DNA from: Ceratodon purpureus
Lineage: Eukaryota; Streptophyta; Bryopsida; Pseudoditrichales; Ditrichaceae
Direction of reading: 5' to 3'
DNA length: 64,000 bases
NCBI GenBank assembly: GCA_014871385.1
Contig: CM026424.1
Coordinates: 3,909,131 to 3,973,130, forward strand
The notes under the pieces were generated by a model. That model was not told the origin of the DNA and searched no databases. It saw only the letters and a program-made list of their open reading frames with translations. The stretch's first letter is position 1; each line of letters opens with the position of its first letter. A program made the translations under genes and the position numbers. Shown piece by piece: positions 1-64,000 of the stretch.

Positions 1-1138
1 ACAAGTCAAAACCTCTATACTACTCTCATGATGAAAAGTTGTGATTAATGCTTTACAACCATTTGAAGTCATTATTTTCAACAGTCTTCAAGTAGTTAAA
101 GATGATTTGAGTTAAAGAGAATCTACTAGCAAGTGTTGATAAAATTGGTGAATTTTCTTTTAAAGCAATAAGTATAACTAAGGATTATTTTTATAACCCT
201 CATATGGACGATGAAGATCTCAACTATGATTCTTTAATATGATTGACAGCCAATGGTATATAATTTATGTATTTTGAACATTTTTTGATTTATTTTTCGG
301 ATTTTTTTTTGTTTTTTTTTTTAAATTTTAATTGTATTTTTTGAATGTACATACTAAACACGATGCTAGAAATAAAACGAGGTTTTATTTTCCAACTCTT
401 GGCTACTATTTTGAGCTTTTTATTGAAGATATTCTTTTCTGCAATAGCAATGATATAGTTAATTGTTCTTAGATTACTGGATAAGCTGGACAATTGAGTA
501 TTGCGTTGTTTTAAAAGTCTACAATTTTTCAAGGTTATCGAGTATTGAAGGAGAAAATACGTAACAATATTAGTGAATCTTTTACTAAGACTTGGCCAAA
601 CTTTGAGAAATTCTATAGTATTAATTAGATTTTATTTTTTATTAATTTTCTTTGTCTATAAAGAAATGCACAATGTTAAATATTTTGTTTTTTATATATA
701 GTTTTGAATTTGTATTTGGACTATAAACCTTCAATTGCATACGTGTAATGGTATTCTTTTTAACAATGATTAATCTTTAAACATAATGCATTTTTTGAAT
801 GTAAAGTCTTTGTTTGCTATAAATTATAATGAATGTAAATTCTTATATTATACAAAGCTTCAAAATATATATTTCACATAATAAATTTACAAAGTCTATC
901 GCTTTGCTCGGAACGTAATGTACCATGTAAAATAAATTTCAATTAATGATATGCAATTGAAGAAAATGTTTAGAATACTTCTACTATATTCAATTTACAG
1001 CTCTAGTATGTTTTTAGTAAACATTTATTACTTAATTTGTTCTTTACATAAATAGACTATAATTTAAATGCATAGTGTAAGTTAAATAAAATTGTTATAA
1101 ATGGATACATATTGTACTTAAATAACTACGATATTGAA

Positions 1139-1140
<2 letters not shown>

Positions 1141-1172
<32 letters not shown>
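1141..1172. repeat. (TA)n microsatellite
   Basis: An uninterrupted alternating TA run of about 30 bp lies in very AT-rich DNA. No associated gene is visible. Confidence 0.9.
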
Positions 1173-1178
<6 letters not shown>

Positions 1179-2985
1179 CTCAGATAAGAACTTTGGATAT
1201 ATTATATATTATTTAAAGTTACATTATAAGACAACATATTGTACTAAATTTCTCTAAACACAATAGATTTACAAGAGGTCTTTAGAAAGATTTGTAAACC
1301 TTTTTAAAACTTAAAAAGGTTTTAAAGAGGTATTTAAAAAATATTCATAAGATTTTTAAAAGGTATTCAAAAATTAATCAAGAAGTCTTGAGAAATTCTT
1401 TAAAAGGTCTTTAAAAAGTATTTAGAATATTTTTAAAGAGTCTTCAATATCTCTTGTAGAGGTTATTATATAACATTTAATCCATAAAGTTCTTTAATTA
1501 TGTTTCATTAAAAAATGCTCTGAAACTATCATTTTTGAAGATCTTACAGTTTTATATATAAAATAACAATTTTTAATCATTTATGATTTCATATCAAGAA
1601 TATTATTTTAGTAGATAGCTAAAAAAAATTCATCATAACCGACCATTAAAAAATAGAAGATTATAGCAATAGAAATTCGAAAACAAACTTTTTTTGATAT
1701 GATTTTCAAATAGGTCGACAAACTCTTTCTTATTTTTAGTTGGTTTTATGCATTATGGAATTTAGAAGTCTTAGAGAATAACAATGAGGACTAAATTGTG
1801 TAATTGTAAAAAGAAAAAAAAAGAAAAAAAAACATAAGACAAGTATAGTATGTTGAAAATAATATTTTTATTAAGTTAAATACATAGGAGCACTAATTTA
1901 AATTTCTTTCTAAGAAATTCCATTATTTTGCAAAGTCCAAATCTACATGGTCAAATTAAAGATTGATGTTCATTCTTTAAGTTAAAAAACTGAAAAACTT
2001 AGAGAAATGTTTTTTAGCTTTTATGAAGGAAAAAATATGTTTCTTGATATACTCCATGAAATAGTGATAAAACTTTGATATCTTGTGAAGTGAATATTTT
2101 GTACTGAGAGAATTGTTTTTGGAAACTTCAAAGATGAGACCATAATTTATTTATAGCAAAAATCTCAAAGGTATTGATGTAATTAGCATGGTAGTCCGCA
2201 TTGCCCACTGAACACAAAATTCTACTTTGGTTATTATACCTTTTTCCGAAAGTGTCTAATTGAAATAAAAATTGATTCCCTTAAAGTACTCGTCACAGCA
2301 AACATTCACAAAGAATGTTAGAAAAATTTATTTTAAATTGAATCCATAGGTACATGTCCAAAATTGTAAAAAATCCCAAATGGAGCAAATTGTCCTTAAG
2401 GGTTTAACAAGTCTTCTAAGGTCCAAAAAGGTTTCTTGTGTATAAAAATTAAAATATGTAGAAGCAGTTTGTAAAAGATGTGGCGAGTCGCGACCAAAGG
2501 TTTCTAGTGTATAAAATTAAAAATATGTAGAAGCAGTTTGTTTGTAAAAGGTGTGGCGACTGTTCATGAGTTCAAGTTCCTCATTCTATTCTCCGAAAAA
2601 TTCACTCCAATTTTTCAGTTCGTATCTGAGTGGAGCCAAATTCTTTCCACATTGTTTCAAGGCCTACTGTAAGTTTTTTAGTAATGTAAATGTGGAATGC
2701 TAGTTACTCCACCCAGATTCCACTCTGAGTTATGTACACTTGATGTGGAATATGGTCGCTCCTCAAATGTATGTCATTGATAGAGAGAATACCAGTTTTT
2801 GGGTGTTACATTTGGATATGTCCTCCAGCTTATTGCATTCCAATTTTTTGCATTCTAATTTTAATATCAATTTGGTTGACACCGGTGGAAATGTGTCTTT
2901 ATCCCAAAATTCCCAAATTTTACTCTGGTTCATCTCTAGTAGTTGAACTCAGAGATGAATATGATTGTCTTTGTGCAAGTTGATC

Positions 2986-3068
2986 AATTTCTTTATCTTC
3001 ATAAATATTTCTTTATCTTCATAAACTTTCTTTATCTTCATAGACGTTTCTTTATCTTCATAAATATT
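2986..3068. repeat. Short tandem repeat, about 19-20 bp unit
   Basis: The unit TTTCTTTATCTTCATAAA recurs about four times with small changes, which produces spurious Phe/Leu-rich ORFs. It is a simple minisatellite with no evident function. Confidence 0.85.
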
Positions 3069-6000
3069 CCTTTAACGTTAAAAGATTTTTTATTTTTTAT
3101 TTTTTATTTTTTTTCTAAGATGCTTTGTTTCTATTTTGAGCTTTTTCTTTTTATGGGACCTTAAGGAAGCGCCTACGCTCCCAACATTGGGAACGTCAGC
3201 GTTCCCAAAGATCCCATAGAGATCCCCAGCAAAAGTGGTTTGGGAGCGCCCGAACTCTCCCATTACAGTTCCGCAGACCCGGATTCAATTCTCCTAGGCC
3301 GCATGCGTTACATATCCTTTGATACCATCTTTGTGCTAGAGACTTATCAAGAGGATCTAATCTCCATCTGGTCCAGGTCTCAGCTGAGATTGATGCGTTA
3401 CTGTTTAGTCTTGCACTTTGATCAGGTCGATTACTTAGTTGCAATTTTAAGTGAACAGGGTGTGGAAGTCAAGTGTCAGGATGCAGATTGGTATTGAGTT
3501 CTAAGAGGTAGCTTGTCAATGAGCAATGGCATGTGTACATGTTCGAAAGATGAAGGATTGAATTCTGACGGGATTTTCAAAAATGAAAAGAAATGGTTCA
3601 ACTTTGAGTTTTGAATTTAGTGTTGAGTTAAGATGATATGATGGGAAAGCCTTCTGAGAAGAAAATTAAGTGAAGGAGCAAAAGAATTAAATGTCAAATT
3701 TGAGAACAATTCTTTTGGAATATGTGTGCAATGCAAGGAATTCAACAAATTCCGCATAATTTGGACTCTTCTATGTCGATCTAAAAGCTCATTACAATAT
3801 TGTGTTTGGATTTATTTCAAAATGATGAAAAAATATCTATTATTTTATCAAATATTAATAAATAAAGTGATGGGATTTAATTTGGAGTGAACATGAATGT
3901 TCAAAAACATGTGAGTAAAAGTAAAAACAAATCTAAGAAAATAAAAAATTTATGTATGATCTATAAATTAGCGTTTCTTTGTTTAACGTAGACTTCCACC
4001 TCGAAGTCCATATGTCATTGTATCATTTCTTGTTGTAGAGCAAGCTCTCTAGCTTAGTCCATAACTTTTACATTATTCTCTAATTAGGTCCTTAATCTTT
4101 ACATTCATTTTTAATTATGAGAGTTATGAGAATTGCTATTTTTACTTAGAATTGGTATATTCAACTTTAATTGGTAACTGTGTTAGTGCAGGAAGGATTG
4201 TGAATTATGTAACATGAATCTATTAAATTTACACGTAACACGATTATCTTTCGGCCTTTTACTGTTAGGAAGCAGTTTAGCAATGTTCCTCCGAAACTTG
4301 GACTTGGAGGCATGGACTTGGAGGGAGGGACTTGGAGGTAGGGACTTGAAGGCTTGGACTTGGGCTGCAGCTTAGAGACATGGACTTGGGTTGCAACTTA
4401 GAGACAGGAACTTGGGCTGCGACTTGGAGGCATGAGGCTCTAAACTGTACATGTTGGCTGGTTTTATTTATTACTTATTTTGTGTTTTGAACATTTTCCA
4501 TCAAAGCATGGCTGCAAGGTCACTATGTAGGCTATTTGAGATTTGAAATATGCTCTTTTTTCCCCTAAGTTTTGCTATTGTTAATTATTTTAGTTGTGCA
4601 TTGTCCAGTCTATGTTTTGGGATGTTGCTGTCTAACTTCAACCTTACTAAGAAACTAGGGAGGTTCAAAGAGATCTATGTTTTTGTTTGAAAAGAACTGT
4701 GTAACACTATTGCTTAGATTTGTAATTTCTCAGGTTGAGACTAGGTGGTCTTTAGCAATTGAGTTTAATCAATCCAATTGAATTAAAACAATCCAATTGA
4801 GAATTTCATCCTTTTGATTAATGTTTTTTTTTTTAAAATTGTGAGCAAACATAAGCAAAATATTATTGATATGTAAATGAGAAATCATTATTCATTAGTG
4901 AACATTTTAACCTTCAATAAATAATAGTCATTTCATTGCAAATATTGATTAGTGTGTGATTTATATAATCTAACTATTTAATTTTTAATCAATTGTATAA
5001 ATTACTTAGAGATGATATTCAAATAAAGAAAAAAATTGAATTTGATTGATATTCTTTGCATCCCCACTAAAGTCTTGGGCAGATGTATCTTCATTAAAAA
5101 AAATTCAAAAAAATTAGATGCAAATTTGGCATCATCGGCACCTATCTAAATTATCAAATGTCTTCTACATTAAATATAATACATTCACTTCATTAGTCAA
5201 TTGGTTTTATTAGAAATGAATTTTATAAAAAACAATTACAAAATGTACATTAATTTTTGGAAGTTCAAATGTTGCAACTTCCAAGGTTAATCTAGAAGTT
5301 ATTTAGTAACTAGAAATTTACTATCAAGTGCACAAGGCATAGTGGAAGGTTAAGTTACTATTCTTGGTTTTTAAGGTAAATTAGATATCCAAACTAAAAC
5401 CTGATGAAATACTCCAAATGTGTTTTGATTTTTGAATTTCAACCTTATGAAATTGTTGTAGAATCGATTGTACAATAACCATGAATATTTTAAAAATGCC
5501 AAACCAATGTATACAAATATTATAATTTTCATTAAATGAGAGATTGCAAAATTTAGTTATCAACACTGGAAGTAACAACTTTGGGATGCAATTTCTTGTA
5601 GTACTAATGTTGGAATGTTAATTTTTTTAAATAGGACAATATGTAAGTAAAGAAGATGCCCAACAAATTTAAGACTAGATAGAGAAATATTGTAAAAGAT
5701 ATGCATTGTTCAATGACAAGGGATTGCAACAAAAATTGGGCACATTGAATTTTTTTGTTTCCCACCGGTCTCCCTTGCATTAAGATTTTTCTCCTACGCA
5801 ATTTGTCATAGAGAAACAAGTGGTAAATTTTTTATTGGATTTGTTGGTTGGCCAAGAGAAAAGATTGATTATTTTTTTTTACCCACAATTCTTGGCCAAA
5901 ATCGGACTTTATTTTTCATGCAATCAAGCATGACATCTATTAAAGAAACATGTTAATTATATTTAAAAGAATTAATCAACTATGGTAGTGAGCCCAAATT

Positions 6001-6290
6001 TCATTACAATTGGTAAACTTAAATTCAGTACACTACTTCAGCTTCAATCGAAAAAAGACAAATTTTATAGTTTAAATATATAAATTCGCTCAAATGACTT
6101 CAACTCGATTTAATGACTTATTATCAAAATTATTTAACTGCGATAAAATTGTTAAAATGCATACTACTATAAATCCACAACTAAACAAATTATATTGGTA
6201 AGGTATTACAACATACATTGATGGTGAAATGTGTATTTATATTGCAAAATTGTCACAAAAATTTGGAATCATGAAACCCCGAAAATGCAA

Positions 6291-6300
6291 AGCCGTAAGT
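6291..6300. repeat. Target-site duplication, left copy
   Basis: AGCCGTAAGT lies immediately outside the left terminal inverted repeat. The same ten bases in the same orientation sit immediately outside the right terminal repeat at 20,804-20,813. Because the outermost bases can be paired as TCAG/CTGA, the duplication can also be read as 8 bp (GCCGTAAG) with a longer inverted repeat. Lengths of 8-11 bp are normal for Mutator-like elements. Confidence 0.88.
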
Positions 6301-6368
6301 CAGGAATGCTATCATGTGAGCGGTGAGCAGTGAGCAGTGAGCGGTGAGCACTAAATTTTCAATTTTTT
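6301..6368 (+). repeat. Left terminal inverted repeat
   Basis: This end begins CAGGAATGCTATC and contains five tandem heptads of the form NGTGAGC before ending in an AT-rich block. Against the reverse complement of the right end it shows four substitutions, all in the outer 14 bases, plus one extra 7-bp heptad. The heptads are plausible transposase-binding sites by analogy with other transposon ends (inference). Confidence 0.9.
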
Positions 6369-7501
6369 GACCATTTATTTGATATTTTGAGATGATTTTG
6401 CATGACATGGCATATATGGGACCTATGACCGTGGAAGGTGTTTTAGGGTATATTCTAAAAAGAATGGCTTCTAAATTGATAAATGTAGAAATTTACACCT
6501 GGTTCATACCCGAATAAATTGTGATTATTTTTTCATATATCCTATCAATTCCACGCCATGATGACCAAGAGGAAAAAAAAAAAACAAAGGAAAAAAAAGA
6601 AAAGAGAAAAAAATAAATAAATGAAAGAAAGTAAAAATAGATTAAAAATAAATAATGAAAAGGAATATAGGGAAAAAAATAAAAAAAATGAAGGAAAATA
6701 AGAATAAAAGAAACAAATATAAATAAAACAACAACAGAAGAAAAACAACGAAAGAAGAAAAACAACAAATAAATAAATAAATAAATTAAAAAAATAAAAG
6801 ATAAAACATAAAAAGGAATTAACTAAAAAAGAAAGAAAAAAAAAATGAATGAAAACATATAGGAGAGAAAGAAGAAAGATAAAATAAAAAAAATGAAACA
6901 ATTAGGTGAAGAACGGATATACACAACGGCTATTGCACATGAATGTGGCTTCTAGTTTTTTGGCATGACTAATTTTTCATCCAAGTGTTGGATGACTGAT
7001 TTAAAGGTGCAGAATTAATTAACTGAGAGTTAATTACTCTTAAAACCGACTTGGGATTTGTGTTCGAAGGGCACCCCAAGTAATTACTAGGGGTGCCTAA
7101 GTACCCCTAGTAATTACTAGGGGTGCCCAAGTACCCCAAGTAATTACTAGGGGTGCCCAAGTACCCCAAGTAATTACTAGGGGTGCCCAAGTACCCCAAG
7201 TAATTACTAGGGGTTTTGCATAATAGGGCAGGGAAAAATACATGAGAAAGGTTTTAAGAAAATCACATTTTATTGTGATGCCTTCAAGCTGTAACCAAGG
7301 AATGTTCAACTTCTTAAAAAATTAGTACCATCTTCATACTTCAATCATGTATGAAGTCAATTTAAAATATATGGCCAGTAGAGAAATTCACACAAAAGTA
7401 GAGTAAAGTGAGGTTAAGGCAAAATATAAAATCCAAAGCCAAAGCTATCATATAATATATAAGTAGTGAAAACATAACAATATAGAGTAAATATGCAATG
7501 A
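6369..7501. other. Left subterminal region of the transposon
   Basis: No gene is visible. About 6,570-6,900 is a long purine-rich (A/G) low-complexity tract whose reverse complement yields Phe/Leu-rich spurious ORFs. It is followed by about 180 bp of unique sequence, then the 30-bp tandem array at 7,081-7,214, then the 3' flank of the methyltransferase gene. Confidence 0.7.
7081..7214. repeat. 30-bp tandem repeat, four copies plus a partial
   Basis: The unit runs TAATTACTAGGGGTGC followed by a CCAAGTACCCC-type half, repeated at exact 30-bp spacing from 7,081 to 7,200 with a 14-bp partial after it. Copies 2-4 are identical and copy 1 differs at two positions. Each unit contains the palindrome AGTAATTACT when read across the joint and the inverted pair GGGGTGC/GCACCCC at the array edge. 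It lies in the transposon, just beyond the 3' end of the methyltransferase gene. Confidence 0.95.
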
Positions 7502-10500
7502 TCAAGTAGACATCTCGTCATCGCTACAAGTACCAATCCAACCATCATAAGAATCGCTATCACTAGATAATACCACTCTCCCCACTTCTGCAGCTATGTC
7601 AAGATAAATCTCAGCATCACGACAAATGCTATCTCTGTCAGATGAAATAGATGGAGAAGGAGCAGCTAAATAAGCTTGAGCCTGCATCTCTGCATAATGT
7701 GGAAGCTCTAAAGGTCTAACTGGACTCTTAATCTTGCTAAGATGGCGCGAGATAATAGAGCCACCAATGTCATCCTTCAACGCTTTCTTCCGACTGCACA
7801 TGACAATTTCACAGTTTAATAAATATTGAACTAATTTTTTTTAAACAAATAAACTAATGTCAAATGAATGTAGAGACTTACTTACAAGAACGCTTGGGGG
7901 CAGTCTTCCGCTCAGGCTCATCATCTGATTCAATGGCACGTTTCTTCTTCGGAGAAGGCACAGGAATTGGAGCAGACTCAACCTCTTCCGCGCTTGGAAG
8001 AAGAGGCAACAACACCTGCTTGTACAAGGTGGTGTCAGACTCAAAGCCTATGACATGGCGCCGGAGACTCTTCGATGCTCGAATGAAAGCACCTGCAGAC
8101 AAATTGAAGCTCAATTGCATGAGATTAAAGAATAAAAAGAAATACAAAAAACAAAAATCAGAAAACAGAAAGACTAAAAAATACCTGTAGAAGCTGTGAG
8201 ATCCATGACAATGTCATTCTCTACAGTGCAGAGATCAATGAGAGCCTGCAACAGGTTAGAAGTCTTCTCCCTAGGACCTCTGAATGGCAAACCTGTCTCT
8301 GAATTATAAGTCAGAGAATCTGCAGTAATCAAATTAGTACAGTGACCATCAGTGGAGAGCTTGATGCCTTGGGCACCAAGCTCAGCCCTATCATGAAACT
8401 GGAACTTAGACCTTGGAACATCCTCCTCCGCATTCTCCATCTTGATGAAGCACTTGACCATAAAAGTCTTGTGCTCCCGTGGATAACGGTCTGGAATAGT
8501 CAATGGCAGGCCATTGATTGCAAACCACTTGGCCTCCTCCTGAAAGTTAGCTCACTCTGCCCAGGAAAGAAGCTCATTCGAAATGAACTTTGAATCAGGG
8601 TAGAATACAATCAAAGCTCCATCATCCTGCAGAAATTGCATAGCAAACTCAAAATGGGCCTTAATCCACGAAGACTCCATTTTCTTCCCTGCTGAAATCT
8701 TGGGGTGCTTGTTCCACGATGGAATCTCGCCATCCTGCCCTAAACCTGGAACTGGTAAATCCTCTGGAACATCAAAAATGATGAGGTCCACAGCAGCCTC
8801 AGCCTCCTCACCTCCAAAATTCCTAGCCTTGCTACCGAGATGGTCCTTGATCCAATCCTTGATCTTGCTCCAAACCTCAGGCTCATCCCCCTCCGATAAA
8901 GAAGTAAACAAATCCAAAATGCCCATAGGGCAATCATTGATGATCTCAACACTAGTGTCTACCTCATCCAACTGCGAGCATGGAATCGTGTAGATAGTCT
9001 GAGAAGGCATGGGGGTAGAAAAATGAGGCACCTGAGGAACTACAGAAAGTATGGCAGCCTGCATGCTACTCCCTGAAGGAGAAATGCCAACATGAGACAA
9101 CAACTTCTCTGGCCCTTCCTTCAAAACTAACTTGGCCAACTCTCTGTTCCTTGCTGCCACTTCCTTCTTCAGCTTGACTTCCTCCTCCTTCTCCTTCTTC
9201 TTGTCCTCCTTCTCCTTCATCTTTGCCGCTTCCTTAGCCTTCTTCTCAGCCACCTTCTTCTTCTCTCTCTCAGAAAGAGCAGCATCATCACCAACCTGGG
9301 AAGTATCCTCCTCCAAACCCACCATGTTCTCATCCACAAGCTGCTTCATTAAATTCTCACAACTTGCCTTAAGACCTCTCTCTTCCCCGGGGCATTGATC
9401 ATTCTCCTTGAGCTCAAGGTACCAAGGACACTGAAGGAGATGAGGAGCTCCAAAATGTCTCCTCTGATAATCTGTAAAAATGCACTCACTGCTAGAGACA
9501 TCCACCCACTTCTTAAATCGCTGAGGAATATCCTTCTTGTCAATGGCACCCTTAACAACCAACTCCCTCCAGAAATACCTCAAGATAGCCCGCTTCATGG
9601 CATTCTCAGCACCTGCCTGATGGAGAAATGGCTCTTTCTTGGTATAAGTTCCAGCCTTAGGAAAAAAAGGCTTAAAAGCCTTGCCCCACAAAGTGATGGA
9701 ATGAGCCTCAATCCATGAGCCAATATCCTCTACAGGATTAGGTAAATCCTCTGTCCTCAAAACTATAATGTCCTCCTCTACAATCTTGCCATAACGAATG
9801 ACTGCCTCCTCTTCTAACTGCAAAAATAATCAATTTCAAAACAAATAAGAATACAAGAGTTTTGTAAAACTGCAAGAAGAAACAACAGTTCAATGAATTG
9901 CAAGAGCGGCCAAGATTGCAAAAACTTACCCCAGCCCAGAAGGCAGCCTGATCCACCCAAGGCCGGAGAGCTAAATCAGAAGCTGGTTGTGGAGGAAAGT
10001 TGTACTCCTGTCGACTCTCCTTGCTCATGTTCCACCACCTCAACCATCTCTCTTTATGCTTGGCACTTACCTTAGCAGAGGCAATGAGCTGCAATTTCTC
10101 TGGGGTCATCTCTGGCTTTGCATAATAAATGTCAAAGTGGCGAATGATCTGCAAATAAGATTACAAGTACAATTATGTGAGACTGGTAGACTGTTTTAAT
10201 ATTCAAGCTACTGAATGAAATCAATTTACAAACAAATACATGCATTAACTTAAACATGAATATAGACCTGAACATTAACATTTAATTGAAGGCATCCATT
10301 AACATTCACTCATTGCATGCTATACAACATTGAAGAATTAACAATAAATGTGAAACCCACTGCCTGCAATGACCAGGTAGCATGCAAGACTCGGCTTGAC
10401 TAGACCTGAACCAGTGTTCAAAGTGAGCAAGAAAACAGAATTTATATCAGGCTCCAGCAATGAACATCAGCAAGAAATACTAATCTCACATAAGGAAACG

Positions 10501-13500
10501 ATGCAGCACAACGCCTATCCTTCATGTGGAACAATATGACAACTCGCTGCTCACACAAACGCTTGAAAACATTGTCAAATATTGAAAGCTACAGCATGCA
10601 CTTAAACAAAGAAACGATAGAGCCTCAAGCTAAAGAAACTACACCAATCGGCCTCCAAATGAAATTGAGCAAAGTAAAACTATTCCACAAAGAAAGGCGA
10701 ACAGCAACGAGAAAGACCTGTTAAGCCGTAGGAAAGAGAAACAGCAGTGAAGAGATTGATAAGTAGAGCACAGTTCACAAAAGTGACCGCCCCGCACCGC
10801 ACTAATAAATCAAAACAATCTCGAGCGCCGACACAGACGCCGCTCTTCTAATACAACTATCACATAAAGGAGATTACAAACACGACGAAGTCGAACAAGC
10901 GAGACAGGCGACAATTAAGAAACTCGGAACAAACAGTGCACCTCACTGAATGAAGGCAATCACACGGAGTACAGACGTCGCAACTCCAGTCGAAACCAAA
11001 GGCAAACTATGACAGCAACGATCGACGAGTATATATGAACTGTGAAGTCGAACTGAAGGACTCAGGATTGAGGAGAGAAATGCAGCACACTACCGTGCAA
11101 GTGTGCTACACACACATTGCTGGAGCACACAAACATTATAAAAGCAAAGCTCGAATGCACTTGGGAAAACAGAATGCACTTGGGAAAGCAGGCAGCATGA
11201 AACCCTGGGCATGACTGGTGTCACTGGACCTGAGCCGGCGCCTAAGCACGAGCAAGAAAACAAAAATTATATCAAGCTCCAGCAATTGCTGGAGCACACA
11301 AACAGCATAAAAGCAAAGCAAGAATCCTTGGCCGAGGCACCCCTCGGATCCGAGAGGTGGACCAAGGGTGTCCTCGGCACTTGAAAAAAACTGAAAAAGA
11401 ATCCAAAATAGATTCCTCTGAAGATCCTGCTCTCGGATCCGAGAGGGGAATATTCCAGAATCCCCTCTCTCGGCTGCACAAGCTTTGGGGGAGACAGAAG
11501 AATTTAAAGCTTCAGGGACCTTCACGAGCTGATTGAGCACACTCAATATAAAGCCAATGTTCAATGACTCGGCCAAGGTATAAAAAATACAACAATTCGC
11601 TGCCTAGATTGAGTAGGCAGCTTGCAGCACCCGGCTATCACCCGGCCAGATGACTAAACATTAATGTCGAACTAAGCCACATCATAAAAATTAAAGCAAG
11701 TTGTAGCATGTGCTGGAGCACATGAACGGCACAAAACCAATGCAAACAGACTCTGTTGAGGCACCCCTCGGATCCGAGAGGTGGACCAGGGGTGTCCTCG
11801 GCACTTGAAAAAAAAATTATAGGGACTTCAAAATTCAGCAGGCAGCAACCGTAGGACTCCAAAATCGAAGACTTATATCCCCGACGGGCGTGAAGCTAGC
11901 CTTGGCTCGGGAAAACCATACGAAGGTCAAGCAAGTCAAATACACCCACTACCTGCATGTAGTAGGCAGGAATCAAACACACTGGTCGAAGGAGCTCAAC
12001 TTACAACAGTAATGCACACATCAAGTATAAGTGAAGTCTGTAGCAAAGCTCGAGCAACTGCTTGAGCCCAAATTTTTAAAAAAAAGCGTCTCCCATTGCC
12101 TCAACCGAGGCACCCCTCGGATCCGAGAGGTGGACCAGGGGTGTCCTCGGCAGTCACATTAAATCAAAAACTAAGCAAAAATTCGTGCCTCATTAACAAG
12201 CATGGCTCTGAAATTTATCAAAAAAGGAACAAAAAAAGATGCCCTACGAGATCCTCCTCTCGGATCCGAGGACAGAATATTCGTGATCACCAATACCAAG
12301 CTACGATGGAATCTGATTAATTTTAAAAAGGGACAAGCTCTGCAGCTGGTGGGGCACAAAAACACATACCACCGACGGGCTTGAAGCCAGCCCTGGCTCG
12401 GGAAAACCATACGAAGGTCATCAATACAAACACACCCACTATGTGCATGCAGCAGGCAGCAACCAGACACACTGGCTCGAAGGAGCTCAGCTCACAACAG
12501 TAATGCACACATCAAGTATAAGTGAAGTCTGTAGCAAAGCTCGAGCAACTACTTGAGCCCAAATTTAAAAAAAAAGCGTCTCCCATTGCCTCAACCGAGG
12601 CACCCCTCGGATCCGAGAGGTGGACCAGGGGTGTCCTCGGCAGTCACAAAAACGACGTACCTCTTTCAAAAAACCTTCTCCATTGCTCGGGTTGGCTATA
12701 GCAATAAATCTATCCAAATAGGTAGAAAGCGAAGTCTTCTTCACATCTACTGCCTTAGCAGCGATCGCCTTCAGTTCAGATGCACTTCCTGGCCTTTCTT
12801 CTCCAGTGCCTGTTATGAGTGTGTCTCTATAGCCTCGAATAGCATCCTCCTGGGCCGTTGAAATCTCCCTCTTCAATAACAAATATGAAATGTTAATTCT
12901 TTAGCACTCGAAAGCTTTTAAACAAAAAAGTGTTTAATAGTAGGAGTAGCTTACCTCGTATAAGAAGTTGATGAATGCATCATTCGTGAGGTGAAACCAT
13001 TTTTTGTTTTTAGTCCGTGCCCTCTCAAGTATGCTGGCTTGTAAATCCTCCTCTTTCACAAGACCCTTGAGTTGGTCAAAATCCAACAAACCTAGTTGTT
13101 GGACACGCTTCACCTCATGCGTCCAATGCTGTTCAACGTGGTCCACTTGATTTTTTCTGAATCATTTTACTGAATTAGAAAACACAAAATCACAGACATT
13201 TATGTAAAATAACGAAGTATTCAGACATCCTAATGAAGGTTTAAGAATAAATGTTAGAGGTCGTATCAAAGAAAAAAACATGCCAAACCATGAGATGTTC
13301 AATCATGCTGTGACTCCAGCGTCATGTTAGAGCTCACGTTTCTAAAAACAAAAAATATTGCAGATGCCAAGGCACCCCTCGGATCCGAGACATGGACCGG
13401 GGGTGCCGAGGGTAATTACTTTTTTGCTAAAACTGAGCAATATATTAAAGCCTCGGCTGGAGGTGTGTTCCCTGCAACCAGCACGAGCTGGTCACAGACA

Positions 13501-15925
13501 TGGCCTACACAGTATCATTGTTACTCAAATGACATAAAAATTAAATAGCCGTAACTCCAGCTTCACGCTGGAGCTTTTGATTTAAACAAAGCACAACCAA
13601 AATCTCACGCTAATTACTTGGACCAAAGAATAAAACACCTCCAAGGGAGGTAGCATACTGCAAGCACGTGGAACAGATCACAGACATGAGCCACAGTGCT
13701 CAACCAAAACTCCACTCACAGAAATGTATAAAATGCCGGATCAATAAATTTATGAAAGGCTGCACTTACTTATTCCAATCGGTCATGGTGTGCAAAAGCA
13801 TATTTGCGTTTGCAGGTGTGACATTGATAATAACCGATCGAACAGCAACATGAAATGACGCATCATTCTTCCGAATGGTGTTGATAATCTCTGACCAAGC
13901 AATGTGGCGATGATTTCCATCCCACACATAGAAGTATTTGTTGGAGTACTTCTGGAAGGCTGGATCTGCCGCTAATCTGTGCTCAAATTCTTTATCCTCC
14001 TTCTGCCATAGCTCAGACCACGATGCTCTGTCTGCTTCAGAAACACTACACTCCTCCATCCTGAAACTCCTGAGAGAAAGGTAGAAGCATGATGACGCTC
14101 TCTTGTATCCACGTGAGAACTCGGCCTTCAGCTTATGAATGTCATTCTTCAATGGCTCTCTGACGTCCTTCATTGGAATCATCCTACAGAGCGGTACATC
14201 AATCTCAACACCAGGCATGTCAAGCGCGCCTTGTAAAGCGACATGTGAATTGCCTATCACTGCTCTGCGCAGTTGGTCCTCAATCTCGGCCAAGCCCCCA
14301 TCATCGTGATCCATGCTGCAAGACAGACTGTTGACCTCCGTTGCAGGTTCTTCAGAGCTCATCTGGCGACAAAGCACATAACCGAAATTTGAGTATCCAT
14401 TGGGACTAAATGCTGCTCAACACAAAAAGGAACATACTGCTGAAATTGGATGTAGTGGACCTTGGCACGCATTGATCGAACCTTCGACATGGTGAATTCC
14501 AACATTCCACGCACTTTAAACCAGTACCCATCAGTAGGTTCTAGGTCGGCTTGCTTTCATGCATATTCACACACTTAGAAGTTTATTGGGATTGATGGCC
14601 TTGGACTTAGCTAATATGCATCAAGACTGCTGAAACGAATCACTCCCATAGAGCGGCAGACTGCGCTCATATCCTAACCCTTAAGTTGAACTCCATTTAC
14701 GAATTCCAGACATAAAGAGCAAGCTCTGTTCAGCAGAAATTACCAGGTTGTTTAAGCGTACCTCAATGTTCTGGTGTTCGGACAATTCAGTTTCTCGAAC
14801 GCGGTCAATGGCCTCGAAAAGCTGCAAGCACCTTTCTGAATGTGAGACCCTGAATGCCTTGACTAATGCAAATTGACCCAACATACAAACGATATCTGGA
14901 CCATGATTGATTCCTCTTCAACTTACCTCTTCGGCCCTCGTGAAATCAGTCGATACTATCTCCAAGGGCACCGATTCTGAAACCTCGTCTGTCGCCTCTA
15001 GTACCTCCAACTGGACTCCGTCTTGGAGAATCTCCGACCCAAGTACCTGCACCCAATTTTAGGGTTTATATTGGATGACCCATTAATCATGCGCAGGGAA
15101 TTCGAAGTTGCACTCTTGACAAAACAGTCTACAGCTCATACAGTCCACACAAAACAATTTGCAAGATAAGCAAGTACAAATAGTCCAAGCAAAACAACAA
15201 GGGATTAGACTGATTACACTTACAGTTACAGACGGCTCGATGGTGCAATAATCGACTGTGGGATCCCCAGCATCATGTGCAGCGCCTCCTCCCTCTCCCG
15301 ACGGCAACCTCTCGTGCAAACCCTCCTTCGCAGGTGACCAAAAAGTCAACCCAGAGTACTCGAGAATTTGATTATATCACCAAGACCGTCCATTAAATAT
15401 CTAACATTCTCTTAGACCAAGAGAACAAAATTCTACCCCGCAGAATCCATTAAAAAAAATAACGCAATTATATTTCAAATTACGTTCACTCAATGATTTA
15501 CACAAAGCCTGGAGCATTGATTCTGTGAATGCATAATGAGGTTTCTGTCAAATAAATGTGCCTTGCCTCTCAATGTCCCTGACCATTAGACTAAAAACAC
15601 AAAATTCTACTCCGCAGAATCCACTAAAAAAAATAATGCAATATTTCAAATTACGTTCACTTAGTGAATTACACGAAGCAAACAGCATGGTATGGTATAC
15701 CTGGCATATGGTGGCCAATGCTTTGATTTTGAGGTGCTTAGGATCATCTGAACTATAATCCACTTCTGCAATACGAGCAAGAGCGTCTTTCTCCTTCCGT
15801 CTCTTCTGGGCCGCCACCTGCTTCGAACTACTAAAACCTGAACCTCGCTTTCTCCCTCTACCTCTAGTCGTACATGATCTAGGAGCCGTCGGCACTCTTG
15901 AGCTTGGCTCTTCCTCTTCCCTCAT
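7502..15925 (-). CDS. ParB-like domain / beta-class DNA methyltransferase fusion, one in-frame stop
   Basis: Eleven exons (minus strand, 5' to 3'): 15925-15701, 15325-15224, 15046-14927, 14857-14762, 14362-13770, 13156-12955, 12870-12661, 10148-9930, 9817-8185, 8092-7882, 7793-7502. They have GT-AG borders and compatible phases, total 3,903 nt, about 1,300 aa. The start is the first ATG after an in-frame stop. Domains: a basic N-terminus; a ParB/sulfiredoxin-like fold at about residues 235-380 with WDGNHRHIAW (328-337); a Lys/Glu coiled coil at about 771-827; and a permuted methyltransferase. In that domain the motif-IV position reads DVPE (938-941), followed by a KTSNLL motif-X-like segment, motif I as DLTASTGG from 1128, and GFESDTTLY. 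Beta-class N4/N6 enzymes normally have DPPY/W in motif IV, so activity is doubtful. A TGA at 8,554-8,552 (residue 1011) interrupts exon 9. Exon 7 to 8 spans a 2.5-kb repeat-filled intron, so two separate genes remain possible. Confidence 0.72.
11332..11376. repeat. Type-A compound hairpin repeat, copy 1
   Basis: A 45-bp unit opens with CCGAGGCACCCCT and closes with a near inverse of it. The perfect palindrome CTCGGATCCGAG (11,343-11,354) lies near its left arm. The same unit recurs at 11,757-11,801, 12,105-12,150, 12,595-12,640 and, diverged, 13,367-13,412. This copy has one A for G in the right arm. Confidence 0.9.
11421..11455. repeat. Type-B palindrome repeat, copy 1
   Basis: CTCGGATCCGAG (11,432-11,443) sits in a different context from type A: a GATCCT-type left flank and GAATATTC on the right. 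It shares this context with 12,247-12,282 and 20,421-20,496. A second short inverted pair (GAGAGGGGA and TCCCCTCTC) overlaps its right side. Confidence 0.85.
11757..11801. repeat. Type-A compound hairpin repeat, copy 2
   Basis: This copy has the same 45-bp layout as the one at 11,332, with the palindrome core at 11,767-11,778 and TGAGG for CCGAGG at its left edge. Confidence 0.9.
11881..12157. repeat. Segmental duplication inside the intron, copy 1
   Basis: About 277 bp, beginning CCGACGGGC, is repeated at 12,372-12,647 with an offset of 490-491 bp. The two copies differ at scattered positions. Each contains one type-A hairpin unit at its end, so part of the palindrome expansion came from this duplication. 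Confidence 0.9.
12105..12150. repeat. Type-A compound hairpin repeat, copy 3
   Basis: The palindrome core is at 12,116-12,127. The unit is identical over its core to the copy at 12,595 and lies at the end of the duplicated segment. Confidence 0.92.
12247..12282. repeat. Type-B palindrome repeat, copy 2
   Basis: The palindrome core is at 12,259-12,270, with GAATATTC to its right and ATCCTCCT to its left, matching the other type-B sites. Confidence 0.85.
12372..12647. repeat. Segmental duplication inside the intron, copy 2
   Basis: This is the partner of 11,881-12,157. Its right end lies 14 bp from the donor side of the exon ending at 12,661. Confidence 0.9.
12595..12640. repeat. Type-A compound hairpin repeat, copy 4
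   Basis: The palindrome core is at 12,606-12,617. The unit lies just inside the intron after the exon that ends at 12,661. Confidence 0.92.
13367..13412. repeat. Type-A compound hairpin repeat, copy 5 (diverged)
   Basis: The palindrome core is intact at 13,378-13,389 while the flanks differ (ATGGACC for GTGGACC, and CCAAGG at the left edge). It lies in the intron between exons 13156-12955 and 14362-13770. Confidence 0.88.
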
Positions 15926-16625
15926 AGGTCTCAGTAACGCTATCCCGTTAACATAATTCTAACTAAGTATAATGCTTTGAAATCAGGAAGAACTCACTCC
16001 AGTTATATAGCAATCTTTTATACTAATAACCGTTCATACATATAATACATGCATGAGCATTCTGTGATTGCCAATGTTTGTGTCAGTATCTTCGTTATAT
16101 ATAATAGTAGTATATATTTAAATTGTTAGGTGCAAACCATTTTAGGGTGGCCACCAAATCTATGTAAAGGGAATGACATGATCTGATGTTGAAATTTGTG
16201 AACACCAATTTCGTGGGCTGGTATGAAATCTCTCCTTAATATAAAGTAAGTTAAGGAACTCTGCCTCGAAACAAAATAACTATTCAAATTAAAGTTGCCC
16301 TGATCACGCTCACATTGACGGCTAATTGTTATAAATGTATTGGTGTACATCTGTGACGGTTCAATTTCACTGCTGAATAATATAATAGTATTAGCTAAAA
16401 ATGATGTGGTTGGTAGTCTCAGCCGCCTTAGCATTTTAGTTTGTCAAATACATTCGAACTTAAATTAAGCTATACAGATCATAGTGATTTCGCCAGTACA
16501 CTCTATTCAATTTTAGAGTATGTTAGTTGTCGCACCTAACTAATCACTAACAACTATATAATCTCTACAACCTGGTACACACCAAGCACATCTTCTTATA
16601 CTCTACTTGCACAAGCTCTCCTCTA
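15926..16625. promoter_or_regulatory. Shared divergent promoter region of the transposon
   Basis: The methyltransferase gene starts leftward at 15,925 and the transposase rightward at 16,626, leaving 700 bp between the start codons. A TATA-like TATATAA at 16,555-16,561 lies about 65 bp before the transposase ATG. AT-rich TATA-like runs around 16,015-16,120 could serve the leftward gene. No other gene is evident here. Confidence 0.5.
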
Positions 16626-19600
16626 ATGCATGATTGTACTTCTTCTATCTTCTATAGTACACTTAGAATGGCCTCTCTACGGTCTCATGATGGAGGTATT
16701 CCATTTGTGATGTCTGTAGGTCCAGACAATAAGGTAGTTGTGGAGGAGCGATTACTTAGCCTGAGGTTTGGGTTTAGAGCTGGGACTATTTACGTGGAAG
16801 AAGAGGTATTTGATGATGATGGTGAGATTCTTGAGTGTGTATTTCAAGTGAAGGATAGTACACCCGATGATTACGTCTGGACTCTTAGCACTGGAACTTT
16901 CAAGGTTTATGGGTTATCAGATGCACAGATGTCTGAGTCTACTGTTCTCTTGACCCCTCCTCCTTCCACGTCAACAGTTCAAGTTCCTGGTCTAGCATCT
17001 ATTAAAATAGAACCCAGTGACAACTCAGTACATTTGTTGAGTGACTCGGATGATGACATTCACAGTGAGATCAAGCTAGGAGACACTAGGTCAAATCCAT
17101 TTCGTAGTCGTGGATCCCAAGACTCAGGACGTCCATCTCGACAGGGTAGTCGTTCTAGTATATCTGCGTCATTGTCTACAGGGCGTCCACCTATTCACCC
17201 TGCTTCGAAAAAAAACAGGAGTATTATGTTTTCCATCAGAATGACAGCATCACGAAGGGGCTCCCGCTCAGAATTGTCGAAGATTGATTTCGACACTATT
17301 GAACATGAACAAGTGAAGTATTTACCGCCAATTTACGATGGAGACAAGATTTTCGAGCTGCCCCCTGTACCAGAAGGAGTTCCAAATCCATTCGGAGGTG
17401 GAATGGACAGGATGAGCAAGCAGTATGATGGCCACACCTGGTGCAAGACCATGACCACAAACATCAAGAACGAGTATGGCCTCACATATCGTAAGTCATC
17501 CTGTACTGGACACTTACAATGTCCCAACATGAGTTGTGATTACATCTGCAGGAATAATGGGATGGTAAATAGCACTGAGTGGTCAGGCGTAGCTTTAGTA
17601 CCATTCTCTGTGGGAGGCTCCTCCACAGAAAAATCTACTTTAGCATGCAAAGTATGTCAGACACCTCCTACTTGTCTAGCATTGTGCGACGCTAGGATCT
17701 ATCATGTGTCATCTTCAGACAATGATATGACCCGTGCGGCGATTCATTTAGGACGTCATAGGCATCCTGTATCTCAAGGCAGATGTCAAGATTCTATGGA
17801 TATCATGTTTGACTGCATAGCTAAGGAGGTTCAGAGGACACCTAATGCCAAAAACTCTGCTATTGTTCTAGCGGCCAGCAAGCAGTACCTTGCCGATGCT
17901 CTGATCCGTCCTACTGCTGGAGGCAGTCATCTTCGCGGAGCATCTATGGACTAGTTTGAGACTCTATCTTCACCGAATATACGCAATTTTGTTTCTGGAT
18001 CGAAGAGGTTTTTCCGTCAAGGAAGAGGAGTCACATATAGCATCCTGGAGCTGAAGGATTACTCAAACTTTGATTTCATCCACCGTAATCAATTCCCTGG
18101 ACAGAATGAAGGCAAGGTGTTTCTGTTCAAGATGTCCACTGATCGTCCAGGAAGCGGTGTGGATCTGGTGAAGCGCATGCAGCCTGGAGGTGATCTTCAA
18201 GACTGCTGGATCATGTTCGACCATGTTAGGCGTGTAGCTGACTGGACCACTATGGCATGCCACGCTTATGACAGTAAGTACTGTAAAGTTATGACAATTG
18301 CCCTTTGTGACATGCAATCCGAAGATGCTGCTGCTCAGGAGTTATTTTGGCTCCAACTCAATGAAGTTATGCGCAAGAACGGCCTTGAAAATACAAATTT
18401 CAAAGGATTCATGGCTGACAATGCTGGAGCCAACTGGCACGCTGTTCGGAAGGTGTATGGGAACGGAGACCCCAATGATCCTATGGAAGAACGGGAGCGC
18501 ACTTGTCTTTTCCACTGGACGAAGTGCCTTCAGAGGGCAACTTCTTGGAACATCTTGCCAAGCTTTCAAGACCAACACAAAGGTTTGTGCAAATTTTGGA
18601 AGGACACAAAGACCCAGGAGGAAGCAGAAGCGCAGTACAACGTCATCCGCGGATGGTGGCTTTCGTCAGGCGCTACAACTGAAGAAGGAAGGCGTCATCT
18701 AAATGATTGGATGGTTTTCTGGCACTATCGGTATAGACAATGGGGAGGATCAATGCAGCTTGTAAGTTCATTCATCTCTAAACCTTTCATCAAGTATAAG
18801 TATACCTGGGCTTTTATCTATAATCCTGAAAATGACATGATTTATTTTATTGTATTTCCCAGGATCTTACCCTTGACGAGAGAGCCGACATGCCTTTCTG
18901 CAACCTTGCGGAAACCGTGCATAACAGATGGCTTCAACAATCAGGAAATACAATGACATGTTTGTACGAGGCAACAGTGGATGATATGATCCGAGCATTC
19001 ATGCAGAACACAAGTTACCGGTCTTGGCTGAAGGGAGGAAAAGGCGGTAAAGGTCCGGACAGAGCAGAATTTCGTTTACGCCACGCTCAACGCTCTGGTG
19101 ACCCCAAGTTGATTGCTGAGGCAGTTAATTCCTACCCGGGAGCCGAGGATTTACTGACGAAGAAAGGAGGCTTGGAAGGTGCAGAGATCTTTGGATCTAC
19201 GAAACGGAAGTTAGATTTGCCGCCTCGTTCGAGTCATGACTCGCATCGCTATGATACAGTGAATTATTCCATTCCTCGTGATGGCCCAAGATCCACCAGA
19301 GCTCGCATTGAGAAGGCTCTTTCTCAACCTGATTCCGGTGTTGAACAGACTACTTCAGTGCAGGAGACAGATTGCGACCCGTCTAAGTGGCACATTGCTA
19401 GACTGTCCGGCAAGTCTAACCAAAAATACCAAGCAATGCAGGCTCATACAAATGAGAAGTGCGATACCCGAGTGCGCCGAGGTACACATGGTACGCCTGC
19501 TCCTACCTATGTAGGGCTGAAGAAGGAGTTCAGAACCGATCGCCATATTTCTACTGACTTTTGGTTTTGCGCGGATGACATTAATAGATGTGTGAAGGGC

Positions 19601-20233
19601 ACAAAGAAGTCGTTTGTGATTGATTGGCCATCTATTCCGCAGACCTGGCCTGTGAAAAGGGGGACGAACCTGACCATCAAAGAGATTTTGGCTTTTGAAG
19701 AGGCCGACTTCCAACTCCAACAACGTGGAGTACTATCACCTCGTCGTCAGTTCCAGGTTTCTGCTAATATGCCGCTTCCAAGGAGTCATTTCCCGGTTCC
19801 TGTTGATCCGGATACACACCCGACGACTCGAAACGGATATGCCATCAGGAGAAGTTCTGACGCTCCTACCTCCGACCACCGCAACAAGTGGAGCAGCGCG
19901 GGTCTCATGAACAACTATTGGATTACAAATGTCACATCGATTCCGTATCCAGGATTTGGCTGCGTCATCTCCTTGAAGAGTCCAAGTGAAACGATATATT
20001 GTATCACCATCGGGGACTTCCCTGGATGTACTTGCCCCGACTTCATGAAAATGACTTCGGAAACCCTTGGCAAAAGAGGACAGTAGAAGTACTGCAAGCA
20101 TGTTTATTATATCTTTCGCTATCTATGTGAAATGGATTACAAGGTTGATACTTTTATGTACGCCCCTAGCTTCAGCTTCAACGAAGTTATGCGTGTTCTG
20201 GAGATGGCCAAAGTTGCTGAACCGCTTCAGTAG
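16626..20233 (+). CDS. MULE-like transposase with SWIM zinc finger, two in-frame stops
   Basis: Two exons, 16,626-18,761 and 18,863-20,233, give about 1,168 codons; the intron is 101 bp with GTAAGT and a CCCAG acceptor. An acidic N-terminal region and a Ser/Arg-rich stretch (about 150-200) precede a Cys/His-rich zinc-finger-like segment (about 280-400, ending HLGRHRHP). The catalytic region shows candidate DDE residues Asp532 (FDHV), Asp598 (MADNAGANW) and Glu729 (NLAETVHNRW). Between the last two is a CLFHWTKC segment like that of Mutator transposases. The C-terminus has CxC (1101, 1103), then CKH (1123-1125), the SWIM pattern CxCx(n)CxH. TAG codons at 17,952-17,954 (residue 443) and 20,084-20,086 (residue 1120, inside the SWIM finger) interrupt an otherwise open frame. 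A second ATG at 16,668 could be the true start. It would cut and paste the element in the nucleus. Confidence 0.78.
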
Positions 20234-20742
20234 TTTATTATGGTTAGACTATGAAATTAAATGACCAATACAGTTCAAGAATACATTTTATGAATAGCGG
20301 AATTGATTTGTTTTGGCTTTCTAATGGATTTGGAATCCGCAGAACATAAATAAAGGTCACTATTTATTTATATATTGTCCACCTCTCGAATGTGTTTGTG
20401 GTAAAATGAACGCAAAAAAAGAATCTTCCAAGGTACGAAGGAATATTCTCCTCTCGGATCCGAGAGGCGAATATTCCTTCGTACCTTGGAAGATTCTTCT
20501 CTCGTATCCGCAACCACAAAAGTGCAATAAAAAAAAAATTAAAAAAAATTGGATATACATTTTGTATGAGACTTAAACAGTAAGCTTTTCCCTCCAACCA
20601 TTCACATTTGACTGATTCCACGGTTATAGGGTCTACTTTATTTGCATTCATATATTCCAACGAAGTGTCCTAAATTGCTCATCATTGTTTGATTGCTCTC
20701 AAAAAAATTCAAAAAAAAAACTAAAAATTCAAATTTTTACCT
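20234..20742. other. Right subterminal region of the transposon
   Basis: This is the 3' flank of the transposase gene. It contains the 76-bp palindrome at 20,421-20,496 and A-rich runs before the right inverted repeat. No ORF has recognisable content. Confidence 0.6.
20421..20496. repeat. 76-bp near-perfect palindrome (type-B copy 3)
   Basis: Two 38-nt arms, beginning GAATCTTCCAAGGTACGAAG, fold back on each other with one mismatch pair around the centre CTCGGATCCGAG (20,453-20,464). It lies about 190 bp after the transposase stop. In RNA it would form a very stable hairpin, so it could act as a 3'-end or small-RNA-generating structure. In DNA it could be a protein-binding or cruciform site. 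Both roles are inference. Confidence 0.93.
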
Positions 20743-20803
20743 AAAAAATTGAAAATTTAGTGCTCACCGCTCACTGCTCACCGCTCACAAGATAGCGTCG
20801 CTG
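20743..20803 (-). repeat. Right terminal inverted repeat
   Basis: Read on the minus strand from 20,803 it begins CAGCGACGCTATC and contains four NGTGAGC heptads and the same AT-rich inner block as the left end. It is 7 bp shorter because it has one heptad fewer. Confidence 0.9.
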
Positions 20804-20813
20804 AGCCGTAAGT
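20804..20813. repeat. Target-site duplication, right copy
   Basis: AGCCGTAAGT is identical to 6,291-6,300. Joining the flanks across the element predicts the pre-insertion site. Confidence 0.88.
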
Positions 20814-22156
20814 TGTTGCTTGATGCAATTCTTTTTCTACTTGTATATGCTCATACTCCTATTTTGAACCCTATATTTTAGTTTCAACTTTCTCCAAGTT
20901 TTGTATTTGTAGGTGAACCTTAAGGTCCCCCACGTCTTGTTCTTTCAATAAAATCATTAATTATAGTTTTTGAATTTATCAATTAATCCTAATTTGATTG
21001 AGTCAACATTACATTAAAATTCCACAAAATTCCTGAGTGGCATTTGTGACTTTTCAGAATGTGAGTCACAAATGCCACACTGGACACTTTATAGGTCGTA
21101 TGAGGCTAAAAACTACAAAGGCATGTTCCAAACTCACCTAAAAACAAGAATTTGAAGAGCCTCATATCAAATTTTCTACCAAAAATGGTTTTTTTGGCCC
21201 TCAAAAAACCAGTTACCCTTTTTCCAACAAACAAAAAAAACTTTTTTCCACCTTTAAACATTATCATCTCTCAATTGGTAAGGAATTTGAATCCAACATT
21301 TGACATACATATGCACATACAAGTTAGCTACAAGATCTTACGGTTGCACATACTCAAAAATACATCATAAATTAAAAATTTGCACCTTGCATTTAAAGAG
21401 GGCAGTTTGGAGGGTTTTTTGCAATTTTGAGAGCATTCGACATTAGGGATTAATGTATGTGCTCCAACGGAATTAAACCAATTTGAATCACCACGCCATC
21501 CTACCATCCAACCACAGCGTACATGTAAAGTGGGCCTAAGACTTGGAAGGCCCACACAAGATGATACCATTCTACCACCTCTCCAATAAGGATGTCAAAT
21601 TCAACACACTTGTGTGTCAAAACTGATTTTCCACGTCATTAATAAGAGAAGCGAAACAAATCACCAGATGATATGTGACACTGTTCATAAAATTTTGAAT
21701 CACTTTAAGATATAAAATACTATCCCACACCTCATCATGTTGACTTCACCAAATACACACCCAAGTTGCAGCTCCGGAGCAACAACAACATCGACTCCAG
21801 AAGGGATTAGACATCAGCTTCTACAGTACAGGAACGAGTTGTTGCCGCCTGGAGAGTCCACATGAGCACTAAAAATGAATGGGAAGCTCGCTCACCAGTG
21901 CCGCGCTCGGAGCGAAGCGCGTCCTGCAGACTTCGCTGCACAATTCCAGGTGCATTCATGCATATTCGGCGACTTTCGGCGATCAGTTCCGGTGCCCTCC
22001 ACCGGTTTTCGGCACAGACTCACGGTGACGCGACGACGCTGGTTTTGATGATTGCCAGGTGCGGAGTCGCGCAGAGGTCGACTGTTGCCAGGTGAGGGTC
22101 ATCGTCGATCACTGGTGCGGCCAGGTGAGGAGAGACTGGAGGACTTGGGTCCAGCG
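20814..22156. other. Intergenic DNA and GDSL-gene promoter
   Basis: AT-rich sequence with no supported ORF gives way after about 21,750 to a more GC-rich stretch that should hold the promoter and 5' UTR of the downstream gene. The transposon's right end lies 1.35 kb from that gene's ATG. Confidence 0.5.
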
Positions 22157-23418
22157 ATGGCGAAGGGGGCGATGGGGGTGGAGTTCTGGATTGGTTTGAT
22201 GGTCTGCAGTGCATTGGCAGTGATGCAAGTGAATGCCGCGGGTAGTGGCTTCCCGGTGCCGTCGTACTACGTGTTTGGTGATGCGTACTTCGATGCTGGC
22301 AACAATAATTTTATTCGTAATGCGGTGCCGAAGGCGAACTACAAGCCTTACGGGATGACGTTCTTCAAGGGTGTGCCGACGGGGCGCTTCTGCAACGGGA
22401 GGATCTTCGCCGATCTGCTCGCGGCGGTCATGAAACTGCCACTGGCACCGCCGTCGCTGTCGACCACCTTGACGTTGGATCAGAAGGGGGTTTGCGTGAA
22501 CTACGCGTCTGGCGGGGCTGCCATTCTTCGGTCCTCTAGCGTTGCGTACGGTTGGAAGAATCCGCCCAGCTTCGACCAGCAGGTGACTTTGTTCGAGACA
22601 CACGCCAATACCGTGATCTATGAGTATGGAATCGACAACGCGCTGCTCATCCTCAATGACGCCATCTACCAGATCTCGTTTGGCACCATCGACGTCCTGG
22701 CGTACTTCACCCAGCCCCACCAAATTGAGTCCATTCAGATTTTTTTGGAGTCTCTCGCGACGGAGTACCGCAGATTGGTCGACAGGTTGTATACTATCAA
22801 CGCGCGGAAGGTGGTCGTCTTCGGCGTGGGCCCGATACAGAACTCTCCAGTCGCGAAGCTCATGATGTCGAAGATGACACCGGCAGGTAGGTCAACAATG
22901 TACATTGTAATGTTTGTTAAGTACCTGTGTAATATTGAGGCGAGCTACCTATGTGATACTTAGGCGATGGTTTCTGTGATACCTGATTTGCAGAGTCAAA
23001 GAAGTTCTGCAAGGATGTCGACACGGCAGTGCAGCAGTTGAACCAAAAGTTGAGGCTGATGGTGACCGAGTTCAACAACGACAACGCTGTGGGTCAGCCA
23101 CACGGAAGTTTGCAGCTCGTTTTTGCCGATGTGTACGGCGCTGTCTCGGCCATCACTAAAAAGCCAGGCGCATATGGGTTGACGGATGTGACGAATGCGT
23201 GTTGTGGAGCTGGCAAGTTTGGAGCAGAGATTCCGTGCGGGCATAGGAATTCCAAGGTTTGCAAGAATGTGAGCAAGTCTCTGTATTGGAATGACATGCA
23301 ATTCACCGAAGCTGCCAACCAGATTCTGTTCAAGCTCTTCTTCGATGGCTCGAGCTTCGTAAAGCCCCTTAGTGTGAAGAGTTTGGCGAAGTTGCTCATC
23401 CCTGGAGTGCCATACTAG
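22157..23418 (+). CDS. GDSL esterase/lipase-like protein lacking catalytic residues
   Basis: Two exons, 22,157-22,886 and 22,994-23,418, encode 384 aa, the usual length for plant GDSL/SGNH proteins. The chosen ATG gives a hydrophobic signal peptide (about residues 8-27), implying secretion. Block I reads FGDAYFDAGNN (40-50) where the family has GDS(L): the nucleophile Ser is Ala43. Block II keeps Gly111 and NYASGGA. Block III reads GTID (176-179) where the family has GxND. Block V reads WNDMQFT (342-348) where the family has WDxxHPT: Asp is Asn343 and His is Gln346. So Ser, Asn, Asp and His of the active site are all replaced while the fold-defining sequence is intact and the frame is open. 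It is probably a catalytically dead cell-wall or extracellular GDSL paralogue, possibly a ligand-binding protein. An in-frame ATG upstream at 22,052 would bury the signal peptide and is less likely. Confidence 0.9.
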
Positions 23419-24712
23419 ATTGTTTGATTTTTACAGATTGGTTAAAACCCTTAATCCATTCATGTAGCGATATTCGTATGCATAGAGTTTGACGAATTGA
23501 TCAATCTGTTATTTAATACTCTTATGTACAGCTGCTTTGGAAAACACTAATCCACCACACTCAAAGAACGAGTGTAACAAGAGCTGCTGGTTACAAGTAT
23601 CTCCAAACTCATAGATTCAGCTTGAATTGGAATTATCATGTAGCTAATTTCCAATAGCTGCAACTAAATATTACTCCGTACATCTAAAAGCATCCTACTG
23701 ATAACCAAAACGTCACTAGCTAGAGGGACATACTGCTTCAGAAGTGTACAATTTTATTTTGAAATTTCAACGAAAGGATCTGACTTGAAGTGAACAAAGT
23801 CAACAAAGATTCATAGATCTATATCTATATGACGGCCTATTTAGTATCACTATCCTCTGCAGACTCTCGATTCACGCTGGTCTTTAGGTAAGGATAAACC
23901 TTCTATGTACTAACGAAAGTTACAACACCACACTCACCTTCAATTTTAATCTTCATCGCATGGATTAGTTCCAACTGTACAACTCCTTACAACTAACCTG
24001 CACTAGAAGGATTCCTCAGTCGCATCTCTCTCTCTCTCTAGCTATCCAGACTCTCGTTCCTCCCGTTGCAGTTCATATATTTAATTCGTCGTTGTGATAG
24101 GAAAGAGGCCAATGCTTGTCAAAATCAGGAGACTCGAAACCATCGAAACAGCATTGGAAGCATCAGTTTGATCACCTGCTTGTCTCCTGTTCTGCGGCGT
24201 ACACTTCAACAGTGCAAACTGCATGGCCACTTCGCTTAAATACCTGCAAAATAAAAAATAAAGAATAAATCACTACTGCTTTGAGACGTAGGTTAATAGT
24301 AATATTTTGCCGTGTCATATATTTTTCAGTAAATTAAACTACTCTTTTAAAAGTTTTGACACTTCAAATTTATTACCCTTAAACAGATAGAATTTGACGT
24401 TGATGCTTACGACAATCGCTGATGCTTTTAGTTACCCAGAGACATAAACGAGGGTCTTGCATGATAGTAGGAACCAGAAACAAACAAAATGGTAGTCGAC
24501 GTAAAATCTCATTTGTTCTCAGATAAAAAGAAAGAAAAGAAAAAAGAAAAAAGACACACTAGTCTAGTATGCTGTTATTTCTGTAAAGTCAATATAAGAA
24601 AAGAACAAAGCAGTTGTAATCAAATCTTACTCAATCATCAAAACTCAAGTCAGTATTGGATGCCCAATATATAGATGTCAGATAATATAACATGCACAAA
24701 AGTCTTTGAGGA
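23419..24712. other. 3' intergenic region between convergent genes
   Basis: This interval contains the 3' flanks of the GDSL-like gene and the transaldolase gene, plus a short CT repeat near 24,030. On the minus strand a good acceptor (T-rich tract then TTTTGCAG, ending at about 24,245) suggests a spliced 3' UTR exon of the transaldolase gene or a terminal exon I cannot attach. I see no independent gene. Confidence 0.45.
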
Positions 24713-27239
24713 TCAGGAATGCTTACTCTTTGCAAGAGCGTCCGCCTTTCCTGTCAGGTTCTGGACCAGATCAGTGAAACTCTTTTTGAATGATGCAACA
24801 CCTTCGTGCTCCAATTGTAGGCCCGTTTCCTCCCATTTGATCCCCAACTCCTCTACTTTGTCGTAAATCCTTTTCGCCTCTCCCAAATTAGCATCAATGG
24901 TTCTTGCTACCGTTCCATGGTCGACAAAGGCGTTCAGTGCTACATCAGGCATGGTAGTGACCTACATTCGACGCCAAATAAATAGTCAGGACAGACAAGC
25001 ACCAGTGTGGAAGAGGTCGTCCTGTGTAACCTGAATAAAATTTCTGCATTTGGAAAGTGCATAACACTTGATTACACTTTTAAATCTTGTTATCCCAAGT
25101 TCTATCCAAGTAAAAACTCACGGTTTCAGGGCCGATAAGAGGGTTGACGTAGAGAGTGTCTGGGTATGATGGGTCCTTCACACCAGTTGACGCCCAAAGC
25201 ACTCTCTGCTTCTGTGCTCCACGTTTTGCCAAGGCTTCCCAACGCGGGCCTGAAAACTTTTCCTGATAGAGCTTGAACGCCAGAGCAGCCTGTGCATTTG
25301 CAGCCTGCAACACAGACACCATCACAAAATCTTGACCGAGGGCTTTCAACTTTTCTCTGAACACAATAAAATGCAAAGTCACATATAACCCACATATTTG
25401 ACTTTTACGGGTCAGCACCCCTGTGTCTTAACGTTGCCACTTTCCCCTCCTTGCATACATATCTAAAATGTGCGCAGTGTGTCTTTACACGTTTTTGAGC
25501 ATGTTGATCATAAGATAAACGAAACAACGCGAATTTCAAAGGGATGCTCAACATTCATAAGCATAATTCCTTTACGTGCTAAGAAGAGATGGTTCTTTAC
25601 CTTGCCCTTCAGCTCAAGTGCCTCCTCGGAACCAATCGCATTCAGCTTCTTATCCACCAATGAATCCACACGGCTGACAAAAAAAGATGCAACACTTGCT
25701 ATCTTCGATAAGTCTCCTTGAACTGCCTCAAGCCCCTCTAGGTATGCATCGATGACTGCCTCATACCTCGCTAGGGAAAATATGAGCTGCGCGAGAGGAG
25801 AAGATAGTATATTAGTGACAAACTTGAAAAGAAGCGTCTGAAATGGCAATGGATCGATTGGACACTTTACATACTGGAACTTTGGGCCTCTGTATATCTA
25901 CTATTTATATCCAAAGAATCGTGTCTGAACAACTAGAACTGATTATTCAGACACAATTCCGCGAATGCTTTCTGCAATTGCATAAGTTAAAGGGGTGTAC
26001 ACGTAACACTTACTGTCACATTCACGCTGATTGATGAAGCGATGACCTGCTTGATTGATTCAATGCACTCAAGCGTCGCAGGGATCTTGATGAGAACATT
26101 GGGTCGGTTTACTCTCTTGCGCAAATACTTTGCAGAATCAATGGTTTGTTGAGTTTCATTTGCCAATAGAGGAGACACTTCAACAGAAATGTAACCATCA
26201 ATACCGGCACTCTTTTGGTAAAGTGGTAAAAACAGATCACATGCATCCTGAATGTCTTTAATCACAAGTTCCCAGTACGCTTCCTCCACGTTCTTGCCTT
26301 CTCTGATGCAATGTCTGCGACCGATACAGATGAACGCATGAGGACTTTGCACAAGATATGAGAATCTAAAAGCACTGGTAGTTTTGACTAATCAAAGGAG
26401 GATAAAACAGTCTAACCAAATATTTCGTCTTCATAAGAACGAGATTACCCCAGATCAAGATTATGAAAAAATTGCAATTACCTGAACTGATCGTCATATT
26501 CAGCAGACCCAGTTATTGCCTTTTCGAAAATCTGCAACCGAAGAATGTAGAGTGAGTCTAAGACCGTGTAATAATCACATTTCATTCACTCGTATCCTTG
26601 CTTGATGGTATTTTCGTCTTTACATAAATCCTCTAACACATGAGTACAAATAGTAATTTGATTTATAAATAAATAAAACTAAGAATGTACCGTCGGGTTG
26701 CTGGTGACTCCACGAACGCCACTCTTGATGAGAGGCTCCAACATGGTCACTGGGCGCCGAAGATTATCATACCACGGGCTCTGCTTCTGCTGATCATACA
26801 TGTCATGCAGAAGCGTCTTCTTCTCGGTTGACAGGGTATTCCAGCATCTACAAACACAGAGACAGCCACAAATTATCAGCATACAGCATGTAATTATCGT
26901 ATCTTACCACTTATAATTTATTGCACTCAAATCATCACCTATCCGGCACAATTTGGAATGATGAACACGAGCGTGAACTAGAACACAATCATTTCAAGCA
27001 TGCTGCAAGGATTATAAACAAGCAGATTGAAAGTAGACTCACTTGGCCAACTGCGACAAGGGCGCTGCGGAGGCAGGCATGGACCGGGTGCTGAAGGACG
27101 CTACTTTCAACGATGGCATCATCTTCAAGCCCACAAACTCCCCGGAAGCAAGCGTTGTCCCGTTCGTCCGGCTCTCAAGACTTGTTCCAATAGTAGTCCC
27201 GACTATCGCAGACGAGCAGTACATCTTAAGAGCAGCCAT
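24713..27239 (-). CDS. TAL: Transaldolase, probably plastid-targeted
   Basis: Seven exons: 27239-27043, 26847-26691, 26531-26482, 26314-26014, 25786-25601, 25304-25122, 24961-24713. All phases close, giving 440 aa. The enzyme moves a dihydroxyacetone unit between sugar phosphates (sedoheptulose-7-P plus glyceraldehyde-3-P to erythrose-4-P plus fructose-6-P) in the pentose phosphate pathway. The Schiff-base lysine is Lys211 in VLIKIPAT. Other family landmarks are [19 protein letters not shown], a SISVNVT strand and [17 protein letters not shown]. The first 60 or so residues are Ser/Thr-rich with few acidic residues, consistent with a plastid transit peptide (inference). The CT-rich tract upstream, at 27,905-27,960, would lie in its promoter or 5' UTR. 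Confidence 0.95.
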
Positions 27240-30159
27240 CTTGAGCACCTGAAAAGACAGATGACAGCATAAGCTCAGCAACCAGAATCCTAGAAACATT
27301 TCAAAAATATTTCAAACCTCAACTGCTAAAGCTATCAGATATAACTACCATAGCCTTTTCAAATTCTTCCTGCAACCGAGCGAGCGTGAAACAGCCATCA
27401 CTGCTACTTCAAACCCCCACAGCCAGGAATATCCCCTTTGTCTACACGAACAAAGACGATGCAATTGTCCAAACAGATTGCTTCTGCACTGCACCACAAA
27501 AGCTGCATAGCAGAGGCAACATCAACATCAGCTAACGCCATCTCAACAACCAAGAGACCCGCCACCAGAGGAATATTCTCTGCTGAATTTGGCAAAGCCC
27601 TCCCGATCGCCACCTACAGAGCAACTCTCAAATCCTAACCACGATCAGACCGAAATGCACACCATCTTCACCGATCCTCAACATCAATGCATCACTCTCC
27701 CTACCCCGATCGCATGTGCAAACCCAAACAACTCGATCAACAGCAGATCGTTCTCCAAAACTCCCCTCAACCACTTGAAGAGCTTCAACCAACAACATCA
27801 CACACACATACACATCGACCGCGATCAGCCCATGAATTGAACTAACGATGGTGAATTCTCGGTCAAAGCCGAACACCAACCTGAACTCCAAAGCTCCCTG
27901 AGGCGATTGCACAGACAGAGAGAGAGAGAGGGGGAGAGAGGGAGAGAGGGAGAAGAGGAAGGGAGAGGGAATGCAGAGGTTGGTGAAGGACAGATGAGGG
28001 GTATATGTAACCATGAAGAGTGGGTGAACACAAACTTACCCAAGTCGAAACTACAACACTGCTCACAAGTACAAGTCGCCGCGACACTTCGTCAAGTCAG
28101 GGCTCCCCTCTCTCTCTCTCCAGGGCAAGGTAGATGTCCCGCCTGCGCAAGCCTCGGCTGTTTCGGAAGAAACCTCGTGTGTCCGGCCTGTGACATGTGA
28201 CCCACCTCAGCATCAAACCTCTCGAGATGGCAGCAGCTTCACTGTTGCAAAGTTTTCCACTTCGAGTCTAATAAAAGTGGAAGAAATGATCACGTCGCCG
28301 CGACGGCAGCATCTACTGTTGCCTGGGAATTTTCGCATCAATTCCAATTTCCAGGGCACCTTGAGATGTGTTTGATCATCATCTGTAGCCCTAGGAACCT
28401 GTTTGCTGCGTAAATCTATGTTAAGCTTGCGATTATTTCAGGTGGAAGGGTGTCTCGTTTCCATGGCGGCCCCAGTTGCGTGACCCACCTTCAACTGCTG
28501 ATGTGGCGGATGACTTGACGCAGTTGGATGACCCGAGTGAAGCGCAAACTTCGAAGATCTTCGCATGCGAGTCGTCTTAGACTAAGTTGTTCCTTCGTTG
28601 TTGGGGTTTTCTGGAGGGAGGGAGATCGCTCGGGTATGGCGGATGAGTGCCTTAACTGCATGTGAGGGCGCTGTACATGGCGCTGGTATGATTCCTTCTT
28701 ATGTTTTCTGCGTTTCTGGGTTCGCTTTCATCTTCGGTTTTGCTTTGGGGAGGGGAGAGGAGAGGGCAATAGCATGTTATGGTTTTTCAGTTAGCAATGT
28801 GATCGGTGATCGGGTTTGTGCTCGAGTTCGGGAGCGTTTTTTTGGTTTGTGGGTGCGTTTGCTCGGAGGTTTTTGGGGTTGGGAAGGGAGTGGATTTTTG
28901 TTTGTGGGAGTTTTCTGGGAATGTGGGAGGCAGTGATGGTTTCTGAGAGCTCTGCGTTGTGAAGGGACTCGGGACGCGGTTAGAGCCTGCTTTTGTGGTC
29001 TTTGGTATCTTCTTAAGAAACTAAAACCCTAATTGATAGTCATCCTGAATGGTTAACCTTTGTAGGAAATTTGAAGCGGATGGTTGTCGATTTATTCCAG
29101 ATTGGCTTTCGGTCTGAGTTGTTGCTGCGTTCGCCAAATTAGGTCATGCTGGATGTGTGAATCTTATTTGCTGCAGAGTTTTGTTCAGGATCGGTTGTAG
29201 AGGATAGTTTGGCTGCGGGGTCTACACTTGATGTTTTGTGGTGTAATTGTTTGATTGAGATATTCATGTGAATGATTACAACATTTACAGACGGCAAGCA
29301 CAGAAAACATGAATTTTGTGAAGGGACTCGGTTGTGTGTCCATTGGTCATCTTTAATACTGGTTACGATTGAGTTCCAACCAGATTCTGTCGCTTCTGTG
29401 GGGTATCCCAGTGGTTCTCTTGCGATGATTAGTATGGCCAGGCAATTTTAACTCCCCCTCGATGTGCCAACATGAGAATATCGCCCATAACTGGGAAGGG
29501 TCTAGTTTATGTCTAGTTTACTAGTGGGTTGTGTGAGCTGGTGGTTCCCAATTCTGTTCTGCTTTTGCTGCAATTTCATAATGAGGTATTTACTATGAAA
29601 CATTAAATTTAGACGTAAATATTGATATCAAATGGAATATGTGCCATCGCTACGGCCACTGTGCGCAGAATTCATTTTTCTTTTCTTTTTGCTTTCATCT
29701 TCAGTCTTTTTACTTTTCACCTCTACTTTAATAACACTATATCTATATTTATATATATGTGTATTACATAAAAGAGAATATTTGACTAGTGCTGGTCTAT
29801 ATATCTTCTCAGCTTTGAAACACCATGACATAGTTGTTCGTTTGTTTGCTGCAATTGCAGGTTCACATACCTCGGGGCTCATCTGTGACCGCTTTTCCCT
29901 AGTGTATGTTGTGAGTGCAGTATGTGCTGAGTTCACATCTTTCCCTTGCGCGGCCTCCCATAAAACTTGGTATTCAGGAGCTTGACATCAAAATGACCTA
30001 TTGGTCGCTCCGCACGATATCCAGGCTGCAATAGTTTCTGGAGCTGCGTTTTGTTTTATGGTTCATCTAGGAGAACTGATGGGCGTCTCAAATTAGCTTC
30101 GGTGTTATCTTCTCGTCAAACCCTTGACAGTGAAGATTGCTGAAAGCAGTTGTGGAAGT
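27240..30159. promoter_or_regulatory. 2.9-kb divergent promoter region, transaldolase / SPPL1-like
   Basis: No coding gene is supported. A GA/CT-rich tract lies at 27,905-27,960. The interval 28,600-30,100 is T/G-rich, with candidate splice sites that could mark 5' UTR exons of the rightward gene. The two flanking genes are transcribed away from each other. Confidence 0.5.
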
Positions 30160-31775
30160 ATGGAGCTATGGAGGCTGGTCCATCTGTTCGAGCCTGCCTT
30201 TGTAGTGTTATTCTTCACTTCGGTTACTGTAGTGTTGGCTTCAGCACACCGGGCTTTGGCATTTGAGAAGGAGGGTGAGAGGAATCGGGACTTTGCGGGA
30301 GTTGGAAGTCAATCTGCAGTTGCTGTTACACTAGACACCTCACAGGCGTTGTTAATCCCCATCACATGCTCCTGCTCCTTGCTGATCATGTTCTACTTGT
30401 TTTCATCGGTGTCAATGATCATCATGGCCTTTACTTTGGTGTCTTCAGTGTTATCATTGGGGTTTACTTTGGCACCGTATGTGACAGCCTTAAATGCGCG
30501 ATTAGGGGATGTTGTGGTTATAAGCCGAAGCTGGTTTGGACCTATCACCCGATCACAGGCAGCATTAGCATTGTTCTGTGTAGGCGTTGTTACCAGTTGG
30601 ATGGTGACTGGGCACTGGTTTCTGAACAATGTGCTTGGCATATCCCTCTGCATTGCTTTCGTTAGCCATGTGCGATTGCCTAATATCAAGGTCTGCGCTC
30701 TGCTTCTGGCGTGTCTGTTTGTATATGATATCTTTTGGGTATTCTTTTCGGAGCAGTTGTTTGGCTCCAATGTTATGGTCACTGTGGCCACTCGGCAAAC
30801 TTCCAACCCGGTACACACCGTTGCAAATTCGTTGAACATGCAAAGAATATCAGAGGTTGTCGTCAAGAAGTTGGACCTGCCTTTGAAGCTTATTTTCCCC
30901 CGCAGCTTCTGGGATGTATCCAGTGGGAATTTCCGCAGTCAGTATCTTATGATCGGTCTTGGTGACATGGTAAGCTTCTTCATTCTCATTGTTCATTCTG
31001 TGATTGGTTGGAAGATTTTCTAGAGCAGCAGATCGTTGTTGGTTGTAGCAGTGCTTAGAACTTAGACGTTGAGTTAAATTTTGCCGCATGATGGTGCATT
31101 GGTCAAGATGTGTTGTCATTCTGCAGCCTCCAAGTGCTACTTTTTAACTTTTGGAGACCTGCCCATAGTGTTTACGGAAGGAGATCAACGTTGATTTCGA
31201 CAAAATAGAAGAGATGAATCAGAGAGAATGAAACGTGTCAGAGTTTAGGTTGATGCATACATCAAAACTGGTTCTTGATGAACGAAGTTATCTTGTTGCA
31301 GGCCATTCCTGGGATGCTTTTATCACTGGTTCTTTGCTTCGATCATCGAAAATTTAGGGAGCATGATAACGAAGGCACATTTTCAAGAGGAAACAAGTAC
31401 ATACAATTTGGCGGATGTGGTTACGCCGTTGGCATGATTGCAGCACTTGCTGCAGGTTTGCTGTCACAGGCCGCCCAACCTGCACTCCTCTATCTGGTAC
31501 GTAGGGCTTGTGGCTCTTTTCCCCCCTATAAACGCCTCACTGTTGACCATGTGGTCTACCTTTCTAGGATTTATTTTGAGAATTTTGCAATGCATTTATG
31601 GTTTCCTGACTATGACCAGTATTATATGTGGCTAACTGACCTCCGTACCCTCTTATAGGTGCCCAGTACTTTAGGATCGATTTTATGTGCCGCATGGGCA
31701 CGAGGTGAACTAGCTGAGCTTTGGAGTGGTCCGAGGCCGATAGTTACTGAGAAGACCAGTTTTATGGAGCCCTGA
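30160..31775 (+). CDS. SPPL1: Signal peptide peptidase-like protease (SPPL1 type)
   Basis: Three exons, 30,160-30,969, 31,302-31,496 and 31,659-31,775, encode 373 aa, matching plant SPPL1 length. It is a multi-pass GxGD-type intramembrane aspartyl protease, expected in endomembranes and cleaving type-II membrane segments. Catalytic motifs are present: YD (Asp190 in CLFVYDIFWVFF), GLGD (Asp269) and QPAL (329-332). The HVRLPNIK segment and the SNPVHTVANSLN loop are typical of the plant SPPL1/SPPL2 group, which lacks the N-terminal protease-associated domain of other SPPLs. I chose the ATG before ELWRLVHLFEP because that is where family members start; an in-frame ATG at 30,124 adds 12 residues. 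Confidence 0.93.
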
Positions 31776-32109
31776 AAGTCAGGTTCCTTCTGGTCTGGGG
31801 TCAAGATTTTGATGTTCTTGTGAACTTAAAAAGTTTGCAATTTTTATACCCTGTATTCTATTCTGCCATCACCTTTGGCAAAGGAGATGCAGATACCGAT
31901 GGAACAAAAGCAGTGAAATCTACATTTGCCCAACTTTTGTATCAGGATTTTCATTCAGTTTCAAAATTTCATCAGAACCGTTTTGTTGTAGGACCTGTTT
32001 GAATTGTTGAGGTTGCATCGGCTTTCACGTTTTGAGTTTCAACTTCGACAAGGTCTTGCAGGCTTTTGATTGTGTATGAACAGCAGATACTATTGAGTAT
32101 CTTCTATTA
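31776..32109. other. Short convergent 3' intergenic region
   Basis: These 334 bp separate the stop codons of two genes facing each other. The sequence is T-rich, and both 3' UTRs probably overlap here. Confidence 0.6.
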
Positions 32110-34824
32110 TTATTCCAATTGCGGTACATCATCAGTCCAACTGGGTGGTTGTTGTTTCCCTTCCGGTTCGCTCTTTGCAGGGTACGTGCAGTTGGTCCGA
32201 GGATTGTGTTTCGAAGGTTCTTTTGGAGGTTCTTCCTTGTTTGTAATGTTGTGAATATTCACAACCTGGGTTTGTGGAGGTGAAGCTTCTACCTTTGGTT
32301 GACCGGTCACATAATAATCCGGAAAATGCTTGGGCTTGAATGCTACACTTGGAGTAACTAGAGGCATTGTTACAACCAAGTGACCAGTCGTTAAAGATCG
32401 CTCTGCACTGCTTGCATCTGTCTTCACCTACAAGCTTCGCACTGTCAATCTGCTTGCAAATGTGGCCAGAATTGAAGCAGCCACAACAATGCACAATGGT
32501 CCACCACCATGATCACAACAGAATTCCGAAAGAGAGTGGACAACAAAACAGAATTCAGTGCTTACTTCAGTTGGCAAGTGAAGCTGTAGAAGTTTCCCTT
32601 TGATCAGTACCCTTATCAAGAGAGGTTGCACATCAATGTCGATGAGTGAAGTATCGAGAAACTTTGAAATTGCTACATCAAGGATTATTTTTGTTCCACA
32701 ATCACTTTCATCCAGTTTAATCTCCCATCTGTTTATACGACAATGTCCATTTACCATTTAGCACATCATACTTCTAGAATCGTAGAGATTATGCATGTGT
32801 TGGTGCTTGTGGGAAACAAAGTATGGCCACTACAGTGGGTCTCTTTGCTAAGAAGAGGGACGTCTGTAAAACATCATTCTACGCAGAAATGCTGTTCGAA
32901 CAACAACATGAACACCGATAGAATCATATCTACATTAAAAGACAAAACAAGAGAATGCAAAGCATACCCTCCCTCATTTTTCTGGTAGACGCGACCATTC
33001 ACTGGAAGTGGATCAAAGCCTTTCCTCCTGGTAGACTCCTTCCTCTGGCTATCTGGGCGCTGCACAGGTCCCAACACAATAAAAAAATTATTATCAACAT
33101 ACGACAGCTCTCAAGCGAACCTGTAGCTTCTTTACGAAGTGTCAATAAGGTTTGGTCAAAATGTGACATCTATCTAAGCAGGAAATGTTTGGGGTTAGGG
33201 CACAGCTGACTTCAGATTTCTTTTCCTCTTGCTCTCGAAGCTCCTTGAGCTCACGATGCTCAGCAATTCGAGTGTCTGGTGTGTACATTCGTTTGAGCTC
33301 TCCTTTCTCGTCCTTCTCTCTGATTCAGAATAGCCCAAGGAATTTGAAGGAAACAACAATGCAGTAGCAATATCATGAACTTATAAGATTCAATAGTGGT
33401 CTTTATCCCCCACCTCCAAACACGCCATAGCTTCTCAAATGGGTTCTGGAAAATGAGGGTTGGGCTTGTACCTACACTTGGGTTTCTTTAACTATGGGTT
33501 CTTCAGATGAATTCATGGCTTGCAAGTCCTCTTCAAGCCGATGAATTTCCTGCACATTGACAGCACTCCATGCTTGACATCTATGTCCCCCATATTACGA
33601 CCTTTGAGCATTTAGGCAATTAACTAATGAAGTTGAAATGAAATTCTTGTTTTATGATATTTTACCTGGAGGGCAGTGATCCTCTCTCTGGGTTTGATCT
33701 CCCATGCATCAAGCCTCTTCATGACAAAACGTATGATAATGCTTGATGAGTTTATTACAAATCATCAAATATAAGATGAACTAGAATTGTATCTCCACTA
33801 AATGTAAAGAGGAAAAACATAATCCCGTAATGATTAGTACACACTTTTAACGACTGTACCTTCAGATGCGGGAGCTTTGCAATAACATAACTACGGCAAC
33901 CGTCCCAATCGGTGCATGGATTTCCTGTGAGAAACCTTTGCTAGCCCATAGACTGGTTAGACTTGGAAACAATGTGAAGAAAACATACTTCTTTCAAGAT
34001 AGTTTAGTTAAACAACCACTACATATGTTTGCAAGACGGCTAAGATACATCAATTCAAGGCCAGTTTCTGATTATCTTACAATTCTCGAAGATGGACATT
34101 GGCATTGAGAGAGGTAACAGAAGGCAGGTTCTGGAGATCAATGAAGTTGAGGGTCAGATCTAACTTCTTCAGCTGTTCACATTTCTCTAGGCCTTGCACC
34201 TGCACAAAACCATGATGCCGCAAAAACTTGTTACCTTGCCGAGACCTAAATCGTCTTTCAGACTGGTTCTTGAATTGGAATTTAATTACATTCTGGAAAT
34301 TAAGCTATGTACCTTGATTATATTATTCATGGCCATGTTGAGGTACTCCAGCTCTTTCAGTTTATGCAGATTCTCTGCGAAAATTCACGCCCTGATACAG
34401 ACTTCAAAAACTTGTCTGAGTAACAAAATGCAACCCTAATTGTGTTTTACATACTTTGAAGGAAACATTAAGAGAAAGTCTTAACCAAGACGAGGAATGA
34501 GATTGTTCGGCATGTAGAGAATCTTCAGATGAGGGCATAAAATTCCCAGCGTTTTATTTATCCTCTCGATAGATTCCTCCTGAAGGACTAGCTCCTGCAC
34601 CAGAGTCCATGCGGCGTCAGAGCTAGAAATTTATGCCTAGCCACCAAGTCCAAATATACTGAATCATGCGAAATGGGCTTCACTTATAACAAACTGGTGA
34701 GAGCAATTCATGACCAGGAGATGTGTGCCGATAGACTGAAAGAATATACCTCCATGGTATACAGAACGCATTCATTGTGTTCTGAGCGTCTCCGAATCAT
34801 TTCCTGCGTGATGTCGCCCCCCAT
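32110..34824 (-). CDS. DNAAF11: Axonemal dynein assembly factor DNAAF11 (LRRC6/TILB)
   Basis: Eleven exons: 34824-34750, 34594-34486, 34374-34313, 34199-34081, 33935-33860, 33716-33666, 33549-33476, 33319-33211, 33059-32968, 32728-32566, 32427-32110. All phases close, giving 415 aa. Family knowledge: this cytoplasmic factor helps preassemble axonemal dynein arms and is kept only in lineages with motile cilia. Seen: the start MGGDITQEMIRRRSEHNEC, leucine-rich repeats (HLKILYMPNNLI, LEYLNMAMNNI, KKLDLTLNFI), the LRR cap FLTGNPCTDWDGCRSYV and RLDAWEIKPRERI. Then come the charged linker with YTPDTR, LPVNGRVYQKNEGG, and a CS-type C-terminal domain with VRV-like IRVLIKGK, LHLPTEV and RSLTTGHLVVTMP. 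The tail is Pro-rich. In a plant its role would be in sperm flagella. Confidence 0.94.
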
Positions 34825-36257
34825 TCGGTTCACCTGTCCACTTGGTGGATGCCTATACAGCTCTCGGTATTGCAAAACTCAGTTACAGTCAATGAACACA
34901 ATTACAAGCCACCTATTATCCACTAATTTGAGAAATGATAATCACTGCTAAAACCTAAATTCACTCTCGAGAATTTTGGCTCCGATCGTGTTTGATGTTC
35001 GTCTGCAAGTCCTGGTTTCAAGCTCCTGAAACAATGCATGATGCAGCACGTAATACCATGTCAGCAGAAACTAAGAGAAGGGCACTGACACCAATCTGAG
35101 CATAATTTTCTCTCCACTATGGGATGCAAAATATACGCCTTTGGTGCAGTTGGTTAGGGCTTCTCCAAAAACGCCTTATTCACGACATCCTAAGAGTTGA
35201 TTGGTACTTACACTTCCCCTGTTATTGCTCAAATCAGCCACCTATCCCCTGAATTAAGCACCTTTCACGGCTGCCAGATCAGAACGACCGAAAGAGCTTT
35301 TGCAAAGAGCTAAATAGCTGTTTAGTTCCTTGTAACAGTGAGAACATGATGAGATGCATAATTATGACAATAAGGGCAAGAGATGGAAATTTGAGATTTC
35401 ATACCAGTTACGGAACGTAACTACTGTTGCGCTGGAGATGGCATTTCCACAATTGTCTCATCCCTTTCGTCACCGCGGTGATGGACACCTAGGTAGTGAC
35501 TAATCGGAGAAACCCGAAGGAGCGATCCTCTTACGAACGCCTAAGGCCGGGGGAAATCATGAAGTGGTGTGTGATACAGCAATCTCGGAGTGCAAAATCC
35601 CCCCTCAAACCCAATAAGCCCTGCATCCCTCCAGTTCCAAGATCTCAGTAGAACCCACACTCTTTCGTGCCACAGTACTGGTAATACTCACGAATTCTTC
35701 AGCACTGATCACATAATCTCAGTGGTATAAGTGTCACTTCCGGATGCAAATCCTTAGTATATAAGAAGCCTCGACATCGACATGAATTGCCTTCAATTCA
35801 CTCTCAAAGCACGTGACTGAATGTGAAAATAATTAGAATCCTCTTGCAACTTAAGCGTGACGACTTCTGGGCTGCCGACTTCGCTATGGTGTGCAGGAAT
35901 TTCAATGAACGGGCTCTTTTCTAAGCCCGAGATTTGCACCAACTTGTGATTTACACGGTAGATTCGAAGCCAATCTCCTTGGGAAGGTAATGTAGTGATC
36001 AACACACCTATGGAAGATTTTCTCTCTTGAACTCATCTTGAAAGCTTGGCATCAGATATTGACAGCATCTGATGCTTTCGGACCTGCTCATCAAAATGTG
36101 TGGGAACATTGCACCATTAGTCAGAGACCTGGTGATCAATTGGCTCATGTGATGTGAATCCTCATCCGGAGAGTTCACAAGGAACAAAGCCCCAGGTTCT
36201 TCTGAGCTTCACCTCTCGTGTTGTCCCTGCGTGTGCAGACTCACAACAAACCTAAGA
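34825..36257. promoter_or_regulatory. Divergent promoter region, DNAAF11 / XS gene
   Basis: These 1.4 kb lie between two start codons pointing apart. No ORF with coding character was found. It should contain both promoters and 5' UTRs. Confidence 0.5.
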
Positions 36258-39026
36258 ATGGACCACAAGCGAGGATACGACTACCTTGAGGACCAAGCCG
36301 TCCCATCGCCCACCAAGCGTCTGAAGGATTTGTCACACCATCGCGACTACCCTTCTGTGACTCAAGACTCCCACAGTAGCAGACCAGGGCCGCAATTAGG
36401 AGAAAGGTACAATGCCCAAGTCAATAGGAGCCAATACAAGACGCAGATCCAGTATGGCTGCCCACAAGTCTGCCATGGCCGACAAACCCAGCCGGTGCAC
36501 GCTCCGGAAGCAACTCCTGTCAAGGTGGAGATCCCGACCAACAAACTTCCCACTCGCCCAGTTTGGATTGGCGGACAGAGAGGGTCGGACTTGGAAAAGA
36601 AAATGGAGGAAGTTGCGTACCACAGCATGCTGCCAGTCGTCAAGAAGGTAACCGGGCCAATGTCTCGCTCTGCAGCTGAGTTCTAGGATTGTAGAAGAGA
36701 ATGCTAACTCTATCTGCATCATGTGATGGAGAATACGGTCAGGAATTGGAGAAATGGGCGTTCTTCAGCAACCGAGCTCCCAAGCGGGTGCCGACCGCGG
36801 ACGCTAGCTCCGACGACCCAGACGATGAGACAACGTGCGCCGTGTGCAGAAATCCGAGGAAGTTCAAGGGATGGGACGCGCTCCTCATCCATGCTCAGAA
36901 GTACAGCAAGCAGATGCCATGGCAGCACCGTGGCTACCACCGTGCGCTCCAGGAAGCGCTCTTCGAGAGGAAGGTCGCGGATCACAAGCAAGCTGCCTCG
37001 GCAGATGAGGCTAGTACTCCTTCATCCGCCCCTGGAAAGTCCTGTGGAAAACCCTGCGCGGACATCACGCACAAAATGGATGCGGAGCACTTGAAGCAAA
37101 CGGCAGTGAAGAACGCGAATTGGAGACCCGACATCCTGATCGTCGAAAACGAAGAGTTTAACGAAGTGGGCTACATCTTGAAGAAGCAGCAAGAGCTCGA
37201 TCAGCAGCAAGGTGGGCAGAAACCACAGTTGCGAGAGATTCTGGCAGTTTACACAAACGGCGACGGCAATGACGAGCAACGGCATGTGTTCGTGTTTCCA
37301 GCTTCCAAGGTGGGCCTAGATCTCTACCAGCTTATAAGGTATTCCATTGATTGAATTCCACAGGGAAAGAGAGATAGACAACCGCTCTAGTTGAAATACT
37401 ACACTTGAAGACGGTGAATTGGATTCTTCTTCATTGGCGACCTTGCAATCAACAGGTGGGCTATGTCGGCGAGACGGAAGTCAACAGCTTCCGCCAGAGC
37501 GATGCACCGAAGAAGGAGAATCTTTCCTGGCAGTTGGAAGAGACCCATGCTGCGGAGATGGAAGTCAGCGATGTGCCTCGGATTTCTTCAGAGATGGTGT
37601 CCAGCTCCAATTGCATGACGAGGTTGAAGCAAACCTCTCAACAGTTGTCTCCTTCAGTGAATCGAAGCTGAATCTGCTTTGAATTCTAACGAAGTATGCT
37701 GCACTGCGTTGTGTTTGTGCATCAGTGACGTTGCGAGGTGTGAGTCCTTGAAGGAAGCCCTCGGCCTCCAGCTGACGCTCGACGACCCGGACGACACGCC
37801 AGGCAAGAAGCTGTTCGATCTAGAGCAGATTCATCGCGCGAGCTCCGTTGTGGACCGGTGGACTGAGAACTTCAAATCCTCCGAGAAGCGCTTCGAAATG
37901 CAACGCGTCTTCCGCGACTCCCCTGAGGTCAGGTGCTCTCCATCTCAAGCTCGAACCTGAACCCTGAGAGCTCCATCACGAAATGGGATTCTCCTCAAGG
38001 AAAAAACTGAACAACACATCGCCTCCCATAATTGTGTCACGCAGCTGGTTGCAATCGACGAGGGCTTCCGCGCGGACCTGAAACGGATCCGGACCTACTC
38101 CCCAGGATGCAAGCGGAAGATCAAGGAGCACATGTCGGAGATCGAAGATCGCTTCCGGGAAGATCACCTCATGTGGCTCCAGCAAGTGGAGGAAGTGCGG
38201 GAGCAGTTCCAAGAGCTTGCCGACGACATGCAACACCAAGAGTAACAAAACTCCTCTACACTCTCCATCTCTCACTCCCACGCATCCATTCAACCTCCTA
38301 CCAATCTAAGTTCAGTGAGATCACAAACCTCACACTGCATGTGGATCCCCATCAACAGTGCTCGCGACAAATTCTCTGCGATGCGGGCAGAACTGGAGAT
38401 GTCGAAGCGGATGTGGAAGCAAGAGCAGGAAGAGCAGCACGCAGCGCTCCGAGAAGCGCGAGCCAAAGCCATCCTCGTTGTCCGGCGCCGCAAAGCCAAG
38501 GTAGGCTGCGAAATATGCAGTGCTCAAAACGATGCACCTGTGACATCGTTTTAGAATGTGCAAGCATTGAATTATTTCATGGACGTGGATGGTGGTTGCA
38601 TGGATTGCTTGCTTGCAGCAACGTCAAGAGAGGGCGCAGATGATGCAGCTGTGGATGGAGGATGCCAAGCTGTTCAAGCAGGAGAGCACCATGGCGAAGG
38701 AGGAGCGGCGGCGGTTGGAGAAGATTCACGGCAAGGTGCACGACAGAGCCAAACAAGCCAGGTACGTCTTCAATGTTTTCCTTCGCCATCGCCAGGACTG
38801 AATCACAGCTTCTGTCACGAGATAAAAAAAAACAGAGAGACTCTTGATGGATTTGTGAATTGCCAGATGATTCTTTACTGACTGGTTGCGGATTTTGGGG
38901 TAGTTTCTGGGATTGAGATGGTTTCTTACGGATTTGTGAAATGGGGGCTGCAGGAAAGACTGTCCAGTTTGCATGGAGAGTTTTCGCGTTGAAACTCAGC
39001 TGGTGAAGTCTTATATCCAGCCATAG
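36258..39026 (+). CDS. XS-domain, zinc-finger and coiled-coil protein (SGS3/FDM-like)
   Basis: Eight exons: 36258-36647, 36743-37309, 37456-37622, 37726-37927, 38045-38241, 38359-38500, 38619-38761, 38954-39026. Phases close, giving 626 aa, close to the length of SGS3. A basic N-terminal region precedes a zf-XS-like finger (Cys162, Cys165, His180, His192). The XS domain runs from NWRPDILIVEN (256-266) to HVFVFPASKVGYVGE, the last joined across an intron. A long charged coiled coil follows, then a short tail with CPVCMES (606-612), part of a RING-like knuckle. Relatives bind double-stranded RNA in small-RNA pathways (SGS3 with RDR6; FDM/IDN2 in RNA-directed DNA methylation). The group is inferred from domain order; I cannot say which subgroup. 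The donor ending exon 3 is the least certain; 37,598 would also keep the frame. An upstream in-frame ATG exists at 36,231. Confidence 0.72.
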
Positions 39027-39085
39027 TTCTGGTTAGATACCTGATAAGAGTTCTGGTTAGATAGCTGATAAGAGTTCTAGTTAGG
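39025..39085. repeat. 24-bp tandem repeat at the XS gene stop codon
   Basis: The unit AGTTCTGGTTAGATAC plus CTGATAAG occurs twice with one change and then partially a third time. The first copy begins inside the stop codon, so it forms the start of the 3' UTR. Confidence 0.85.
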
Positions 39086-39939
39086 ATTCTGACTGAAGGT
39101 TTTTGTAAGAAAATAGTTGCCACAGATGATTTTGAAGGGTGCAACTCTATGCAATTCTTGTTTCCTGGTTAGAAAGCTTTCGTTTACTCTATCTAGCCAA
39201 GGTGTGGACTATCCCAAAAACTGCTATTCCTTCGGTGCATCTCAGTCACCTTTCAGGACCACAAAAACGTCACAAAAGTTCACTCCTCTTGCTCCTTTTG
39301 AAATCCAAGGTTTCTGGAAAACAAAAATTCCAGTTTTTATGAGTGAAACAAGAGTGACCCAGTTCGAAAGGCAAATGCGGAAGTCACACTAATTACAAGT
39401 ATCTGAAATGGTGGAATGTAGCAGAGCCAATATTATATCAAAAATGCAAAACACGTCACACATGTCGGAGAACGAGAATTGGGGGGTAGTCAGTGGTTGA
39501 AGATGTACGAACAGGGCGTGGTTTTACTTGGATAAATTCATCATTCCAATCATCACCACCTTCCATGTACACCTCTAACATAGAATTGTACTGTACTATG
39601 GAGAGAGACCAGATACAAAACCTGCGCAACTCCCCTACCTTATATCCTACAACACCTTAAAAAAATAAGCAAAAGTCACTCCTATCAGCACTATGTTTCC
39701 TGAATTTAGGAAGGGTTCTGGACCTAAAAACTAAACTTGTCAAGACGACTAATCTAGAATCACGCTAGTCCCAAGTGATACAAGATCCTGTGATTACCTA
39801 CCGGTATTGTCGCTGGCATGAATAAATTGGTACACACTGTACAGAACAACGGCACTGAGGGTATATGAGAATGGCTCATTCTATACAGCTCAGAGTTAGG
39901 TTGGCATCAAAACATGTCCAATAGAGGACGAAAACTGTA
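39086..39939. other. Convergent 3' intergenic region
   Basis: The 3' UTRs of the XS gene and the UGT80 gene meet here. I see no ORF or repeat that warrants a gene call. Confidence 0.55.
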
Positions 39940-42900
39940 CTAATGATGTATTATAGATTTGCATTTCCTCTTTATCCTGAAAAATATTCCCTGGTGTCTA
40001 TGCTGGTGCTGAAGGTCTTCCAAAGGCGTATCAACCGAAATATTTGGTAGCTCTTTGTGAATATGCTTGTGAAACGCATTCACTGCCCCCTGAATCCCAT
40101 CTTCTTTCTCCATGGCTTTAGCCAATTCCAAGGCTGATTCCTTGACCTGGGAATCAGGAATGTATAAAAATGTCATGTAAAATTTTCAAAAGTTTCAAAG
40201 AGTGGTCATTGACCAAAAATCTGACTGAGTTTCTGGTCAATAAACTGCAAGAGTTTGTGAACAGATACAATTCGGAAAAATGCAACAGGTGAAATACAGA
40301 TACACTTAGGATATCAATGAGATCCATAAAGGAGACCGCAGACTTACAGAAGGATCAAGCATGAACTCGATTGCGCTAACAAGCTTATCCAAGTCAAAAT
40401 GTTTGACCGGAATAGGAGCTGGTCCTACGCCCTTTTCTCGTACACGCTCACCCCAAAACGGTTGATCTCCAAAGAATGGAACAATTGTTGTTGGACACTG
40501 AAATAAACAATTGAACAGCACTTCTGTTTACGACTAGACAAGGGCCAAACTCAAATATCTTGGCAATTTCTCGTTCCTCGTTAGAATTTCCCTGGTTACA
40601 GCCAGCATATCCCTATTCTCTCTGTTCGTTATCAGAACATCGAAGCAAATTGAGAATCAAGGTGAGGAATTACAAACAAACAAATCAACGGTCAATACAA
40701 TGATCAGAAATCTTACAGCAGCCTTGAGGCCAGCAGCAGTGGTTCCCGCACCACCATGATGAACCTGCCAGCAATGCAAAATTACTACTCATCAACAGCA
40801 GAAAACTTCTATTCTCTAAGTTTCTTTCAAGGAAACATGCAAAGGCCTGTTTCCTTAACTGTATCTGTCCTTAGAACTGTACATATAGCAACCAAAAGAA
40901 CATTGTTGTACTCGTTCTCCCAGAAGAAAAATCAAAAAATCCCAAGTAATGAAGACACGTACAACTGCAGCACATCGAGGAAATAACCAGTCATGCGGGC
41001 AGTCCGACAGAAGATAAACATTGTCTGGCGCAGGCCCGGGCACTGCAAGTCAGAAATTTACAAAAATCAGTGAAATTCCCTTTGTAGAAATGCATACAAA
41101 ATACCAAAGAAATTAAGAGAGAATAGTTTCTACGCAAAACCCTACACATACTGTCAATGGTGAAACATCGTGCACCCATATTAATTGCAGGTTTTGTCAA
41201 TAAACATGGGTGCACGATGTTATTAGGGAAGCCAGAAGCCTAGTGTAGGAACCAGAGGTGAACAAACTTTTTGCTTACGTTCAACCTCTTTCCCAAAATC
41301 TGATTCTCATGCTCATAATAAATGTAGTGATTTAAATTACTTGCGCGGTTTTGTTTATGGAATATGCAGTATCCATCAGATTCAATTTACATCACGCCCA
41401 AAAGCACCACAAAGTAAACAGACATGTGTACAAATTATGTACAAGGGCAGATCTCTAGAAATTCGCCTTATCTAACATGGGTAAACTACAAAGTTACATC
41501 TGCTTATTTTAAACATGCAACGAGAGTGAGATTCGAAGTGGATTCAACACGCAACAATGTTTCAAAAACCAGGCAAAAGTTTAAAAGATAGTACTCACAG
41601 TTTCCAATTCCACCCCATCCTCTGCCAATGATACCTCTTTGTCCAGTTTTGTTCAGCGCTTCAATAATGACTTTTGTCATGCCTTCAGGATCTTCTACTG
41701 GCTGTAATAAAGAGGAAAATTAAAAATCAAGAAGAGATGCTGGGAAGATTACAGTAAAATCTATTGAAGCTATGTGGTTTAACATCACTACTCCAGAAAC
41801 TAATAGCAATCAAAAATGGACCAGAAAGCAACATAGTGGATCAAAACATCAATAATGCGGCAGATGTGGACAACAATCATAGCCTACAAACGTAACACAG
41901 CCTTTAATACTTCCGACATAGAGACCACGAAAATATATACAGCCATTGTATTCACATAAGAAAGTTATGAATATTGTAATGAGCTCTATTGCGATGAAGA
42001 ACTTACGAGACTGCCAAATCCTATATAAATTGGAGGTGGACCAGCATTCAACCAATTCGCCAGAGCCTCAGGAGGCTTGTAGTTTGACGCAAGGTTCAGA
42101 AAGCAGAATCCCACCACATCCACAAGTGGTCCCCAATCTGTAAAGAGATATACGATCGTAAGAACCCTGATAATTTCAGTGGAAGGTTAACGACAAAAAC
42201 TACAAAGCTCAACATTCAGTCAGAGCATAACATATATCTACTTCCAATCTGCAACATGCATATCAGAACAATCAATGTTAAATTTTCAAAAGCATATATC
42301 AGTTGCTAAAATCAACAAAAAAACTACCTTTCGGTTTAGGAACAAGATGCGGACTCCATATGTATCCCGTCGGTAAGTCGGAGATAGAGCCTTGAGAACC
42401 ACTCAAGTACGTAATGGGCCGTAGCTTCAGATACTTCTTACGAAAGCTGTTGATGATTCCTCGGATTCCCAACCAGATCAACGAATCTACCACTTGATAT
42501 GACAGCTGTCATGCAAGTCAATTATCAATATCCGCCGTTCATGTTTCTCTCCCTTTTCCAAGGTAAAAAGATGATAACTGTGAATCACTTATCACGCTTC
42601 TCGTATTCAACTAAACTAGGATCACCAACACAACTGCAAGCAGGAACATATGTAAGAGCGATGCAAACACTGAAACAATACTGTTCCCTCGTTCAGCAGA
42701 ACCAGTACTGGTAACTTACTCGATTCCCGCCAGGCTGTCTCGATCGAGAGAGAGGATGTGGAAATGCACTTGTTGCCCTGTGTGTAGCAATCGTTCAAAA
42801 CAACATTTCAGTAGAGGAACAACTAATTAAGATACCACCTCAAACAGACAAAAGTTTGACAAAGAATGGAGAATGTGCCAATTACTTACGTCCATGGCAT

Positions 42901-45900
42901 TGTGAAAAATATGTGAAGTGGCACCTTGAGAAATTCTGCGACATGAACATGCCCTGCACAGCCCGGTTATCACGTGAGAAATGTTACTGCCAAAGAAACC
43001 TCTTCACACCAACAACATAAACTTTATGCAATTGAAGAAGCTTTAAGATCTTTTAAACTACCCACTGAGAATTAATAACCTCATCGAGGGAATTCATAAA
43101 GAAACTGCTTCTAATTACGCAAATAATAACATTAAAATATTATAAACAAATAAATAACGAAACTGTACCATATGCAGGAGGATTGGCAATAATTGCATGA
43201 GGACGAAAGGGAACGCCAGAATCCGAATCCGGCTTAATGCAAGCATCCAGGAGGGAGTATACAATAGACTTAATTTGTTTTCGCTGCACTGAAATCTCGG
43301 AAGGTCCAGAGGGCAAGAAGCCTTTGTTTTTAACCATATCTGTCAACACAAGGACGTAGATCAATAATGTTAAGAACTGGAAAGCTAACAAATTAGAACT
43401 TGCGCAGTAGGATAATCCATATACTCACTGTTAATACAGTACGCCGCGCAACCTGTTTTTTCGAATGAATTCATTTGTTCTATTCTAAAATGCCACCGCA
43501 ACTGCACACATGCATGACCTTAAAAAGGATAGGTACAAATGCCGATTGTAGCCTTGTTAGGTTAAAAGCAGGCATTACGTCGACAAATCCAGGTCTGTAA
43601 TAAAGATTTCATACATAAAAGGCTTGACTTACAGTTTCCAGCGCATCTACAATAGCCTCAATAATTAGTCCATAATAGACTAAGAGGGAAGTGGTTCCAT
43701 TCTTGTTCGGTAAATGGTTCAGCTTAAGCCCTTTTAACAAGTTTCAGTCTAAATTGTTGTCAATATTCTCATTGTTCCTCGGAGCTTTATAAAAATTTGC
43801 ATTAATTTGTTGTTCTTTCGTTCTCAAACATTTTCAAGAGCAGAAAGAAAACCTACATTCAGCAAGGACCTTCGGGTCTCCTCCTAGAGGATAGAATTCC
43901 AATCCCTCTTTCTTCACAAAATCCCGGAAGTTGGCATGTGATGCTAATCGTACTTGGTGACCATATTCCTGCAGCAACAGTATCAGGACAAATATTTAGC
44001 TTCGAGTCCTACCAAAATCTAGACTATTGATCAGTTCTACCCTGCGGACACATGATAGGTAACTTTGCGTCACACATTGTTCCGAATGCTAAAACAGGAT
44101 CACAAGAACACAGAAGAGGAGTTTAGACAGACAGATTGAGCACCAAAAAGAGAAACAAAAACCCAGATTTGTCCATGTAATCAACCTGTAATTTTTTGCC
44201 GATGGCAATAAAAGGCTGAACATCACCACGTGTGCCAACAATGAGCATGACTATTTTAAGAGGAGGTATTGGTTTTTGATCAAACTCTTCGTCTCCCTCC
44301 CATTCTTCCGCTATTCCATGATCGCTTTCCTCTTCATCCATAACATGTTCTCCAAAAAGATCCCTCGCGAGTCGGCCACTACGAGCAAGGTCAAATTCCA
44401 CTCCCCCGTCTGTTTGAATATTGGCAAACTGTTTCATGAGCTTTTTCTGTCACAGTAGATAAGATATAATTTTGTTAGAAAAAAGACCTCAACCGTACCA
44501 TCACTTAATACGAATAAAACCAGCGACAAAGGAGATCGACAAAGAGTGTGTAAAAAGACCTTTTTCCGATCTGACAACTTGGCTTCAGCAACCACTCGAA
44601 CATTCGCGTTATCGATGTTCTTTTGAATTCTTCTCTTCTCTGTAGTGGAATGTGTCAATTGAGCGTGCAGCTTCATTTGATCTGGATAATTCGCTACCGG
44701 CATTGATGTTGCTCTAGGCATTTGATCTGAACACCAAAACTCGAAGCTCAAAACAAATATATCATACAACAACAATTCTGACAAGTTGTTATAAATTCCC
44801 GTGTGGTTTTAAATCTGATATTCTGTGACGGTTGTACTTGTTGATGGAAGTTACTGTTGAATTGAATAAATGAATTTGTAGTGATTTCAAAAACCGATGA
44901 CAAACGATTTTCAAGAAAATTCATGTGAACTATTTCGAAAGGAAAAGAGAAATGCAAAAAGCAAGTTTCAGAGATACCAGCATAACACTGATACACGGAG
45001 GAGCATCAAGAAATCGAAGATTCAAGGTCAAAGCCATGTCAAAGGCAGTGAGCCAAACGTATGCTAGCGCAACAGCTTAAAATTCAAAAATGGGAAATGC
45101 TCACCTTTCACCGGAGTTCCAATGTCGGGGTTGATGTGGTTGCTGAGGTTGCTGTGGTTGCTCTCCTCGAAAGCTCGTGGTGTTAGTGGGGGAGTTTTGA
45201 TAGCTGTAACTTCTTCTGCAATATCTTCAGGCGCAGTAGTAGCAGAAACAGTAGAGGGCATCCAAACAGGAAGCGATTGGGTTGCCTGAAGCGTCGTTCG
45301 TGCTTCCTCAATTGGAGGCCTATGATCACTTGCTGGCTATATAATGCAGATGCATGATCGGTTTAGTACAAGAATTTCCATTGGACTCTCTAAGTCAAAC
45401 TACTTAAAAGTATAACAGAAGGAGCTCAACATATCATACTAGCATACACAAGATAAAGGGCCTGAACCAACTGCAATCATAGCACATCAAAACAAGTGAT
45501 CGAATAGCAAAGAAGTAACTGCCAACTCCTGAAAGAAGAAATCGAGCAGAAAGTACCTTCGAATCGAAGAACGGGGAATGCAATGAAAAGGGCTGAGGTT
45601 CCCGATGCTGTTCAATGTCACCTAATGCAACTGGTAAATGAGGTTCACTATGCGTTGCAGTAACTTTTGAGTAATCCTTCAACTTGGGACCCAGAGGCGG
45701 TTTTCCTCCAGGCACCAGACCGCCTTTAACATTCACATTATTAAGCACTGGATCGTGTGTAAAACCCTTGGAAAGATCTGGCCTGATCGAGCGCAATATC
45801 CGATATATGTTAAAGTGACTCAGACGGAGAAGGACACATAAAATGCTAGACAGTGCCAAAATTCTCACCATCCCTTCGTAGAAATATCAAATAAGGCTAT

Positions 45901-46359
45901 ATTAAACAAAAAACCAATCAGCGATTGAAAATGACAACATGATCATCACTTTGACGAGTCTATAATTAACTTAAGAATTATGATGACAAACCTGGTTGAG
46001 GTAGGCGATGGAATTCCATTCCCAAGTGGGGTTTCTTTGGGCGCGATTTGTGTGGGTCTGTCACGACCAGGCCATGTCATTGCATCCCCGACATCCATCG
46101 AACTAGCTTCAGAAAGAAGACCCCGTTCTGTACTGTCCTCAGACAAAAGCGCGGACAAAATCCCTGAACTCCCATTATTCTGGCCAGGGCCAGCGTTGGC
46201 GGCTAAACTCGGCAGAACCTCTGGAGGTATCTGAGTGGGAAATGTGGTTTGAAGCGGAACCTGTGGGCTGTTAGGGAACGGCTTCGAAGTAGTAGACGAT
46301 GCGCCCGGAGGCACGTAGGAGCCGACTGCTGCTGTTCCATCTTCTCCAGGCATCGTCAT
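39940..46359 (-). CDS. UGT80: Sterol 3-beta-glucosyltransferase (UGT80 family)
   Basis: Sixteen exons: 46359-45992, 45782-45557, 45336-45105, 44726-44560, 44446-44186, 43968-43857, 43339-43169, 42953-42890, 42777-42720, 42505-42328, 42137-42007, 41701-41599, 41042-40963, 40764-40717, 40497-40348, 40146-39940. Phases close, giving 851 aa. It transfers glucose from UDP-glucose to the 3-OH of membrane sterols, making steryl glucosides. Seen: GTRGDVQPF (402-410), the GT28-type N-terminal signature; MVKNKGFLPSGPSEI; IIANPPAYGHVHVAE; SPHLVPKPKDWGP; and the UDP-sugar box HHGGAGTT (719-726) followed by VPFFGDQPFWGERV. There is no PH or GRAM domain, as in plants and unlike fungal Atg26. The N-terminal 400 residues, Pro/Ser-rich and disordered-looking, are longer than in most plant members. 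Met at 46,353 is an alternative start. Confidence 0.95.
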
Positions 46360-48100
46360 AATGTATAAACTCACGCTGACTTGAAGAAGCTAAACGAACG
46401 AGTACGGAATTAATTTCAAGCCCAAAGACGTAAATCAACTCCTCCTAATGTTGATGATTATCCCCTTGCTGTAAGCTCATTGTCTGCACCCCGGAAAACA
46501 GTCTTTGGTTCAGCCATGCAAAACTACACTCTGAAAAGTTGAATTCTTCTTAACTGCTACATGAATATCCAATCCAGCAAAACTATAGCCAGCGGATCTT
46601 CTCCCTGGTATCAAGCTTCAATAAGAGAAATAACAATCATATTTCCAACCAAGATCTCCTTCTGAGACAGGAAATGGGAATCCAGATTACAGCATCCCGT
46701 GGCAATCAACTGTTTCGATTAAAGTACTGATGAATGTCAAAAGCAGGTAAGGTTTTCCTAAATAAACAATCCTAATCATACACTTCTTGAGCTCGTTTGC
46801 TAACACAATAATCTCAGTGACGGACCCTAAACCTGATCAGTAACAACTAAACATTCCAGCCGCAAATTCACAGTCTACCTTGAAATTCAATAATAATAAA
46901 ATTTTAAAAAAAAATTAAAAAACTCAAAAAAACGTACAGAACAACTCATATTCCTTTACAACCATCCCCTCACCAAACTTCATTCTAAGTACTGTCTCAC
47001 CTGAACAGATATTAGGCAGTCACCTACTTATCAAGCCCGAGTGTGCCCTAAATCACGCATTTGCAAATACTCGCTACGCAACAGTGCCATAAACCTCCCA
47101 GTCACCTACAAACTGATGTCAAACGAAGAGAACTAACAAGCTGAACGCCGTGGACTAATGCACCAAAAATAAATAAATCAATAAATCAAAAATCGAAACC
47201 AAAAATGAAGGAAATAAATAAATCGCACATCATCGTTGGCACTGAGATCGACTGTCCCGATCGACCACCTGGTCCAATAAACAATAAAAAGAAAGAAAAT
47301 ACTCGCCAAGTCTAAACTCCACCTCACCTCCTCCCGAGCGAAACCAGAGGAAGCCAATCAATGTAGAGCAAAGGGCGAAAAAACCAGGAAAACTCGGGAG
47401 GCTAACTCAGTCACCTCAGACTCCACAAGCTGGCAAGAAAGTAGAGAACGCGAAATTTCGAAACAAAGACAAAAAAACAAAAACACTTACCTACAGCGCT
47501 GTAGCTGGCACGAAAGCACGCATCCATGGAAGCACCGCTACATCGTGTCCACCATCGCCACCTGAAGCGCTGCCTGTCGTGGAGAAACCAAGCCCCGGCA
47601 AGAAGGTGAAGAAGAAGTCCTCCACTCCCACGGCGTCTCCACCGTCTCCCTCCCGCCTCTAGCGTCGTCCGCCCACAGCGACTCAAACATACACACACAC
47701 TCTCTCTCTCGCAGCGATTCACGTGACTTAGGTGCAAAACCTAGGAATTCGAAGTGCGTTTGGGAAAATGATGGTGAGTTTCTGAGCCAAAATCCCGCCG
47801 GCGAGGTTACGAGTTCCGCTCGCCTGGCATTCATGAGTGGATGCCAGACTGACTCGCCATTGCCTGCCTCCAACTCCGCCACTGCTGGACCCAAAGCCGC
47901 ACGACAGCGTGGCGAAATCTACCATTTGTGTGGATTAGGGGAGGTCGATGATTCGCGGGCCAGCTTTGGACGCGAATCTACTGTTCACAGAACCGCCCTT
48001 GTCGTAGATTCCAGGTGTTCATTCCAGAGTGCGGGGAGGGTGATGTTGGTTTTTAGGTTCAGTGACGGCTTATAGGGAGTGCCAAGTGGCAGCGAGAGAA
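46360..48100. promoter_or_regulatory. UGT80 upstream region and 5' UTR
   Basis: This interval is AT-rich to about 47,400, then more GC-rich with CT repeats (47,690-47,715). Minus-strand ORFs in 47,400-47,930 overlap in different frames and show no domain. I read the region as promoter and leader of the leftward gene, perhaps with a non-coding first exon. Confidence 0.45.
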
Positions 48101-51100
48101 GCCTTGTGAATGGGAGGAGGGGACGGCGATTGGCTGGTCAATCTTCGGGGGATGCCAGGAGTGCAGGACATAAAACCGGCAGTCTAATCCAGGTGGTGAT
48201 AGATTTGGGAGGTGGTGTTGGGATATGGTGTGGTGGTGGGATTGGGTGCGGAGTCAGGATCGCGGAGGGAGTGAGTTGCTGGAGGCTGGGGAGCCAGGTG
48301 GCGGCGGGCGAAGAAGGGGAGATGGGGCCCAGCGAATGGGCGGGTGCCAGGTGGGAAGGTTGGAAAAGTGACGCAGCGCTTGCCTGGGTGTCGGGGCGCG
48401 GGGGAGGTGCCAGGTGGCTAGGGAGAGAGGCGCTTGTCACTCCGCCCCGCCTAGTGAGCCCGCCGGTGAGCGAATTTTACAGCAGGGCCATGCCCATGGC
48501 TGGTTTTTTGCTAGGTCCCTCCTCTTGCTAGGTCAACTTTGCTCATTGTTCTGGTTTAGGAATGATGGGGAGATCAGGGGAGTTTTTAAGCTTTTCTGCT
48601 GGTAGGGCGACATGCACCTAGGAATGTAGCCAAGTAAGCAAAATATGTATAGAATTATCTATTTGAACATGTTTATTCATAAATTTATTTATTATAAGGT
48701 ATTTTCAATGAGTTGACGCAAAGTGTATAAGCAATTTTCCGAGATCCTATATACGGAAATCAACATAAAGGCAATGCATTTTGGGAACGCATTACCTTGC
48801 ACTTTGAACAATGTAGGCCCGGGGGGCTATGGGAGCAAAATCGTTGGAATCTAAATGGGGCATGATAAAACACAACGGCAAAATTTATTGGGGTGTACAA
48901 TTAAGTAAATTGCAAAGAATTTGGAGTTTATATTGAGGCATTGTTGGAAGCTGCTCAAGGACTTCCCTTAGTAAACTGACGGTATGACCACGAGTCCAAA
49001 AAAAGCAACTGCAAATGAGGGAGGCATAATCACAATTTGTGGAGAGCGGGGATGATGAAGAATTTGAGATTCAAAACCATGGCCAAGGTGAAGAGAATTT
49101 TAATGTTCCATTGGAAAAGAGGTCCTTCAAGTAGACGATTCCATCAAGGAGGAATGGAATGGGAGGCTTTATTTTGTTGCATTTTTCTCTCTTGTTTTGT
49201 TGCATTTTTCTCTCTTGTTTTGTTGCATTTTTCTTTCTTGTAATGATGTTTTTTTCTCTCTTACTTTGTACCATTCTCATGCTACCGTCGAGCTAAAATT
49301 TGTACCATTACAAGTTGTTTGTTATTCAACCTTGTGCCATTTTATGTATAATGCAAGCAAGAGATGTTTCTTTAGATTGGAATCCTCCCAATGTCTGAGA
49401 TCTAGAGAGCCAAACGGTTAGTACTGTGAGTTTGGAATGAAATTCCTTTGAAGAAACCCAATGTGGTAGCAAGCAATGGGATGACATAGAACATATTGGA
49501 TCGAGGATGCCCACCACATAGAATGTCATTGAAGATAATTGTAATTCACAGAATGCCATAGAATTTGAAACGGCTTTAGGCCTAGATTTGTAAAGCCAAA
49601 ATCGCTTTTATGCATGATTGTGATTGTGATCACAATTTTTAGATTTATGCAAAATTGGCACTTCTTGTCGGCCGAAGTGTTCAATTAAGCAATTTCAAAA
49701 CATTACTACTTGTCACTTCCAAATTCAATCATTGGGAATTGAACTATTGGCAAATTTATTATATCTATCATATATATCATATTAGAAAGAGAAAAAGTTT
49801 TGAATTTTGAATTAAGTCATGAACTAAAGTATAAAAAGTTCTTAATTGTGATTTTTGAATCTAGTTATGAACAAAGGTATAAAAAGTTTTTAATTACAAA
49901 TCCTGAATTTTGAATACTTCAACTTCAAAATTGTTTTTCATTTGATTAGAAATGATATATTAACAATTTTTGCTAGAAATTTGTAATAATATGATGAAGA
50001 ATACTCTCATTCATTGAGGCCCCAATCCAGCAAGTAGGCGTCCCCAAGTGCAGAACTTGGAGCCTCAATCCAATTTAATCCAACAAATACTTTTTTTAAC
50101 CCTATAAACTACTCTTTCCTATCTTTGTATCTTTGTTTTTTCGTTGACTTAGGTTATTATTTGTCCTTTCAGTCTTCAATCATATTTTGCTTTTGATATA
50201 TAATTCACTATGGAAAAATATAGTTTATAGAGAGCCAAAAAAATAAAATATATAATAAATTCAATGGGTAGTACATGCTATATTTTTTAACGATTTAAAT
50301 ATTATTAAAATTACTTACGCGGTGGAGTTGGATGCAAAGGAAAGTGCAAGAAAAAAAATCGATTTTCAAAATCGTGTGTTTTGACTTGTGCAAAAACATG
50401 TAATTGTGTTTATTTTTAAAATGTACGTTTAATACATCCATAGATACAGAGTTGAAGGTCTTAAAGAAACAATAGTACTACATCCATTATTGTCATAGGG
50501 TATGTCAATATTGCTTGACAAATTCAAATCCACCAAATTGTCCCATATGTGATGGTATCTCAAGATTGTTTGACCAATTCAAATCCACCAAATTGTCCTA
50601 TGTGTGATGTCAGAATTATAAATTTTGATCCTGGAGGTCACTTAGAAAATTTTATTAAACAATGTGCGGCATAATACAGGGAGGTATTAAATCATGGTGT
50701 CTAAAATTTTGAAATATCTTTGAAGTAATATAGGGTGTACAAAAGGCTTGACACTCAATTATAAATAATATGCAAAGGTAAATAATGAGTTATATTCATT
50801 TTTTTTCTTCTAAAATACCCTTAGGATAATGATATGATGAATGAATTTTTTTAGAGCCAATTATTACTCTACAATCTTTGCAGAGATGGATGGAAAATGG
50901 GTTCGAGTTGTCGAGTTGTGGGATCTCTGAAGTTAGAATAGCAAAGATGGCAGGAACGCAACAGAGTGTTGGTTACGACAGGGTAGACCTCATTGCATTC
51001 TACGAGTCTAAGGCAATTAGCGCAGAGGAAATCCGGTTTGCTATACGCTCAATTAAAAAACACTACATGATTAAAATATTATATCAAATTTAATTTTTCA

Positions 51101-51500
51101 CATGTAATCCCGCTAGCTGCATTCATTGTGGCTGAGAGCTTGCCCAAAGTTTGGCTGAAATCTTTAAAACGCTCTAACTCATGAACCGTGAGTCTAAATA
51201 TTGCGTGTAGCAACTTTTGGAAAGCTACCATCCACATCTACCACCCCAAAAAATCTCAAAAAATCCAAAAATAGAATTCATCCACAGTAGCCTGACTAGA
51301 ATCGCAAAAAGCCATCTTGGCTCTCTTAGAACTTTAAGGGTTAGTATTCATTTTTGGATTTTCAATAATCATCATTAGATATGTGGTTTCTTTAATGAGG
51401 TATCTATTTTTCATTTTTAATTTTCCATAAATGATTTTCGATCTTCCATTTATGGTTTTTCGATCTTCCATTTGTGATTTTCGATGGCAGGAACGTAGCA
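48101..51500. other. Intergenic DNA, GC-rich then AT-rich
   Basis: 48,100-48,500 is unusually G-rich low-complexity sequence. After 48,600 it turns AT-rich with a small repeat of TTTTGTTGCATTTTTCTCTC at about 49,165-49,245. A short ORF at 50,878-51,093 shares a segment with 51,499-51,575 (see findings). No gene is supported. Confidence 0.5.
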
Positions 51501-51569
51501 AAGATGATAAGAACGCAGCAGAGTGCTGAATACGACGGGGTAGACCTCACTCCATTCTACGAGTTAAGG

Positions 51570-52044
51570 GCAGCTAGAAATCCCGTTTGCTCATTTAGTC
51601 CCGTTCTTCGCTCGAAACTGTTATGTTGATGGTGACTGTTGGGAGGACGTCGAGGCTCGAGCTTCCAGTTTGAGGACGTTACCATTTGTTGTAGCCACCT
51701 GTAGAGAATGGCGGTATATGCTCTCCACGGAGACAGAGTATGCAGCGCTCCGTTTGGCTGAGTACGAGCTCATTCGAGCTACACTCCCCTATTCCGCTAG
51801 TGCTGACAAGTTCGTCGTATTCATGTTTGACGGCAACATGTCCAAACTCACGAAGTCGTGGGAGCTTCAGAAGCCAATGCCGCATCGACTCCGCACTGCA
51901 CCCCTCTTGGAGCTGTCAACTGTGGAGCTGGACAAGCTGGTTTGGAAGTTGTCGGAAGGTTGGGGTGTTGAGGCCACGGTGTCTAAGGGTCCGGATTGGG
52001 AGAAAATAGAGCTCATCTGGGTCACCCCGTCCATGGGTGACTAA
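51570..52044 (+). CDS. Orphan ORF of unknown function
   Basis: An open frame from a stop near 51,565 to TGA at 52,042 encodes about 155 residues rich in Trp, Leu and Glu, with balanced charge and host-like codon use. It includes the stretch REWRYMLSTETEYAALRLAE. I recognise no family. There is no ATG at the left edge, so it is probably the last exon of a spliced gene or a fragment of one. The segment just upstream is a duplicate of 50,944-51,010, which contains an ATG (ATGGCAGG). No RNA gene or transposon signature overlaps it. Confidence 0.35.
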
Positions 52045-54158
52045 CTGTCGATACCGTAGGTTTACTTGTTGGTTTCTTGCACTCCAACATCAATGTTGTC
52101 TTCGTGAATTTTGATTCAATGGCATCAGTTTCGGCGTAGCCTCTTCTAGGAGTATATGTTCAATACTCAAATTTTGCCAGGATGTATCGACTAGTACAGT
52201 AGTATGATCTTGTATTAAGAACTCAGTTCTGACCCTAAACTGTATGGGAATTGTGTTTCTAAATGCACCACCTAATACATATGTATTTCTTTGGGATCGT
52301 TTTCAGTCGTCTTGCATGCATGTTTTGTTTTTGTTTATTGTGTCTGCTTATAGCTGAAGCAGTGGCAACCGCTGAATGTTTTTGACGTTTTCGTGGATGA
52401 GTCTGCTCATAACCGAAGCAGTGGTAACCTCTCAATGTATTGCATAGTGAATTCTTGTTTTAACATGGTCTAAACATATTCTGTGATTGATACCCTGGTT
52501 TTTATCCACCCTTGTATGATGAATGTCTGATTGATACCCTTGTATAATTGTTGTCTTATTGATACTTTGGTTTTTATGCACCCTTGTATCATAGCTGTGA
52601 AATTTTTGTATTTAATCTTTAAAATTCACTTTTTGTATTTACTTTATTTTGTTACAATAAATTTAGAGACTGTAAAATTAGGCCCCTTTTGAAATTACAA
52701 GTAATGATATGAACACTAAAAACAAGGTCAATTAGAAAATTAGGTAAATGAACGGTCCATTTAAATAATCGAGCCCAGCAAAATACCCCCTAAAAATATT
52801 CCCCCTATCCGCACGTCATATACATCACCTCCTAAAGAGTGACCCCTCGAGATTTTGATAAACACACACAATAGATGTTTAATTTATCAATCGCTCAAAA
52901 TTTAAAAATAGAGAGTTTTGAAAATTTTCATAATTTATATAGAAGTCTTTGATTTGTATTTGGAAAGTAATTTGGGCCCTACTTCATCAAAAAACAAATT
53001 CAAGCAATCTTTGTTTATGGTCTTCAATTGCAAATTTGAAGAAAATGCAAAACATATATTCCAAAAATTTGGTATTATTAAAAAAATGGAGAATATAATT
53101 TTCTGTTTATATATTTCAAATGAAGTGAACTCTAGTTTCACTTATATATTCCGAAAGAAGGAAAGTTTTGAAGAAAATTGGCAACAATTCTTTGAGGAAA
53201 AATAATTTATTCCTATTGTTAACCAAAAATTTATTGGTGTTAAATGGACTTCACATTATTCAAGAAAAACATCTTGAATATCATAATCAAAAATTTTGGC
53301 GATGAATCCTTGCTCATTTTGTCATGTAAGTGCCAAAGTCAAAATGTTCTTTTTAGATGTGTAAAATCAAGTATATATTAATATGTGTGGCAAACATGTG
53401 GCAAAATGAGCTTTTTTATAGACATACTAAAATAGAGGCTAATCATTATTATGAAACATCTCTATATAAGATTAAACATAATTAAAATGATCTAAAGTGA
53501 GTTAAACATAAATCTATTAACCATGATTACCTTGCACATGATGGTTTAGGGCCAAAATGCAATATAATGAAGTATCATCAAAGCAATTTGCTAGAAAGTA
53601 TACAAAAAGCTTTAAAGTCCTTCGTGAAAGTGTTGCTTCCTTAATTTGGCAACACATTGATCAATTTGGAGATCAAGATCTAGTGTTTTTCATGACCAAT
53701 TTTATTGTATGAATTTTATTTTTACAAGAATAAAAAAAATTGTTTCAAAAGTTTATCAAATGTACATTTCAATTTTTTTTATATCAAATATATATGGATA
53801 AACATGATATGGATGTTTTTTTAATATCTTAATTTACAAAAAAAAAAATCCAAAAGTAGGCAACTTTGGAATATTTCAGCAATACCTAAAACATGATACA
53901 AACAATGAACCTAGAATATTTGTTTGTAGCAAATATTACACTTATGAAATATTAGAGTTTGAAAAAAATAATTGCATCTTAATGTTTATAAAATAACCGA
54001 AACATTAATTAGTAGGCAACAACTTAATACAAGCATTAGAAATCAATTATGAGAGGAGGTTCTAATGATTTGGATAAATAATCATTCACATACAAAATTA
54101 GATGATAAGAATGGATAAATTTTGTAAGAAAATAATCATATTTATTTACATGTATATG

Positions 54159-54190
<32 letters not shown>

Positions 54191-56067
54191 TCATTGTATA
54201 TCATTCTATATGTGATTCTTCAGATATTAATCTAATTATTATTGTTTATGTTTTTTTTTTATTATTATTTTATAGATTAATAAAGAAATTTTATATAATT
54301 GTAGAATCCATTAGAAGAAGTTTTTGATATAAAATGGTTTCTTAATCCTTAGCCGCCTAACCATGCATATTTTGTATGATTTACGGATTTGAAGTTTGAC
54401 TATTTTTCATTATGCACTTTTTGTATTGTAAATTTTTTATTGAAAATTTTGTGAGAAATTAGCTCCATGCATGTGTGGTCCTATTAGGAGGTTTCTGATT
54501 TGTGGGATTTTTATACCTCCTTTTATGTTTTAGTTTTCCAACCAAATTCTGCAGATTTTAGTCTATAAGTGCTTTCAGAAAAGATAACTACTAAAAATAA
54601 GCAACTAAAAAATCCCAAAAATTGCTTAGAGTATTTCATTTCAACTCATCACAAAAAAATTAATATCAATTTGTCAATATCTTATTTGTAAATATATTGT
54701 AAAAGAGTATTAAATTTTAAGTTTGAAATTGAATACACAAATATTAGTGATAGCAATCACAAATCTTACCGTATAAATAAAACCTAAAATGCACAATGTA
54801 CAACTTTTATTCCTTCATCACATTGGAAATATTCGTCTTAGTTACATTTTATAATGCATCTCTTAGATAACTACCAAATCTGAAAAGGGTGAAAATGTTT
54901 AGGGTTAACTTCTAAAGGAGCAAAAAGCCCAAATTGAGCCTTGTATTTTTGTTCAACCATTTTGAGTAGGTTTTATGTAAACTCTATTTGCCTCCATTTT
55001 TTTTGTTGTATGACCAACACATGTAACGTTCTTCACCAATTTCAATTATATAACATTTGGTTTCTTATAAATCAAATTTGTTTTACAATCTTATCAATTG
55101 AATTTAACATTTGAAAATAATAAATCCTTGGTACTTATAGGGTTAAATGTGTGATTCTTCAGCATTTGTCAAAGTTTTTTACACATTTTCAAGTCGTTTT
55201 GATAATCTTCATCTGAATCAACGTTTGAGCTTGGCTCAGTACAACAAACTTGATGAAGCTTCAATTTGCTGCCCCACTAGCCTCGGTTCTACTGAATTCT
55301 ACGACATCAAAATGTGCAACCAACTCCTAAATGACCACATATTTATGGTTTTAAATCGACAAGTAATTAAACATTATATTATGAAAATTATGATTTGAAT
55401 GGAACCAAATTAGAAATATCAATACACATATTGAATTAAAAATAAAAATGACAAAAACATATTTACATAAAACCTACCCAAAATTACTACCAAAAACAAA
55501 AGCCAATTCAATCAATGCATAGTGATGCACCAAACTTGTTTAGTGTGGATTCAAATCAAAATGCCGTTCATGCCATACAAATGTATGCATACAGAAATTA
55601 ATGCATAATTGATCCAATTAAAAAAGGGATTGTTTGTGATAAGTTTATGCCCAATGTTTCAGTGCATTGCATCACCTAAAATTCACAGATTGTAAAATAG
55701 ATGTGCTCTTGGAAGAATATACTCATATACTAATAAGGCAAACAAAATCACGAAACTTTGAATACTATACTTCACAAACAATTCTAACTATCTTTTCCTA
55801 ATTAGGAAATTTCAATCTTTGGGTAGTTTTGATAGTGTCAAATATTATTATTATTTTTTGAATGAAATAATGAGAATTTGGTATATTAATACCAAACTGG
55901 GATTTACTCTGGTGACAGATTCCGACTATATAATTGGAAGTTATGGAGCATACATGGTTTTCTTGGGAAGAATGGGCAGTGCAGGCATGGCTAAAATTAA
56001 TTTTACAAAATTGGAACTTTTAAATTGTAATCATTGGATGACGTATAATTTTTAAAATTTTCCAAAT
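52045..56067. other. AT-rich relic DNA
   Basis: A 95-codon ORF at 52,918-53,205 and broken frames to about 53,700 look like decayed coding sequence (runs of Lys, Phe, Ile and Asn, with stops and frameshifts), but I cannot name the source. A TA-rich microsatellite lies at about 54,151-54,191. Short ORFs at 55,147-55,398 and 55,819-56,055 have no recognisable domain. Confidence 0.45.
54151..54191. repeat. (TA)n-rich microsatellite
   Basis: An alternating TA run is interrupted by TG steps, in AT-rich relic DNA. Confidence 0.85.
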
Positions 56068-57215
56068 AGAGGTATATGAGGGTAGAAGTATATATTTTAA
56101 AACCAAATTAAATGAACAATATGAACAATATGAACAATTAAAATTTATAGTTAGTGATGAAATATCACTAGTAGGTGCTAGAATGTTAGATGCCGTAGAT
56201 CAAAGATTGCGTTCAATCAAACATTTACAAAACCATTTTTTGGAGGTTTGGATGTAATAGTCACTAGAGATTTTTATCAAGCACCACCAATACAAGATAA
56301 ATGGATATTTCAAAAACTTGATCTTGGACTTAATGCTACAGCACCAAATTTTTGGCATGAATACTTTAAATGTTATGAATTAAATATTGTTATGCGCCAA
56401 AATGATGTGATGTTTATTAACATATTAAACAAATTTAGAAAGGCATCGCATACTATAAAGACATGGACACAATAAAGAATTAGTGTTTAAAACAACCTTC
56501 AACAAATTCACTAATTCTTTATTTATTTCATACTAACAAATATATGATTGTGCATAATAATGAAGTTTTTATTAATGCTAAAGGGAAAACATATCATTTT
56601 GAATCAACTGATATTCAGCATCCTTCTTTACCATAGTCTTATCAAATTCCAAAAAATCCAAATTTGACAGCAAAACTTCATACAACCATCAAAATCAAAA
56701 AAAATATGCTTGTAGAACTTTGCAATAATTATGCAATTTTTGATGGACTTGTCGATTAAAGAGATGATTTATTTCAAGCAATAACATCATTCTCTAATAA
56801 ATCTTACATTTGGATACATTTTATTAATATAAAAGTGGGCAATGCTACAAGACTTTATAACTCTCATTTGTATACAAATGTAAATATAGGTTCTACTGGG
56901 ACTCCTATAGAACTAATTGTTAAAGAAGTTAGAATTGGTAAAAATCAAACACATCTCATAATCCGTAGGCAATTTCCTATCCAACTAGCTGTTGTTCTTG
57001 TTCATCAATCTCAAGGTTTGTCATTGGATGATGTTGTTTTTAATCCATTTGGTGTAAATAAACATGGATTGACTTATACAGCTTTATCACGCATACAACC
57101 TAAAGAAAATTTGTATCTACTTGCTCCGTTGTCGAAATCTAACTTCCAAGTGGATGTACTAGTACGTGAAGAAATGGAAAGGTTAACAATACAACCAAAG
57201 AAATTGATTAGATGA
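56068..57215 (+). pseudogene. PIF1-like helicase remnant (transposon-derived)
   Basis: Broken frames on one strand encode, in order, pieces of a PIF1-family helicase: a Walker-B-like FIVSDEIS with LVGARMLDAVDQRLR; DVIVTRDFYQAPPI; CYELNIVMRQ; a degraded middle; then RIGKNQTHLIIRRQFPIQLA, HQSQGLSLDDV and HGLTYTALSRI. The Walker-A segment is absent. At least one frameshift (in a T run near 56,236) and several stops separate the pieces. PIF1-like helicases of this sort are found in Helitrons and related plant mobile elements, but no Helitron replication-initiator domain or ends are visible here. The sequence is very AT-rich compared with the gene block, consistent with long decay. Confidence 0.85.
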
Positions 57216-57283
57216 TTACAACACATATGCCATACTATGTATAGTGAAAATTGCCACATATTGATTAGATGATTATAACACAT

Positions 57284-57545
57284 ATGCCACAGTATGCATA
57301 GTGAATATTGCTACAATATGCACAATATGCTCAACATAGTGAATATTGCTACAATATGCACAATATGCTCAGTAGCTTTTGAAATTAGTCTGCACAGTGA
57401 ATATTGCTACAGAATGCATAGTGAATATTGCCACAGTATGCACAATATGCTCATAGTGAATATTGCCACAATATGCACAATATGCACATAGCGAATATTG
57501 CCACAGTATGCACAATATGCACAATAGCTTTTGAAATTAGTTCGT
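57284..57545. repeat. Irregular tandem repeat with ATATTGCCACAGTATGCA units
   Basis: Short units ending GCACAATATGC and beginning GTGAATATTGC recur about eight times. A longer period is marked by two copies of the segment AGCTTTTGAAATTAGT. The array starts directly after the PIF1 remnant. Confidence 0.85.
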
Positions 57546-57673
57546 TTGGATCCACAGTAAGAAAGATGTACACTAATTTATTCATTATATGTACAAAAAT
57601 GTTCCGAAATGAATTGGAGAAGCTTCTTAAGAAAAGTCCCAAAAAATAAATTGAATATTATTTAGCAAATAAT

Positions 57674-58159
57674 GTGATGTATGAACCAGTGGATGGACAA
57701 CATGTGGTTCATGTTTGCAGAGTCATTGCTTGTCGAAAATTACAAGTTAAAGAAATTTCAAATGAAGATTATGAAGACAAATTCACTTCTAAACTTCTTA
57801 ACATAATTTTATATGATGAAGTTCATGAAGACAAATATCTAGCCTTCTCATCCAATTCAAATGAGTTTCATTCAAAAAGAAAAACATATAGTACTTTTGA
57901 AGAAAAATTATCAAAGATAAGAAGACTTTTTCATCATTATAAAGATCCGGAACTATTAATCAGGGAAAATGACAATGAACGTGCAAAATTTATAAAAGTT
58001 ATATTATATATTATCCTTCACATGCTATATCAAAAGATTACAAGTCTGGGTAAATTAAATGACAAATTTGCTGATTGGACGACACGTGTTTTTATACATG
58101 ATGAACAATATTATAAGTCTTTGCAACAACTATGTGATGCATATGACAACAAAAAATAA
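57674..58159 (+). other. ORF of unknown origin after the PIF1 remnant
   Basis: A 161-codon ORF, Lys/Asp/Glu-rich, reads MYEPVDGQHVVHVCRVIACR near its start. Fragments in neighbouring frames continue to about 59,360, for example at 58,912-59,118. I recognise no family. Its AT-rich codon use and position after the helicase piece suggest it belongs to the same decayed element. Confidence 0.35.
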
Positions 58160-60561
58160 ATTTATAATAATAATTTAAAGGACAAACATTCAATAGATCT
58201 ATCATTGCTTCAAAAGCCTATGAAAATTTCATGGCTAAGATCATGGAAAAGGTTTAAACTCCAATGATTACATAACATTAAGCAATGCTTGTCTAAAATC
58301 TCCACAATTTTTATTTTATTTTAAGGATACAATATCAAAAATGGTATATTTAAAACTCATACAATTAATTATTTATCAAATAAAATCAAAATAATTAATG
58401 CATAATAATGTATATTGTTGGTTTGAATTAAAAGACAATCTTTTTACTCTTGATACACATTTTGGAACATGTGATATATCAAAATTTCAAGATGAAAGGA
58501 TACTTGAGTTTTTGGCTGAGTCCAACAATTCTATCTTTATAAGAATATGGGGCATTAAAACAAATTAAATAATTACTTAATTATGAAAGATACATTTTAC
58601 CACTCATATCTAATCATTACAAATTAAACAAATTTTCATTGAATCAAGCAATAGTTCCAAGTTCCTCTGAATTCTAGACATGGAATGAAAAAATTCAAAG
58701 ATCTATTTTAAATAAGTCCATCAAAATTTTTGCAAAAATTGGAAACTTTAATATAACTTCATATGCTCTTTCAAATGACTCTTTATTTGTTTTTGATACA
58801 CGACGCCAAGGAGTTAATGGACAATATTGGTCCATGAATGATTATATTTTCTTTGGAACAAATTTAAAAAACTGAACTTCTTCAATTTTACGTTGGAATG
58901 TAATTCTTTTATTGCCAATAGACACCTCTGCACATGAAATACTTTCTTATCTTGAAATAAATGATGAACATATTATAATGCAAGGCACTTGGGGGTATCC
59001 TAAACAATATAAAGGCGAAATTTTACAAGATAATAATCAACAAACTCAATATGTTTTCAACAAGAATATGAAATTATTTTTATTTTCTCTTACCAAAGTC
59101 AAAGTAATCCATCTTTAAATTTTCCATTAAAGTCTTTAAGTGAACCATTGCCACTCATATTTACTAAAGATGATGTACAGTATATTTCTAGTGAAAGAGG
59201 AATATTAAATTTTAATTACTTAATAAAGTATTTTTATCACAAGATTGGGATTTAATCTTGATTAGAAATACTTTCAATGTAGAAGGTTTAATAAAATCCC
59301 CTCTTTTTGTAGGAACCAAAATTTACGTGTTAGATCCTTCTATAGAAAAAAAAGAGAAATTGAAGAACCAAATTTTAACCATTAACTGAAAAGACTTCAT
59401 TATATTTAAAATATAAACTATCAATACAGAGGACAGAGCCTCACGGTTCCACCGTTCTTGTTTATTAACTTATGGAGTTAATTTGACTTATCTCAAGAAA
59501 CTCAACTGTGACCTTCCCTTCACAAAGCATTATACAAATCACAGTAGTGCTTATGGCATGATGGAAGTACCTTAGTGTGCATATTGGGGATGGTTCAGCT
59601 TCTGGAGAAGAGAAGTATTTGCAGATATACATTCGAGATATATAAGTAGGTGCCAGTGTTTGCGCAATTGCAGATGCGCCGAGCTTTCTTCCATCAGTGA
59701 ATTGGGGGCAGAATGCTACTTCGGAACTCCACTTGCTGCACTCGACGTTTCACCGAGTAACTGCCTTGAGGTCATGGAATAGGAATTTTGAGTTGGAATT
59801 CAAATTCGTGTTGAAGATTGGTTTGTGTTTGATCTAATGTCCTGTTTCAGACCCTCGTCAGGTGCAGACAGTGCAATTCAGAGAAGTTCTTGGTGACAGT
59901 ACCGGGTGTTTCCTAATTGATAGATTACAGTTTTCACAGAGGGATATTACTTTCCGGAAGCTTTGAAGGTTTGGAGGACGTACTTGAGCAGAATTATGTT
60001 GGAATGCAGTTTGCATTGGGAGTATAGTTCAACAAGGAATCGATTTACAATTTTTTTTCACAACAGTAATGAGGCAAGACGTATCATCGCCACGGTTAAA
60101 CACAATAACGAACCCGAGGAGACAATGAAATATTCTGCCATTTTTACGGCTGCCTATGGCCGATTCACAAAACTATTAGTTAGACCGTGTTTTCATGTGA
60201 GGACCCAGCATAGGACTAGAGTCTATTGCAAAGATGCAGTCAAAGTCCACTAAGAGTCAAGTTAATCTTCGCCACCGGAATGCAATTCACAGATAAATCG
60301 GCATGAACCAAAAAATTTCCAACGGCATATCAAACAACCCACGAAGAGAGTTTTTTTGAACATAAATAGTGATGTAGCACCATGGATTGAACCTGTTGCC
60401 ATGGAAGAGGCAGTGGCTCACCACCTAGTAATAGTGCATTCTCTGTACCCGCCACTATTGAGAGACCAGATCATGAAAATCCTTGGACTCAGCCTTCTAG
60501 AGCGGGAGCGTAGGCATAAGCACATTGAAAGATGATAATGAAAATAAAAACATAACATGGG

Positions 60562-60765
60562 GATCAGAACCACAGCCATGGTTTAATGGTTCGTCCACAC
60601 GTACTCTTTCAGAGTGGTAACGGATTCGTGTTCATCAACTCCCAGATCAAAATATAAAATAAATGGAAGGTCAGAGATCAGAACCACAGCCATGGTTTGA
60701 TAGTTCGTCCACACATCATCTTTCAGAGTGGTAACGGATATGATTGTTCATCATTTCTCTAACCC
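60562..60765. repeat. Direct repeat, about 90 bp, offset 114 bp
   Basis: GATCAGAACCACAGCCATGG begins each copy, followed by GTTCGTCCACAC and TTTCAGAGTGGTAACGGAT in both. The copies differ by small changes. No retrotransposon ORF accompanies them. Confidence 0.85.
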
Positions 60766-62270
60766 AGAGATCCATCGCAAAAATACTGAACGTGGCATGG
60801 TCTGTCCCAACGAGTAATTGCGGCAACGCTGCTCTCCAGGGCAATGGAATATGCGACGTCAACTTCACAGGACAAGCTCAGCATCGTAAACGAGCATATG
60901 CGTTGTCATGTGAAGGCATTGTTCTTTGACGTTAACGAAGGACTCTACAACCACAAGACGCATCGAGTAGATGCAATGGTCGCTCCAGTGTTAGAGTAAC
61001 ACTCCGCCAAGAGTGTTACCCCCGTCATCTTAAGATACTAAACCCTACAGAAAAATTTCATGTGAGAAAACAATCAAATGGAGGCCTCAAGTCTACAGTT
61101 CAACGTCATAGAAATGCATGTAGCTTCCCGAGGAGGTTCTCCTTGTCAAACAAGATCTTAGCACCACCCACAGCTGCGCTCATAAAGGTAACCATCTCCA
61201 GCCGCCGCAACATTAACCCTAAAGATACTCGAGGCAAGCCCCACCGAACAAGCACTACTCTACACACTAGCACCAAAGCTGCGCTTCGTAAACTACGCTC
61301 GGGACGTAAGCAATGGTAGAAGGACAACCCAATCCTCACCGCACCTGAAACAAATCAGGCAGGCCTCATTGATAAGTAGGACTCGTTACAAAACGGAGAT
61401 CGCTCACAACCAAATGTTGACAAATAAATACTCGACTTGAAACCCTGAACCTCAATGACCTTCACAAGTAGACGTGCATGACTCGGTGGCACACAGAGAA
61501 GGGAAGATGTAGAGATTGAAGAGCAAGGTCGACATTTGTAGCAAAACTGCACCCACGTGAAGCGCCGATCATCGAAATTGTTGAATGACATCATATGCAA
61601 TGTCGCACAGAACTCATCCCAAGGGAATGTCGCAGGAATGCCAAACCCTAATTAGGTCGTCTGTGGGATTCCACTTGTTATCGATCGTCCAGCTTGCTTC
61701 CTTATTGCTCCGGAGTTTCTAGAGCACCAAATTAGTTTCTTACAAGTCGACAATCAACGGACTTCCTGAGCACACACATAAACACATGAACCCATTGCAG
61801 CAGTTCGTTAGAAGATGGAAACAACTTGTGCTTGTGCCTCGATCGTCAAGTGGGAAGAGAAGAACATTTGTCCTCTCCCTTCTTCAACCATTTTACACTT
61901 TTACACTTGAAAGTGCTTATGAACATTATTTTGAATTAATGAGGTAGTCAGCAAAAAAATGGTGGATTTGAAGAAAAATTCTTTTATAGCCTTCTACATT
62001 GTCCATCAATATAAAAAGATCAATTTTAAAGACCAATTTTATGTTACAACATCAATCATTTACGACAAGTTTACTACAAGATTGTTTGGTTAAATTTTTT
62101 GTGTCTCACCTTCATTAACACCTATGGCATTCTTGAAGCAATGATCTCTTTTGATTGAAAAAAGTCTACTATCTTTAAGAATCAGTTTTTCAAATTATGT
62201 TATCATTAAATTATAAATAAATAAATATCATTAGATAGAAATGATATTTCGGCCCTCATAATAGACATGG

Positions 62271-62539
62271 CCCTTGTCTTAATGACAAGGCGGGCCTTCC
62301 CCTTCCTCCTCTCCCTCCTTGATTTTAATTTTAGATGGAGCATGCGGCCTTTATTAAGTAGTTTTGAAAAAAAATTGGAATCAAGGATCCTAAATTACTC
62401 CTGGAAAACAATTTAATTGATATTAGTTTATACATTTTTCTAAGTTTTTAAATGTTTTTCATCAATAAAATATTTATAGGGGGTTTTTGCCTTTTCAATG
62501 GGAGGCCTGCTTGGAGGGCTCTCATCATTAAGACAAGGG
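62271..62539. repeat. Possible small MITE-like inverted repeat element
   Basis: CCCTTGTCTTAATGA at 62,271-62,285 is matched by its exact reverse complement at 62,525-62,539, enclosing about 270 bp of non-coding, AT-rich sequence. Similarity continues weakly inward (GGGCC/GGCC-type blocks). No clear target-site duplication was seen, so the element status is unproven. Confidence 0.4.
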
Positions 62540-64000
62540 TGAGGTTTGTAGCAAAGATATTTTCGTACTCTCAACTTCTACTAATTTATAAAGTAAGGTA
62601 ATTGCATTATACCATCTCCACTATTCACGATGACGGTTGCGCCAACGCTAAATTTGGAGTGGTGGGCCTCAAATTCCTGTTAGTTCTAAATTTGATATCA
62701 ATTATTCAAAATTTAGTCTTTTATATTGTGAACAGTTTGAATAATTTTGAACAGTAAATTTTGACTTTTTACTGCACTAACACCATTTGGAGGCTTGTCA
62801 AAGATGGCTAAAGGAAAAAAGTGTAGGGAAAAAGGTAGAAAGAAAGATGGTAAATGAGAGATGGGCTTAGAAGAGGTGCCACGTGTCACTACTGCAAAGG
62901 GGGGAGGAGACGAGGCATTGTACGAGGGAGGGGACGACTGGGGACGCGTCGATCGAGGCACGTCGAGGGCCTGTCGGGTTCCCGTCGAACTGTCCATGTG
63001 TCAGTTAGCTTTCGGGAATGCCGGGTGCCCCTTGTCACTTCGTGGGTCCGGGCATCGTGGTGAACGGGCAAAGTGAATTAAAAGTTTGGGCAGCCCATCG
63101 CGAAAGAGTTGGTCGCAGTTGGATGATGGGTTTCGTCAACGCAGATTCAAATGACTGATATTTATCTACCACGGCCAGTGAAAATCCGATTCACCTGTCC
63201 ATGTTTGTAACGTGGTGTTACCCGGTACTAGCTACCCTGGTTGATAACTTGGATATGGGATCCTTCTCATATGTCCGGCAGAGGACCTCCGAATGACTTC
63301 GGTTTGGTTTATGTCCGGTTCCGTTGTAGAGGTCCGTCAAGACGTCCATGTTGCTGTTTATGTCCGGGTTTGATCCGGGTATTCGTAAATTCGTAAATTG
63401 AGGACGGGATTCTATTATGGTAAAAGTATGTCCCACGATATCGCGTTTTATTGGATTATTCTATATATACATAGATACTAATTTTTTCTATATTTACGTG
63501 GATTAAAGCAGTATATTTTTAGAGTCGATCGTGGTAAAATTGACATACGAATCATCGACGACTGAATATTCTGCTTGGCAAAATTTATATGAACAGTAAT
63601 TACTGTCGTATTACTCTGGTAGGACTCAAGCTGCATGCATCATCCATACGTCCACCGTCTGCTCAGTCCATGGAATGTAAGAAATGCAGATTCCATTGAT
63701 ATTCAGAAATCCATCGTCACAAAGGATTGCACTTCTGCATTACAACGTCTGGAGCCCAGAATCCGTGGTAGAGAAAGAGACAATGTCAAGATACTACGGA
63801 ACTGAATGTTAACTAGAAATGCACGTTGTCTCTTCCACTTTGTAAGGGACGAGGAATTTAGAGCCCCACATAATTAATCCATGTTTTCCGCGTTTCGGAG
63901 GGAGAGCGCAATCGAGAGAGTGGCGTTCGTCGGTGGAAGACGGGTACATTACGTTCACAGAGTGCTTGAATATCCTCATGACATGCACCCATTGAGCACC

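What the first reader, a model, noticed from the sequence alone, without database searches (positions are those of the whole stretch)
6291..20813. A complete-ended 14.5-kb plant DNA transposon with two divergent genes
Matching 61-68 bp inverted termini are flanked by the same 10-bp direct repeat, so the whole interval moved as one unit. It is much larger than typical Mutator-like elements and carries a second, 11-exon gene that is not an obvious host-gene capture. That makes a two-gene autonomous design likely, which may be an undescribed MULE-related lineage.
Basis: partly seen in the sequence, partly recalled or inferred. Interest (0 to 1): 0.9.

Follow-up and report, generated by a model that had tools for sequence, protein, structure and literature searches.

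The report
Moss jumping gene with methyltransferase-like partner
This is one copy of a large cut-and-paste jumping gene, most likely of a moss; besides its own mover enzyme it carries a second gene related to bacterial DNA methyltransferases and an array of identical short palindromes, which together look like a system by which the element recognises its own DNA.

Summary
The element (6301-20803) has 61-68 bp inverted ends and a perfect 10-bp duplication. Six more copies that I delimited in the host genome share the ends and have six other 10-bp duplications. Three of the seven are full-length with both divergent genes; of 12 further second-gene copies sampled, 9 have the same transposase family in divergent orientation.

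Plus strand: a DDE transposase with an IS256/Mutator-like fold that no Pfam MULE model recognises. Minus strand: at least 1119 residues with an N4/N6 DNA methyltransferase domain (Pfam 1.2e-10), an altered but conserved motif IV, and a ParB-like motif that stayed unproven; dN/dS 0.18 over 30 copies.

New: one 12-bp palindrome, CTCGGATCCGAG, occurs 57 times in the seven copies with almost no variants, in changing context, and three times in another, probably moss, contig. I infer that the second protein reads it and protects or marks the element, as VANC does for Arabidopsis VANDALs.

Similar accessory genes are reported from algal transposons; I found no report for a land-plant Mutator-like element. 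This copy has stop codons in both genes.

The parts
6291..6300 (.). left copy of the 10-bp target-site duplication AGCCGTAAGT
6301..6368 (+). left terminal inverted repeat, with five GTGAGC units in tandem
   Evidence: same ends in six further own-genome copies
7073..7214 (.). 4.7 copies of a 30-bp repeat holding the palindrome CCCC(A/T)AGTAATTACTAGGGG; AGTAATTACT occurs 5 times here, 4 in E2, 5 in L059, 0 in E1 and L060-L062
7502..7793 (-). second gene, last exon (e12)
7882..8092 (-). second gene, exon e11; end of the methyltransferase domain
8185..9817 (-). second gene, exon e10: N4/N6 DNA methyltransferase domain with motif IV D-V-P-E; in-frame TGA at 8552-8554 in this copy
9930..10148 (-). 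second gene, exon e9
10149..12660 (-). 2.5-kb intron of the second gene, with duplicated segments and six CTCGGATCCGAG palindromes
12661..12870 (-). second gene, exon e8
12955..13156 (-). second gene, exon e7
13770..14362 (-). second gene, exon e6: ParB-like motif YVWDGNHRHIAW (motif level only)
   Evidence: ParB fold not confirmed
15701..15925 (-). second gene, probable first coding exon (basic); exons between here and 14362 uncertain
   Evidence: inference
16668..18761 (+). transposase exon 1: WRKY/GCM-like zinc-finger region and RNase H-like DDE core; in-frame TAG at 17952
18863..20233 (+). transposase exon 2: candidate catalytic E (NLAE) and SWIM-type CxC...CxH; in-frame TAG at 20084
   Evidence: same intron position in L001
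11343..11354 (.). palindrome CTCGGATCCGAG
11432..11443 (.). palindrome CTCGGATCCGAG
11767..11778 (.). palindrome CTCGGATCCGAG
12116..12127 (.). palindrome CTCGGATCCGAG
12259..12270 (.). palindrome CTCGGATCCGAG
12606..12617 (.). palindrome CTCGGATCCGAG
13378..13389 (.). palindrome CTCGGATCCGAG (intron e6/e7)
20453..20464 (.). palindrome CTCGGATCCGAG, centre about 345 bp from the right end; a site lies about 345-356 bp (centre to end) from this same end in five of the seven delimited copies
   Evidence: positions and element lengths
20743..20803 (-). right terminal inverted repeat, four GTGAGC units
20804..20813 (.). right copy of the 10-bp target-site duplication

Best explanation
The interval is one decayed copy of a high-copy, two-gene, Mutator-like cut-and-paste transposon of a moss (most likely Ceratodon purpureus). 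SHOWN: the unit moves as a whole (same ends, different 10-bp duplications, both genes inside), shorter copies with the same ends keep only parts of the genes, and both genes have evolved under purifying selection. INFERRED, WELL SUPPORTED: the plus-strand protein is the transposase (RNase H-like DDE core closest to IS256-type ISCth4, zinc-finger region before it, SWIM-type tail). INFERRED, MECHANISM: the minus-strand protein, with its methyltransferase-fold domain and possible ParB-like domain, binds the 12-bp palindrome CTCGGATCCGAG that the element carries in arrays in its own introns and near one end, and so recognises family members in cis and in trans; it then changes their chromatin or DNA-modification state, either removing or blocking the host's silencing (as VANC does for VANDAL elements) or writing a mark of its own. 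Because catalytic motif IV is conserved as D-[VI]-P-E and not as the usual DPPY-type (recalled), the domain is either an enzyme with altered chemistry or a SAM-binding/DNA-binding pseudo-enzyme; I lean to recognition and anti-silencing over ordinary base methylation.
Against: No binding, methylation or expression datum was available. ParB homology is not established: no ParB hit in Pfam, no PDB sequence hit, unusable model (pLDDT 42.5), profile comparison probability 0.2% although the aligned stretch is the DGxHR box. The profile of the methyltransferase exon found no methyltransferase in the PDB, unlike the single sequence. Motif IV departs from the active-site pattern. The palindrome could equally be the transposase's site. 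Some palindrome copies within one element are tandem duplicates (E1: 457-bp unit x 6.8), so 57 sites are not 57 independent events. Outside the seven delimited copies variants are a little commoner: 9 exact, 2 one-mismatch and 2 two-mismatch in the 12 sampled 4-kb stretches; 56 exact and 3 one-mismatch in the 30 second-gene loci, which overlap the delimited copies in part. In the other genome's contigs a second palindrome was counted 3 times too (overlapping loci). 3 of 12 sampled copies do not show the expected pair: L043 has a 43-49% identical transposase in the other relative orientation, L044 and L051 none in the stretch read.
Confidence: 0.55

Rival explanations
1. The palindrome arrays are binding sites of the transposase (for instance of its WRKY/GCM-like zinc-finger region), i.e. 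transposition enhancers, and the second gene is a helper of integration in the manner of MuDR's mudrB (recalled), not a chromatin or methylation factor.
For: One palindrome lies about 345-356 bp from the same end in five of seven copies; short copies that have lost most coding sequence keep seven or eight palindromes (L060, L061, L062), as expected for sites the transposase needs; the transposase model has a zinc-finger region like DNA-binding WRKY and GCM domains.
Against: The ends already carry tandem GTGAGC units fit for transposase binding; in the window seven of eight palindromes lie kilobases from the ends, in introns of the second gene; L059, with proper ends and duplication, has only one; a methyltransferase-fold domain is not needed for end binding.
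Confidence: 0.2
2. The second protein is an active N4-cytosine or N6-adenine DNA methyltransferase that marks the element's own DNA, possibly at the GATC inside the palindrome, and thereby times transposition or distinguishes self.
For: Significant N6_N4_Mtase match; conserved motif I/X region in relatives; the palindrome holds GATC; the authors of the Ectocarpus study suggest self-marking for similar algal genes (PMC12477816, passages).
Against: Motif IV is D-[VI]-P-E in 9 of 9 aligned proteins and matches DxPExLPVPG in 29 of 30 own-genome copies, without the aromatic residue of known enzymes (recalled).
Confidence: 0.15
3. The second gene is a passenger: a captured gene without function for the element.
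For: Plant Mutator-like elements capture genes often (recalled); 7 of the 30 copies of exon e10 compared have a stop in it.
Against: dN/dS 0.178 over 30 copies; the same exons with the same boundaries in another genome's contigs, where the transposase occurs too; relatives keep the same motifs.
Confidence: 0.05
4. The element belongs to a DDE superfamily of its own, not to Mutator (a question of filing; it does not exclude the best explanation).
For: No Pfam MULE, Transposase_mut or SWIM match in the window protein at E up to 10, and only weak ones in a few of 58 relatives; Foldseek's best E is 1.1e-3, none at or below 0.001.
Against: Best fold match ISCth4 (IS256 type, recalled), above the next other entries; 10-bp duplications, long inverted ends, D-D-(C..H)-E order and SWIM-type tail as in MULEs (PMC6446971, passages).
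Confidence: 0.2

Closest known systems
Sola1-1_Ec32 of the brown alga Ectocarpus, and similar green and red algal transposons (PMC12477816, passages read; the cited Iyer 2011 and Petroll 2025 were not held)
   Same: Giant DNA transposon (21.5 kb there) with a gene (1104 aa there) on the strand opposite to the transposase whose product has an N4/N6 DNA methyltransferase domain and, there, a ParB-like domain.
   Different: There the transposase is Sola1 (giant EnSpm elements with accessory genes are mentioned for red algae); here it is Mutator-like with 10-bp duplications. ParB is only motif-level here. No cognate palindrome array is mentioned in the passages I read.
VANDAL elements with VANC proteins, Arabidopsis (PMC5735166 and PMC10398659, passages)
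   Same: Mutator-like element with an accessory gene; short motifs clustered in tandem repeats in introns and non-coding parts of the element; repeats turn over fast.
   Different: VANDAL ends are degenerate, here they are clear; VANC is not described as a methyltransferase in those passages; VANC motifs differ between families, here one 12-bp palindrome is kept between two genomes while its surroundings change.
MuDR/Mu and other two-gene MULEs (PMC6446971, passages)
   Same: DDE transposase, often with SWIM finger, 8-11 bp duplications, long inverted ends, second ORF in antisense in some groups.
   Different: Size of 14.5-16.5 kb, second gene of methyltransferase type, no match to the Pfam MULE model; 'bryophyte', 'moss' and 'Physcomitr' have 0 occurrences in that paper's main text.
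ISCth4 (IS256 family, recalled) transposase
   Different: Bacterial insertion sequence (recalled); 14% sequence identity.
Retrotransposons with C5 cytosine methyltransferases in dinoflagellates and charophytes (PMC5890265, search listing only)
   Same: Transposons that carry their own DNA methyltransferase.
   Different: Retroelements and C5-type enzymes; here a DNA transposon and the N4/N6 type.

Membership tests
Mutator-like elements (MULE superfamily) | target-site duplication of 8-11 bp | tested here: met
   10 bp in 7 of 7 delimited copies, all different
Mutator-like elements (MULE superfamily) | long terminal inverted repeats | tested here: met
   61-68 bp; groups listed in the passages of PMC6446971 range from 14 to 640 bp, some without
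Mutator-like elements (MULE superfamily) | DDE transposase of RNase H-like fold related to IS256/Mutator | tested here: met
Mutator-like elements (MULE superfamily) | recognised by a MULE / Transposase_mut sequence profile | tested here: not met
   no family up to E 10 for the joined window protein; in 58 relatives Transposase_mut in 2, best 0.034. I therefore file it as Mutator-like, not as a member of a named MULE clade
Mutator-like elements (MULE superfamily) | SWIM zinc finger CxC..CxH | tested here: inconclusive
   motif visible in window, P0003, P0059; Pfam SWIM 0.17 in 1 of 58
VANDAL/VANC | accessory gene homologous to VANC | not tested
   VANC was not compared; Pfam shows no family above its cut-off in the second gene other than the methyltransferase
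VANDAL/VANC | short motifs clustered in non-coding parts of the element | tested here: met
   that a protein binds them was not testable
VANDAL/VANC | degenerate or missing terminal inverted repeats | tested here: not met
   clear 61-68 bp ends
N4/N6 (beta-class) DNA methyltransferase | domain profile | tested here: met
   PF01555 1.2e-10, 42.2 bits over cut-off 26.7
N4/N6 (beta-class) DNA methyltransferase | catalytic motif IV of DPPY type (recalled) | tested here: not met
   D-[VI]-P-E in 9 of 9 aligned proteins; 29 of 30 own-genome copies match DxPExLPVPG. Fold yes, normal activity not claimed
ParB-methyltransferase transposon accessory proteins | ParB domain | tested here: inconclusive
   motif around DGNHR kept, but no profile, PDB or fold support
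ParB-methyltransferase transposon accessory proteins | gene inside a DNA transposon, opposite strand to transposase | tested here: met

The most novel reading that the evidence does not exclude
Land-plant transposons carry a complete self-recognition system of bacterial make: a ParB-like/methyltransferase-type protein and its own parS-like palindrome (CTCGGATCCGAG), kept identical between moss species while the DNA around it turns over, which lets the element tell self from host and escape or override the host's silencing. Deletion copies keep the sites and so profit in trans.
Probability: 0.4. Interest if true: 0.88.

Novelty: new variant of a known kind. Interest (0 to 1): 0.72.

Why it matters
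How transposons escape silencing by DNA methylation is known in molecular detail for few cases, VANC of Arabidopsis being the plant example. This family offers a second candidate system, of a different (bacterial) protein type, in a moss, with a candidate target site of 12 bp that can be tested by a simple binding assay. If the protein does write N4-methylcytosine or N6-methyladenine, it would also be a candidate source of such marks in a land plant, a disputed matter.

Tried and rejected
The viral contigs gave no confirmed relative of transposase, methyltransferase exon or ParB-like exon. Phage and plasmid collections give only distant matches: second-gene methyltransferase domain against phages E 3-4 in the 20 of 212 records listed, against plasmids best 1e-4 in the 10 of 14 listed; P0076 against phages one match at 0.8. 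So a donor was not found. PHROGs found no ParB for the ParB-like part.

ParB homology was tried by Pfam on 11 aligned rows (the window's exon included), by PDB profile search, by structure prediction and by profile comparison with four bacterial sequences found by ParB_N (one of them under the cut-off): none supports it with statistics. I keep the word ParB-like for the motif only.

A search of the PDB with the profile of the methyltransferase exon gave no methyltransferase, mostly coiled or low-complexity matches, while the single sequence had found DpnA and CcrM.

Passenger status was rejected on dN/dS. Chance ends were rejected. Reading the palindromes as mere by-products of tandem duplication does not explain 42 different contexts nor the copies in G001, though duplication clearly multiplies them.

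Literature: searches listed no report of such a gene in a land-plant transposon; the library lacks most subscription papers, and the two key references on algal cases are not held.

On refiling I corrected: the entries below ISCth4, the distance of the end-near palindrome, the VANC homology row (now 'not tested'), and added the palindrome variants.


Full report
Observation. The element proper is 6301-20803, 14,503 bp. The ends are built of tandem 7-bp units GTGAGC(A/G), five on the left and four on the right, which accounts for the 68/61 bp difference.

Host. The window lies in a genome of 362.5 Mb in 151 contigs (G000, told). The sequences I saw named are C1-C13, and C6 has 110.5 Mb. The one named relative of the second gene is Ceratodon purpureus M758_9G115400, 73% identical over the ParB-like part.

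Second gene. From 14362 down to 7502 seven exons read in one frame with GT-AG junctions and one in-frame TGA, 1119 residues. The joined part of exons e10 and e11 matches N6_N4_Mtase at 1.2e-10, PHROG DNA methyltransferases at 1.6e-8 and DpnA of the PDB at 0.0022; the profile of nine relatives found no methyltransferase in the PDB. Motif IV reads D-[VI]-P-E in all nine aligned proteins. The exon e6 product has a conserved YVWDGNHRHIAW that resembles the ParB box (recalled); every statistical test of that was negative or unusable.

Family in the genome. A search with P0069 (one relative) scored 79 methyltransferase exons, the window's own included, out of 3849 first-look candidates; the tool says such counts are lower bounds. 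The end core has 2252 matches with up to 2 mismatches, 6 for the reversed control; overlapping units count more than once. From the 100 places listed (all on C1-C4) I paired 33 facing ends under 40 kb apart; 18 of 33 enclose a methyltransferase exon; sizes run from 4.1 to 35.8 kb. Two copies were read in full: E1 on C9 (15,487 bp, duplication TTCGAAGTGC) and E2 on C4 (16,456 bp, duplication GTTTCGCTTG); both hold both genes divergently. The test inside one search used a wrong right end and printed no duplication; the sequences printed there and one search show it. Four shorter copies, L059-L062, have the same ends and duplications GCACAATACC, ATAGTAAGTG, GTGTGGAACC and GTAACAGCTC (for L062; one search trimmed its right end wrongly); L059 is an internal deletion of the window type, L060-L062 keep only parts of both genes. 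Of 12 further second-gene copies chosen down the lower ranking, 9 have the family transposase divergently, 1 a 43-49% relative in the other relative orientation, 2 none in the 4 kb read. Copies without internal stops in the transposase, and in the methyltransferase exon, exist.

Selection. Over 30 copies of exon e10 (the window and the 29 other best of 79, so a sample biased to good copies; L018 was dropped as the window itself) mean dN is 0.044 and dS 0.249; 23 of 30 have no stop in the aligned 544 codons. For the transposase, window-E1 0.036/0.339, window-E2 0.016/0.137, E2-L042 0.008/0.139; against L001 dN is 0.25-0.26 and dS saturated; for the ParB-like exon window-E2 0.101/0.566, window-E1 0.230 with dS saturated. 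The ParB-like exon thus evolves faster than the methyltransferase exon of the same copies.

Palindrome. CTCGGATCCGAG occurs 8 times in the window, all in the element and all exact, with no one- or two-mismatch version anywhere in the window, 0.85 expected at up to 2 mismatches. Counts in the seven delimited copies (window, E1, E2, L059-L062) are 8, 16, 9, 1, 8, 8 and 7. There are 42 distinct 60-bp contexts; one one-mismatch, two two-mismatch and 16 three-mismatch forms. In the 12 sampled stretches there are 9 exact, 2 one- and 2 two-mismatch forms, in the 30 second-gene loci 56 exact and 3 one-mismatch forms. It is the only 12-mer shared by the interiors of all seven; the next most frequent 12-bp palindrome in them occurs 4 times. 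Three exact copies lie on the contig of the ParB-like exon in G001 (C58, L005), 5' of that exon, in a repeat without resemblance to the contexts here; in the same set of contigs another palindrome, GACAATATTGTC, was also counted 3 times, over partly overlapping loci. G001 is a metagenome bin labelled as a cyanobacterium; I take its C58, C80 and C134 for moss contamination, because they carry intron-bearing transposon genes; this is inference. In five of seven copies one palindrome lies about 345-356 bp (centre to end) from the same end; in the window the other seven lie in introns of the second gene, in the short copies L060-L062 mostly in the middle.

Mechanism. Near-exact upkeep of a 12-bp palindrome in unrelated contexts, in two genomes, points to a protein that reads it. 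Two proteins of the element are candidates; I prefer the second gene's product because its gene and the arrays travel together and the ends have other repeats for the transposase. The best model of function is the VANC system, whose passages I read. What the methyltransferase fold does with an altered motif IV is open.

Novelty. ParB-methyltransferase accessory genes exist in algal transposons. I found no report for land plants or Mutator-like elements in the searches named, in a library that lacks most subscription papers. Hence 'new variant of a known kind', with the palindrome as the new part.

Noticed in passing
window 22052-22963 (+): Open frame that looks like a GDSL-type lipase/esterase (judged by eye, not searched), beginning about 1.2 kb right of the element; the element sits close to a host gene.
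   Followed up: no
window 30097-31023 (+): Open frame with signal-peptide-peptidase-like membrane stretches (judged by eye, not searched).
   Followed up: no
L001-L005 (G001 contigs C58, C80, C134): Intron-bearing genes of this transposon family inside a public bin labelled as a Synechococcales cyanobacterium: probable moss contamination of that record.
   Followed up: partly
L057:484-1815 (-): A ParB_N protein in the same bin that continues into a degenerate methyltransferase-like part (second part judged by eye): a bacterial protein of similar make to the moss gene.
   Followed up: partly
L043 (G000:C8:10243122-10247121): A second transposase lineage, 43-49% identical to this one, lies near a second-gene copy in the opposite relative orientation.
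   Followed up: no
window 13770-14362 against copies E1 and E2: The ParB-like exon is more divergent between copies (68-80% protein identity) than the methyltransferase exon (about 88-91%), which suggests mosaic exchange or faster change of that half.
   Followed up: partly
window 7073-7214: Tandem 30-bp repeat built on another palindrome (AGTAATTACT core), also in E2 and L059 but not in E1, L060-L062: perhaps a second recognition array.
   Followed up: partly
window 20419-20498: Almost perfect 80-bp palindrome around the end-near CTCGGATCCGAG site (98% complementary arms).
   Followed up: no
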